DNA from: Gracilaria domingensis
Lineage: Eukaryota; Rhodophyta; Florideophyceae; Gracilariales; Gracilariaceae
Direction of reading: 5' to 3'
Length of the DNA: 64,000 bases
NCBI GenBank assembly: GCA_022539475.1
Contig: VCMS01000215.1
Span: forward strand, 32,837-96,836
Shown piece after piece: positions 1-64,000 of this stretch. Positions within the stretch are counted from its first letter, which is position 1. Each line of letters begins with the position of its first letter. The notes under the pieces were generated by a model, which made no database searches, was not told the DNA's origin, and worked only from the letters and a program-made list of their open reading frames with translations. The position numbers and the translations under genes were made by a program.

Positions 1-46
1 GCAACACTTTATACTGTTTCTGGAAACCGACCGCGCGCATCGTTGT

Positions 47-1100
47 ATGACCATGAGCAGTAACCAGGGCGAGTCAGAAAAGAACGCAACGGTCCGGCAG
101 ACGATCTTGGCTAACCTTGAAACACCAAGACTACAGGGAGTAGCGACAAAACATTTGACAGCGTTCCAAAAGCGGTGCGATCTGTATGAAAAACAGGTGG
201 CCGAAATGAACCGTGAAGCAGGTGAAAATGTCACTTCAACGTTGTTCAAGACTTTTATCGATGATACCTTGCTTGATATGTTTTTCACAGCATGGTGAAG
301 CAATGTTGCCTCTATTGAGGAAATAACAGAGAAGAAGTTGCAGAACTGCGTACGCGAGAGGGCCATTTTTGAGCCCGAAGGTGATGACCTATCGCGTATC
401 CGCTATCTGATCGGTATGGTCAAGATGGATGACTCCATTAAGGACTCGGTTCAGCGCGTGTGGACACTACACTACAAGTACGTCCACACCCTGCACTTTC
501 ATGCACTTTGTGATCTTCCAAAGAAAAAAGTACACATCGCAATTAAGCACATGCTCAAGGTGATCAAACCGAAGAGGCTTCGTGAGCGTATGCAGGATAT
601 TGTCGAATGAAAGGAGGACGAACATTTCGAGAAGAAAGAATTCGGCGCGTTCATGAGAGAGTTGGCTAGTCACGCAAAGAAGCTCGAAGAGAAGTGCGGG
701 TCAGACAGAATCAGTGAGAGTGATGACGAAAGCAAGCACGATGATTCGTTGTGTTCTGCTGAGAAGGAGTCACGCAAGTTCGAGAGATCCAAGAACAACA
801 AGGACAAAACGAGTGGTAAGAAAAAGGCCGAAACGATCAAGGAGGAAGAGACAGCAAGGGGGTTAGTTCTAAGAAGCAGAAGCGAGACCTACCTCTCTGT
901 CTCAACCCAGATTGCGGCGAACACCACTATGTCAAGAACTGTAAGAACAATTCCGAAGAGCGGAAGACGAAGCTGCTCAGGGAGTTCAAAGCGAAGAAGA
1001 AGCGCGACGCTAAGAACAAGGACAATGACAGTGGCTCAACAAAGGGCAGAGTTACCCGCATCGCGGCTGAACTCATTGACTCCCACTCGTCGTTGTTCAG
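47..1100 (+). pseudogene. Gag pseudogene of E1 (zinc-knuckle nucleocapsid)
   Basis: Three open stretches (47-298, 338-610, 653 to about 960) give a charged gag-like polyprotein with helical segments. A Lys/Glu/Ser-rich region follows, then a CCHC-type knuckle near 900-945 with Cys-x4-Cys-x3-His-x4-Cys spacing (CLNPDCGEHHYVKNC). Stops at 296-298 and 608-610 and a frame change near 930 break the reading frame. The role inferred from the family is nucleic-acid packaging in the particle. Confidence 0.6.
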
Positions 1101-1398
1101 CGGCTTTTTCTGTGACGGAGCCGTTGAGGTTGTGGTCATAGGGGATGAGGGTTTAGATGTGAATCTCATCCCGGGAGAGATATTTGACCAAATCTTATTG
1201 GCCAAACCAACACTGCAGCTTTACAAGTTGGACCCGCCCCAGTTTTATGATGGCATAGCAAAGAATGGCGAGCCAATTACGTGCATCGCTGAGATTCCCC
1301 TGGGTGTTCAGCTAAGAATCCGTCAAGGTACGAGGATTGTGGTGCGCTTAATCTTGTGGAAGGTAGGAGAGGCTGCAATTGACCAAAAGTCATCATAG
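1030..1398 (+). pseudogene. Retropepsin-like protease remnant of E1
   Basis: The open stretch 1093-1398 follows the knuckle directly and reads VVIGDEGLDVNLIP at its start, which fits the active-site loop of a retroviral-type aspartic protease. The normal Asp-Ser/Thr-Gly triad is here Asp-Glu-Gly, so the catalytic loop appears damaged. The rest matches the beta-rich pattern expected of the domain. The assignment rests on this loop and on its place between gag and RT. Confidence 0.55.
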
Positions 1399-1493
1399 GC
1401 CGGAAAGTCCTTCAGTCTTTTGGGTGCGACAACCGTGCAATCTGAGCAGCTGCATGCGATAAGAACGATGGAGTTATCAAAATTCTAACCGCA

Positions 1494-3220
1494 ATGGCAG
1501 AAGACGCAAAGAAGCGTAAAGCCACTGAGGCCGATACAATCTGTACCGTAATGCGGGAAGGTCTCTACCACAGCAGTGCCGTGGAAGGAGACGATCATTT
1601 GGAAGACAGCAAGGTATGCATTGACCTTGGTGACGATGAACCAGAAGTTCTCGATGAGGCTTTGCAGAAGCTCATCGCCTAGGCAGAAGCGAATGATATG
1701 CCCGAGACGGGGGTTGAAGAACTCACAGAAATGATTCAAAAGTTCAAACCGGTTCTCGTTTAAGGCTGGAGAAATCCGACCCAGCCAAACTGCCGCCAAT
1801 GAAGATCAAGTTGGATCCTGACAAGAGGCCGGTGAAGATATAGGCGCGGCGCTACCCAGCGCCGCAACGAGCCTTCCTGAAGGAGGATACGGCCAAGTTC
1901 GTTGAGCTAGGAATATTTGTGCAGAGCCCTCATGCCGGTTGGCAGGCAGCCCCGTTGCTAGTCTCAAACGTGGGTTCAGAGGCCACTTTTTGGTGTGCAA
2001 TAAACCTGCCTCCGGTAAACGCGGCTACGATCAAGCAATCATGGTTGATGCCTCACTTCGACCCCAAAAGTTCAGGACTTTGCCGGAAGCCGTTGCTTTG
2101 CAGTTATTGATTTCGAAGACTGGTACTGGCAGCTCTCGCTGCACCCAGAGTCATATACAGCTTGTGGTGCGGTTTGTCCGAACGGAACATACTCATCTAC
2201 TCGAGTAATTTCAGGGCTAACCAACGCAGCTGCTCATTTTCAGTTATCCGTGGAACCGTTATTCAAGGTTCTAAGGCCCAATCTGAAAGCTTGGATAGAC
2301 GATTTCAACCTCCATGCGAAGAATTAAAACCTTTTACTCTCGGTGATGTGGCGTTTCTTTGAAATCGGCAAAGACTACGGGCTGTTTATTTCCGCAAAGA
2401 AGAGTACGTTTCTCGCCAAGGAAATCCAGTGGTGCGGGAGACTGGTCAATGGAGATGAGTACACAATGGGCCCATCTAATTTTGATGGTCTACGCGATAT
2501 GTAAACGCCAAAAACCGCAGATGAGTTGTGTGAATTCATACACTGTTGCCGGTGAATGGCAACCGCAATCCCTGACTTTGACCGGCGCGTGGCACCCCTG
2601 ACGAATGTCCTAGAGGAAACATACAAGAAGGCCGACAGGAGAAAGAAGCGTGCCATAAAGGGCATAGCATTACAATCTCTCCCTTAGGGCCGTGTACAAG
2701 AGAAAGTCTCCTCGAATATACAAGACAGTCGCTGTAATGCTGTGCAGCTTCCTTATCCAATGAAAGTCAATGTTATCTGTGTGTTCACAGGATGCTTGAA
2801 ACAATCATTGTTCAAGTTTAATGACTCAAACGGACTCGAAACTGCTTACCAAACCATTTATTGAGCAGCAGCACGAGCCGATAGCTTTCTTGGGAGATAC
2901 ATTCAAAGGGGCTCAGAAAAACTAGAGCACATATGAGCAAGAAGGTTTTGCTATCGTCAAGGCGTTTGACAAGTCGGACTACTTGTTCTTGGACGAGCAG
3001 CCTATGCACGTCCTTACAGATCACAAGAACCTTTTGTCCTTGTTCGCACCCTATGCGTTCCAACCTACGATCGGTCAGCATATCGTGGCGAAGGTGCAGA
3101 GATGAGCGGTGTCTCTTTCGCGTTCTGAATACGAGTATAAGTCATCGAGCATATTTTGGGGCATGAGAATATATTCGCAGATAGACTGACCCAGTGGACA
3201 AAGGGCTACCGAAGGAAGAC
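1494..3220 (+). pseudogene. Reverse transcriptase and RNase H remnant of E1
   Basis: A patchwork of frames. Near 1830-1960 there is a region like the RT N-terminus (RRYPAPQRAF). Near 2120-2290 is a palm-like segment ending in WIDDFNLHA, equivalent to the Y/F-x-D-D box. Near 2370-2480 is a segment like GLFISAKKSTF, a typical RT position. An RNase H part at about 2930-3150 contains DHKNLL. At least eight stops or shifts occur, so no enzyme can be made. Confidence 0.65.
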
Positions 3221-4500
3221 TTTGACCACGAGCAAAATATTTAGCCTGGTGCAATCGGCTGCACAGATTGCACCACCCACGAACCAGGTGGAATTGCCTG
3301 GTGTCGAAGAGTTTCGCTTGGCACATGCTACGCATAGAGCTCCAGCCTACCTCAAGAAAGGAAAGGACAATTTACAACATGATGGTCGGCTAATATGGAT
3401 TTCTTCTGAAGCCCCCGAGTTAAATTTAAAGGTTCTAATCCTTTCTCACTGCGGCAGTATAGGACACCGCGGCGCGGATGCCACGGAGAGCATTATTTGT
3501 GAGAACTTCAAGTGGAATGGCATTTCGGCGGACATTCAAGACTTAGTGCGAGGATGCTTGAACTGCCTAGTACCGAGATCCGGCGAGGTTGTGCCTAGAC
3601 CTCTAGGTTAAGGCTTGCACGGTGAACGGCCTAATGAGGTAATTTACTTCGATTTCATCTACCTCAGAGAGAGCCCAAGTGAGACGAAGTATGCCTCGAT
3701 CATACGGGATCATCTGAGCTCATTCCGTTGGATATGGTCTGCTGCAGGAGCGACGAGTGAAGCCGCTGCTGATGCTATCGCTACGTGAGTCCCGACATTT
3801 GGAGTCATGTAGTATATGGTCTCCGACCAGGGCACACACTTCAAGAATGAATTGTTTCCCGTTCTAGCCGAGATGTTGAAAATCAGCCACCATTTCACGA
3901 CAGCGTACTGTCTATGGACGAATGTGTCAGTCGAAAGAATATGCCGGGAGGTGAAACGCGCTTGCTTTGCAGTGCTACACGAGTTCCGTTTGTCGGCGAG
4001 AGACTGGCCTGCTCTACTGAAATGTGTTCAAATCATACTGAACCAAGCGCAGCTAAAACGACTTAGACTGCGTTAGAAGGGTACTGGTGTTTTCCGTACA
4101 CCATTGGAGGTGTTCACGGGACCTAACCCAAGCCGACCACTGCTACAGGCGCAGCTGATCGACAAATATCTGATGCTGCCGAGGTTATCAGAGGTTCGCA
4201 CATGGCAGTTAGTTGAGGTCGAGAAGATGCAGATCGCACTAGACGACATGCATTGAGAAATCAGTGGCAGCGTTTCAAAGCGTCAAAATCAGGCGATTTA
4301 ACGACACAACGCACGCACGAATGTGAGGTCCTCGCAATTTGAGATCGGTGACTACGTTCTGGTGCAAAAGGCTTTGAAGCATGGGCATAAGCTTCAATTT
4401 CGATGGAGCGGACGACGTCAGATTACCGGAACAAAGTCACTATGAGTCTATGAAGTTAAGGACTTAGTGAAGCGTAAGAAGGAACTGGTGCATGCCCGCA
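3156..4500 (+). pseudogene. Integrase remnant of E1
   Basis: 3156-3611 contains an HHCC zinc-binding module (HCGSIGHRG, then CLNC about 40 residues on). 3640-4076 contains a core with YFDF (first catalytic Asp), VSDQGTHFKNELF (second Asp) and a degraded glutamate segment (NVSVERICREVKR). 4330-4440 has a C-terminal segment like IGDYVLVQK, usual in Ty3 integrases. Stops at 3609-3611, near 3786 and at 4074-4076 interrupt it. Confidence 0.7.
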
Positions 4501-4539
4501 GAGTAATCCCCTACCAGTGGCATTAGACAACGAGGAAGT

Positions 4540-4760
4540 AGATCTACAGTTGTTAGAATTTGGCGAGCACTCTGAGACAACATATCAGAACTCAAAAGGA
4601 CTACGTGGCATACGTAACCAGGAAGGTCAGATCGAAATATTGGTGGAGTGACAAGAATTATCCGATCGCGTAGATCAAACACGGGAACCAATATCGGTTG
4701 TATTTGAAGACCTGCCAGGGATGCGAGAGAACTATCTCTGGACTGCAGGAAATAGAAACC
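4540..4760 (+). pseudogene. Chromodomain remnant at the end of E1 pol
   Basis: After the integrase, one frame read through a TGA (4649-4651) gives GQIEILVEW, then LSDRVDQTREPISVVFEDLP. This matches the chromodomain core: a beta strand ending in V-x-W, an acidic turn, and T-x-E-P with hydrophobic residues before a short helix. Chromodomains at the end of Ty3 integrases direct insertion to chromatin marked by histone methylation; that role here is inferred. Confidence 0.6.
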
Positions 4761-5023
4761 TCAAGGCAAAAGCGCGCAAACTCTGTAACTTAGATAAATG
4801 AAGCTCCTGTCTGTGCGAACTTCATTTGGCCATGTTGTGAGATACAGAGTTTACGGCGGCTAACGGTGTCAGCACGTAGGATTCTGAGGTGCTATTCAAA
4901 GGTCGCAAACCGTAGTACAGTGTCTGTTTGGGTCCAAACTCACCAAAGGGCGTGTAGTGTTAACAGAGGAGTTAAGACGTCTGTCGAGTAAAGGCAAAGC
5001 CGGTTCATCGGAGGGACCAGAGC

Positions 5024-5685
5024 CTAAGTGCCCATTCTGTGTTTTGCCTGGGTGAGAGCGTTGGTTGCTGCGTGAGTTGCAACGGTACGCATAGAGTACT
5101 CTTGAAGACGTCTGGAGGTCACGGTTTCCCATGTAAGCTCATCATCCTGCAATGTCTGCAAGGCACTTATTACTGCCCCATACGGAGACTTTGCATGACT
5201 TCGAAAGCTTGCAAGTAACACAGCGACCTTTATTGACGTGGCCACAGGACTGCCCATGACAGCCAGCTGGTTGAAAACCGCGTCGATATAATCAATATAC
5301 TCCCATACGTCCATGCCTACTGTATACTTCTTCTGGTGAAGTTCTGTTTGGAGGTGTACTCTTGTGCCAGTATTAACACTTGCATATCGCTCTTTCAACT
5401 TTGTGTACATCTTGAAAGGATTTCTTCCTTCTAAGGTTATACTAAGTAGCGGCTTATGCTCGAGCGACTGTACTAAGTGCATCCTGGCCTTCGCTATCTC
5501 TTCCTGTTTGCCTTTGTCAAGCTCGGAGGGGTCTTTTTCTCCGACAACGTCTTCAAGAACAACTGTGAGTACATTCTTCGATTCAGTCAATGCTTCGAAA
5601 CGTATTCTCCACAATAAGTCTTTTTCTCGGCGTGCAGAAAACCGCGAAAGCTTCCTCAAACCGGTTTATTCTGTCATTTTGGCAG
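5024..5685 (-). pseudogene. Ty1/copia-type Gag pseudogene
   Basis: Minus-strand ORF 5659-5024 (211 codons) with the copia gag pattern: an N-terminal LRKLSRFSARREKDLLWRIR segment (the usual start 'KL-x-F-x-G-x-N-x-W'), then a helical UBN2/gag-like core with YTKLKERY and the alternating hydrophobic run around VGMDVWEYIDYI. The likely original ATG at 5685 is followed by a stop at codon 4. The zinc knuckle and all of pol are missing downstream (below 5020), so this is a 5' fragment. Confidence 0.7.
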
Positions 5686-5715
5686 GCTTTCCGGGTCAGC
5701 ATCAATGGCCGATGC

Positions 5716-5730
5716 TATCACTGATACAAT
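5716..5730 (-). other. Possible primer binding site of the copia fragment
   Basis: On the minus strand, about 30 nt upstream of the damaged gag start, is TTGTATCAGTGAT. It resembles the initiator-Met-tRNA primer site TGGTATCAGAGC used by most copia elements. The position is right; the match is imperfect. Any 5' LTR would lie at higher coordinates, but I could not delimit it. Confidence 0.3.
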
Positions 5731-5732
5731 AA

Positions 5733-6480
5733 CGGTTGACGCCGCACTTTACTCGGACGCTAACGTAGTTACGACTAGATATAAATGTACTACAATCGTA
5801 AACCATGTTAAACCGATTGCACTCTAAGCCGCGTATTGCAGGGGGCTCCTTTAGCTTCCACATCTACGCAGATCACAGTAACTCTCATCCTTCGTATGCA
5901 AATCCAAAGCAGCTTTTTTATACCTAATACCAACCTGATATGACACGACACACACATCAGTATCTTTATCAAAAATGGCCGTACATAACGCGCAGAAACG
6001 CAGGATATGGCCTTCCAGCAAGTTACAGAACTTTGGAAACTGCCGTCCGTCATCGCAAGGACCTGCACGACAACGACGTCTGCATACAAATTGGTTCTTA
6101 TGCTTCCTTCCCATTTACTACATGACTCCATCAACAACTGTCATCGTTTTTTTCATTCTGCATCGTCATCCAGCGGATAATATCGGGCTTCAATCGCCCT
6201 TCCTCACAGCGCAAAGCCACTCGCTGCCGATCCCGATCAAGCCAACGCTTTCCATGGACACCACAGATGTAGCGAAACACCTTCAATTTCTACTCTGCTT
6301 CTGATCACCGCATTTCATCAGCTTCCACCACGTTCCCCGTCGCCAAAGACCGTCCGCCCTGCCGCTCTGACACCAAGTCTAGAGCTGCCCCTGTTGTGCA
6401 AACCCGGGAATGAGAGAGACACACAGGACGTCCGAGATGCTCCTTGAAGGGATGGAAGCTCGGCGGAAGATCACCTGCTG
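5733..6480. other. Stretch with no recognised gene
   Basis: Two overlapping minus-strand open frames (6137-5808 and 6114-5851) cover the same DNA. The 6114-5851 frame is Cys-rich (Cys at about ten positions, including a CALC pair) and could be a remnant zinc-binding domain, but I recognise no family. It may include the copia 5' LTR. Nothing else can be supported. Confidence 0.25.
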
Positions 6481-6489
6481 CCGCCAAGG

Positions 6490-7060
6490 GCCCGGTTCTA
6501 AGCCGTTAGTGGGCTGAAGTAAAGCTTACATGGTGAGATAGAGGAATCGGGACCGTGAGGAAAACACAGAAGAACGGGTGAAATGGCAAAGAAAACCGAG
6601 AGGAATGGGCTAAAGACTCCGAGAGGAGGCTTAACCGCAAAAGGAAAAGCAAAAGTCCGAGAAAAGGAAGCTCTGGGCCATGCCCAAGCAAGAAAGCGGC
6701 CTGATACACGGGGAAAGGCAAAAGACAACCAAGAAAACCCCAATACTAGGCCGGAAATTTGTCCTGCAATCAGAAATAAGAAACAAACTACAGTTAAACC
6801 CTCACTGGGTACGAAGAGATCCTGAAGCGCCTCAAGGAGAATATGCACACTTAAACCTCTTAAGAAGACCCTCCGGAGAAAGTAATTCAACGGCAAGGGC
6901 AGTAGTGCCTCGAGCCCACACTCAACACGATTCGCAAGTGTTCCCACTTCCAAGTGGCAGCTCCCGAAGCGAGACTTCGTTGATTCTTACTGTGGGTGAT
7001 GAGGTGGCCGCCGCACCGGCCTAAGTGGTCACTAAGATAAATTATCCTAATTAATTAAAG
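6490..7060 (+). other. Lys/Arg-rich remnant, probably the end of a degraded retroelement
   Basis: 6583-6825 is open and strongly basic (MAKKTERNGLKTPRGG...), and 6680-7024 is open in a second frame ending in GDEVAAAPA. Neither resembles a known domain. It ends in an AT-rich patch and AAAGGAG immediately before a possible LTR start at 7064, so it may be the 3' internal region of an old LTR element. The evidence is weak. Confidence 0.25.
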
Positions 7061-7063
7061 GAG

Positions 7064-7745
7064 TGCACACCCGGCGAAGAGGGTACACGTGCACGGACCC
7101 CCTGTCAGGGTGTTCCACAATCTACTAATTAGAAATACTGATTTTCACCCTCTGGAGTCCACTCATAAACACTCGAACGTGTCCATACCTCCTGCTCGGG
7201 TGCACGTTAACAGCTCATCCACCTACCAACGGTGGTACCTCAGAGGGGTTGCATCTTATAAGACCTGCGCCCACGTGCACTGGCGCATCACTCTTTACGA
7301 AGAGTACTACTCTAAGTACACCCGAAACGTGTTTGATCTACAGCCACAGCAGTCACCGGCTGTCAGTCTCCTCCGAATACTTTGTCCCCCTCTTCATTAT
7401 GCCGCTTTCGTCAAGATGGGCTGCTACGGTTAAAGTACAGCTCTGAGTTTTGTCGCCTTTGCTCGATTTCTCACAAGCATCTGGACATGGCAATGCAAAA
7501 GGCGAAGTACTTCTATGCTGTCTATAGCGATCCGGCCATCTGTTCTTTTGCTTGTTGTCTCAATACTTCTGTCCGACAGAGTGTCTTTCGTTTATAATCG
7601 GAATATGATTTTCTTTCACGATACATTCGCAGTCAACCTTGGTAGTGCAATTTGGTTTGTTGCGTACTATGGGATATGCAAAATCGATGACGTTTTCACT
7701 CTAATTTCCAGCGTAGACTTGGAACAATTGGTGTAGAACTTTCTT
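7064..7745 (+). repeat. Possible LTR of an unclassified element
   Basis: The segment starts TGCACACCC after a short purine run. It has CACGTG boxes at 7086-7091 and 7272-7277 and a TATA-like TTATAAGACC near 7255. This repeats the layout of the clear LTRs in the window (CACGTG upstream of TATA). There is no second copy in the window, so its ends are not fixed. Confidence 0.3.
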
Positions 7746-7789
7746 CTAGATATCTTTAGAACCCGCTTTGGCTACGCTCTACGTCACCA

Positions 7790-8787
7790 GATCCCTCCAA
7801 GAGTGCGGGAAAAACTCGGAAGAGTGAAAGCCCACCAGAGCGTCCGAAGGTCCGCTCTCGTGGGAGATGGTAGACCAGTGACAGAGCCCTCTGTACCACC
7901 GTAACTCGGTTGTAAGGCCGAAGTGGCAACTAGCTATACCTACAGAGGTTCCAGGCACAGTCGTGGGGGAACGATGAGAAACTCTAGAGATGGGGTGGTA
8001 TCGGAAACGATGCGACCCGACAAATGGCAGAAGTAGTCCCGAGAGGAAAACGCAACGCACAACAACAATGAAAAACCAACATCCACACGCGACGGGTAGA
8101 GGCTCCTTGGCACTGTGCCTGGAGCGAGGCGAGATCCTCTAACAGAGATGCACGGGGTTCCGTAACCACGGCTAAACTCTATACAGAGTCGGATCACTTC
8201 GTAATCTAGTCTGATACATCCTCGGTAGGACTCATAAGTCCTGTCATCAACGACAGATGTTCACCGAGAGTATCGAGAGGGTAGCAGCACCGTAACCAGA
8301 CGCGGTTATACTCGTGAGAGTGATGACCCACGCAGGCGGTTGGCGCCAGAGCCTCACTCGTGCTGAGTCTACTCGAAAGAGTGCTACTCGGCAAAGAGTG
8401 TGCTTTGGGAGTGCTCGAGTTGGCTTTACAAAGGCGGTCGCGTACGCGAGATTACGCTCACCTAAGTAGGTCTGCTCACTAACTGAGGACACGTGGTGAA
8501 CACTCGGAGGAGTCTGTACACGTGGCTAATTCAGTGTCAGGTACCTCAGGTGGACCACCTAATTTCCCGTATTATGCAAACACACGCTTGGCTCTTACAC
8601 GCGTTCACCTAGCAGAAACAGCCAGCAATAGCACCCCTGATTACAGGTAGAAATTTGAGAGAGCTATCCAAAAGTAACCGTCAAAATTGGGTCCTATTCA
8701 TACATTGAGACTGCATCTTCCTATACTAACCCCTGCCTACATGAGTAGGATATTATTGATTATCAAACGATTTCGCGTTGTTATGCA
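7790..8787 (-). repeat. Solo LTR, same family as the E4 LTR
   Basis: Read on the minus strand, this aligns nearly throughout with the E4 LTR at 45032-46175. Shared blocks include the two CACGTG boxes 29 bp apart (8490-8495 and 8519-8524), ACTCTATACAGAGTCGG near 8180, and the block near 7860-7935 with CTCGGTTGTAAGGCC. No polypurine tract, primer site or pol sequence adjoins it, so it looks like a recombination-derived solo LTR. The final 150 or so bases (low-coordinate end) are lost or diverged. Confidence 0.8.
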
Positions 8788-8789
8788 AA

Positions 8790-9729
8790 AACGGCACCAC
8801 TGCAATGCACTACACCTTTTTCAACGAGGGCGTTGAACTTTGAGACTGGGGTGAGTGAAACTAAGCCGTACAGCTTGTTCTCGTTGATTTGCGTACAGCT
8901 GACGTTCTAAAAGACAGTAGGTCATTCTGTGATGACATATTTGCCAGGTTGTAGTGCAGTTTGAAAGCTAGAAAGAAAAATACAGCTACTTTAAAGAGAG
9001 CGTCAGCTGGCCTTTTTTCCATCGAAGAAGGGTGGGCTTTTTTCAAAATTATTGTGTTGCACTTTTTTTGCAAAGAGTTTTAGTTGCGTCTGAGATCATG
9101 ACCGGCAATCGCCATGAAATTGGAAAGTGCGTCGTGCAGGGCGTTTTGCATTATTTGCTAGCTATCTGTTTGCATCAAGACGTTCATTTTATACGAATGA
9201 AATATTCTGCCCAAGCGCAGACTTTTCAAACATTTTAACTACGTAAAATGTTCTTGTGGTTCTACCTTGGTGTAACTAGTAAAATAAGCGCTTTGAGAAG
9301 TAAACTTCTCAAAGTAGAAGGCGCAAAGCTCCTCTAGAAGTTATCTTTTGATACATAATTATTTTTCTTTTAACGTTCCATCCAGCGAAAACAACTTTTT
9401 TGTTTTACATATTAATATTGATATAATTATCACATTGAAAAATGTATTTCTCAAGAAAAAGTATCATTTCATGTACAATGAAAGGCAGAACTTTTATTCA
9501 ATAGAGGTTGGAAACATTATCTTCTAGATGTCTCATAAAGGTTACAAACACTTCTAAAGATAATGAAAGACTTTGAATATTTTCCAAACGATGTAAAACA
9601 ATGTTAATCTGAGAGCTGAACTTGTTCACGATCTGAGTGGAAACAAGAAACAGTAATTAAACATTTCAAAGACATGCCGATCGCTTGAAGGTCACATAAA
9701 CTGCACCCGTACAGAACGTTTCTGCCAGA
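8790..9729. other. AT-rich spacer with no recognised gene
   Basis: Base composition drops to clearly AT-rich. Short open frames (8861-9073 minus, 9032-9238 plus) show no recognisable domain. The one clear structure is the palindrome at 9291-9314, listed separately. Confidence 0.6.
9291..9314. repeat. Perfect 11-bp palindrome
   Basis: CTTTGAGAAGT, two bases, then ACTTCTCAAAG form an uninterrupted inverted repeat in otherwise simple AT-rich DNA. It could be a footprint of excision, a hairpin or a terminal fragment of a small element; no partner copy is visible. Confidence 0.6.
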
Positions 9730-10338
9730 TCAATAATGCATTACGACAAAGTTAAAGATTGGCTTTTTGTGCATGGTAATAGAATGGGCCGGAACAATCG
9801 GTAGGCCTTTCACTCTTTCCAAAATTTGTGGTTCAATCAGAACTGTCTGATTCCTTTTAAATGGTTCCTTTGACGAACCTCGTAAACGCTGTGATCCAAT
9901 GAATCCTTTGTATGCGTTTGTAAATTCTACAAGCACTGAGGGAACAGCTGTGTTTCCATTTGCACATCGTTGCACAATGCTCTTCTCTGATTCGTGGGGT
10001 TCAATGTTGTTCAGTAATACAATGGATTTTCAAAACCCAATAGATCCGTTGAGCAGTCCTACGGAATGGAAAATACTAGTTCGTAACATAATCCGCATTC
10101 TAGGATATACCTCGAGCTTTGACATTAGTGAAAAGCGAGATGCATATGCTGAAGCAATATTTTTCTTTTTTGTAGAGTAAAATGCTTTTGCTGCTCTTAC
10201 ACAGTCATCTTTACGGACTGCCTTCGTGAGAAGTGGAATACTTTGAATATGAAATTTCCCATATTGCTGACCATTGACGGATATGACAGCCCTGTTGAAC
10301 CGATTGACACTTCGATTTCGCGATAAAAAGAAAAACAT
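9730..10338 (-). pseudogene. Unrecognised protein-coding remnant (about 200 codons, one internal stop)
   Basis: Two minus-strand open stretches, 10338-10030 and 9975-9730, lie in the same frame separated by one TGA. Together they would encode about 200 residues, Lys/Arg-rich and without membrane segments. I do not recognise the family. An open frame of this length in AT-rich DNA suggests real coding ancestry, perhaps from a transposable element. It lies just outside the left end of the hAT element. A chance ORF cannot be excluded. Confidence 0.35.
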
Positions 10339-11034
10339 TTATTTTATATGTATTAATACTTTGGTATATGTGACATAGGCAGTTGTTTATCGTTTTGTCA
10401 ATGTTTTTATGTATTTTTAGTCTTAAACAACATCATGGGAAAAATCAAAACACAGCAAAATATGTTCCTTTTTCGTTCTCTTCAAATTATTACGATGATA
10501 TTTAGATCTTTGTTACCTTCGATTTGGAGGCAATGTAAGACATTGCGTCTAAACTTGGCTCGTAGAAGAACTTCATTTTCGGATATAACCTGGGATACTT
10601 CCAGGTCCGTATCAGTTATCACTGACTGATTGACTACGGCCAATTTTACACTGACTTTGACTGACTGACTTCAGCAGTTTTTTCGTAGTCATATATTGTA
10701 GTCCGCATTGCCCACGGCAGCTCTATTGGACGTGAGACGATCTTGGAGAGGTCTAAAGTAGATTCATTCGGCCGCCGGCGGCTTTGAACAACGTATCAGT
10801 AGTTCTGATTACCATGATCAACGAAACATATGTAATCATTACTCACTTTTTTGCATACAATTCCATCGCTAGGTCAGTTCGACTCAGAATGCAGACACGA
10901 AATCGTTTTTTAGAGTCTTTACTCACACCTCGAGAAGATGATAACAGCAATAATGACGCTTTGAACCAACAAAATGGCTCCAATCTTCAACAAAAAATGC
11001 ACAAAAGCTTTTCTCTCGACACCGAGAGCAACAA

Positions 11035-12419
11035 ATGCCCCAAAGAGGTAAGCCGAAGTCAACAAACAGTTCCAGCAAGTCTTCGCTTTGGAATACTCAT
11101 GCAGCTCGTACTTCAAAGAACGGTGCAAAAACGACGTTTAAATGCATGATTGGCGACTGCAATGCAGCAATTAACCAGAACGGCTCCACGTCAAACATCA
11201 TCAAACACTACCGAATCAAGCACCGACAATTACATGACAATCTCCAAAGGCTGAACCTTTCGCTTTCTCCACTCAAAGAAATTGAAAACGCACTTCGCCG
11301 TGAACGAAACCGTTACAGAAAGCAGCATGCCACTCCTCCTATTACAGGTTTTTTCAAGAGAAGGGAATCTAATCGTACTTCGGTCTTTAGTCCTCGAGAA
11401 ATTGGTCGTGTGGGTGACCCAAAGCTCTTCCAAACAGTTGGAACTGTTCTGTTCGCCTGCGCGAGCGAATCATCGATTGCAAAAATGGGTTCACCTTTGC
11501 TGCAAGGCTTCATCGACGTGTGCGGCGGAAGGTTGCACTTTTGCAGCAAAACGCCTCTTGATTTCTATATGCCTCAAGTCTACAAAGTTGTTTGCTCGAT
11601 CTTAAGAGTCTGTGTAAAGGAGGTCATGACTGCATGTATTACCGTTCATGGCCCGAGCGCTGCTCTTGGCGCTCTAATTTTGGGGACGACGTAGCACTAT
11701 GTAGATATAGAATGGAAGCTTCGATGCTTGCCAATATCTATATTGAATATTGAGAGCACTGCAATGAAAGGAGAACATCTGCGGAGCATTATGGAAGAGG
11801 TGTTAGACCAGAACCCAACCGTAGGCAGCGATGATATTCATGTTTTCTCAACCCCGAGTGATAATGAAGCAGCAACTGCACTTGCTGTAGATTTGATGAC
11901 CAACTATGTAAGATCAGTGAGATTTGTGGTTCATACACTTGCTCTGGTTGTCAAGGACGTGTTCAGGGCTGGAACTGCGTGACAAAAATGATGGATCTTG
12001 TAGATCGTGTCACAACCTATTTCAACCAGCATCCGAAGGCCTGACAGTTGCTTCTGAAAAAACAACCAGATGGCGGTGTCACTTCTGATCGATTACAAAA
12101 GCTGAAGCGAGATATCCCTACACGCTGGCACTCCAAACTTGGTTCAATGCAAACATATTTTGCAAGGATGACAAACTCTCTTTCTGCTGATTTGAGTATT
12201 GGTCGCGACATTCTTCCTCAGCTGACAGCCGTACAACAGAATACGCTTGCGGAATACATCTTGGTTCTTGCGGAGGTTCGAAGAGTACCTCGAGAGCTTG
12301 AAGCAGACAGAAAAGTCACACTTTCTCGAGCACCTCGTTTATTAAGAGAGTTGCATGAAACACTGTACATAATTGTGGAAGCCATTTTTCGTAACCAAAC
12401 GGAACGGCATGGGTGGTGA
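11035..12419 (+). pseudogene. hAT transposase, N-terminal two thirds (BED zinc finger and catalytic region)
   Basis: The ATG at 11035 starts a basic N-terminus. A BED-type zinc finger follows: FKCMIGDC, then about 20 residues on HYRIKH, a Cys2His2 pattern. Next come the RNase H-like catalytic parts. The segment around TVHGPSAALGALILG has His where an Asp is usually found. SDNEAATALAVDL marks the second Asp region, then VHTLALVVKDVF (the 'C/H-x-x-H-x-L-N-L' type segment) and IPTRWHSKLGSM (the RW motif). Stops at 11692-11694 and about 11980 and a frame change near 12030 break it. Coding stops at the insertion junction near 12420. Confidence 0.75.
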
Positions 12420-13242
12420 CAAACCCTAAGAGAGCAACACAAGAAATGCCCGAGAGTACCAGCCTATACGGCGAAAGATAATACGGTAGCTCAGCGATAA
12501 ACGGAACAGCCGAACAACAGAACTGGAGCAACACGGCCTGTCGCAATGTTTACGTCGAAACCAACAACTGACGACAAAGACGCAGGCCAAGTAGCTAGTA
12601 GATGCACCTCACGTCCCAAGTTCGGGGATGAAACCAGGGCGTCGGTACGCTTAGATTCGTCGCAGTGTGCACACGAGCCCAACGGAGGGCCACACACTAC
12701 AAGCTCAGGAAGGGAGGGGCGGGAGACTGAGACGCCCGTAGAGAGAACGAAAGGGGAAGAGTTGATGGCAGAGAAGCACAGACCGTGCTAAAGCGAAGTG
12801 GAAATGCTAAAGGAGAGGACCGACGACCGAGATGGAGAGGGATGAGAGAGGGTTGGGGGAGTCGTCGTAAGGGAGGAAGTGGTCTGCCCGAGTCTAGTCG
12901 GCGGTGAGCGCTCGAGCTCTGGGGCTTATATGTACAATTGTCTCGTATATTCTAAGTCGTAGCGCGATTTTCTGCTACCAACAAATACCCTAGCGTGCTC
13001 ACCATATCCACGGTTCAGAGTGATGTCAACTTACGGCTTCCCGTTATGTTGTTCTGTTATTGACTGCTGGTGATATAGCATGATGACCGGTTTAAGGCGG
13101 TCCTCGGATGCTTACCAAGTTCCATAGCGTTCCATTATGTCCATCTCTGATATAAGGCTTGAGAAGGGGGGTGTCTTCCTACTTCACTACGATGGTTGTT
13201 GTGGACGCTTAGGATCCCGCTAACTTCAGGTCACCCTGTTTC
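12420..13242. other. Left part of an unclassified insert in the hAT element
   Basis: This begins where hAT coding sequence ends. An open frame at 12546-12791 encodes a hydrophilic, low-complexity peptide with no recognised domain. The GA-rich stretch 12700-12880 and TATATGTACA near 12928 give no clear promoter call. CCCTAA at 12424 and TTAGGG near 36770 could be short inverted ends, but no target duplication supports that. Confidence 0.35.
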
Positions 13243-13674
13243 GTGTGTCAGACCGCACGGACTCTCGCCGAAATGTCACTAGTCACGCCGAACGTTGAAG
13301 CATTTCTCATCAATGCTGTTACCGCCGATGATACTGAGCATCTCCGCACCTCTTGTAGTTCTTCAACAAGCGATGATGCCTCCGAGATTTCATTTCGCTC
13401 ACTCTCGGGATCTAGGGTAGTTCCTGGCATTACTTAGTCACCAATGCTGATCAGTCGCTTTGAGGCAATATTGCATGACATTGCCAAAAGTGTCGTGTCT
13501 TTCAACTCCGTCGATAATGTGCAGCGTGTCTCGGTCAGTCACCTCCCTACGGTTTATCTGCACGGTGTGCTCTCCGGTCTGCGTGTGGTTACCAGTACGT
13601 CTGCGGAAGCTGTTGTGCCTGAAGAGGACGTGTTGTGTCTGATTAAACTTCTTAAGACTCGCCTCATTGAGTAA
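13243..13674 (+). pseudogene. Unrecognised coding remnant in the insert
   Basis: Two open stretches (13243-13437 and 13444-13674) lie in one frame with one stop between them, and the same frame is open again from 13762. The product has a Ser/Thr-rich segment followed by alternating hydrophobic residues (VVSFNSVDNVQRVSVSHLP). I know no family. Because all three stretches share a frame, an old single gene with two damaged points is plausible. Confidence 0.3.
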
Positions 13675-13778
13675 AGTGATTACCTCGACGTCGCACTTCA
13701 TTGCCCGTTTCCTTGTGGATGATGAGATGGGTACATAGTAGACACCTGCCATGGGCATCCCGTGTTACGTACGGGTAT

Positions 13779-13790
13779 AAATAACTCGGG
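13779..13790 (+). promoter_or_regulatory. Possible TATA box for the 13834 ORF
   Basis: GGTATAAATAACT lies about 45 nt before the preferred ATG. This is a close TATA match, but a single motif without other support. Confidence 0.3.
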
Positions 13791-13833
13791 CTTCCAGATA
13801 GGTGGAGTGCAGCAGTGGTCGGGCTATCGCATC

Positions 13834-14346
13834 ATGACTGACAAAACGCCTACCTTGACCGAACAGATTGCGGCGATGACGGATGATTCTACCCCAAAGA
13901 CGTCTCCCGGGCCATCAGCGCCAACGAATGTTAATGTCCTAGAACTCGAGGCGGTCGAGTCTGCTGCAGAGTACGAGAAGCTGAGTCAAGAAGAGAACAA
14001 GCAGAGCTCTAACATCACCTCAAACAGTGGACTTCACGAAATCGACGTGGAACTAGCGATCGAGAAGATGATCTGCGTGAAGTTGCTGCTTCCTAGGGTT
14101 GCAGTTCAAGATGTTGATGCTTTTCAAGACGTGCGCGAGAGCGTCAAGGACACGCCGTTCCCCTACCAGCAGGGTCTTCGCGACGGCATCGCCTTCGTCC
14201 TTGCCGCCAGCCGGGAGGGTAACCTGGATCCAGCCCGGTTCCTGCTCGCCGATCTCGATGCTCTGTTTGACTTAGGAGATGTGAAGCTTCGGTCTGTTCT
14301 AGCGCTTAAGATCTTGATTCATGACTTTGTTGCCTTCTACCAGTAA
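13834..14346 (+). CDS. Hypothetical protein, about 170 aa, in the unclassified insert
   Basis: The frame is open from 13762. The Met at 13834 is preferred because a TATAAATA-like box (13781-13789) lies about 45 nt upstream and the downstream sequence looks like a proper N-terminus (MTDKTPTLTEQ). The protein begins with a 60-residue Ser/Thr/Pro/Glu-rich tail, then a compact, mainly helical domain of about 100 residues ending VAFYQ. There are no membrane segments or Cys clusters. I recognise no family. It may be the coding capacity of a small mobile element, because the GC-rich tandem repeat starts at once after its stop. Confidence 0.4.
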   Translation: MTDKTPTLTEQIAAMTDDSTPKTSPGPSAPTNVNVLELEAVESAAEYEKLSQEENKQSSNITSNSGLHEIDVELAIEKMICVKLLLPRVAVQDVDAFQDVRESVKDTPFPYQQGLRDGIAFVLAASREGNLDPARFLLADLDALFDLGDVKLRSVLALKILIHDFVAFYQ

Positions 14347-14389
14347 ATCCTGCCTGCTGCCTTCATTTCTGCTAGTTCTTCCTCGTCCA

Positions 14390-14900
14390 CGCAGCGCAAC
14401 GCGGCGGCAGCGGTTCCCCGAGTGGCAGCGCGGCGATCCAATTCGTTCCTGCGGCGTCGCGCCAGCGTGGCACAACGCGCGCTCCAATTCGTCTCCGCGG
14501 CGTCACGTCAGTTCGGCGCGACGCGCGCTCCATTTCGTCTCTGCGGCGTCGCGCCAGCGCAAGGCTATGAGCGCTCAAATTTGTCTCCGCGGCGTTGCGC
14601 CAGCGCAACGCGACGCGTGGTCTTATTTTTTTTGGCTCTGCCGCACCAGCGCGCCGCGACGCGGGCTCCAATTCTTCTCTGCGGCGGGCGGCGAGGCGGC
14701 TGCGACGCTTCCTTGCATGGCGGCACGGCGCCTTCTCCTTTTCTTGCCCACGCAGCGCCGCGCGGCGGCGGCGCTTCTTTCATTGCGACCGTAGCGCCTC
14801 GGCGGCGCTACGACACACCCTGCACTTGGCGCGGGCGTCGCGCCTCAGCGTCGCGACGGTACGGCCTTTTTTTGGCGCAGCCGTTATTTCTTGGCGGCGC
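14390..14900. repeat. GC-rich minisatellite, about 46-bp unit
   Basis: At least five degenerate copies of a 42-48 bp unit are visible from 14435 to about 14710. Each contains a variant of CCAATTCGTCTCYGCGGCG followed by CGCCAGCG and GCGACGCGCGCT. More diverged GC-rich copies continue towards 14900. Related 49-bp units occur at 36520-36670, on the other side of E2, so E2 landed inside this array. The long open frames on both strands here come from the repeat. Confidence 0.7.
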
Positions 14901-14917
14901 CACGACAAAGCGATTAT

Positions 14918-15680
14918 TGTAGTGCAACGCGATTTGCGGTATATGCTAGGTTTTGCCGTGAAGTCACTGCACCTGCATTGCAGTGGATGTCAGTGACGTC
15001 GGAAAGGTTGGGACAGCATTGCTGGATGGTGACACACGTGTATGGACGGTTGGCACCCAACTTTAGGATATTTTAGATATTTATTATTTAATTTAGTTAG
15101 CTCGGTTGCACACTTGAGAGTGGCACTCTACACTACTTAGTAGGTTGATCTCAATCCAGTGTTGGGGAAGTAAACAAAACAACCGAGTGTACGGCTCTAA
15201 TCATCCACCCTTAGTGTGTGGTAAACTCCATCCGGAGAACTCGCACCTCGTGTAGGGAGCATCATCGGCCTCGCGACAACTTAGACAGCACTGACGCTAT
15301 TGCGTGTTTCTTTTCGTGTGTGTTTCTCCCATTTCTGGTTCTATCGGACAGGTATTGCGTGTGCGCGTGCCGTTGCTCACCTTGATTTGGCTCGACTACT
15401 CACGTGGCTCCTTATCGGTACTGCGTGTCGTCGCCGCTCTCGTGAGCGTACTCTATTCACTACTGTGACATCATTTTTGACAGTGCCCTGTTTGTTCTAC
15501 CGCTGGACGCGTCTTCTTTGCCGCTCCGCTCTCTCCGACATCGGGAAGGGTTGACCCCGGAGTTACGCCCGGCCTAGCCGTGTCATTCCGCGAGGGCGCT
15601 CTAATGCTGTGCAGACCTACAAGAGGGAGGTCTGAACCGCCTTTGCGTGTCATTACCATCGCTGGGTTTTGCACAACAAT
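14918..15680 (+). repeat. 5' LTR of E2
   Basis: It starts TGTAGTGCAACG and ends ...CACAACAAT (the end is uncertain by 2 nt). A CACGTG box is at 15035-15040, with an AT-rich TATA-like patch at 15070-15095. It aligns with 35755-36508. Confidence 0.85.
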
Positions 15681-15698
15681 TGGTCTCCCGACTCAGAA
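15681..15698 (+). other. Primer binding site of E2
   Basis: TGGTCTCCCGACTCAGAA lies directly after the LTR. The same position in E3 and E5 holds TGGTCTCCTGACCTAGAA and TGGTCTCCCGACTTAGAA. TGG pairs with a tRNA CCA end. This is not the initiator-Met site; the tRNA is unidentified. Confidence 0.65.
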
Positions 15699-16114
15699 GT
15701 CGTTTTGATCCAGCAAGCGAGTTTTCTGATCAATTTCCAGTTTTTAGGCTCGTTCTGGTTGTCGAGAACACTCACAGTCGTAACTGGAATTCGTCGCCCA
15801 CTTGACATCGAGTTGGTTTTGTTTTCCCATTTTGGGTTGTTGTTTGGGCACGGTTCGTCACCAGTGGCACTACCTATTTCCGTAGTGTGTGGTTCCCGTC
15901 GGCACGGTTGTTGTCACCCCGTTTGGGTTTTGAACTTGTCCCAACAATCCGGTCGAACTACCTTAATTCCTTTTACGGCTGTTCCCGTGGGTACGGTTTG
16001 TTCGCCCGATTTGTCGGTTATCGTCACTCGTGTGAAGACGCTACACTCAGTAGAGGTTAATTTGTTTCATCGCTTGGTTGTTCCCAGTTCTCTGGTCTCT
16101 TTTCTCTGTCCCGG

Positions 16115-18204
16115 ATGGGTTCCGGCAAACGCTCGAATCCCTCTAAGGCTCGGTCGGGTGGCTCAGGCCTACCTCCACGTTCGTGGTCTGTTCCAGAGCC
16201 TCCTGTTAGAGTTGAGAAAAACCCAGAAAGCCGGAAACAATTGCCGAAGTCGTCGGACGTCTCAGTAGCTGGGCCCTCATCTGCTCCTTTGGAGGGTCCT
16301 AAACATGCCGCTGCAGCGAAAGATGCGCTCGTAATCGAGTTGGAGTCTCAAGTTTGTGTGCTCGAGGCTCAAACCGCAGTCATGCGTAGTTCCCATGCTG
16401 CACTCGTTTCCGAGGTCGACACACTTCGTGGGAAGGTTGACGCTACCCTCACCGGAGGTGTGTCTGATGATCTACGTATTTCACGGAAGGATGTCAACTC
16501 TCTTTTAGAGGTACTTCAAGGATATCCCGGTTTTAAGGAGGAGGTGGACACGAAATTCATTCGGATTCTTGGCCGTCTTGAGACGTTGGAAGCCACCATC
16601 CGCGAGGATGATGGCCCCAGTGCCACAATCGCGGGCACGTCTCGTCTGATACGTGACTGCAATTCCAGGAAGCACCGCTCTAAGAAGAGGAATGTTGCCG
16701 AGTATGAATCGGATTTGTCCAATTCTTCCGGTATTTCAAACCGCTCAGCGGAATCTTCTTCGTCAGACTCATCAGTTGATGGTGAACGCCGCGAGCGCGC
16801 CTCGCGCTCGCCTCCGTCTTCAACCATTAGCGGTGGGATTCGCACCAGAGAGAAGGGAAGGAACCACTCCGGTTTGAAGGAGCTGAAGCCTACGAATCCC
16901 TTATACAGAAGGTTGCCGTCTTACCGGTACTACCGTTTGGAAGATTCCAGTTTGGATCTTACGCCGCGAGGTACGGGTAAAGTGAAGGACTGTATCAAGC
17001 GCATGTCTCTCACATTTCGAAACCAGTTCTTTACTGGAGAGGACCCAATCTTGGTACTGGATTTTCTTTCACGCTTTGAAGCGGAAGCTGACATCCGCGC
17101 CATGAGTGAAAGGCAAGCCTATGTCGCGCTACCGTATTTCCTACCTGGACTCGCTGAAGATCAGTTCAAATCTGTAAGAGATTCCTCAAGTGCCTCTGAA
17201 GAAGGGGTTACTTGCTGGCCCGAAGCTGTGCAGTACATGTACATGCTACGCTCGTATGCTACGGAGATTGCCATCGAAGAGGCTATCACCGCGCTGCCGG
17301 AGACGAAGCAACGCCCGAAGAAATCGGAGACCGAATTTTCAGTTCGATTGAACAAAGCCTTCCACAGAAGTGGTAACGTTTCTTCCGCTAATGAGCGTTT
17401 TACTTTGTTCATTAACGGATTGAATCCGGCTATTCGCACTTTGGTGGCCCAACGACGGGAAGACCGGAGAAAGACTACATATCTGGATTTGGTCCAGTAC
17501 GCGAAAGCCGAAGGCGACGCACTGCGCGCTCGCATTGGCCACCGGGTTTCATCGAAGGCACTGCACCTCGAAGGAGGGTCTTCATAAACTTCATTGCTCC
17601 CGCAGGGGTATACCGGCCACGAAGTGGATAATCTGCACCTCGCACAAGTGGATCTGGATTCTATCCCGACTACGGAGTTGCCCTCCACATCGGAAGGCTC
17701 GTCGAAGACGGAAGATGTGTTGCTCTATGCAGAGCGTCCACGCGTTCGCGGCCCACAGGTACCTTATTCAGGTAGTCGTTACCAGCGCCCTGGCTGGGTA
17801 GACCCGCCATCGATGAAGATGCAAGATCCACGAAGTTCCGGTAGACCCCCGTTAATCTGTTTCACGTGTTATAACCACGGTCATGCAGCTCCGAACTGCA
17901 ATCTCTCCATGAGAGAAATGCCAATGGTTGTGGCTAACTTTGAAGCCCGGACCCCCGCGAGCAGCAGTCAGTACCGGTAACCGCTTATCTGCGGGCGAAG
18001 ACCGAATTTCTTCGGAGGATTTCTGCTGCAGAAATAGCTGCGTTACTGCACTCTGGTTCGACCCAGGTCAAAGCTTCACCGGTTCAATCCCCGGCGACCA
18101 TCGCCCCTGCGGGTAGTTCTGGCGCTGTTCTACAGGAATCTGCGAAGGTCCCTGTCGCACAGGACGCCGTTCCCGTTGGAACGGATGGAACTCAGTTAAA
18201 CTGA
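16115..18204 (+). pseudogene. Gag of E2 (coiled coil, capsid, zinc knuckle), broken
   Basis: The ATG at 16115 starts 490 open codons. The N-terminus is basic. Residues about 65-160 contain heptad-like helices (LESQVCVLEAQTAVM). A Ser/Asp-rich linker follows, then a capsid-like helical domain (about 245-475) that begins with GIRTREKG and includes GEDPILVLDFLSRF. A TAA at 17585-17587 interrupts the frame, which reopens through a CCHC knuckle CFTCYNHGHAAPNC (17861-17902). After a frame change near 17970 the C-terminal part ends in QLN and TGA at 18202-18204. The domain order matches E5 throughout. In retrotransposons Gag builds the particle. Confidence 0.8.
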
Positions 18205-18271
18205 GTATGGGAGCCTCCAATGGAGAGGCGCCCGAGTCGTGGTCTACGCGACAGAGGCGTCACCGCCTCTC
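18195..18271 (+). promoter_or_regulatory. Candidate -1 ribosomal frameshift signal between gag and pol of E2
   Basis: GTTAAAC (18195-18201) is followed at once by the gag stop TGA. GAGAGGCG (18223-18230) can pair with CGCCTCTC (18264-18271), an 8-bp stem. pol lies in the -1 frame at this point. The equivalent site occurs in E3, E4 and E5. Confidence 0.55.
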
Positions 18272-21200
18272 TCCCAGGTCAGAATGCTTTCGAGGAAACA
18301 GACCGTTTTAGACGTGGACTCTACCACCATTGGTGTGTTGCATCGCCCGTGGATACGGCTCAGGGACAACCAGATCCCGGATCGAGTCATGGTAATGGCC
18401 AAGCGAAACTACAAGATTTTTGCTGACCTTGGCCTATCCACCGTGTATATTGTGCGTCATCTCTCTGTCTGGGATACAGGTGCTGGCCCCAACTTCATTG
18501 TTGAGTCGTTACTACGGCCGGAAATCCGTTGTCGAGTTCGTCAAGGACCCGTCATGGACGTGGCAGATGCTAACAATAACCGGTTACAAACGGCTGGAAT
18601 GGTGTCACTCATTGTCAGGATTGGTAACTGCATCGAGCAGGTTGCGTTCATTGTCTGCAAGACGCTCGCTGCCCCTGTTATTCTAGGGTGTGACTTCTGT
18701 GACAGATATGTCGAAGCCGTTAAGCGGCGTGCACGAGAGGTAACCATGGAAGATGGATCTACTGTGCCGATTATTCGCCGCTCTTTGCGAAGGCCCTCAG
18801 CAAAGCTGGTTCCGTTACCTGCCCCGTTGCAGGATTCTACAGCTCCGAAGGAGTCGCCAAAACTCCGTGTTGCACGGGCTATCGCCATTCCGCCGGAGTC
18901 CCAAGTATGGGTTGAAGTTACTGCTGCACCGCGTGGTTTACGGGTTGTTCAACCCCTGAACTCGCTCTATGAGAAGTATTAAGTCGCGCTGGCAAACGAA
19001 GTGGTACAGATTTCTGATGGTCACCCCTTCAGGGTTTTGTTGGCTAATTTTGGCAAGAAGCCCCAGCTGGTGAAGAACCAAGTAATTGGAACTGTACTAC
19101 CGCACCCGACGGCGCTTATCCCTACAAAGGTGACTGCCGCCGAGATGCTAGAAATTGCCGAAGAAACGGCTGTCGCCTCTCACTCTGAGGAGACGGATGG
19201 GGAATCATCGCGCTTGTCTGCGCCGAACCCGTCTCAGACGGATACTCCCACGAATGATTCTAAAGTTAGGATCATTCCTACGAGTTATGACACCCTTGAT
19301 CCTGTTAAGGAACTAGAGAAGTTGGATCTCGGTCATGTCCCGTATTCACACCCCGAGAAGCTGCGTGATATGTTGCGAGAGTTTACACCGATATGGGATG
19401 GTTCCCTCGGAGAGGTATCAACCACAGAACACCGGATTGACTTGCTTCCGGACACTAAGCCGATTGCTCAGCACCCTTACAGAGCAGGTCCAAAGGCTCG
19501 GAAAGAAGAGGAGTTTCAGGTCAAGAAGATGCTCCGAGCTGACGTGATAGAACCAGCGCAGTCGCCATGGGCATCCCCAGTTGTACTGGCTCCGAAACTA
19601 GATGGATCCTGGCGCTTTTGCATCGACTATCGTCGACTAAATGATGTCACTGTCAAGGACGTGTACCCCATACCTCGTATGGACGAGTACATTGACTCGC
19701 TTGGCGATGCTGCGGTGTTCTATACATTGGATGCGAACTGGGGTTACTGGCAAGTTCCAGTCAGGCCGGAAGACCGTGATAAAACCGCATTCGTCTGTCA
19801 TTCAGGTTTGTACTGCTTCAAGCGTATGACATTCGGGTTAACGAATGCTCCTGCTACTTTTCACCCTGCCTTGGACATCCTATTGGCTCGTTTCAAATGG
19901 AGGAGTTTTCTCGTTTATCTCGACGATATCATCGTCTTCTCCAATACTTTGGACGATCACCTTGAACATTTTCGGGAGATCATGGCCACTCTCCGCGACG
20001 CCGGTATCACACTCAAGTTGAAGAAATGCGAATTCTTCACTGAATCAGTCAAGTATCTGGGACATGTCATACGTCCTGGGCGATTGCTGATCGAGCAAGC
20101 TCGCGTAAAATCCCTCAAAGAGGCGAAGGCTCCTACTACGCAAACAGAGCTCCGCTCCTTTCTAGGGCTTTGAAACGTCTACAGACGGTTCATTCCTCGC
20201 TTCGCAAAGATCGCAGGGTCTCTCAACGAACTTCGCAAGAAGGGGCAATCACCAAAACTGGGATCCCTTGCTCCCACGCAAGTGGAAGCTTTCGACTCTC
20301 TCAAAGAAGCAGTTAACACGGCACCTGTGTCGTCGTTACCAAAGAACGGGTTGCCGTACACCGGGGATTCTGATTCGAGTGATTACCAGATTGGCTGTGC
20401 TCTCTTTCAGACTACACCGGAAGGGGAACGCAAACCAATTTGTTATTGGTCTCGCACGCTCAATGTTCACGAGCGAAATTACTCGGTATCCGAGAAGAAG
20501 TGTCTCGCCATGGTATGGGCTTTGCAGACGTTATGACCATATCTTATGGGTGTACACTTTACTGTCAATACGGATCACTCCGAATTGCGTTGGTTGATGT
20601 CAATCACGGAACCTTTCGGTCGCCTGAAGCGCTGGCGTCTTCGGTTAGCCGAGTTTGATTACGAAGTCACCTATAAGAAGGGTTCTCCAAACGCCCATGC
20701 GGATGCTCTTTCACGTCCAGGAACGGAAGGTGAGGCGCTACCCGTCGATAAAGATGACGAAGATATCCCCTGCTTTTTCCTGCAAGAGGGTGTAGAAGAC
20801 TACGAAATTGTCTCGGATGACATTTGTGATGACCTGCTCGTCGCAGACGGTGAAGAACCAGAATCTGGAACGTTTGTCCCCATCACTCCAAAGGATATGG
20901 TGCGGGAGCAGCAGGCAGACCCGTTCTGTACGAAGATACGTGCCCAAATCAACAGTGGGGCTAACATCCCGTTCGGGGTCAATACGCAAGGTTCCCTCGT
21001 TCGAGTGGTGCGTTCTTCTTCACAGATTGCAGTTCCTCACTCTTTGCGGTCAAGGGTACTTCATTTGTCACACTTCTCCAGGCTAGCCGCCCACCCTAGT
21101 GCTAGGACGTTGTACATGACGTTACGTCGGGATTTCTACTGGCCCGCATTAGCCTTGGATTGTTATACCACCGTCAAGGCGTGTACACACTGTGCCCGTG

Positions 21201-22930
21201 AGCGGGTTAAACTCCGCCGTCATGCGAAGAAACTAACCTTGTTGCCCGCACGAGCGCCTCTTGAGTTTATTGCCATCGACATAATCGGTGAGTTTTTGCG
21301 TACAGCCCGAGGAAATCCGTATCTACTCGTCATTACGAATCGATTCTCGAAGCTAGTCCGGAGAGTTCCGTTGAAGAAGATTACAGTACGCACAGTTGCG
21401 GAAGCATTTGTTCGCCATTGGGTGATGGTCTACGGTCCGCCTGTCAATCTACTATCTGACAACGGACCGCAGTTCACTGCGCGATTCTTCCAGGACGTCT
21501 GTCGTATACTCGACGTGAAGAACCTCTTCACGACGACGTATCATCGCCAATGTAATAGTCAAGTCGAACGGTTTAACCGTACACTACTCTCCGCATTGCG
21601 GGCTTGTACGGTTGAACACCCTAATACATGGGACCTTTTCACGGATGCGCTGACTTCTGCGTACATACGCAAGTTCACAGAATAACTCGGTTATCTCCCT
21701 TTGAGCTCGTGCCCTCAAAGACACCCTCGCTAGTTGCTGTTGACCCTTCAGCTAAGCTGGATACGCTACCGTCCGTACGGGATCACTACCTGCAATGGAA
21801 ACAGTGGTTAACTACCATAGTACCTGTTGCGTGGTCGTCAATGGCTAAAGCACAACTAGCTTATAAGCGGAACTTTGACGCCCGAGTAAGGAGACCACTG
21901 CCCGCCTACAGGTCGGACAAGTCGCTCTTGTGAGGAAAGAGTATTACAACCCGGAGAAGGAGAAGCGACACAAACTTTCCCCCATCGCCGATGGCCCCTA
22001 TCGCATTATCAGTGTGGATACAGACATTGCTGTATTGGAAGCTGTTGACGCTCATGAGCGCTTTTCCCGTGATCGCGTTGTTCAAGGTCCTACCGTTCAC
22101 ACGGAAGTCGTATTGGATACACAGCAAGAAGCTAGACCGGAGCAAAACCGAGAAACATCCTCGCAAAATGTTACATCCACTGTGGGACTCCTACACCCAA
22201 ATGGGGGCTCGCAGAGGTACCGATTATATCGTCGCAGACGGAATCTTTGGACTCTACACCTTTCGTAAAATCGCGCTTCAAATCATCTATCGTGCCATCA
22301 ACTGACGTGATGACTGCTCCCCGGAACGCTCCACCTAAGGAGGGGGAGGGGGAGTCACGCGTTGTCGCGGAAGAGGAATCACTGGTGTCGCCACCGTCGC
22401 AGGCATCACATGATTCACGGAGAAGTGAAGAGGTTGAGGCAGAATCGCGTCCGATTGTCACGAACACTACTGCCAGTGTGAAGGATCACCCGCTATTGCG
22501 TGTTAAAGTCACTAAAGACGTGCTACAGGCCACCGCTGTGGCACAGAACTCCACGAAAGATGCACAACCTTTCAACAGGGATCGTGAGCTTTCTGGAAGT
22601 GGTACAACGCATTCAGTGGACCCGCCGTCGTCTCAGGATACTGGTGACGCTCTCCCGTCAGGGAATTCGTCGCGAAAGCACGTTGAAACCCCTTCAGAAG
22701 GTCATGAAACAAAAGGTATTTACTCGAAGGATTTCGTCATCGATCACATTGTGGGACATACCCGACACCCAGAGGGGTATAGGCAGTACCAAGTCCGTTG
22801 GTTCGGGTATCCACCGTCCAAAGACACGGGTGAAGCGGTGGAACATTTACCGCGATCGAAGATCGTGCAGTATCACCGACGTACGGGTACCGCGCTCCCA
22901 CCTAACTTGCACCGGGCAATAGTCGGATAG
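18196..22930 (+). pseudogene. Pol of E2: protease, RT, RNase H, integrase, chromodomain
   Basis: Protease: DTGAGPNF at 18473, with VILGCDFCDRY at the flap end near 18680. RT: KDVYPIPRMDEYID near 19660, FGLTNAPATF near 19830 and the YLDDII catalytic box near 19917. RNase H: DSSDYQIGCALF near 20370 and NTDHSELRWL near 20570. Integrase: HLSHF and CTHC zinc site (21060-21195), then the core with AIDIIGEF, SDNGPQF and QVERFNR, an Asp/Asp/Glu triad. Chromodomain: 22735-22880, with YQVRWFGYP. Stops at 18980, 20171 and 20534 and frame shifts near 18240, 21680, 21930 and 22250 make it non-functional. Confidence 0.9.
22335..22349 (+). other. Internal polypurine-tract copy in E2 (integrase-chromodomain linker)
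   Basis: CTAAGGAGGGGGAGG, 14 of 15 identical to the E4 3' polypurine tract CTAAGGAGGGGGAGA, inside the coding frame (peptide PKEGEG). The equivalent sites in E3 and E4 are at 32161 and 49750. Confidence 0.6.
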
Positions 22931-23836
22931 TTACACGTCACCTATGACGGAAACGTTACTAGGTGCTTTGCCCGATCGTGCCACCCACCCTAGGTAGACG
23001 ATGAATCCCTCTGGAGAGAATACAACGACCTCCAGGACAGTACAGTACCGAAATGAATTCGTGGAGATACTCTCGTGGAAAGGAGAGTTGAACAAAGTAG
23101 AAGTAATGCTCTGAGGAAGAGGAGAAGAAGAAGAATACTCGGAAGAGGTATATGAAGCCTCGGCTAAGAAATGAAGACTCTATGGAAAGGACTTGGTATT
23201 CAGAAGTGAATTTATGAAGAAAGAGTTTGATATGTGTCTCTCACAAAGGTGAGGTCACGTGGATGCTCGCATTTTCGCTGTCGGATTCCGATTTGGTCGT
23301 ATCTAATCGCGTACATTGGTTTTTAGAAAGTATTACCCTGATTGGTTTTTTATCCAGCTTTCAGGTTCATCACCCCGTTGATGAGCCTCAAACATGGTTT
23401 TTCTCTATAGAAGGATGCCGCTTTTTCGTGCGCATCACCTTGTTTGCTTACCCACAAGACCGATTGTTGGTTGTCGCCCATGCTGGAATGTTACTGTAGC
23501 CAAAGTTCAACTTTTGTGGCTGTTGGTCGCTCGTACTTTGATTGATTCATGCACGCTTGTGCGGTCTCTACTGCATCCGCATGATGCATTGATATCGATC
23601 TGCAGTCACTTCTGGACTTTGTTGCCGTCCGGGCATCGAATATTGTCAACCGCGACTGAAGTTACGCAATTACACGTGTCTGGTCCGCGCGCGGACTCAA
23701 GACGTGTCCGGGAGGACTGCAGGAGGGCCATCGGATACGCAGCGCAAGTGGCACATCTCAAAAAAATCGTGCAAATAATTTATTTGATCAACTCTTGACA
23801 CTGTAATGCGCACGCCTTGTAAGGATTGTAAGGAGT

Positions 23837-23872
23837 ACACGTGTTTAGTCCTTCCGCGGACTATACACGTGT
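23837..23872. repeat. Perfect dyad ending in two ACACGTGT boxes
   Basis: ACACGTGT, two bases, AGTCC, a short GC-rich centre, GGACT, two bases, ACACGTGT. A second looser version lies at 23672-23707 (ACACGTGT, GGTCC, GGACT, AGACGTGT). Similar 15-bp AT-rich stretches ending in ATTTATTTGAT follow each (near 23773 and 23877), so the unit may be duplicated. Confidence 0.7.
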
Positions 23873-24479
23873 GCGCAATTAATTTATTTGATGAAATCTT
23901 CTTTGCCCTACCTCTACAGTACCCTGCGAGGGTCAACTGCGAAAAACCCGTAACTCGGTGAATACGTTTCCGTTTTCTCAACGGCTTGGTTCCAGTTATT
24001 ACTGGACGCATACAAACGCTTTGGAGGAAACAGATCGCGATTATCTCGAAGACCTTCGGAGTTACGGCACCGTTTCGGTTCAACAATCTATTTTTAGACC
24101 GCATTTTCGTGAACTGAAATGGGTCGGGATTTCCCACTTGATCGTGTTTAATCCCAACAATCTTTGTCTCAAATGAAAGCTCTAATTCTCAGAAGTTTTC
24201 CAGTGTATCCGGTTGGTTCACAGCGCGGCTGGTTCAGAAGTTAAGGCGACTGCTATTTTGGGGTTGTTGCAAAATCCCAACTTTCAGATGCGAAGTTTGC
24301 AAACTGGCTTCGAAAGCGTTGATTCGACACTGTCGCGAGTCTTCAACCCTTCTGAGTATTATTTGCCGCATAAATGCGTAGTGTGAGTGACCGCATGACA
24401 GGACAATGGACCTCGGAGAGGAAGGAATTGAGCAGGAAAAGGTCGCTACTCTACTGGGTGACCTCGGATCGCGCTTGTC

Positions 24480-24800
24480 GATTTCACAGTATGGAAACCG
24501 CTCCTGAAAGGGAGAATAGACGCCTCAGAGAGGTATTGCACCGGAGCCCTTGGACAATGAACGAAGTTCAGGAGGACCGCTCCCGTTCGGGTGTGTCGAG
24601 CGTTGCTGCAGCACCTCTTGGCAGGAGGTCCGCTCCCCGGATTGCAGGCCAGGGCACTGTCATGAACGTTAGTTGCGCACCCACTGGGGTATCCCAGACG
24701 CATATAGTGCGGGCTCGAGGACCGTTAATTAGCGTGAGGGAAACGCAGTGAACCCCAATCTGGGCGTGCTGCAGCCATTTTCACGACGATGTCGGGAACG
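24480..24800 (-). pseudogene. Possible remnant of the antisense accessory gene in E2
   Basis: On the minus strand the segment reading ADLLPRGAAATLDTPER, then after a stop GLRCNT, can be laid against GFLPGGLPLAVVQSPEW and MLLRYDT in the E4 antisense protein with matching spacing. The position, between the pol end and the 3' LTR, is right. The similarity is short and by eye, and E3 insertion at 24961 cut off anything nearer the LTR. Confidence 0.3.
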
Positions 24801-24960
24801 TATCGGCAAGTTAAAAGAGCGTGCTCGCAACTCCATGGGAGGTACAGGACGACGCAGGTAGACCCGGAAATCGGTGGAATGCCAGGAAGACTTAAACATC
24901 GCTGGCACATACCGCTCATACGGGTAATGGCACGACAATGTTGGTTCTTCCGGCGCTTCA

Positions 24961-25816
24961 TGTAGAGCAAAACGCCCTTTGTGGGGATGCACCGAGGTGT
25001 TTTTCATAGTCTGTTGATCCGTTACCGGCTTCGACGCCTCGTGTTATGAGAAGCTACTACGGTAGTGGCCCTATTTTGGGGTATGCCTAGGAAGGGTAGT
25101 GTTTCTGCACACGTGTGCTTAGTTGGCCCGATGCCGGGTGCGCCGTGGCAAGCCCGCCACGGTTTCACACGTGTAGGATGTTGGCCGGCAGCGCCGGATA
25201 GTTAGATATTTCTAGTTGATATTTTCAAGTGCCCTATATAGGTGGCGGCACTTGCCGCCACTGTACGGAAAGTAAACCTCAAGAAGGCTTCTGGCTCTGA
25301 CTTTCTTGCCGCTTTTGAACGGTCTTCGTCCCTAATCGGGCAAGCCGCCACAATTCCGGGCTAGTCATCCGACCTCTACCACTGAGGAGTTCTAGACCGT
25401 CGTCACGGCACCTTTTGTTGTTTCTTTGTTATTATTTTCGTCATACGGCTCTCGTTTCTCTGCCCTGTTCTACAGGTTTTTGCCCACTAGTCTCGGGACT
25501 TATTCCCGTTTATCACGAGTCAGTGCTCCGCAGTGCGGCTCGTTTGTTGATCCCCTGTCACTCCCTACCGTTAGGCTGGATACCTCCACTCGCTGTGGCT
25601 CGCCGGAACAACTGGATACTTACGCCGATTCTTCCGTTTCACCTCTGACAGCACGCTCAGATCGGGGCCACCCGGACTTACACCCGGCATCGCGCTGGCC
25701 CTATCAGAGGGTTCTACTGCTGCATCTACCCTTATAGAGAGCAGGTTTCGAACACCCTATCGGTGCGCTTTCCGCGACGCGGCTCTTGTTTGCACACTCG
25801 GTTGATTGCACCACAA
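24961..25816 (+). repeat. 5' LTR of E3
   Basis: It starts TGTAGAGCAAAACG and ends ...TTGCACCACAA. U3 has CACGTG boxes at 25109-25114 and 25168-25173, both within ACACGTGT, with GC-rich inverted repeats between and TATATA at 25235-25240 about 62 bp downstream. Confidence 0.93.
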
Positions 25817-25818
25817 AC

Positions 25819-25836
25819 TGGTCTCCTGACCTAGAA
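25819..25836 (+). other. Primer binding site of E3
   Basis: TGGTCTCCTGACCTAGAA is placed just after the LTR as in E2 and E5. Confidence 0.6.
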
Positions 25837-25979
25837 TCGGCTTTATTGGCCAACATTTGTTGGAGTTGGTTCGTTTGTTTGGAGCCCAGATAGTTGGGAA
25901 TATCCGTTCTTACGGTTCTTTCATTGTCCGTTTTCGGAAGTTGTTTTGGTTGCCAATTGGCTGACTGTGTCGGTGAACG

Positions 25980-28028
25980 ATGTAGTCCCGTCGCAGGAGT
26001 AGCGCGCCACGTGCGGCTTCTGTGCCCGGTTTGTCCGCCTTGCCGGCAAGTCTGCCCCCGCTGCCGAAGGACACCCTCGAGGTCCCCGGTAATGGCACTC
26101 CGAAATCGGCTTCCCGCGGCCTCCGTTCTGATAACGGGACCCCACCCACTCGTGGGCCAACTGACACCGCACCTGCGGCTGATTCCGATGCAGCGCTTGA
26201 CGTTATGTCGTCGCGATCCGACGAGTACACCCTCCGTGAATTAGAAGCTCAGGTTTGCATCCTGCAGAACTCCCAAGTGGGCCTCATCCGAGATATTACA
26301 AAACTCCGGCAACGGCTCGATGAAGCCAGTGTCCGGGATGTTTCGAGCGACGTCCGTGTTTTACGGTCTGATTTCAACCAGATTATGGAACACCGACAGG
26401 TGTCGGCTGCCCTGCATGAGCAGACTTCTGCACGCCTGGACCGCCTGGCTACCCGTCTGGAGACGGTCGAGCAAATCATCGTATCTGATGCTGTTGCGCC
26501 GGGAGCCCCGGTTTCTGAGGGTTCTCAGCACTCGCGCCGTTCCTGGGATCGTCCGGCAAAGAAGAAGGTCAAGGTTGAGTCTGACTCGTCTTCTTCGTCC
26601 TCTTTTGATGAGAAGGGCCCTCAAAAGAGATCGTCTAACCGACTCTTCGGACAGCGCGGAAGAGCGCTCCCGCTATCGTGCATGCCGTTCGCGGGATACT
26701 GCAGCCACCTCTAGTGTTTCACGAGGCCGTACGAAAGGACAGAGACATCTTGGATTGAAGGAATTGAAGCCGACAAACTTACTGTATCGGAAGCTGCTAT
26801 CCTACCGATATTATCAACTTGATGACAAGACGCCACAGAGAACCCCAAGTGGGACTGGCAAGGTGCGAAACCATCTCCGACAAATGGAGCTCACGCTGAA
26901 GCCCCACAAGTTCTCTGGGGAAGATCCAATTCTTGTCTTGGATTTTCTTGGCCGCTTCGTGGCGCAGCCGATGTACTTTGGATGAGTGAGGTACAGGCCT
27001 ACATTGCGCTACCGTACTTTTTGACGGGCGTAGCCGAAGATCAATTCAATTCGGTTCGTGGGTCATCTCGCGCCTCCGAAGGAGGAGTCACGTGCTGGCT
27101 GGAAGCGGTACAATATCTCCTGCGCTCTTACGCGACAGTCGATGCGATACAGGGCGCTATACTCGCGCTGCGAGACACGAAGCAAGGAGCCGAGGAATCG
27201 GAAACCGTTTATTCTGCCCGCCTCAACAAGGCTTTCCACAGATGTGGCAACGTGTTCTCCGCAGCTGAGCGGTGTACGATGTTTGTTGATGGACTAGACC
27301 GATCAAGTCGGACGTTGGTAGCCCGTTATCGGGAGAACAAACGCCGGACTACCTATCTGGAACTCGTACAATTTGCCTAAGCCGAGGAAGATGTCGCTCG
27401 AGCACGCGCTGGTGTCAAGACGCGCACGCGCCGCCTCCTTCATGTAGAAGGCCGCGACTCTTCTTTGCCTCTATCGCGAGGTTCGGTTCAAGAGGGTTAT
27501 GACAACCTACACCTGTTACAAGCTGATGGTTCAATGCCGACCACGGAGTTGCCGTCAACGACGGAGCCGTCTACTGTTGACGTAGATCCCGCTCTGTACA
27601 CCGATCAACACGTTCCGGCGTTGCACGTGCCACACGCTGGTGGATATCGCACTCAATGCCCTGGTTGGAGGGATCCCTACCCTCCACGACAGGAGCGCCG
27701 TCAGCCGAACCCGGATCTTCTCCGGCACCTTATTTGCCACACCTGTTACAGGCATGGACACATCGCTCCGAATTGTTTAATGCCCATACGGGATATGTCG
27801 AAAATCGTCCCTCAATACGAGTCGTTGACGCCCGCCGAACGGGAACGCGTTCCCGACAAATCGTACCTTCGTGCGAAGGCGGAGACTCAGCCTGGAAACC
27901 AGAAAACGGTGCTATCGAATGGTGGAACTGTAGCCGCCCCTGCGGAATCGAAACCCCCGCAGATTGGCGGCAAAGCGCAGAAAAACAGAGCATGGGAGCC
28001 TCCAGCAATGGCGAGGCGCCCTCAGTGA
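25980..28028 (+). pseudogene. Gag of E3 (coiled coil, capsid, zinc knuckle), broken
   Basis: The likely ATG (25980-25982) is followed directly by TAG, then a basic stretch like the E5 Gag start. The coiled-coil segment runs near 26240-26480 (LEAQVCILQNSQVGL). Frame changes near 26640 and 26980 separate the capsid parts (GEDPILVLDFLGRF near 26915). A TAA at 27378-27380 precedes the CCHC knuckle CHTCYRHGHIAPNC near 27737-27778. At the expected gag end the slippery AAAAAC is followed by AGA rather than a stop, so this frame runs on to TGA at 28026. Confidence 0.8.
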
Positions 28029-28060
28029 CGGGGTCTAGCGCGCCGGAGCCTGAGAAGCCT
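27980..28060 (+). promoter_or_regulatory. Candidate -1 frameshift signal of E3, partly decayed
   Basis: GAAAAAC at 27980-27986 is in the correct gag frame, but the following stop is mutated to AGA. GGCGC near 28014 can pair with GCGCC near 28040, a shorter stem than in E4 and E5. Confidence 0.45.
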
Positions 28061-28958
28061 CGCCCCCCGGTCAAAATCCTTTCGAGAAAGATGGCCACTA
28101 CAGACGTGGACTCTGAGCACCTTGGTGTCTTGCGTCGCCCGTGGATACGGTCTAAGAATAGCCGGTCCCCAGATAGAGCCCTGGTCATGGCGAAACGTAA
28201 CTACAAAGTTTACGCCGACCTAGGTGTTTTCGACCAGTATATGGTTCGGCAGTTGTCCGTACTCGATAGAGGAGCTGGGCCAAACTTTTTGCTTGAGTCT
28301 TTGATTCTGCCGCACTTGCGGTCTCGCGTTCGTGCGGCGCCGCATATTGATATCGCGGATGCGAACAATCGGCCACTGTCGCTTATGGGAGTAATATACC
28401 TGCTTGTCAAGCTTGGCCACTACGTGGTGAAGCTCGATTTCTTGGTTTGCAAGCAGCTCGCTGCGCCGGTCATACTCGGATGTGACTTCTGTGACCGCTT
28501 CGTCGAATCAATTCGACCGCGGCGAAGAACCATCGAAATGGAGGATGGGACCATTGTAACGATCGTTCGGCGTCCTCTTCGACGGGCTTTGAAGAAGCAA
28601 GTGCCCTTGCCTGCTGCGCAGGAGCCTGCCGCTGATGAACGGCAGTCTACGAAGCTCCGAGTTGCTCGGTCTATTTGCATCCCCCCGGAATCGCAGGTCT
28701 TGGTCACTGTAACATCTCCACAATGTGGCTTACAAACGGTGCAACCGTTACCTGCGTTGCAGGAGAAGCATCAGCTCGCCCTGGCTAATAGGAATGTTTT
28801 CGTAGAACCCGAGAAGCCTTTTCAGATGCTGGTTGCGAACTTCAGCCGTATTACTCAACGGTTGGTTAGGAGCCAAATTATCGGATCATTGCTCCCGCAG
28901 CCTGCGGCTATAGTGCCTACTTAGGTTTCTATGGCCGAAGTTCTCGGAATTCTCGAAG

Positions 28959-28973
28959 CTGAGGAGGGGGAGG
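28959..28973 (+). other. Internal polypurine-tract copy 1 in E3 (protease-RT linker)
   Basis: CTGAGGAGGGGGAGG, coding EAEEGEAE. It differs from the E4 3' tract at 2 of 15 positions. The protease-RT linker around it is poorly conserved among E2-E5, yet the tract is kept in E3, E4 and E5. Confidence 0.6.
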
Positions 28974-31900
28974 CGGAACGGAACAATTCCGAACCAAATC
29001 CTGTACCGAATAGTCCGTCGGGAAATGCTACGCCGACTTCGTCGGATGCGAATAACCGCAGCCTGTCGAAGAAAGCAATGCCGACCTCGTCGGACAGTAA
29101 TGATAAGGACCTGAGTGCTGCAGACACGAAGGATAAGGCAGTACAAGAACTGCAGTCCCTGGACCTTGAACACGTCCCAGAGACTCACCGCGATAAATTG
29201 CGGCACATGCTCAAAGAATTCACGCCCATGTGGGATGGTTCCCTCGGAACGATTGGTATTACCGAACATCAGATTGATTTGCTACCGAATAATCAGCCCA
29301 TTTGACTGCAACCTTACAGAGCAGGACCGACAGCTCGGCAAGAAGAGAAGGCTCAAGTAGAAAAGATGCTCCGCGCTGGAGTTATCGAGACGGCTCAGTC
29401 ACCTTGGGCATCGCCGGTGGTGCTCGCCCTCAAAGCTGATGGGTCTTGGCGATTTTGCATCGACTACCGCAAGCTAAACGCGGCTACAGTCAAGGATGTG
29501 TATCCTATCCCACGAATGGATGAATGCATCGATTCATTGGGCGACGCGAAAGTTTTTACGACCCTAGACGCGAATTGGGGCTATTGGCAAGTTTCCGTGA
29601 GGGCTGAAGATCGTGACAAGACAGCCTTCGTTTGTCATGAAGGATTATACCGATTCAATCGGATGCCCTTTGGGTTAACGAACGCGCCAGCCACATTTCA
29701 ACGTGCTGTGAATATCTTGCTCGCCCGCTTCAAGTGGAAGACTCGCCTGGTTTATCTGGACGACATCATTGTCTACTCCAGCAACCTGGACTAGCACTTG
29801 ACCCACGTACGGGATGTGATGCGAGTCCTACGAGACGCATTACACTCAAGCCGAAGAAGTGCGAATTCTTTACCGAAACCGTCAGGTATCTCGGCCATGT
29901 CATCCGTCCTGGACGGCTATCTATCGACGAAGCACGTGTAAAATGCCTCAAAGAGGCTAAGCATCCGCGGACGCAGACTGAACTCCGATCTTTTCTCGGC
30001 TTGTGCAATGTTTACCGCCGCTTCATTCCGAACTTCGTGGATATCGCTGCACCTCTAAACGAGCTTCTTCGCAAGGGACAGCCAGTACAACTGAAAGCGT
30101 TCGACGACGGCACATTCGCGGCTTTCTCGTCGCTCGTGGACGCGCTGACATCGCCACCAGTCTTATCCCTACCCAGGGCTGGTCTGCCGTATGCAATCGA
30201 TACGGACGCGAGCGACTACCAAGTTGGCTGCGCTCTTTTCCAGACCACAGAGGATGGCGAACGATTGCCAATTGGGTATTGGTCAAGAAGCCTCAACGTT
30301 CACGAGAGAAATTACTCGGTATCCGAGAAAGAGTGCTTGGCAGTTCTCTGGGCATTACAGACACTGCGGCCCTATCTTATAGGAACTCGCTTCATTGTTC
30401 ATACCGATAATTCGGCCTTACGCTGGCTACTCTCTATAGCAGAGCCATCTGGCCGCTTGATGCGGTGGAGACTCCGCCTGTCGGAACTCGACTTTGAAAT
30501 CCGCTACAAGAAAGGACTCCTGAACACTCAGGCTGATGCACTGTTCCACTTGGAAACAGCGGCTGAAGCTGCGCCAGTCGATGACCTGTAAATACTCTGC
30601 TTCCTCGCGGAAGACGGCTCGAGCGATGCCGATGAAGATTCGGAAGGATGGGACATCTACGATGCTGTTTTAGCCGTGTCAGACACGCGCCCAGAACCGG
30701 GTTCTTTCCTACCGATCAAGCCGGAAGAACTCATCCGGGAGCAGCACACGGACCGTTTTTGTATGGAGATTCGTAGCCGTCTGAACGGCGGAGCACGACT
30801 GCCTTTCGTCGAGAACGACCAAGAATTTCTCATCCAAAGTGTCGGGTGCAGGCCACAGATTGTGGTTCCTCACTCACTCCAGTCACGAGTACTGCATCTG
30901 TCGCACTATGCGAAGCTCTCAGCCCATCCTGGTGGCAGGAAGTTGTACTACACCTTGAGGAAGGACTTCTACTGGCCAGCGATGGCTTTTGATGCGTATG
31001 CAACCGTTTGTGGATGTTCTGATTGCGCGAAGAACCGCGTCAAACTGCGGAAGGATTCCAAGAAGTTGGTACTCTTCCCTGCTAGGGCTCCACTGGAGTT
31101 CGTGGCTATTGACTTGCTGGCGAGTTTATTAGCACCCGTCAGGGAAACCGGTTTCTACTGGTGATCACCGACCGCTTTTCTAAGCTGGTACGGACTGTGC
31201 CTTTGAAAAAGGTTACCGCCAGTGCGGTCGCCCAAGCTTTCGTTACACACTGGGTCTTTGTCTATGGACAGCCGATTGATTTGTTATCGGATAATGGACC
31301 GCAGTTCGCGGCTAAGTTCTTTCAAGACGTCTGCCGCATCTTGCGGATCCAAAACTGGTTCACGACAACATATCATCCCCAGAGTAATGGGCAGGTTGAA
31401 CGCTTTAACCGTACAATGCTCAATGCATTACGGACATTCGTTGCCGAGCATCCGTCGGAATGGGATCAATACACCGATGCGGTGATACATGCCTGCAATA
31501 TGCAGGTTCATCGCACTACTCAGATCTCGCCGTTCGAGCTTGTGCTATCACGCGTTCCACCGTCGGTGGTCATCGAGCCACAGCCAGTACTGGACAAATT
31601 CCCCTCGCCCCGACTCCATCGGAACGCGTGAAAGGGATTGCTCACGAAGATTATTCCTACGGTTAGGCAGAATATCGCTAAGGCATAAGCCGCCTATAAG
31701 CGGAATTTCGACGCAAGAGTGCGCAAACATGCCCCTCAGATTAGGGAAGGTAGCTATGCCTTCATACGGGAGGAATACTACAATCCAGAGAAGGAGAAGC
31801 GCCATAAGCTTTCTCCTATCGCGGATGGTCCCTACCGGGTCATTTCAGTTACCGACACTACGGTTGTTCTTGACATCAAGGGAGAGTACGAGCGTTTTTC

Positions 31901-32160
31901 TCGGGATCGCGTAACGCCTCCGTCAAGGCCTGCCTCTCAGGAAACGCAACCGGAAACGCCGGACACCGCTACGCCGACTGCGGAACCAGCCGCTGAAGCG
32001 GAAGCGCGCACTTCATTGTCGGTATTGCCGCATCCCAACCGCGGACTTGCTGATTTGCCGGCAGAGCCGGAATCTCACGAGTCAGTCTCTGCTGCCGCTC
32101 ACGTACGCACGCGGATACTGGCCCCTCCGGGGATACTTACCACCGCCCCCGACGCTCCAA

Positions 32161-32175
32161 CTGAGGAGGGGGAGG
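32161..32175 (+). other. Internal polypurine-tract copy 2 in E3 (integrase-chromodomain linker)
   Basis: CTGAGGAGGGGGAGG, identical to copy 1 of the same element 3.2 kb upstream, within a linker that otherwise does not align between elements. Confidence 0.6.
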
Positions 32176-33519
32176 AGGAGGCAAATCGCTCGCTGTCGTT
32201 GTCGCTGTCGTCGACGGAATCGCCGTTGCAGGCCTTAATGTCGCACGCAAGTCGTGGTGAACGCGCGAGGACACCCGCCGCACAGCCGAACAATCGGAAA
32301 GACGCGAGCAACCCGCAGTTATCGCGGAAGCCTGAGAAGGAACGCACCACTTCGGTGGAGCACAAAGCCGGACACCCGGAAGAATACCAGAGTGTAGCTG
32401 CTGCAGAAGTCGCCGCTTTGCCCGCGGATGGTACTGTACTGCCGTCACAGACGGAAAGACAGGAGCCTGCCCCAGCTGTGCAGCCTGAGACCGGCACGCC
32501 GGAAAAGAGTGTCGCAAACATAGCAACAGCCGCGTCAAATGCGGAACATACCCTTTCGCCGCAGCCGGAGCCCGACAGCGGTAGCGCACCTGTGCGGAAG
32601 AGAGCCGGAAGTCCGGAAGAAAAGTTAGTCAAAAGAGACCGTGCTGTTACGGCAGACCCGACTTCCGGAGATCTCAGTGAAGCATCGAGTGATGAAGCCG
32701 TTGAAAACACGGAGGAAACCGCCGATATGGCGAGCCGATACGCCACAGTAAGTGGGAAGCAACAAAACGCTGCACACGCGCGCACATTGCGCCAAGTGTC
32801 TGGCTTCGCCGGCGATCCGCCTCCAGTGGAGGACAGCAGCACACGAGCCGGGCACGTGCCTGCTGTAAGGCCCGCGGCCGCCGAAAACGGGAATTCCGAA
32901 TTCGAATCGGCAGCGCACAGCCGTGCAACGGCGCAGGCGCCACCACCAGCAGTGAGTGGCGAAACGGCGCCACGGCGTGCAAAGCAGCACCACTCGCTGG
33001 CGCACTGCAAGGCGGACCGTTCACCCTCACGACGGGAGATCCCGCCGGAACGCCGGAAGCACGCTGTTAGAGAAGACCAAAGCAAGGTCGCAGCCAGACA
33101 ATACGGGGAGGAAAGCCAGAAATCTGGAAGCCTGAATGTCAGGAACACACAATCCTCACCAGGACCACCTGGCGTACAGAACGCACTGCCGTCAGGACGG
33201 AAGCCGTTTGGCAGCGACGCCCACGACGGGAAAGCAATCAACGACACTCCAGAAGAGGGTGCAATAACCGAACCGCACACTGAGCGGCGTGTCCTCGACA
33301 GGGACTACGTTATGGACCGTCTGATTAGTCGCGGCTACGCCTCTGATGGAGAGCTATTGTATCGAGTCCGTTGGTACGGCTGTCCTTCTTCGAAGGATAC
33401 ACATGAGCCTATCGAACATCTTCCTCGCTCCAAGGTCCTACAGTACCACCGTCGCACACGGACACCGATACTGGCTACGCTGGACAGAGCCCAAGTGGGT
33501 TGACTACCCACAACTTGTG

Positions 33520-33910
33520 AGTTATGCCGCCTCGGACGGAATATGCCGCTTCACGCGGATGGAATTACATCATGCAAGACTTGCCACTTCACGCGGATGC
33601 AACGATGTTGATACTAACAAGCCGCTCTAGGCGGACGCTACTGAAAAGCAGCAACATGCCGCTCTATGCGGACAGCCTCTGTCTGAGCAGACAAGCCGCA
33701 AAACGCGGAAGCCACTTACAGTGGAAGAAGAAGATGAAGAAGAAAGAAGCCTAAGACAAGGAAAAGAAGCCAGGATACTGAAAGGAAGACTAAGAAGTTT
33801 TATTGCTACAGCCGCTTCGGCAGAAAGTTATCCCTCTCTTGTGGGCCATTCGCAACAGCCTCGAACGAGGTATTGCCCACTGAGAAGTGGTAGAACAAGA
33901 AGAAAAGTTT
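33520..33910 (+). repeat. Short hairpin series and purine-rich spacer after E3 pol
   Basis: Several mini-hairpins of the form GCCGC, 4-5 nt, GCGGA occur near 33543, 33619, 33657 and 33693, with looser copies near 33580 and 33808. They are followed by a purine-rich run (33718-33905). The spacer separates pol from the convergent antisense gene. Confidence 0.55.
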
Positions 33911-34020
33911 GAGCCAAGCCAGCAAGGCTGGAAAAGTTTACCTCTAACTACTGAGTCGCCCCTCATCATCGGGGTGTATTACGCACTACGGTAGCCCGCC
34001 AGGGATCGCGAGCCGGGAAA

Positions 34021-34851
34021 TTACGCGCCAGACGGTCTAGCACCTGGGGTGCCCCCAATACTGGGAGCCCCGGAGAAGCGCTGTGCCGCTATCGCTTGCA
34101 ATTCCGACTCGTCGGTCACCGTATCGGGAACAGCCACTCCCGCGCCTCGAAGGAAGTCGCGAATGACCGCCGCTCGCGGAGTGAGAGAGGAACTGCCGCC
34201 CCCGGCGGATGCTACGTCCTGAGCCCACGCGCCGGTCGGAGCGGGAGCCGCTACAGCAGGTGGGACAACAACCACGACTTCGTCGTCGCCGTCCATAGCT
34301 TCGGGTTCTGGTTCGTTCTCCACGCCCGCTGGGCTTCCCTCATCCATGGGGCTACCTCCCTTGGCAGGGTCATCACCGTCATCGTCGACGTATACGAACC
34401 CACGCGGGTGCCCAAACGGGATATGACGCTCCTCTCGGCGGTGACACGCCGCCTCAGCGGGACTAATTATCTCCCAAATCCATGGGTCAAAGTATACGAA
34501 GTCGCCGGCATTGACGTTCCGTCCCGGAGAACGGTCCGACTGCCGACGAACCCCGTCGGAAACCTGACTGGCAGGCACCTCATTCCGGTCAATCTGGTCA
34601 ATGACGTCCACCAACGCGGTGGCTTTGCGCGCATTGCGGACCGAGCCCAGCACCTCGGAGAGATCCAGCGCTCGGATCGCTTGCCGAATGAGCTCCAGGA
34701 TGAATCAAACTCGGTATGAATCATATGCCTTGATGAGGAAGAAAGCCGCAACGCGGACGGTCCATTCTGTTCCCAGGATGCTCCACAAGCCGCGAGGCGA
34801 ATCGTTCATGAAGTCCGACGAAGTCGGTGTCTCAGCCTGAGAAGGGAGAGA
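34021..34851 (-). pseudogene. Antisense accessory gene of E3, truncated
   Basis: 210 open codons (34653-34021) continue upstream in the same frame to the LTR edge through one in-frame stop near 34693. The product aligns with residues about 330-617 of the E4 antisense protein. Examples are AYDSYRV against AYDNYRV, DVIDQID against DVIDGID, and DRSPG with AGDFVYFDPW against DRSPG with AGDFVYYDPW, then a Pro/Ala-rich tail. The N-terminal half is absent: the LTR begins where residue about 320 should be, so a deletion removed it. Confidence 0.8.
34838..34851 (+). other. 3' polypurine tract of E3
   Basis: CTGAGAAGGGAGAGA abuts the 3' LTR (TGTAGAG at 34852). It is a slightly altered form of CTAAGGAGGGGGAGA. 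Confidence 0.7.
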
Positions 34852-35707
34852 TGTAGAGCAAAACGCCCTTTGTGGGGATGCAACGAGGTGTTTCTCATAG
34901 TCTGTTGATCCGTTCCCGGCTTCGACACCTCATGTTATGAGAGGCAACTACGGTAGTGGCCCTATTTTGGGGTATGCCTAGGAAGGGTAGTGTTTCTGCA
35001 CACGTGTGCTTAGTTGGCCCGATGCCGGGTGCGCCGTGGCAAGCCTGCCACGGTTTCACACGTGTAGGATGTTGGCCGGCAGCGCCGGATAGTTAGATAT
35101 TTCTAGTTGATATTTTCAAGTGCCCTATATAGGTGGCGGCACTTGTCGCCACTGTACGGGAAGTTACCCTCAAGAAGGCTTCTGGCTCTGACTTTCTTGC
35201 CGCTTCTGAACGGTCTTCGTCCCTAATCGGGCAGGCCGCCACAAGTCCGGGCTAGTCATCCGACCTCTACCACTGAGGAGTTCTAGACCGTCGTCACGGC
35301 ACCTTTTGTTGTTTCTTTGTTATTATGTTCGTCATACGGCTCTCGTTTCTCTGCCTTGTTCTACAGGTTTTTGCCCACTAGTCTCGGGACTTATTCCTGT
35401 TTATCACAAGTCAGTGCTCCGCAGTGCGGCTCGTTTGTTGATCCCCTGTCACTTCTTACCGTTAGGCTGAATACCTCCACTCGCTGTGGCTCGCCGGAAC
35501 AACTGGATACTTACGCCGATTCTTCCGTTTCACCTCTGACAGCACGCTCAGATCGGGGCCACCCGGACTTACATCCGGTATCGCACTGTCCTTGTCAGAG
35601 AGTTTTACTGCTGCATCTACCCTTATAGAGAACAGATTTCGAAAACCCTGTCTGTGCGCTTTCCGCGACGCGGCTCTTGTTTGCCTACTCGTGGAATTGC
35701 ACCACAA
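34852..35707 (+). repeat. 3' LTR of E3
   Basis: 856 bp, the same length as the 5' LTR, with the ACACGTGT boxes and TATATA retained. It is followed by target duplication CTTCA. Confidence 0.93.
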
Positions 35708-35739
35708 CTTCAACCGTCATCAAGACGTTGTGTTTCCAG

Positions 35740-35754
35740 CTTAGGAGAGCGATA
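35740..35754 (+). other. Degraded 3' polypurine tract of E2
   Basis: CTTAGGAGAGCGATA lies immediately before TGTAGTGC, with 11 of 15 positions as in E4. It links the LTR at 35755 to E2. Confidence 0.55.
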
Positions 35755-36508
35755 TGTAGTGCAACGCAATTTGCGGTATATGCTCGCTTTTGCCGTGACG
35801 TCAGTGCAACTGCAGTGCAGGGGAGATGAGTGACGTCGGACAAGTTGGAACAGCATTGTTGGATGGTGACACACGTGTATGAACAGTTGGCACCCAACTT
35901 TAGGATATTTTAGATATTTATTAGAGTTAGCTTGGTTCTCCACTTGACAGTTGTACTCTACACTACTTAGTAGGTATATCTCAACCCAGTGTTGGGGAAG
36001 TAAATAAAACAACCGCCTTTTTGGCTCTGATCATCCACCCTTAGTGTGTGGCAAACTCTACTGGGTGAACTCGCACCTTGTGTAGGAAGCATCATCCGCC
36101 TTGCGACAACTTAGACAGCACTGACGCTATTGCGTCTTTCTTTTCGTGTGTGTATCTGTTCTTTCTGGTTCTACCGGACAGATATTGCGTGTGCGCGTAC
36201 CGTTGCTGACCTTGATTTGGCTCGATCACTCGCGTTGCTCCTTATTAGCACTGCGTTTTGTCGTCGCTCTTGTGAGCGTACTCTATTCACTGTTGTGAGG
36301 CTATTGTTGACAGTGCTGCGTTTTTTCTACGCCGAGACGCGTTTTCTTCGCGATTCTGCTCTCTTCAAAATCGGGAAGAGCTGACCCCAAAGAAACGCCC
36401 AGACTAGCCGTATAATCCCCTAACGGCGCTCTATTGCTGTGCAGCTCTACAAGAAGAAGGTCTTAACTGTCTTGGCGTGTCATTGCCATGGTTTCTTTTT
36501 GTACAAAT
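35755..36508 (+). repeat. 3' LTR of E2
   Basis: It aligns with 14918-15680 over its whole length, with clear divergence (roughly one in eight positions in the first 140 bases by eye). It ends before ATTAT, the target duplication. Confidence 0.85.
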
Positions 36509-36513
36509 ATTAT

Positions 36514-36823
36514 TCTTGTCATTCTTGGCGCGAGGCTTTTCCGCATTCGAGGCGGGACGGCGCGCGAAGTGGCGCCCTTCTTTCCCTGGCGCGCAGCCGC
36601 GCAGCGCAAGGGCGCAAATTGGCGCCATTGTTTCCTGGCGCGCGGCTGCGCGGCATGGCGCGCGCGTTGACGTTTTTAAGAAAAAGGGACAAGAAAGTGC
36701 GTCTTCTACGCCGTCCTTTTTTTATCTCCCCGTCGAGATCAAAAAATATCTGAGCGAGAGGTGGGTTTTAGGGAGTTTACGGGCACACCTTGTAGAATCG
36801 GTTTCACAATAATAGCTGGAAAA
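36514..36823. repeat. Right part of the GC-rich minisatellite and insert end
   Basis: Two 49-bp GC-rich units (about 36560-36665, each with TGGCGCC and CCTGGCGCGC) continue the array interrupted by E2. From 36670 to 36823 I see only short low-complexity sequence, which must contain the right junction of the unclassified insert with the hAT element. Confidence 0.5.
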
Positions 36824-37614
36824 ATGACTATTTTTGAAGACGAAGACGCGGGCTTTTTTCCCAATTTGAAAATCGATGATGATGACTGTACTTTTCAGGG
36901 TAGTGCTCTTTTAGTATGATTGAGCTCTGTTATAGCAGACAGGGAACAAGATGAGGCGAGGCAGATCAGTCGTTTTCAACATCCTGCTAGAATGCTGGCT
37001 GTTTCTCTAGCGAAGCGTGTCAAAGCACGACTATATACAATGTGGCACCAAGTAGACGATTATGCTGCCAAGTGGTGCCCAAACATCCCTGGAAGCACCG
37101 ACAACAACTTTGAATCCGTGGCAAATGAATATTCTTACCCTCCACCTCCATCGATAAAAGAATCACGATGCGTTCTTCTTTTTCACATTGCGCACTGCTG
37201 AATATAAATGAGTGTGGTTTTGATTTTTTAGATAGCGATAAAGAGTCGAAGCAAGAGTACAAGTCTGTTATGGGCAGTGCTGTTGTAAGAGGAATAGTTG
37301 AGCTAGGAAGTTCATTGACAAAGCATGGTGATGAATTAAAAGTTGTTTTTAGTTTGTTTTGCAAGGAACTGAATAGTTGTTATTCATCAATGGTTGGAAA
37401 GAGCAAAGCATGGCTTGCATTCTGGAAATGCGCAAACAAGCGAGCTGTTCTAAGTAGCCGCGTCCCGTTTGACAGAATTGCACGTGCTTCTTGGTCTTTT
37501 CAAGCTACATCTGCTTCAGCTGAAAGACTTTCAGCGACCTTGGTCGCACTGGAGGCCATCAGAGGCAATCTTTGCTGTCAGAGACGCTGGAGATGGTTGA
37601 AATGGTTGAAATAA
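36824..37614 (+). pseudogene. hAT transposase, C-terminal part with dimerisation domain
   Basis: The first frame (36824-37201, one TGA near 36919) gives a helical region, KRVKARLYTMWHQVDDY. After a frame change near 37160 the frame 37168-37614 contains FWKCANKRAVLSSRVPFDRI and then SFQATSASAERLSA. This is the hallmark hAT C-terminal pattern: an aromatic-Trp segment, then A-T-S-A-S-x-E-R. It starts about where the N-terminal half stops, so both pieces probably come from one gene. Confidence 0.75.
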
Positions 37615-37894
37615 ATCAAGCATTTGTGCATTCTGAGGTTCAAGGAGGTCATCATGTTCAAAACAGTTTGCTTCATGTTTGTGCTTCTGTGTTTCAAAGA
37701 ATTGCTTTTAATGTAGCGAGGACAGTACTAGAATACTCTTTAGTAGATATGTCTTAACGTATCTAGTAAAGAGAAAGCCGATTTCTTGTGACTATATTTT
37801 GACTACGTTACGGTCGACTACCGGCAATTTTGCATGACGTCTTGACTTAAGGGTGCACGAAAAATGTAGTCGCCAATACGCCCCTGGATACTTG

Positions 37895-38786
37895 TCCCAA
37901 ATGTTTGCATGGAAGGAAAAGTTTTTTCTGAGGGGCTCATTTGTTGGTATAGCAGTGATCCAATCCCAGCAATGTTCCAAAAAGGCGTCAAATGCGCCGT
38001 GTGACACGGCGGATAGTTTTAAATAATTTTATTAGAATATGACTGATTGTTTGAAAAAAAGAGATCATTCTATATATAAGCGCACACTTTTCGTCAGTGT
38101 ACCAACAACCTGAAAAGATTTCCTAAACTACTGTTAGCGATTGTATTTATTCTATTTTTGCTAAAATTAGCTTTACATTTTGAGCTGATTAGCGAGTGTC
38201 TACCCTAGTAAGAGCTTTGCAAAAATGGTTATTAAGTTTTGGATTATACAAAGCGTACACCAATGCCGAGATTCTGATATACTGCACGTCGATGAGCACC
38301 TTTTCCAGCTGAAAAAAAATGCTATTCCAGAAATTGGGAGAGAATGGGTTTTAAAAACTGGTTACTTGGACTGTTTGAAGGTTTCTTTGATAGCGCCCAT
38401 AATCTTCAAAGTTATTTTGATTGTCTTTAACTTGAAGAAGAGCGATTGAAAGAGGAAACATTGCTTTACAGGATGCTCTGGTTTTCTTGTCTCCGCCTAG
38501 ATCATCAAAGGAATGGCGCGAGCTGCAAAGTAGCGTTTTTCACGAATTTTTTTCTTTTCCATGTCTTTCTGACAAGGGTTATTGCTCGTTGGCGGGCCTT
38601 GTTTTCGTTCTCTCGCTTTGGTCTTGGGTTGGCTTCAACACAAAAGCTTGCATTTTTTATTGCCCCAGAAATAGACTCAAATCAGGAGACAACTTTATAC
38701 CATGAGCTAAAGAAATGATAGAGCTGAGAGGTTGGTTTCCTCGAATTTGATCGATTTTAGTATTTTTTAAAAATGAATTACCACAA
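37895..38786. other. AT-rich flank with small unassigned ORFs
   Basis: Right flank of the hAT element. Open frames at 38225-38449 and 38446-38718 (plus) are adjacent and could belong to one frameshifted gene (FEGFFDSAHN..., then PPRSSKEWRELQ in another frame). No domain is recognised and composition is AT-rich. I would not call a gene. Confidence 0.3.
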
Positions 38787-39827
38787 TTATCGTTTGGCCT
38801 CGGAAACATAAAACACCCTGCGATTTTGCTCCTCCACGAACGACAGCGTGGGATTCTTCTCCACAACCGCACCCTCCGTTTTCTCGGCGTACAGCGCCCA
38901 GTGCAGCGGGTCGTCGATATCGAACAGCACCCTGCGTCCTGCCAGGTACATGCTGATAAACGAAAACACAGCGAACACCCACGCAGCGCTCAGCACATAG
39001 ATCAGAGACGTCGGCACGTCCGTCGCGTCAATCGTCTCCCTCACGAACGGGCAGTTCCCCCTTCTGCTCCCGAGAAACGCGCGCCGCCGAAGCTCGTATG
39101 GGTTGCCCACGTTCTGCGTGAACGCGTCGGCGGCGCGTAGCGCAAACGTGCGCAGCAGCCCCGTCGAGTCGAACAGCAGTTCGGTCTTGAGGTACGACAG
39201 GTCGATGTCAACCTGCCCGGACCGCAGCTGGTCTGCAAAACTTCTCCTGACTGATTCCGAGAAGAAGGTCATGTTTTGTTGCTGAAAGGCGAACACGCAG
39301 AAGTCGTCAGATACGCATCCCAGTTCGGCGCCGGATGTGGGCAGCGTGTGCGTCTCAGATAATGTGATGATATCCAGACGGTATGCCGGGTGTTTTGAAC
39401 ATCGCACGTCGCCGTTTTCCAGGCTGACGTTTCCAGTGCGTTGCAGGTTGACGTTTTGGCGCTGCACTTGACAGACGCCCTCTACGATGTCTGCTTCGCG
39501 AAACTGGCCTTGATCGCCCGTGGTTCTTGGGACGATGTCCATGATCACGCACGGGCTAGATTGAAATCGATCCTGTACGGCGGGGTCGGTGACAAACGAG
39601 ACGGCCAATTCGAGGCCGAAGAACAACAGTACTGAGATGATTGTTACCACCAATGAGATTCTTCGGTGACGACGAACGTCGATTGTCTTGAGTTTGCTAA
39701 GCTTTCGAAATTCGAAAATGTTGTGCGCTTTTTGTAGAGCGGCGAGGAACAGCACTTCAGCGAAGAGGGACACCGTTGTGATGATAAGGCTCACATATTG
39801 CGACTTTATCGGAACGACAGTCATTGT
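38787..39827 (-). CDS. Hypothetical three-pass membrane protein, about 346 aa
   Basis: The frame is open from 40004, but the Met near 39827 (MTVVPIKSQYVSLIITTV) is preferred because a membrane segment follows directly. Predicted helices: SLIITTVSLFAEVLFLAAL, then ISLVVTIISVLLFFGLELAV about 40 residues on, and near the C-terminus LIYVLSAAWVFAVFSFISM. Between helices 2 and 3 is a region of about 200 residues with six Cys (probably disulphide-bonded and outside the cytoplasm) and N-glycosylation sites NVSL and NMTF. There is no intron need and no stop. I know no family. It is the best host-gene candidate in the window. Confidence 0.6.
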   Translation of the reverse strand, partial: TMTVVPIKSQYVSLIITTVSLFAEVLFLAALQKAHNIFEFRKLSKLKTIDVRRHRRISLVVTIISVLLFFGLELAVSFVTDPAVQDRFQSSPCVIMDIVPRTTGDQGQFREADIVEGVCQVQRQNVNLQRTGNVSLENGDVRCSKHPAYRLDIITLSETHTLPTSGAELGCVSDDFCVFAFQQQNMTFFSESVRRSFADQLRSGQVDIDLSYLKTELLFDSTGLLRTFALRAADAFTQNVGNPYELRRRAFLGSRRGNCPFVRETIDATDVPTSLIYVLSAAWVFAVFSFISMYLAGRRVLFDIDDPLHWALYAEKTEGAVVEKNPTLSFVEEQNRRVFYVSEAKR

Positions 39828-40002
39828 GAGTTCAAGACATGGAAATAACCGGCAATGCCAATCCAACCGGGGGTGCTTTGGTACGTTTCTGGGGCTGAGT
39901 TTCTTCTTCTCTCTGGTTGGGCACCTGTTCTCTTCTCTGTATTTCGAATGGACAGGCCTTCCCAGCAGGGGAGGCCACCTAACGCACAAGTATGAGCGGA
40001 AC

Positions 40003-40215
40003 ATGGAAACTCTCGTTCGCCATCGGATCCGTGTGATCAGAGTGAAACTTGCTGAAAATCATGCACGATGGAGTTTGCAGCGCACGCAGGCAAAAAGCCG
40101 TCTTCGTTGGCTCGATCACTTTGACCAAACCCTCGTATCATACACGTACAACAACATCTCTCGCGAGGCGGTGAGGCGGCGCAAAAATTTTGCCGCCCTT
40201 GGAATGCGCGAATGA
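40003..40215 (+). CDS. Possible small basic protein, 70 aa, divergent from the membrane-protein gene
   Basis: Starts METLVRHRIRVIRVK. It is strongly basic and helical, with no recognised family. It starts about 180 bp from the neighbouring minus-strand ATG. The frame is also open upstream, antisense to the neighbour, so it may be chance. Confidence 0.25.
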   Translation: METLVRHRIRVIRVKLAENHARWSLQRTQAKSRLRWLDHFDQTLVSYTYNNISREAVRRRKNFAALGMRE

Positions 40216-40831
40216 AACAGACTCAAAAAAAACCGGAAAACGGCAAACTTTGCTGCGAATTTGGCACGCAGGTCGAGTTGGCAAAATGTTGAAAGCTGAC
40301 GCTCATTTGGAGCCTGCATGATGCTATTGGTGAGCCCGATGTCCTCACCTACGCCATCTCCATGAGCTTGATGAACTCCAACTCTGAATACGCTGCGCGA
40401 GGGCAATCAGTTTGCATTCGATTGCGTCATTGCCCGATGTGCGTAAACACTTCAACAGCTCCCGCCAACGTGACGCAGCTGGCACCGAGCTTGCCCATTT
40501 CACACGTAGTTCCAAGCGTATCTCTGTTGATCTCCCTCAAGTAGAGCACCGAATCTAGCCGCTAAAGCAGGTTCGTAGATTCCTTTGCGATTTCTAGCAT
40601 ACGCATGTTTGCAAGAGTGGATGACAGCAACGAATTCACCGTTGTCAAATCAAATCCGCCAGCAGTATATAGACAAAGAATGTTCCTCCGTCAATCTGTT
40701 TGCCATTGCGGTTCTCTTTCGGCCACGCGATTCAACTCGTTTCAAACGTGGAAGGTACCATGCGTTCCATATGAAAACCATGGCAGCACTATAAATGAGC
40801 CACTCTCAAGCTGACTCCCCAGTAGCGGCGC

Positions 40832-41410
40832 ATGATACTCTCACGCAATCGAGACTCCCTTCGTCGTTTCGGCATGATGTTTGGCCGTTTTTTTGTCATA
40901 GCGTTCTGTTTCTTGCCGTTGTCACTGGCTTCTTCGACCATTCCACCGAGATCTGTAATGGTTTTGTGCGACTACTCGTTCTTAAACGGTTGCTTCACAC
41001 AGCACAGAGATATTATCGAGTGTCCAAACATTAGTGAACACGTCACGACGTTGATGCATCTTGTACCAACGGATCAATTCGATAGAGCGTTGCGCCTTTT
41101 AGGATTTTACGGGAAGAGAGTGCCGCTCAGACTGGTGCAGAAGTTTGAGATGAAAGATTACTTGTTCGAGGTCGAATCTATTCAACAGCAAAACGTTGAG
41201 CACGAATACGGAACGGACCCTGACGAAGCTCGCTGGAGACATTTGTACGACCTGGCGTTCCGGCGGTGGGGTGGGAACGAAATATGCTGGATTTCTGCAG
41301 CTGAGCTTGGACCAACATCACTCATATATAACTCTTCAACACCAGAAGGGAGGCCTGCACTAGCGACTACCACTGGCTCATTCGGGCTGAGATGCAGATC
41401 AAGGTACTAG
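40832..41410 (+). CDS. Hypothetical secreted or membrane-anchored protein, 192 aa
   Basis: The ATG at 40832 is followed by a basic stretch and a hydrophobic core (FFVIAFCFLPLSLASS), a good signal peptide or anchor. The mature part has Cys pairs (VLCDYSFLNGC, IIEC) and a later EICWISAAELGPTSLIY. The last motif resembles NCPFVRETIDATDVPTSLIY in the membrane protein at 38787-39827, where it leads into the third helix. Here the helix is missing and the frame ends 25 residues later. It may be a truncated relative. No known family. Confidence 0.5.
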   Translation: MILSRNRDSLRRFGMMFGRFFVIAFCFLPLSLASSTIPPRSVMVLCDYSFLNGCFTQHRDIIECPNISEHVTTLMHLVPTDQFDRALRLLGFYGKRVPLRLVQKFEMKDYLFEVESIQQQNVEHEYGTDPDEARWRHLYDLAFRRWGGNEICWISAAELGPTSLIYNSSTPEGRPALATTTGSFGLRCRSRY

Positions 41411-42017
41411 GAAGTGAATAAAACAATGTATTGATAGATTCCATCGCGACCAAAAGTGTCATGACGTTTGCAGTAGAGCACACCGCGAGTTGCGTGTTTA
41501 CTTGTTCGAAGATAGCCAGGCGTATCGAACAGGTGTGGCCTCAGATAATTTGCAGAGTAGTGAAGGGGTACTGAATGAAAAGTATCATGCATCACAATAC
41601 TTTTCGGATGCTCCTCGCCGTCTCCAAAACGCCCACATCGAGGCTGCATCGAAGAATACAAACGCTCAATACAGGTTTCGAATGAAACGAAGCGTTTTAA
41701 ACCCGTTTTAAACGTATTTGAAACAAGGGACGTTCAAAACTCGTTCAAAACATTACAGTGAAAGCACATCACCGTAGAAGTGTAAGCCGCGCTGGCCGCG
41801 TGGACACGCCTCTCCAGCCAGCGCCACGCGCGCGCACGTGCGAGCGCGGACTGGTCTCCCGCACGCATCGATGTGTTGATCGAAGTTACGTTACTTGTCC
41901 TTATCGAGGAAAGTTGTTCAGATTGTACACGTATTGACGCGAATACGTCAGACACGTGTGAATATGAGCTTTGTGCGCACAGTGTAATTTTCAGTATTCC
42001 AAAATTCTTTCATAAGA
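41411..42017. other. Spacer without a supported gene
   Basis: Short ORFs only (41490-41711 plus, 41955-41734 minus). Near 41690-41755 there are repeats of the type CGTTTTAAAC and GTTCAAAAC. Nothing more can be supported. Confidence 0.5.
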
Positions 42018-42680
42018 TTGCTGGCAAGGCTTGCCAACGAAGTCAGGTGTACATCTTGTACACGTGCCGGCTGGCCGCTCTTCTTACAGCTCGAGCGCTG
42101 TATCACATGCCACTTGTGTTGCATCGTTGCCGGGGCGGCATTGGTGCGCCGTGGCCTCTCGCAAGCTGCGTCTGCGGACGTGTTGGTCCAAGCCGTCTCT
42201 GGTAGCGTGCCGCGCGCGATATTTGATCAGCCGGCAACCTCCTTTCCCACCTCCTCCGAGCGCGAGACACAGCGAGCCGCAGCGGCAGATGCCCCAGTCG
42301 CGCCCGTCCCGCGTTGCTCTCTGAAACGGCTCCCTATGCGCATTCCCGACCAGCCGCAGCCGCCGCCTCCAGTGGCGGCGGCCAAGCCACATTTTGAGCA
42401 AACCGTCGCGCCACCGGCCCACGCCGCTCCTCCCGAACACCCGCAAATCGCCCTCACCGAGCACGAACGTGGAGACGATGCGCTCTGGAGATACTTTCTT
42501 CTCGGGCTGCTGCTCGGAACCATCTTTGCCGAGTTGTCGTGCTGCTGCATGGACTGCGCCGACAAGTTGCGAATTGTGGGCATGAGGAGGACCTTCTACA
42601 AATGTGGCGCTGCTGTCGGAATTCTTCTAAACCTTTCAGCCCTGATTGCTTTAATTTTGTTCCTCCAAAACAGGATATAA
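42018..42680 (+). CDS. Hypothetical Pro-rich protein with two C-terminal membrane helices (5' end uncertain)
   Basis: The frame is open from 42018, but with a TTG there; the first ATG in frame is near 42339. The upstream part (CHLCCIVAGAALVRRGL) looks like a signal sequence, so an upstream exon with the true start is possible. It continues with a Pro/Ala-rich linker. The C-terminal 75 residues hold two helices (YFLLGLLLGTIFAELSCCC and AAVGILLNLSALIALILFL) around a Cys-rich loop. Family unknown. Together with its neighbours it suggests a host segment coding for surface or endomembrane proteins. Confidence 0.45.
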   Translation: MLARLANEVRCTSCTRAGWPLFLQLERCITCHLCCIVAGAALVRRGLSQAASADVLVQAVSGSVPRAIFDQPATSFPTSSERETQRAAAADAPVAPVPRCSLKRLPMRIPDQPQPPPPVAAAKPHFEQTVAPPAHAAPPEHPQIALTEHERGDDALWRYFLLGLLLGTIFAELSCCCMDCADKLRIVGMRRTFYKCGAAVGILLNLSALIALILFLQNRI

Positions 42681-43590
42681 CCTTGCAATCCGAGGTGGTG
42701 TCAACATGTTGTAGACAACCGAGCCAAACTCCTCAGTACATAACGTTCCTATCCGCCTTCATCTATCGTTTCTCACTATTCTAGAACGCGGGCTTGCACT
42801 CTGCGCCTCGAAGACGGCTGGCGTAGCTCGCGCTTGCCATCAGATCTGGCGACTGGGGCTGCATAATGATTGTCAACATTGGCAGCACAAGTGTGTATTC
42901 TGTATTGTAAATGTAATGAGATTTCGAAGCACGATGAAGATAATTTATTTTGAACGGGAGTTAATGGATTGGAGATCTAAAGAGCGCCGGCAGCGCTCGT
43001 GGTATACAACCAGCGTTTTTGGCGATCGTCATGGCCGGTGATCGCCATCGCCGTCGCTACGCCGCAGAACCCGCGTCGTTTTTCTCTCGCGATGCAGGTT
43101 TCTGCGGCGTTCTTTACGGATTTTAGTTTCCGCCGCCGCGCCGCCGACCCTCCGAAAGACATGCCGGCTCGCGCGCTCTTCATTCCGCAGCCGACAACGT
43201 CACCGTCCGTGTCGCCCGTGCGCCCGTCCTTGCCGCGCCACGCGTCGCGCCTGCCACAGCAGGTGCCCTGTTAGCATGACGACATCCCGCACCTTTGTGC
43301 GTCCTTGCCCAATTTCAGCTCGCTGATCGACGCCGAGATCTAGCGCTGCCAGTCGTCGTGCCCGCCGTCGCCCGCGCGCCGCCGGATGCGGGCCGTCAAA
43401 TTCCCCGACTACAACTTTGTGAGCCACGTGCTGCTTCCGCATGGCGCCACGCTTCAGACGTTGCAGCGCAGGGCCGTATTTGTCACTATATTTTTGACCA
43501 AGTCGAAGTCGAAGTCAATAAAAAAAATTCGAACTCAATCATTTTTAGTCACTTTTACTTTGTCCTTTTTCTAAGCGTGTTTCCTTAGAA
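42681..43590. other. Stretch with unassigned ORFs
   Basis: 42999-43274 (plus) encodes a short Ser/Pro/Arg-rich peptide, and 43386-43574 another (FPDYNFVSHVLLPHG). GC-rich codon use in both frames of 43020-43450 suggests an old coding piece, but no domain is recognised. Confidence 0.3.
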
Positions 43591-44899
43591 ATTAAATTGC
43601 ACTGCTCTTGGTTGGAGATACAGAAATACACATGCCAATTTGCTTAGGCTCTAACAACATATATTCGTTCTAAAGAATGTTAATATCAAACTTTAATGTT
43701 TCAAAAACGTTTTTAAAAACGAGCAAAAATTAAAAACAAAGGCAAAATTAATAAAACAAAAACCAATCTTAACACATCGCTAACTATGTATACTTTTGGT
43801 AGTGAGGAAAAAACTTAAAACTTCATTTCCATATCATTTAATTTATTATTTTACGTACCTGTAAGATTCTTAAAAGAAATGAACATAACACGTGTTTTTA
43901 TAGGCCAAATGTGCTGTATATGACTAAATATGACCAGTTGATTATTGCATGTGCTCTGGATATGATTTTTGTAGAAAATAACGCAAGTAATGACAAACCT
44001 AACTAAAGATCCAGACGTTTACACCAAAATAATAGCCATGCGCAGATGTGCACAATATAATAAACGACAAATAAAAAAACAACTAGAGCTCAAACCAACT
44101 CTAGATGATATTTTCTAATAAGTCGGCTTAAATTTGCTTTAAACTCTAAAAACAGTTTTGAAACCAAACGGCTAAAGTTTGTGCTAAACTTAAGGCACAC
44201 ACTAGACTTTAATTCTCCTAAGTCCGTGTCGAAGTTCATACATGAACTTAAAATTATAAACAAAAATAGTAAGATCCAATTCTTAAAGATGGACAACAGA
44301 AGAGAAGAAAATGAAAAAAGTCAAAAAGAGTAAATATTCAAAAGTGGTGAAAGAGATTTATTCAGGAAAGCGCACCACACTCAGATAAAAAAGGAGAGAA
44401 AGCAGGAAGAAGAAAAGGTTGAGAAATAGCTGTTACTGCTTAGAAGAAAGAGTTATGAGTGTTGAGTGGTTGGGAAGAACCCAAAACGGGTCACGTAAAA
44501 TGCCACGTTGCTTATATTGACCATTGCTATTCTTTTCAAACTTCGTTTTGGAGTTAATACATCGTAGAATCTGGGTATACAACGTCCTATTTTCTACAGA
44601 CCTCGCGCCATATAAGGCCCTTTATGAGATATTTGTCCCGCGTTTGCATTCATTCAAAGTCCTCTGACCAGCTCTTAAAAACGTTCGAGACAAACTCTTA
44701 ACGTAACGAGCCCAGATTTATCTCACCTAGATCGATTCAAAGAGGTTTTCGGAGAAAAATTATATCTTCCTCTAATTAGGATTTGTTTAGGAATGTTCTA
44801 AAACAGCCAGATATTTTAACGCATGACTCCCATTACTTTTGGGTATTGCTTGTGTTTTATTGCTTCTTCACTAAGAGTTACATTGCTTGTTTTGCTTAA
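43591..44899. other. AT-rich intergenic DNA
   Basis: Very AT-rich with homopolymer runs. A 68-codon minus ORF (44296-44090) begins with a hydrophobic, lipoprotein-like segment but has no further support. No gene is called. Confidence 0.6.
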
Positions 44900-45031
44900 A
44901 GTGCTTTCATTGCTGAGAGTGCTTAACGTTGCTTACCATTGCTGAGAATTCTTACCGTTGATTACCATTTCTGGCAGTTTTTAACGTGGTTACCATTGCT
45001 GAAAGATCTTACAGTTGCTGAGAGTGCTTAC
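44900..45031. repeat. Tandem repeat, about 28-bp unit
   Basis: Four to five degenerate copies of a unit like CCATTGCTGAGAATTCTTA plus CGTTGATTA lie directly beside the E4 LTR at 45032. Confidence 0.65.
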
Positions 45032-46175
45032 TGTAGAGCAAATCTAGAAATAGGGATGATCCACAGGATGTCTGAATCCTGTTTCCTATATGGGCAGTCT
45101 CAGTGACACAGCCCTCTGTCCGTGCTTAAGCGAGAAGCAAGCCGGGTGTCAGACCGGAGACCGTGACCCGCTATACCTACAAAGAAGAGATCGAGAAAGG
45201 ATGTGGGGCAAACTCGGAAGAGTGAAACCCACCAGACTGTCCAAAGGTCCGCTCTCGTGAGAGATGGCAGACCAGTGACAGAGCCCTCTGTACCACCGTA
45301 ACTCGGTTGTAAGGCCGAAGTGGCAACTGGCTATACCTACAGAGGTGATAGGCCACGTGGTGATGAAACGATGAGAAACTCCAGAGATGGGGTGGTATCG
45401 GCAACGATGAAACACGACCAACGACAGGTGTAGTCCCGAGAGGGAAAGCAACAGAAAACAACAACCAAACAACACCCACACGCGACGGGTAGGGCCTCCT
45501 CGGCACTGTGCCCGGAGCGGGGCGAGATCCTCCAACGGTAATGCACGGGTCTCCGTAAACACGGCAAAACTCTATACAGAGTCGGATCACTTCGTAATCT
45601 AGTCCTATACCTCCTCGGTACGACCCTCAGGTCCCGACATCAACGACAGATGTTCTTCAAAGGTACCGAGAGGGTAGGACCACCGTAACCAGACGTGGCT
45701 ATACTCGCGAGAGTGATAACCCAAGTAGGCGGTTGGCGCCAGAGCCTCACTCGTGTAGAGTCCCCTCAGGAGAGCGCTACTCGACAAAGAGTTCACTTAG
45801 AAGTGCTCGGGTTGACTTTACAAAGGTGCTCGCGACGACGAGGTCGAGCTCACCTAAGTAGGTCTAAACTAACTATGTACACGTGGTGCACACCCGCAGG
45901 GGTCCGTACACGTGGCTAGCCCAGTGTCAGGCACCTCAGGTGCACTACCTATTGTCCCGTAATATGCACACACACGGTGGTGTAGTACACGCGTCCACCT
46001 AGCGGTATTGGCCAGCAATGGCAACCCTGATTACAGGTAACTGTGGGAAAGCCATTCCAAAAGTAACCGCCAAAATTGGGTCCAACTCATAACTCTTCCA
46101 GTGCATCCTCGTATCACTCCCCTGAGTATATGAGACGCATCATCCTGATAACCACGCAAAATGCGTTGCTCTACA
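45032..46175 (-). repeat. 3' LTR of E4
   Basis: 1144 bp with palindromic ends: TGTAGAGCAA at 45032 and TTGCTCTACA at 46175 are reverse complements. CACGTG boxes are at 45880-45885 and 45909-45914. It aligns with the solo LTR at 7790-8787. Orientation is set by pol and by the polypurine tract at the 46176 side. Confidence 0.88.
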
Positions 46176-46190
46176 TCTCCCCCTCCTTAG
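46176..46190 (-). other. 3' polypurine tract of E4
   Basis: On the minus strand, CTAAGGAGGGGGAGA directly precedes LTR start TGTAGAGC. It primes plus-strand DNA synthesis in LTR elements and is the reference for the internal copies. Confidence 0.8.
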
Positions 46191-46254
46191 AGCCGAGAAC
46201 GACTTCGAGGTTGAAGTTTTGTGCGAAACGCAAGTACGTAAATACGTCACAGTC

Positions 46255-48108
46255 ATGAGCGGTACCAACTCCTCGGTTTCTATACCTCGCAAGCGCGATA
46301 CACACTCAAGCGAACAGAGTATTCAAGTATCCGAACTCGATCACAGTACATCATCTGTCATTCCGATGAACCCGAATCAGTTTCCTCATCACCCGACGGG
46401 TCAGGCGAGCGCGTCGAACTACCCTCAGCCGGGTTCTGCGACGGCTCCACTGCCTCAGTCTCAACCGATGGTCCGGGTGAACGTTCCGTTATGGAATTCA
46501 GCGCAAGCGATGCCGCTGATGGCGAACCAAGCTGGTTGGATATCGAGGGAATCTCTCGCAGTACGCGATCCACTCCGTGATGGGTTTGCGTTCAGCCGTG
46601 CACCGTGGTTTCATCCGGTAGCTGTTAACGATGACACTCTCCTGGAGTCGTATGCCGAAAACGGCTTCCTACCGGGCGGTCTGCCGTTAGCGGTAGTGCA
46701 ATCTCCAGAATGGAAAGTTCGTATAGCGATCGACCCGATGCTCCTCCGGTACGATACCCGCGAGGGTGAGAACCTGAACACCGCGCGCGCGGAACACGCG
46801 AAGTTGGCGTACAAGAGACTCAGTCGAGTGCACCTCGAGCACCTGGTTCCACCGTCATATGGGTTCGATACTCCATTCTACCGTACTTTCGGTGAAGTCC
46901 GATATGGAGACAACTTGGCGACGTTCGACCATGCGCGGTACGCTGGCGATGGCCCGACCACATCGAGGTTGATGTTGTGCTGGAATCGGCCCATACTCCG
47001 AGCGGAGTTCCGTTATCTTCGCAAGAACGCTTCCCAGGGTGGGTTCGTCAACCGCATTCGGTTTGAGCGGAAAGCTCGTTCCCGTCATGGGTATCTGATT
47101 CCGTACCCGAATATCGAGACCGAGAGGTACAGACCGCAGGCCTTTGTTGGACGGTTCCCTCCTCTACCAGATTGGTGGCGTGATGTGGAGGTACCCAAAG
47201 GGTGTTTTGCAGAACTGCCTCCGTGCTTGAGTTACATCGGCTCCCGATTGATCAACGATCCGCGTTCAGGATGGTGGGGTCTCGTAGCCGGCGAGTGGGC
47301 GGCACGCGTAGCAGCGTTTCTCCTCTGGGAGGCTTACGACAACTACCGTGTTTGGTATATTCCGCCGATGCTTCGCAGCATTATCCGCTCGCTGGATTTG
47401 CACACTCCCTTGGGGTCCGAAGAGAACGTGGATGAGATCCATTACATCTTGGATGTTATCGATGGAATCGATTGGGAAACGGTGCCCCGTTCGCAACGCG
47501 GGAAAGGTCCTCGTCGTCACTACGACCGCTCACCCGGTAGGAGACATCCCACCGCAGGAGATTTCGTGTATTACGACCCATGGGAGGGTACGATGACGAC
47601 TAGCGCGTATGCCGAGTGGGCAGCGAACCAGCCACGGTCGATTCCAGACAGTCACCCGGTTGGGTTCATGTTCAGTGACAACTGGGTCGCCCCAGTAGAT
47701 CTGGATGATCCGAACATGGATACCGGTGGAGAGGCGGCGGGAGCAATCGTCGAGATGGACCAGGAGTTGGTGAACGACCTACCGGCGGCGAATCAGGTGT
47801 TGCACGCCAGCGGCGGGGTACCCCAGGCTCCTGTGGGTTGGAATGTTCCGACTCAAGCGAGTGTTTCGGTGGTGGGTCCGGCCCCTGTAGCGGCTACCAT
47901 TCCTTCGGTCCTTCCGGCCCCGACAGCTCCGGTCGCTCCGGGAGATTCTCCGGCGAACATCGCGATGTTGCGCGCCAGTCTCCAGAACGCTGGAATTATC
48001 GTGCCCGATCATCTCACCACTATGGCAGGGATACTGGCTTACGCCGTTCCGCACCCTTCGCAGGGTCTCTCCGGTAGCGGCGGTGCCGGTCCCTCATCGG
48101 GGGTGTAA
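46255..48108 (+). CDS. Antisense accessory gene of E4, intact, 617 aa, unknown family
   Basis: It is encoded opposite to pol, convergent with it, between pol and the 3' LTR. The frame is open from 46219 (TTG); the first ATG is 46255 (MSGTNSSVSIPRKR), 80 bp from the LTR edge. Residues 1-70 are Ser/Pro/Gln-rich and disordered. 75-350 is a Trp/Tyr/Arg-rich globular region (GFAFSRAPWFHPV, FDTPFYRTFGEVRYG). 338-380 has GWWGLVAGEWAARVAAFLL; 420-443 holds the best-conserved block, DRSPG and AGDFVYYDPW. 500-617 is Pro/Ala/Val-rich. There are no membrane helix, zinc site or enzyme motif. E3 and E5 carry relatives at the same place. Function unknown; a role for the element in the antisense RNA strand is inference. 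Confidence 0.85.
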   Translation: MSGTNSSVSIPRKRDTHSSEQSIQVSELDHSTSSVIPMNPNQFPHHPTGQASASNYPQPGSATAPLPQSQPMVRVNVPLWNSAQAMPLMANQAGWISRESLAVRDPLRDGFAFSRAPWFHPVAVNDDTLLESYAENGFLPGGLPLAVVQSPEWKVRIAIDPMLLRYDTREGENLNTARAEHAKLAYKRLSRVHLEHLVPPSYGFDTPFYRTFGEVRYGDNLATFDHARYAGDGPTTSRLMLCWNRPILRAEFRYLRKNASQGGFVNRIRFERKARSRHGYLIPYPNIETERYRPQAFVGRFPPLPDWWRDVEVPKGCFAELPPCLSYIGSRLINDPRSGWWGLVAGEWAARVAAFLLWEAYDNYRVWYIPPMLRSIIRSLDLHTPLGSEENVDEIHYILDVIDGIDWETVPRSQRGKGPRRHYDRSPGRRHPTAGDFVYYDPWEGTMTTSAYAEWAANQPRSIPDSHPVGFMFSDNWVAPVDLDDPNMDTGGEAAGAIVEMDQELVNDLPAANQVLHASGGVPQAPVGWNVPTQASVSVVGPAPVAATIPSVLPAPTAPVAPGDSPANIAMLRASLQNAGIIVPDHLTTMAGILAYAVPHPSQGLSGSGGAGPSSGV

Positions 48109-48477
48109 GATGACCAGCAGGGCTGGAGGACTTGGTCCTTAGTATAAGATAGAAACAGTAAAACCATCTAGTGGTAACTTTCCCTCCACCCTCTTGCCTG
48201 TTCTCCACGAACTTGATCGATCTTCGATTACTTCTTCACTCACACTGTGTTCAAGTGTACTTCACTTCTTTGGTGCTTCTTCTACTCTAACCGTTTTAAA
48301 TCGGTACAACCGGCATTTCGGTATGCTCTTCTTTCTTTCTTCTCACTTCTTCTAGTTCAGTCTTCACCGCTTCATTGGTCTTCTTCCTTCATTCATCCCC
48401 ACACAGAAGGGGTCAACTCTCCATTCTGAGTCTTCCGCATCGCGGTATAGTTGAAAGCTCCTCACCGGGAACGGTTC
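48109..48477. other. Purine-rich (minus strand) spacer between convergent pol and antisense gene
   Basis: The plus strand is CTTCTT-rich over 48180-48420, so the pol RNA is GAAGAA-rich. E2, E3 and E5 have the same kind of run after pol. It may hold the 3' ends of both transcripts. Confidence 0.5.
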
Positions 48478-49749
48478 TTATCCCACCTGGGCTTGGTCCA
48501 GGTTGGACGGCAAGGCTGACCGAGTGCGACGGTGGTATGAAACGATCTTCGACCTAGGTAGGTGCTCGACCGGCTCCATGGTGTCCTCCTCGGCGGAGTA
48601 GCCATACCATCGCACTTGGTACAGTACCGTCCCATCGGGGTCTACAACATGACGTACGATACGTTCGATCACGTATTCCTGCGGGTACACCACGGTGTTT
48701 GACTGCTCTCCTTCACCCATTGTGGTTTCGTACCTTCGAGGGTGGCGAGGTGGTGGCCGGTTAACCTCTAGAGGGGTTCCTCTTGGACTTAACCAGTCAC
48801 GACTCACTAGGAGTTCCTCGCTGCGCGACAACTACAACTTACGCCAGGAGCGTCTCATCTTCAACCTGAAAGGTTCTTCTTGAAGTACTCTCCTTCTTCA
48901 GTCTGACGAGTTTCGGCTCGTTTTGGTTGAGCTTCCAACCGTCCAACGGTAGCTTCGGGATTCTGAGCTCCCTCTTGCTATCCAGAAGGATCGTCCGTGC
49001 GACGGAGAACGGGTAGGGTCTCGCTCGTGTGCCATGGAGGCGGATTGACCAATCACGGTGCGTATCGCGGCCTTCTGGTTGGCCAGGCGATGGCAAGTGT
49101 GAGCCAGGAGTTATCCTAACAGGTGTCCGTTCGCCTACGGATGGCGACCGTACATCGTTCACCGTGCGCGTGTGGTACTCGCGCACGCGACTTACTGTCA
49201 GCAGTTCCCCGCGTCGGCGGTGCTTTCCATACGTCACCACGTCACACAACGTGTTACTCTCCACTTGGGTGTGTCATGAGTCCTCTGCCACGCGGCGTGG
49301 GTGCACCATCGACGGTTTCCAAACTCGTACTTCGTACTTCACCTTTCCAAGGGTGTTTTCCCCAAATAATACGCGGGTAAGTACGACTTCTCGTTTCCTC
49401 ATACCACGGCGTGGTTAACACCGGTCGGTAACATTGAGCTGATCTACCGCTTGCGGTTCTGCGTTCTCCGGGAAGCCCGGGTCTACAGATACTGTCTTCT
49501 CCGCTCTGCGGGTGGTGACCTCACTCAGTTGTGGTGTTCCCAACGGGGTTATGTTATACACAGCGGTGTGTACCCCCTGGGTGGGTCGTGTCGTTTCCAG
49601 CGCATTGCTCAACGAACTCGACGGAGTATCACCACGAGGTACAGCGCCTCGGCGCACCACAACGCTATCGGTAGAGACCGCGAGATTGGTTGCGGTACCT
49701 TGCGACACAGCGTGACCGTGCGACGCCGGTGTAACGGGTTCCGTACTTT

Positions 49750-49764
49750 CCTCCCCCTCCTTAG
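49750..49764 (-). other. Internal polypurine-tract copy 2 in E4 (integrase-chromodomain linker)
   Basis: On the minus strand CTAAGGAGGGGGAGG, coding PPKEGEE. It is 14 of 15 identical to the 3' tract at 46176-46190. Confidence 0.6.
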
Positions 49765-52700
49765 GCGGTGGCACGGGAGCCACGACGTCCGGTGGGGGAT
49801 CAACTCTAGTTGAGTTTTCCTCTTCGACTCCCGCAACGGGTTGTGCTACCCGCGTGGGTGATTCTGACTTCGGTAGATCCGATAAGCCGCGATCAGGGCG
49901 GAGAGTCGCAGGGCGCGAAGATACGACCTGTTCGTCCCCTGTAGCTTCACCCAGTTGGGTGTTAACGTGAACGTAGGGTGGTGGGGCCAGCGCGACACGG
50001 TCTAACGATATCCGTTCGTGGAGATTATTGATATCCAATACTACGGTATCGTCCGTGTCCTTCCGCGATAGGCGAGAGCTTGTGGCGCCGTTCCTTCTAC
50101 GGATTATAGTATTCTTTGCGGAGAAATACCATATCGTCTGGTTTGACCTTTGGTAATGGGGTCTTAACCTTCGCATCGAAGTTGCGCTTATAAGCGGCCT
50201 GCGCCTTATCCATCGCTGTGCGAGCGACCGGTACCATTTTGGTTAACCAACCCTTCCAAGCGTTCCTGTATAACCCAACAGACGGGTACGTAGAAAGCGT
50301 TTCTTGAGCCTCGATTGCAACCGGTGGCGGTACTCTTGACAATATCAACTCAAAAGGTGCTAGCTTCGTTACCCGGTGGACTTGGGTGTTGTACGCATAC
50401 GTAATAGCGTCCGTATACAAATCCCAATTCTTAGGATGATCTGCCACATAAGATCTTAATGCATTCAGCATGGTACGGTTAAATCGTTCTACCTGACCAT
50501 TTGTTTGGGGGTGGTAGGTGGCCGTAAATAGATTCTTGACACTCAAGATCCGACAGACGTCCTGGAAAAACTTCGACGTGAACTGTGAACCGTTATCTGA
50601 TAATAGATGAACCGGTGGACCGTACACATAGACCCAGTGGGTGACAAAAGCTTGTGCAACCACGGTGGCCGTAATCCGTTTCAGCGGGACTGTCCGTACT
50701 AACTTAGAGAACCGATCGGTGATAACCCAAAGGTATCGATTACCTCTTGCGGTTCTGATCAAATCACCTAAGATATCGATAGCGATAAACTCCAAAGGAG
50801 ACCGTGCTGGGAACAGCGTTAACTTCTTCGAGTACTTACGAAGTTTCACGTTATTCTTAGCGCACTCGGTGCAAGAGCGTCGCACTGCGTAGCAGTCCAA
50901 TGCCATTGACGGCCAGTAAAAATCCCTACGCAGGGTCAAGTATAGTTTTCGACCTCCTGGGTGGGCTCCTACCTTCACATAGTGTGTCATGGCCAACACA
51001 CGGTTTTGCAGCGAGTATGGGACCACAATTTGGGTATACGCTTCAACCAACCTAACCAGGTACCCCTGATCGCTAACCTGAAAAGGTATACGATCTCCTC
51101 CATTGAGACGAGCGCGAATTCGCGTACAAAACTCATCCGTTTGCTGTTCTCGGATCATCTCCTCGGGAGTGATGGGTACAAAAGATCCAGTCAAGGGATC
51201 CAACTTCTCAGAAGTGAGTAGGATGTCGTCACAGATGTCATCCGACAAAGATTCGACCCAACCTGCTTGTTCTTCCACCATAAAGCATGGTATGTCCAGA
51301 TCGTCAACTGGTGCCGCTTCTGCATTTGTTCCCAAGCAGGAGAGTGCATCAGCCTGCAGATTCAACGTTCCTTTTTTGTACGTAACTGTGAAATCGAACT
51401 CCGATAACCTCAAGCGCCAACGCATCAAGCGTCCTGATGGTTCCGAGATTTCCATGAGCCATCGGAGAGATGAGTGGTCCGTATGTACCGTAAAATGGTT
51501 GCCCATAAGATATGGCCTCAGTGTAGTTAGAGCCCATACAACGGCTAAGCACTCTTTCTCCGAGACTGAGTAGTTACGTTCGTGTACGTTCAAGGATCGC
51601 GACCAGTATCCAATTGGATGTCTCACGCCGTCTTCCGTGACCTGAAACAGGGCGCAACCAACCTGGTGTGCACTGGCGTCAGTGTCTACTTCGACTGGAA
51701 GTCCTAGCTTAGGCAAAGCCAAGATTGGCGGTGACGTTACTGCGTCGATTAATGCCGAGAAGACAGACGCTTCCGCGTCGCCTAGGGGTTCCAGTTGAAC
51801 TGGTTGACCTTTTCTCAAGAGGTGGCTAAGGGGGGTCGCAATATCTGCGAAGTTCGGGACAAAACGCCGATATACATTACAAAGACCCAGAAAACTGCGG
51901 AGTTCCGTTTGTGTCGTAGGGTGTTTCGCTTCCTTCGGCGACTTCACGCGAACTGCGTCAACTGAGAGCTGTCCAGGTCGAATGATATGCCCTAGGTATT
52001 TGACAGAATCTGTGAAGAACTCGCACTTCTTGAGTTTCAGCGTAATGCCCGCGTCCCTGAGGACTCTCATGACGTCCCGGACGTGTGTTAAGTGGTCATC
52101 AAGGTTATCGGAGAACACGATGATATCGTCAAGATACACCAAGCAGGTATTCCACTTGAATCGAGCCAAGAGGATATCGATAGCACGTTGAAACGTAGCC
52201 GGTGCGTTGGTTAATCCGAACGGCATTCGTTTAAACCGGTACAAACCTTGGTGGCACACAAAAGCAGTTTTGTCCTTATCCTTTTCACGGATCGGAACTT
52301 GCCAGTATCCCCAATTGGCATCCAAGGCGGTGAACACTGTAGCACTCCCAAGCGAGTCAATGTATTCGTCCATCCTGGGTATGGGATAAACGTCTTTGAC
52401 GGTGACCGAATTTAGACGACGGTAATCAATACAGAATCGCCATGATCCGTCCGCTTTTGGAACTAGCACCACGGGTGAGGCCCAAGCGGATTGAGCCGCC
52501 TCTATGACGCCAGCGCGTAACATCTTCTCAACCTGAGATTGCTCTTCTTCCCTAGCTTTGGGACCAGCCCGGTATGAGTGTTGGGAAATGGGGCTAGTAC
52601 CTGGAAGTAGGTCAATACGGTGTTCCGTGATTCCAATTGTCCTGAGGGATCCATCCCACATGGGTGTGAACTCCCTCAACATTTCTCTTAGCTTACCTCT

Positions 52701-52861
52701 ATGAGATTCAGGTACATGATCAAAATTCAACTGTTCCAATTCCTTGACAGGGTCTGTATCTTCCGTTCCTGGTGGCAAAGCTTTACCCTCGGTGGGTGCC
52801 AGCGATTCGGTAACTTCACTCGCCGGGGTAACCGATGCGGTAAAAGCGGTTTCCGCTGATC

Positions 52862-52876
52862 CCTCCCCCTCCTTAG
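52862..52876 (-). other. Internal polypurine-tract copy 1 in E4 (protease-RT linker)
   Basis: On the minus strand CTAAGGAGGGGGAGG, coding AKEGEG. It is identical to copy 2 of the same element 3.1 kb away. Confidence 0.6.
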
Positions 52877-53791
52877 CATCGGTTATACCGAGAACATCCG
52901 CAACGGGTATCTTCGTCGGTAGGATAGCAGCAGGGTGTGGGAGAGTGGTACCAAGGATTTGGTTTATAGCTAACCACTGTCGGGTTGTGCCAAAGTTGGC
53001 GACCAAAACTCTGAATGGTTTGTCGGGTTCCACCGAGATTACTCCGTTCGCCAAAGCGAGTTGCTTCTGATCATACAATGATGGCAATGGTTGTACCACA
53101 CGTAGACCAGACTGCTTAGTAGTTATGGTGACCCAAACTTGGGATTGCGCAGGGATTGCGATGGCATGAGCCACATGGAGCTTAGATGATACCGGGTCGA
53201 CGGTTGGAACTTCCTGTGCAGCAGGGAGCGGGACGCGCTTGCGTGTAGCTCTCTTTAGCGGTTTCCTTACAATCGGTATTTCGGAACCATCATCTATGGT
53301 AACAACTCGAGCTCGAGGTCGAATCGCTTCAACAAAACGATCACAAAAGTCACAACCGAGTATCACCGGTGCGGCAATGCTTTTGCAAACATGAAATCCA
53401 CTTTAACCATACAGGTTCCTAATCGTACCATGAGAGGTATGTACCCGAGAGTACGCAACGGGTTATTGTTGGCATCCGCGATGTCCAAACCTGGACCATG
53501 ACGAATTTCATCCCGTAGCGCGGGTGCCACCAACTCAAGGTGAATCAGGTTCGGTGCAGCTCCTGTATCCAACACAGACAACTGTCGAACCATGAACTGG
53601 TTAGACAAGCCAAGATCGGCATAAACTTTGTAGTTTCTCTTGGCCATCACAAGAACTCTTTCCGGAATACGGAGATTACGGGACCGTATCCACGGACGAC
53701 GTAGAACCGAAAGGTGTTCTGAGCTCACGTCAGTTGTAGCCGCTATCCTTGAAAGGATTCTAACAGCTGGGGAGCGAAGCTGTGACGCCTC

Positions 53792-53857
53792 GGGCGCCTT
53801 CAACTTCGGCTCGGAAGGCGCCCCTCCCGTAGGGGAAACTCCCGAAGTCAGTTTTTC
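53792..53857 (-). promoter_or_regulatory. Candidate -1 frameshift signal of E4 with strong hairpin
   Basis: On the minus strand: GAAAAAC (53857-53851), stop TGA, a short TTCCC/GGGAG stem, then GGGCGCCTTC (53823-53814) pairing perfectly with GAAGGCGCCC (53801-53792). Compared with E5 one base pair in the stem is changed on both sides (T-A there, C-G here). Confidence 0.6.
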
Positions 53858-53934
53858 TGAACGGGGTGTGGAGCAACGGCTTTCCGCTATCGGATGCATC
53901 ACGGTTCTCATAATGAGATGGTACTGATGGCCGG
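53858..53934 (-). pseudogene. Gag 3' end of E4 (fragment)
   Basis: Only the last 25 or so codons before the slippery site remain, with a stop in the gag frame, before the junction with E5. The sequence GGCCATCA near 53930 resembles GGTCATCA in the E5 gag tail. Confidence 0.45.
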
Positions 53935-54854
53935 TGACGTGGCTAAGTTATGAAAACTCCCCTTAATTTTGGGTATTGTTGGGATGGTTTGGTTGGACCC
54001 TTAATAGGTAGACCCTGCATGGGAAGTGCCTAGTGGGTGTGATAGTAGGCCACGTGGTGGAATTGGCTAGTTAGATATTTGTGCCACGCCCGTTGGGGAA
54101 TACCCCACACCCTGACAGTGGGTCGTCCACGTGTATGACCCTCGGGAGGTGTGCATTGTAGATACCGTAGTAGTAATAGTATATATACTCGGGTGATCTC
54201 ACCCTGGAGCCGACGAGTAAATGGACAACTGAGTCGCGTCCTGTTCAGGATCGGGCTATAGTAGACAGCTGCCTACGTAGGTTTACCACTCCCCTCGGAG
54301 AGTAACCACGATTGGTTTCGGCACTACTACCCCTCAGGGTCACTTAGGAAGCTTGCATCTTGCCATCTCTGGAACCTTTGTTTTATCTACCGTTGTATCG
54401 GTCCCTTGTTGTTGTCATTGTATTTTGTTGTTCATTTTCGTGACTGTTGTTGTCACCCGTTCACCCAGTTCAGGTATTGCTTCCGCCCCAGTATTGGGTA
54501 TATTTTTGGCACGCCCTTATGCGTCGCTCCGCTATCGGACCTGTTTCCGCCGGTTGGCACGGTCCGTAGCTTCGCTCCGGTGGGTTGCACCGTGAGCTCC
54601 CCCCCGTTGACACGGTCCCCTTTTTCTCCATCTCTCCAGGTTCGGATCACACTTCACCTCTGGATCTACACCGTTCTTTGCATCTCACCTCTGTAGGTAT
54701 ATCCAGTCACCGTCTCCGGTCTTACACCCGGCTTGTCTCGCGACTCGAGCACGGACAGAGGGTTCTGCCGCTGTTTCTATCTCATCCAGGGAGTAGGACT
54801 CGGACATCCTAGTGAAGATTCCCCATCGCGCCTAGCGCAGGGTTTTGCTCTACA
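53935..54854 (+). repeat. 5' LTR of E5 (start uncertain)
   Basis: It ends ...TTTTGCTCTACA, as other LTRs of the family. CACGTG boxes are at 54051-54056 and 54128-54133, with TATATATA near 54180. The block near 53950 (GTTATGA, then CCTTAATTTTGGGTATTG) aligns with positions about 90-130 of the E3 and E4 LTRs, so the first 80-90 bases appear to be missing or replaced. Confidence 0.75.
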
Positions 54855-54857
54855 TTT

Positions 54858-54875
54858 TGGTCTCCCGACTTAGAA
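54858..54875 (+). other. Primer binding site of E5
   Basis: TGGTCTCCCGACTTAGAA follows the LTR end by 3 nt and matches the sites in E2 and E3 closely. Confidence 0.65.
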
Positions 54876-55072
54876 CGGTGGAGGACCATAACTGGGTTTG
54901 TTGTGTCGCTTGGAATCTGGACACTTGGAATTCCCTTTTTGGGAGACTGAAGGTCGCGGCCACGTTCACCTGGTTGTGATACGAGATCTCTCACCCCTTT
55001 TTTTTGGCTGCAGTTTGGAAGTCTCGCATTTGTTCGCGTAATAGCCCCCGAGTTCGGTTGGCAAGCTGCAGT

Positions 55073-57184
55073 ATGCCACGCCGAGCTACCTCCTCGAAAG
55101 GAAGGTCGGTTACCTCGAATGCCCCTGCGCGGTCAGGTGGTACCCGCTCGAGAATATCGGTCCCTGGATCGGGAAGTAATCGCGACAACTCCGAGAACCG
55201 GAATGCATCAGTTGATGGACAGGAGATTATAGAACTCCCTCCGCAGGCAGTACCACAACCTGAAGAGGAAGTTCCAGTCGTGGAGACACCCTCTGCCGCA
55301 CCGCCGGAAAGACGTGACTCTCAGGAGTACAGTAATCTGGGCACTCGCCTTAGTATTGCTAACGCTGCCCACATATCCCTCATTGAGTCAGTCGAGGAAC
55401 TCCGTCGACAGGTTTATAAACTCCTAGATAAGGACGTCTCAGGAGAGGTGCGTATCCTGAGGCAGGAGATGAATTCACTCATGGAGTGCTTCGGCTCCCC
55501 AAGGGCTTATGTGGAGGAAAACCGCCTCGTACGAGAGGATACTCAAGCCGCCGTGGAACGAATCCACGCACGCTTGGACACCCTCGAAGCCACCATTCGG
55601 ATGGACGAGGAAGCAGAAGCCGCCGGGCGGAATAGTTCGGAGGACGAAAGTTCAGTTCGCCAATCCACTAGGAGAAGCCGTCGTAGGTCCATGAAGGATT
55701 CCCGTAATTACTCGGATGTGTCTGACTCCGACTCCGGAAGTAGTTCGGACAGTTCGTCCTCGTCGTCGTCCTCCGACTCTTCGGATGATAGCCGACGTCG
55801 GCGTCCCCGTTCATCGAAGTCACGGTCCAAGGCTACTTTTACCTCTCAGGGAGCAATCCGCACCCGGGAGAAGGGGAAGAAGCACCCTGGCTTGAAGGAG
55901 TTGAAGCCATCTAATCCGCTGTATCGGAAGTTGCTTTCATATCGCTATTATGGACTTAAGGATACCTCCGAAGTTCGGACCTCAAGGGGAACCGGAAAGG
56001 TCCGGGACTACATCCGAAAACTCGGCGTTACTCTGAATAAGAGAGAGTTTGCAGGAGAGGACCCTATCCTGGTCCTGGACTTCCTCGCAAGGTTTGTGCA
56101 AGAAGCTGATATACTCGGAATGAGCGAGGGCCAGGCGTATGTAGCCCTCCCGTATTACCTCAAAGGTTTGGCAGAAGATCAGTTTAATTCCGTCCGCGGA
56201 TCGTCAAGAGCCTCGGAAGGGGGAGTTACATGTTGGCCCGAAGCGGTACACTACCTCCTAAGGTCATATGCTACTGGTCATGCCATCCAAAAGGCGACTT
56301 CCGCCTTAAGGGATACGAAGCAACGTCCGGGAGAAACGGAAACAGCTTATTCAACGCGCCTGAATAAGGCTTTCCACCGCTGCGGTAATGTACATTCCTC
56401 GGGAGAGAGATGTTCCCTGTTCGTGGATGGGTTGGATTCCCAAATACGGGCACTTGTCGCCCGACATCGGGAGAATAATAGGAAGATGACCTACCTGGAA
56501 TTAGTACAGTATGCCCAAGCCGAAGGTGAAACGCTCCGAGCTAGGCGTCCCTCTAGAACCAAACCTCGTAAGGTACTCTTCGCCGAAGAATCGGATTATT
56601 CTTCTGCCCAGGTTGATGGGAATGGTTCCAATCTGGATCACGATAACGTTAACCTCGTGGGTAGCAACCCCGACTCTATGGGTACTTCTGACCTCCCGTC
56701 CACCTCTGTCCCGTCTTCGGAAACGGATCCCGCATTCTATGCGCAAGAACACCGGGTTCCGGCAGCGCCAATCCCCTATGGAGGTCGTGGCATGAGGTTT
56801 ACTCGCCCAGGATGGAGGGATAACACCCCGCAGAGTCGTGTGGATAGAGGTCCACAGGACTATTCGACCCCAGTTATCTGTTATGAATGTTACCAATATG
56901 GGCATATCTCAACGCAGTGTACGCTCCCTTCGCGGGAAAGGTCGAAAATCATCGCTCAGTTCGAATCTCTCTCCCCAGAGAACCAAGCTCGTGTGCCGAG
57001 AACTTCCTACGAAGGCGCAAAGCACGCAATGGCAGTTCATTTGAGTGGTGGATCTATGGCGACTCAAGCCGCTCCTGTGGTAGTCCAGAATATGGAAGGA
57101 AGAGTCGAACCCGCGAACGGTCATCAAGTTGGTGCCCAGGACGGGAATCGGCCACGACAGGCTGGTCCTGCTCCGAAAAACTAG
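55073..57184 (+). CDS. Gag of E5, about 703 aa, uninterrupted
   Basis: The frame is open from 55004 (TTG after a poly-T run); the first ATG is 55073 (MPRRATSSKGRS). The N-terminus is basic and Pro/Glu-rich. A coiled coil runs near residues 100-180 (LIESVEELRRQVYKLL), followed by an Arg/Ser-rich linker with a long Ser run. The capsid-like domain is about 260-500 (GEDPILVLDFLARF, EGGVTCWPEAVHYLLRSYA). The CCHC knuckle CYECYQYGHISTQC is near 56879-56920, and a Gln/Pro/Gly-rich tail ends at TAG 57182. It is the only undamaged gag here and overlaps the pol frame by about 300 nt. Confidence 0.85.
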   Translation: MPRRATSSKGRSVTSNAPARSGGTRSRISVPGSGSNRDNSENRNASVDGQEIIELPPQAVPQPEEEVPVVETPSAAPPERRDSQEYSNLGTRLSIANAAHISLIESVEELRRQVYKLLDKDVSGEVRILRQEMNSLMECFGSPRAYVEENRLVREDTQAAVERIHARLDTLEATIRMDEEAEAAGRNSSEDESSVRQSTRRSRRRSMKDSRNYSDVSDSDSGSSSDSSSSSSSSDSSDDSRRRRPRSSKSRSKATFTSQGAIRTREKGKKHPGLKELKPSNPLYRKLLSYRYYGLKDTSEVRTSRGTGKVRDYIRKLGVTLNKREFAGEDPILVLDFLARFVQEADILGMSEGQAYVALPYYLKGLAEDQFNSVRGSSRASEGGVTCWPEAVHYLLRSYATGHAIQKATSALRDTKQRPGETETAYSTRLNKAFHRCGNVHSSGERCSLFVDGLDSQIRALVARHRENNRKMTYLELVQYAQAEGETLRARRPSRTKPRKVLFAEESDYSSAQVDGNGSNLDHDNVNLVGSNPDSMGTSDLPSTSVPSSETDPAFYAQEHRVPAAPIPYGGRGMRFTRPGWRDNTPQSRVDRGPQDYSTPVICYECYQYGHISTQCTLPSRERSKIIAQFESLSPENQARVPRTSYEGAKHAMAVHLSGGSMATQAAPVVVQNMEGRVEPANGHQVGAQDGNRPRQAGPAPKN

Positions 57185-57240
57185 ACTTGGGAGTCTCCCC
57201 AACGGGAGGGGCGTCTTCTGAGCCGAAGCTGAAGACGCCC
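57175..57240 (+). promoter_or_regulatory. Candidate -1 frameshift signal of E5 with tandem hairpins
   Basis: GAAAAAC at 57175-57181 is followed directly by TAG. CTCCC (57195-57199) can pair with GGGAG (57204-57208), and adjoining it GGGCGTCTTC (57209-57218) pairs perfectly with GAAGACGCCC (57231-57240) around a 12-nt loop. pol lies in the -1 frame. Confidence 0.6.
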
Positions 57241-60200
57241 GAGGCGCCTCCGCTTCACTCCCCGGCTGTTAGAATCCTAACAAGGAAGATGGCTGCCACT
57301 GACGTAGATTCGGAACACTGTGGTGTTCTTCGTCGCCCGTGGGTACGGTCCCGAAATTTCCGTGCTCCGGATAGAATCCTGGTAATGGCCAAGAGGAACT
57401 ACAATGTGTATGCCGACCTTGGCCTGTCCACCCAATTCATGGTTAGGCAATTAGCTGTCCTGGATACAGGAGCTGCCCCCAACTTGATCAACAAGAAGCT
57501 AATCCCGCCCACTCTTCGGGAGACAATCCGTTTCGGCCCTGCTCTAAATCTCGCCGATGCGAACAATAATCCGTTGAGAACGGCTGGTTATATTACACTC
57601 CTTGTACGATTAGGAAATTGTTTGGTACAACTTGATTTTGTCGTCTGTGACTCATTGGCTGCACCGATTATTTTCGGTTGTGACTTCTGCGATCGGTTCG
57701 TGGAAGCCATCCGTCCGCGGAAACGCGAAGTGGAAATGGAAGACGGGTCGATACTGCCGATTGTTCGGAAACCGTTGCGAGCCGCTACGCGGAAGCACGT
57801 ACCGCTGCCGGCCGCGCAACAAGCCTCCAACGATGGCATGGGGTCGACAAAACTACACGTCACGAAGTCCGTGCAGTTGGCCCCAGAATCCCAGGTATGG
57901 GTCGACGTCAACACCAAACAATGGGGCCTCCACACGATACAACCGTTACCGGCTTTATATGAACAGCGCCAAATCGCTCTCGCTAATGGAGTGGTCACTA
58001 TCCAACCAGATCAACCCTTCAAGGTCATGGTCGCCAACTTGGGAAAATCCACTCAGTGGCTGGTAAAGAACCAAGTGATTGGTACTGTGCTGCCACACCC
58101 GACTGCGGTTGTTCCGACGAAAATACCTATCGCCAAGGTTCTCGGAGTGTCTGACCCTAAGGAGGGGGAAGAGAGCGCCGAACCGCAAGTTGTTGAAGCC
58201 GTGAATACGGAAGAAGCCCAAGAAGACTCGGGTTCAGACAATCCGAGACCTCTAGAGGTTAGTCCTGTGCCACCTGGCAGTGATTTGAAGGATCCTGTTG
58301 AGGAATTGATGAAGCTTGATTTGGAGCATGTACCGGAATCCCATCGGGAGAAGCTTCGCGAGATGCTGCGGGAATTCACTCCCATGTGGGACGGAACTCT
58401 AGGAACGATTGGAATAACTGAGCATTGCATTGACTTGCTTCCGAACACTCGGCCGATTGCACAACACCCCTATCGGGCCGGACCGAAGGCTCGGGAGGAA
58501 GAGAAGTCTCAAGTTGAGAAGATGTTGCGGGCTGGCGTTATTGAGGCCGCTCAATCCCCTTGGGCGTCACCAGTAGTGCTAGTTCCGAAACCGGATGGAT
58601 CTTGGAGATTTTGTATCGATTACCGAAAGTTGAATTCGGTGACAGTGAAAGATGTATATCCGATACCCCGGATGGACGAATATATCGATTCTCCTGGGAG
58701 CGCGAACGTGTTCACCACCCTTGACGCTAACTGGGGATACTGGCAGGTTCCCATTAGGGAGAAAGACCGGGATAAGACGGCGTTCGTATGCCATCAAGGC
58801 CTATACCGTTTCCGGAGAATGCCCTTTGGGTTAACTAATGCACCCGCTACATTCCAGCGTGCGGTCGATATCTTACTGGCGCGATTTAAGTGGACCACAT
58901 GTTTGGTGTATCTGGACGATATCGTCGTTTTTTCCAACAATCTGGATGATCATCTGACCCATGTGCGGGACGTTATGAGAGTACTGCGTGACGCAGGGAT
59001 AACATTGAAACTCAAGAAGTGCGAGTTCTTCACCGAATCGGTCAAGTATCTGGGTCACATAATCCGTCCCAGAAAGCTTTCAGTCGATGAAGTGCGAGTC
59101 AAATCCTTGAAGGAGGCGAAACACCCGAGAACTCAAACAGAGCTGCGATCCTTCTTAGGACTGTGTAACGTATACCGACGTTTCGTTCCAAACTTCGCGG
59201 ACATTGCTTCACCGTTGAACAAGCTCCTTACGAAAGGAAAACCTGTTGAATTGCACCCCTTTGGAGGCGAAGAGGCCTCCGCGTTCGCGGCATTGGTTGA
59301 AGCCGTGACGTCTCCGCCAATTCTGGCTCTCCCCAAACCTGGGTTACCCTATGAGGTCGACACTGACGCTAGCGCAAACCAGGTTGGTTGCGCTTTGTTT
59401 CAAACCGATGAGACCGGGGAACGACACCCTATTGGGTACTGGTCGAGATCGCTAAACGTTCATGAGCGGAATTACTCAGTTTCCGAAAAGGAATGTCTTG
59501 CCGTAGTCTGGGCATTGTCGACACTGAGACCATATTTGATGGGGACCCACTTTCGTGTACACACCGACCACAAATGCTTCGCTGGCTGATGGAAATCACC
59601 GAACCATCGGGACCCCTGATGCGGTGGAGACTCCGACTGTCGGAATTCGACTTCGAAGTAGTGTACAAGAAAGGCTCCCTTAACCTCCAGGCGGACGCCC
59701 TATCCCGTTTGGGCACATCAGCTGAAGCCGACCCTACCGAGGACGCCGACATCCCATGTTTTATGGTTGGCGACCTCGAAGGGAGTATGGAAATTGTGAC
59801 GGATGACGTTTGTGACGATATACTTGTCACACGACCCACTGAACCGGGTACCGGGTCATTTATACCCATCACGCCCGAGGAGATGATACGGGAACAGCAG
59901 ATGGACCCCTTCTGTACACAGGTACGAGCCCGTCTGAACGGTGGATACCACTTGCCCTTTCAGGTGAATAATCAAGGCTACTTAATAAGAAAGGTGTCAC
60001 CGAACCCACAAATAGTGGTGCCGCACTCCTTACAGAGTCGGGTTCTTCACCTCTCTCACTATGTGAAGCTGGGAGCCCATCCGGGAGGAAGAAAGTTGTA
60101 TCTCACATTGAGAAAGGATTTTTACTGGCCTGCAACTGCTATGCAGTACGTCGATCCTGTCAGGAATGTGCCAAAAACGACATCAAGCTGAGGAAGCATT

Positions 60201-61136
60201 CAAAGAAGTTGAAGTTATTCCCTGCAAGGGCGCCGCTAGAGTCTGTCGCCATTGACATTCTTGGCGAATTGATCAAAACCTCGCAAGGGAATCAATACCT
60301 CTTGGTGATCACCGATCGCTTCTCAAAGCTGGTACGGACTGTGCCGCTCAAGCGGATAACTGCTGCTGCTGTGGCTCAGGCGTTTGTTACCCACTGGGTC
60401 TTTGTCTATGGACCACCGGTACACGTGCTCTCCGACAACGGCTCCCAGTTCACGTCGAAATTCTTCCAAGACGTTTGTCGCATCCTCGACATTAGGAACC
60501 TGTTCACAACAACGTATCACCCCCAAACTAATGGTCAGGCAGAGAGATTTAATCGAACCATTCTTGGTGCATTGAGATCCTACGTTGCGGAACACCCAAG
60601 ACTTGGGATTTGTACACAGACGCCATTACATACGCGTACAACACCCAGGTACATCGGGTAACGTCGTTGTCCCCTTTCGAGTTAGTCCTGTCAAGGAGAC
60701 CACCTCCTCTTGCCATTGAGGCACAGCCAACCATGGACGAGTACTCGACACCGAGGCTACACCGCGAAGCGTGGAAGAAATGGTTAACCACGATGGTGCC
60801 TATTGCTAAGCGCTCTATGGAGAAAGCTCAACTCGCCTACAAGCGCAATTTCGATAGCCGAATCCGTAGGCCGCTACCGCAGCTTCGGGTTGATGATTAT
60901 GTGTTCCTCAGGAAGGAGTACTACAATCCTGAGAAGGAGAAGCGCCATAAGCTCTCTCCAATCGCCAGTGGCCCCTATCGGGTTGTATCCATACAGGAGA
61001 CTACCGTCGTGCTTGATATCGATAATCAGCACGAGCGGGTATCGCCGAGATCGAGTATATCGCGCACCGAGCCCTATACAGGAAGTTATCGCGCCGCCGA
61101 TACCGGAAACGGTCCCATCGTCGCATTCAATTAAAC
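57176..61136 (+). pseudogene. Pol of E5: protease, RT, RNase H, integrase, broken late
   Basis: The pol frame is open to 59589 through protease (DTGAAPN at 57463, FGCDFCDRF near 57670) and RT (KDVYPIPRMDEYID near 58650, YLDDIV near 58912). RNase H starts near 59350 (DTDASANQVGCALF). A 1-nt shift near 59580 follows, then 59590-60191 and, after a shift near 60150-60200, integrase (AIDILGEL, SDNGSQF, QAERFNR). After another shift near 60610 comes NFDSRIRRPLPQLRVDDYVFLRKEYYNP. From 61050 the sequence decays. In family terms this makes the enzymes that copy and insert the element. Confidence 0.9.
58157..58171 (+). other. Internal polypurine-tract copy 1 in E5 (protease-RT linker)
   Basis: CTAAGGAGGGGGAAG, coding PKEGEE, at the same place as in E3 and E4. 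Confidence 0.6.
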
Positions 61137-62460
61137 CAACAGACGGTACTGCGCAAAACCGGTCCACAGTTTGACCCACCCGGCCAGCGCGGTCTCGCTG
61201 TATCTCTATATCTATATCAGAGTTTTGCTCAAGGATAACCCCGGAACAGTTACACCTATCTATCTCTCTCTATATATCTATGAGATCACCCCTCGTCTAC
61301 TATCTCGAAAGCGGAAGCCGATATCGCACCTCTAAGGAAGGGTTAAGCGCCGAGGCACAGTGTAAATCGCATGCTCCGGTTTGCTCCTGGCATCCGCCTG
61401 GACCTACCCGAAGTTGACTGAGATCTCCAGAGTGAGATGGAATCCCCCACGGGAACTATCGCGTCTGGCGCTATCTTCCGAAACCTCAGCGAGGGAAAAC
61501 GAAGTCAGAAGAAGTGAAGAATCCCCCTGCTGGGAGTGCTGCTGCCTAAGATGTTAGTGGGCCCCGTTGGATCAATCCAAGTCGCTGGAACCGCGCTGTA
61601 ATCGCTTCTGGCGCGAACGTGCAGTATCCGCTGACCCCTCGCGGGACGAAGCGGCATGGAAGTGACGCACTCAGCCACCTGGAATGCCCGCAGTGGGAGT
61701 TACAGAAGACAAGAATCCGTTGTGGATTGTGCTGGGAAGAGCCTTAGGTCAGGAAAGTGGAGAAGTCCCGAATGAAGGCGCTTGCTTAGCAGACGGAACG
61801 CTATAGTGCGTCGGTACCGGAAATTACGTAAATCACCGCGCACGCAGTGCGCACATGCGCAGGCCTATGGCGGGAGGATTCAGATGAATACCTGTAATCC
61901 CATTGCCATTGCTGTGAAGATTGGTGCCCGCGCCTTAAGCGACCGCTTGCCGGATAACTGACACTGTGGATACCGTTCACGGGATGTGTGGCACAACACG
62001 CCCGCCACCATCAATGACAAATGGTATGTGCACGGCCGGAATATGCCGCGTGCGCCCAGCCGTTCCGCCGCCCTGCACCAGTGGAGTGCTGTAGGCTTAC
62101 TTCTCCGCGCAACGGGCTCTCCTGCGACCAAAGTGAAAGTGGTCCGCAAAAACGGACGCTTACTCCGTTTCGTCCTGGATGCCGCCCGTTTGGGAAAAGC
62201 AGAAGGAAGCTCGCCCCGGACCTCGGAACATCGAAGTTTTCCGGTTCGTGAAACTCACCTTGTGAGGCAATTGACGCCCGTGTCGGAGTGTAGCGCATCT
62301 TCGTCTAGGACGGCTTGAGAACGACCGAAGTCCAACCTGTCCACCGCCCCCCGAAGATCGGTTCTAAACCGCCTCCAAGACCCACTACCCCGCACACTGC
62401 GGCTACCACTGACATTCTTATCTGCCCATTCGCGAGAGCACCCAGGACTATCCAGGATGG
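61137..62460 (+). pseudogene. Decayed integrase-chromodomain linker of E5
   Basis: No long frame is shared with the other elements; remnants of all three frames are present. A pyrimidine-rich simple repeat (CTATCTATCTCTCTC type) lies at 61195-61285. CTAAGGAAGGGTTAA at 61332-61346 is a possible weakened second internal polypurine copy. 61986-62318 is open but of unknown nature. Confidence 0.5.
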
Positions 62461-62672
62461 CGTATACTCTATATGGAATTTCGTAGGTAGATCGTTATCC
62501 GTGGAACACGAGAAAAAAGCCCCGAAGGGAAGCTACTGGTATAAGTCCGTTGGTACGGGCTATTCCCCAGAGAGCGAGCGTGTGAGCCAAATTGAAAACA
62601 CCCTCCCTAGTCCAGTCCTTGATCGTATTCATCGCGCGGTCTCAGAACACCATTTGCCTCCAACGTGACAAA
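62461..62672 (+). pseudogene. Decayed chromodomain of E5
   Basis: One frame reads GKLLV, stop, VRWYGLFPRERACEPN and matches GELLYRVRWYGCPSSKDTHEP in E3. The ends LRTPFASN and TPILATL also agree in place. Stops and a frame change destroy it. Confidence 0.6.
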
Positions 62673-62739
62673 TGTCACGATTGGGTGGCAGGGTAGCCGT
62701 TAACCGGTGCGCACTTACAGTCTCTCGTTGCCCGTCTCT

Positions 62740-63165
62740 CCTGGTTTGAAGAAGCAGAAGAGTGACGCTCGAGACAGAGAAGATGAAGTCAAGAAGTAGA
62801 AGAGACCTCTGCCGTTTATAATAGGAGAGAAGTCTTAGTATTATAGTAAACCACCGAATTATCGCGAGCAATAGCCGCCATTGCGAGGGGAAAAAGTAGA
62901 AAAATGCCTAAAAAGGAGGAAGAGGATATCTACGCCGAAGCCCATGGAAGAAAGAGAAGAAGGGATGCTGATGAATGCCTGTTATAAGAGAAGGGAAAGG
63001 TCCTGAAGAGAAGAGGAAGAAGTAAGAAGAAGAAGCTCGTCGCGAGAAGCATATGCCTCGACCAGCCAGTGGCGTGGTGTAAGCGGCGGAAAACTTGCCC
63101 ACTAGCTGCTGTTAATTGAAAAACTATCAACAAGACACTCTAAGATTGAAGAAGAACATGCATGA
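62740..63165 (+). other. Purine-rich spacer after E5 pol
   Basis: GAAGAAG- and GAGAAGA-rich over 62740-63030, as after pol in the other elements. No gene is seen. It separates pol from the convergent antisense remnant. Confidence 0.5.
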
Positions 63166-63169
63166 GGGG

Positions 63170-64000
63170 CTAACCGACAGTGGAGGGAGCGCACCGCTTC
63201 CCGCGTTGGGATTCTGTGAGAAATACCTCTGCTCGCGAGGCGCTAGCCCTGCATGGTGTTACGCGCCGGAGGGATTGGCCACGCACTGAGCCGGAGACGG
63301 CCCGAAGGATAGCGCCAAGCTTCCGGCCCCAAATTGTGCCGGTTGTGCGGTGGGAGCTATCAAGGACCATGCTCCTCAGGGGCAAAGGAGCGCCTGCCTT
63401 CCGTGGGGAAACGCAGTTGCGTCGTCCGGTATCGCTGATATGCCAGTGAGTTGGAGCCCCTGTTCCCGCAACGACGGCCGATTCATCCAATATCCACATG
63501 GATCATGCGGACATACCGAGGGCCACGGCATAGTCCTCACGATACAAACCCAACTGGATGACCTACCCGATAGCGCGGGAAGTGCGGCCATTCGCGGTTC
63601 GCTTGCTCTGAGAAATGAGCTTGGCGCTCCCACGCGTCGTAGTACACCAGACCCGGAACGGGTGAAATCGCCCCGGTGGTATCGGTCTGCGGGAAAAACG
63701 CTGTCGTGCCTGTCAGCTGCCAAGCTACGGGAATCTCCGGTCCCCAATCGACCCTGCGCGATTTACATCCAACAACTCCCACACCGTCTATCCTGGTTAG
63801 CCTCGGAACCCAAGGGGTAGGTAAGCGAGATCAATCCTTCTGAAGGAGCCACCTTCAAAATTTGGCAGGAACTACCACAAGCGGAAAAGGTTTAGTGATC
63901 AGAACATCCCCACAGGAGGTGAACCGCGACGCTCGGCAGCCCACTCGGCGAGTACCACGACCAATAGCCCGACTCGGGAATTGCTATCAACCGAGAGCCG
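63170..64000 (-). pseudogene. Antisense accessory gene of E5, decayed, continues past the window
   Basis: Scattered frames on the minus strand match the E4 antisense protein in order. Near 63980 is ESGYWSW (E4: RSGWWGL), near 63955 LAEWAAE (GEWAARV), near 63810 YPLGSEANQD (TPLGSEENVD), and near 63640 GLVYYDAW and later GHPVGFVS (GDFVYYDPW and SHPVGFMF). Many stops. The N-terminal half must lie beyond 64000. Confidence 0.7.

What the first reader, a model, noticed from the sequence alone, without database searches (positions are those of the whole stretch)
46255..48108. A new antisense gene shared by a Ty3 retrotransposon family
E4 carries an intact 617-codon ORF on the strand opposite to pol, between pol and the 3' LTR. 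The same gene is in E3 (34851-34021, N-terminus lost) and E5 (from beyond 64000 to about 63170), always at this place and in this direction, and perhaps as a trace in E2. Shared anchors are DRSPG plus AGDFVY[YF]DPW and AYD[NS]YRV. Antisense ORFs at this site are known in plant Tat-lineage elements, and antisense transcription from the 3' LTR is known in HTLV-1 (HBZ). I recognise no family for this protein. A virus-like regulator or RNA-binding role is only a guess.
Basis: partly seen in the sequence, partly recalled or inferred. Interest (0 to 1): 0.92.

Follow-up and report, generated by a model that had tools for sequence, protein, structure and literature searches.

The report
Antisense gene in seaweed retrotransposons
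Jumping genes of a red seaweed carry a long extra gene that is written backwards next to their end; its protein resembles no described family that we searched, and selection has kept it working in several groups of these elements.

Summary
The finding is real. The 617-codon + strand ORF at 46255-48108 lies antisense to E4 pol, between its chromodomain and 3' LTR, starting 80 bp inside the LTR. At least 219 places in this 77.9 Mb genome match it, broken copies included, in four groups (A=E4, B=E3, C, D) whose cores are 42-50% identical between groups. In 44 of 45 loci examined a chromodomain lies on the opposite strand past its 3' end. In seven group C comparisons dN/dS is 0.22-0.28 over the frame and 0.15-0.18 over the core: a protein under purifying selection. 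The three named relatives (of 15) come from Gracilariaceae red algae. No match holds in Pfam (Retand's Transposase_28 included), PHROGs, NCBIfam or PDB sequences. AlphaFold2 gives a confident, mostly helical core (pLDDT 89.8, pTM 0.89) without a significant Foldseek match. The layout is known (Grande, RIRE2, Retand; Boty brtn); the protein family and its red-algal chromodomain elements appear new. Best reading: an accessory protein of the element, made from an antisense mRNA started in the 3' LTR and acting in trans on the element's own cycle. Coding and constraint are shown; promoter, expression and action are inferred.

The parts
46255..48108 (+). antisense ORF (aORF) of E4, 617 codons, group A
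   Evidence: dN/dS
46522..47664 (+). conserved core of the aORF protein (residues 90-470)
   Evidence: conserved columns; AlphaFold2 pLDDT 89.8, pTM 0.89; core dN/dS 0.15-0.18 in seven group C comparisons
45202..46175 (-). 3' LTR of E4 (974 bp, TG..CA)
   Evidence: paired LTRs of the C62 copy, 99.4% identical, 5-bp target duplication ATTGA read by eye
46176..46190 (-). polypurine tract (seen as its complement); same place in one example each of groups A, B, D and two of C
48478..48831 (-). chromodomain at the end of E4 pol; the 3' ends of the two frames face each other
   Evidence: Pfam PF00385 E 3.3e-10; 376 bp from the aORF
50097..53402 (-). E4 pol frame (RT, RNase H, integrase)
34021..34851 (-). 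aORF remnant of E3 (group B), N-terminal ~315 residues deleted at the LTR edge, one stop
24961..25816 (+). 5' LTR of E3
   Evidence: 95.2% identical to its 3' LTR
34852..35707 (+). 3' LTR of E3
63540..64000 (-). decayed aORF trace of E5 at the contig end
   Evidence: profile E 0.003 and 0.12

Best explanation
The ORF is an accessory gene of a group of chromodomain-bearing Ty3 retrotransposons in a red alga. It codes for a protein with a disordered N-terminus, a ~375-residue mostly helical core rich in arginine and tryptophan, an acidic proline-rich linker and a short helical C-terminus. Shown: the frame, its fixed place and direction in four groups, and purifying selection on the protein. Inferred: an mRNA starts on the antisense strand inside the 3' LTR (the ATG is only 80 bp inside the LTR) and ends in the gap before the chromodomain; the protein then acts in trans on the element's own cycle, most likely in the nucleus by binding element nucleic acid or a host chromatin or silencing factor, so that its level is set apart from that of gag-pol.
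For: Same place and direction: chromodomain on the opposite strand past the 3' end in 44 of 45 loci examined (the window's own included; miss L026), and 67 of 71 group A rows pair with a listed chromodomain row at 374-410 bp. Six of six sampled chromodomain copies without a listed aORF carry it at 98.5-98.8% DNA identity with frameshifts. Constraint: dN/dS 0.22-0.28 (frame) and 0.15-0.18 (core) in seven group C comparisons; other frames are at about 1 or above, or hold many stops. Groups differ to 42-50% identity in the core yet keep open frames of about 590-720 codons. Confident fold prediction. An intact copy has 99.4% identical LTRs and a 5-bp duplication, so the gene travels with recently inserted elements. 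Plant parallels: Grande's antisense protein is nuclear and transcribed from its own promoter (PMC7264820, parts 1 and 2 of 3 read).
Against: No expression data. A simple TATA pattern was not found on either strand between the outer LTR edge and the ATG. No match to a nucleic-acid-binding family, and the core is nearly neutral (net +2). Many copies are broken (20 of 71 group A rows and 26 of 42 group C rows hold stops; frameshifts come on top), as expected of dead insertions but also of a dispensable gene. Among young group C copies dN is often near or above dS, and constraint on the C-terminal tail is not shown (five of seven intervals reach above 1).
Confidence: 0.6

Rival explanations
1. Anti-silencing factor: the protein counters the host's small-RNA or chromatin silencing of the element.
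For: Faster divergence between groups than RT (core 42-50% identity against RT 78-85%) fits an arms race; a separate antisense transcript would allow early expression.
Against: The core is under strong constraint within group C (dN/dS 0.15-0.18); no similarity to any known family was found.
Confidence: 0.15
2. The antisense RNA, not the protein, is what matters (double-stranded RNA or interference with the sense transcript); the ORF is a by-product.
For: Antisense transcripts without coding capacity are known from other elements (PMC7264820).
Against: Selection acts on the protein frame: dN/dS 0.22-0.28, substitutions concentrated at third positions, long open frames in four groups.
Confidence: 0.06
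3. A host gene captured once by an element and now hitch-hiking, with no role for the element.
For: No related viral or transposon protein is known; origin unexplained; 4 of 71 group A rows have no chromodomain listed beside them (not looked into).
Against: Four diverged groups keep it at one place and orientation; groups B and C are closest to Gracilariopsis chorda proteins (core 79% and 66-67%), so it is probably old. A stand-alone host copy was not looked for.
Confidence: 0.07
4. A structural or particle protein (envelope-like or second capsid-like) made from an antisense mRNA.
For: The position between pol and 3' LTR is that of env; the core is a globular helical domain.
Against: No PDB or viral fold match; no transmembrane region is apparent by eye (not computed).
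Confidence: 0.12

Closest known systems
Antisense additional ORFs of plant Ty3 elements (Grande gene23, RIRE2, Retand ORF4)
   Same: [quoted passage not shown] function unknown (PMC7264820, parts 1 and 2 of 3 read; PMC11963269, passages).
   Different: Retand is a non-chromovirus lineage and 97% of its clusters carry the Transposase_28 domain (PMC11963269 passages); here a chromodomain is present and Transposase_28 matched 0 of 18 members. Host is a red alga.
brtn, antisense gene of Boty retrotransposons in Botrytis
   Same: An antisense additional gene between pol and 3' LTR of a Ty3 element outside plants (PMC7264820; title of Zhao 2011 seen in the reference list of PMC8365987).
   Different: The brtn sequence was not held or compared; none of the three named hits in the protein searches is fungal.
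HBZ of HTLV-1
   Same: Antisense gene next to the 3' LTR.
   Different: HBZ is a bZIP regulator (recalled); no bZIP match here. An analogy of layout only.
[quoted passage not shown]
   Same: Putative antisense mRNA from the 3' LTR (PMC10974842, listing and passages).
   Different: 67-codon ORF against 617 codons here.

Membership tests
Chromovirus-type Ty3 retrotransposon (host element) | RT, RNase H and integrase followed by a chromodomain | tested here: met
   Pfam hits RVT_1, RT_RNaseH, rve, Chromo
Chromovirus-type Ty3 retrotransposon (host element) | paired LTRs, target-site duplication, polypurine tract | tested here: met
   one copy tested (C62): LTRs 99.4% identical, ATTGA duplication; PPT in five examples from four groups
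Chromovirus-type Ty3 retrotransposon (host element) | RT phylogeny within chromoviruses | not tested
   no reference RT set was built
[quoted passage not shown]
   44 of 45 loci; 6 of 6 sampled further copies
Antisense additional ORF between pol and 3' LTR (aORF-3R, a layout class) | transcribed in antisense | not testable with these tools
   no RNA data
Retand/Tat antisense protein (TRP28, PF04195) | Transposase_28 domain | tested here: not met
   0 of 18 members in hmmscan at E up to 10 (HMMER's filters drop most matches above about 0.1); the genome search with PF04195 is uninformative because its controls rang nowhere
Retand/Tat antisense protein (TRP28, PF04195) | host element without chromodomain | tested here: not met
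   Chromo domain present
brtn of Boty | sequence homology to brtn | not tested
   no brtn sequence held
HBZ-like bZIP regulator | bZIP domain | tested here: not met
   no such Pfam match in 18 members

The most novel reading that the evidence does not exclude
The core is a new protein fold that red-algal chromodomain elements have carried since before this alga and Gracilariopsis chorda parted, and that works as a trans-acting control or anti-silencing factor expressed in antisense from the 3' LTR: an independent invention of the HBZ/gene23 strategy with an unrelated protein.
Probability: 0.35. Interest if true: 0.8.

Novelty: new variant of a known kind. Interest (0 to 1): 0.62.

Why it matters
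[quoted passage not shown] Here is one in red algae with a long, confidently folded and strongly conserved protein, more than two hundred matching places in one genome, and relatives in another named species. That makes the open question 'what do these antisense genes do for the element' testable with a protein that can be expressed and solved.

Tried and rejected

Caveats on counts: group A dN/dS uses the 8 best matches, which biases it low; group B used 4 sequences and group D 3. The seven group C comparisons (of 29 possible against L033) were chosen as more diverged ones, share one partner and six of them form one similarly distant set, so they are not independent. Group C as a whole gave pooled pN/pS 0.37, median 0.36 over 430 pairs, 95.6% below 1. 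The comparison of A with C has saturated dS. E4 pol against four copies gave 0.35-0.58, a rough yardstick. RT of C2 could not be read (no hit in L056), and RT of D rests on 119 residues.

Full report
What is there. The + strand holds an ORF from the ATG at 46255 to the stop ending at 48108, 617 codons, within a 660-codon open frame that starts inside the LTR. E4's own genes are on the minus strand: pol 50097-53402 with RT, RNase H and integrase, then a chromodomain at 48478-48831. The ORF therefore lies antisense between the end of pol and the 3' LTR. The LTR is 45202-46175; next to it, at 46176-46190, is the complement of a polypurine tract, and the ATG is 80 bp inside the LTR. E4 loses similarity to the four other copies read there at 53866, so it lacks gag and a 5' LTR. 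A relative on contig C62 has two 974-bp LTRs, 99.4% identical, about 12 kb from end to end, flanked by the 5-bp duplication ATTGA.

How widespread. The window's genome has 77.9 Mb in 680 contigs. With the E4 protein 71 places were scored, 91-100% identical, 51 of 71 without a stop (group A). With P0007, a Gracilariopsis chorda protein, 42 places of a second group (C; 16 of 42 without a stop) and 29 of a third (D, 44-48% identical to P0007; 25 of 29) came up. With P0002, also from G. chorda, 77 further main places appeared (B; 57 of 77 without a stop in the main match), the group of E3 (E3 is 84% identical to L047 over 279 residues, and its RT 97% over 170 residues to that of the same element). 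That is 219 rows in four groups. Only the best candidates are scored, so these are lower bounds; the 'no stop' figures do not count frameshifts or missing ends.

Same place, same direction. In 44 of 45 loci examined (the window's own copy among them; the miss is L026) a chromodomain lies on the opposite strand past the 3' end of the ORF (the loci are 8 of group A, 30 of C, 4 of B and 3 of D). Of 71 group A rows, 63 pair with one of the 105 best chromodomain rows and four more with the other 45 rows: 67 of 71, at 374-410 bp; the four left over were not looked into. Of the 105 chromodomain rows 42 had no listed ORF; six of these were sampled and all six carry it at 98.5-98.8% DNA identity, with frameshifts. 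So the gene is a regular part of the element. One example each of A, B and D and two of C have the LTR edge and the PPT just before the ORF.

E2, E3, E5. E3 keeps two collinear pieces; its first ~315 residues are missing exactly at the LTR edge and one stop splits the rest. E5 has a decayed trace (profile E 0.003 and 0.12) and ends with the contig. E2 has none, although its RT is closest to that of group D (90% over 118 residues).

Selection. Codon counts (Nei-Gojobori, own script) give dN/dS 0.22-0.28 for the whole frame in seven group C comparisons against L033, with bootstrap intervals between 0.16 and 0.38. The core alone gives 0.15-0.18, the N-terminus 0.28-0.49 and the C-tail 0.43-0.65; five of the seven C-tail intervals reach above 1, so constraint there is not shown. 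The seven share L033 and are not independent. All 30 group C sequences give pooled pN/pS 0.37. Groups A, B and D give 0.21, 0.05 and 0.25 on 8, 4 and 3 sequences; the group A loci were the best matches, which biases them low. Reading the same alignments in the other five frames gives values of about 1 to 2, except for the -1 frame (0.34-0.48), which holds 13-26 stops. E4 pol against four copies gives 0.35-0.58, so the aORF protein looks about as constrained as pol, on a rough comparison. Young group C copies show dN near or above dS against L033 (for example L019, L020, L041), as freely decaying insertions would.

Relatives. Three searches of 5.8 billion proteins gave 15 proteins in all (in the last two only the 7993 candidates sharing most words were scored). 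Three have names: two of Gracilariopsis chorda and a partial one of Agarophyton chilense, both species in the family Gracilariaceae; twelve are unnamed. The window's genome is therefore probably from a gracilariacean red alga (inference). Groups B and C are nearest to G. chorda proteins (B core 79% to P0002, C core 66-67% to P0007), which suggests that they are older than the split of the two species or moved between them.

Mechanism. Shown: a protein-coding gene, kept by selection, in a fixed antisense position in four groups. Inferred: the mRNA starts in the 3' LTR on the antisense strand, because the ATG is so close to the LTR; the protein acts in trans on the element's cycle, probably in the nucleus. 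Plant parallels support this by analogy: Grande's protein is nuclear and has its own antisense promoter (PMC7264820, parts 1 and 2 of 3 read). Rivals are anti-silencing, a structural protein, an RNA-level effect and a hitch-hiking captured gene; the last two are disfavoured by constraint and spread.

Known or new. Antisense ORFs at this site are known in plants and in Boty (PMC7264820; PMC11963269 passages; PMC8365987 passages). Two features of the Retand type, Transposase_28 and a host element without chromodomain, were tested and not met. brtn was not compared. The layout is known; a paper on this protein family or on such red-algal elements was not seen in the listings of eight searches. 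Hence: new variant of a known kind.

Noticed in passing
window 7804-8787: LTR of the E4 family, 81% identical to the E4 LTR, seemingly solo.
   Followed up: no
window 35680-35775: A second LTR/PPT edge just beyond E3's 3' LTR, similar to the E4 edge region: perhaps remains of another element.
   Followed up: partly
window 15636-22930: E2 has RT and chromodomain of this element group (RT nearest to group D) but no trace of the antisense gene, and no LTR pair was found in the flanks compared.
   Followed up: partly
window 5024-5665: Copia-type gag (Retrotran_gag_2, E 1.7e-16).
   Followed up: no
window 10957-11694: ORF with a sub-threshold BED zinc finger (E 0.084), perhaps a hAT-type remnant (the hAT idea is recalled).
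   Followed up: no
window 38787-40058 and 41988-42680: Two longer ORFs without Pfam match, possibly host genes.
   Followed up: no
L057-L062: Six of six sampled group A copies carry the antisense ORF with frameshifts at high DNA identity; some may be assembly errors.
   Followed up: partly
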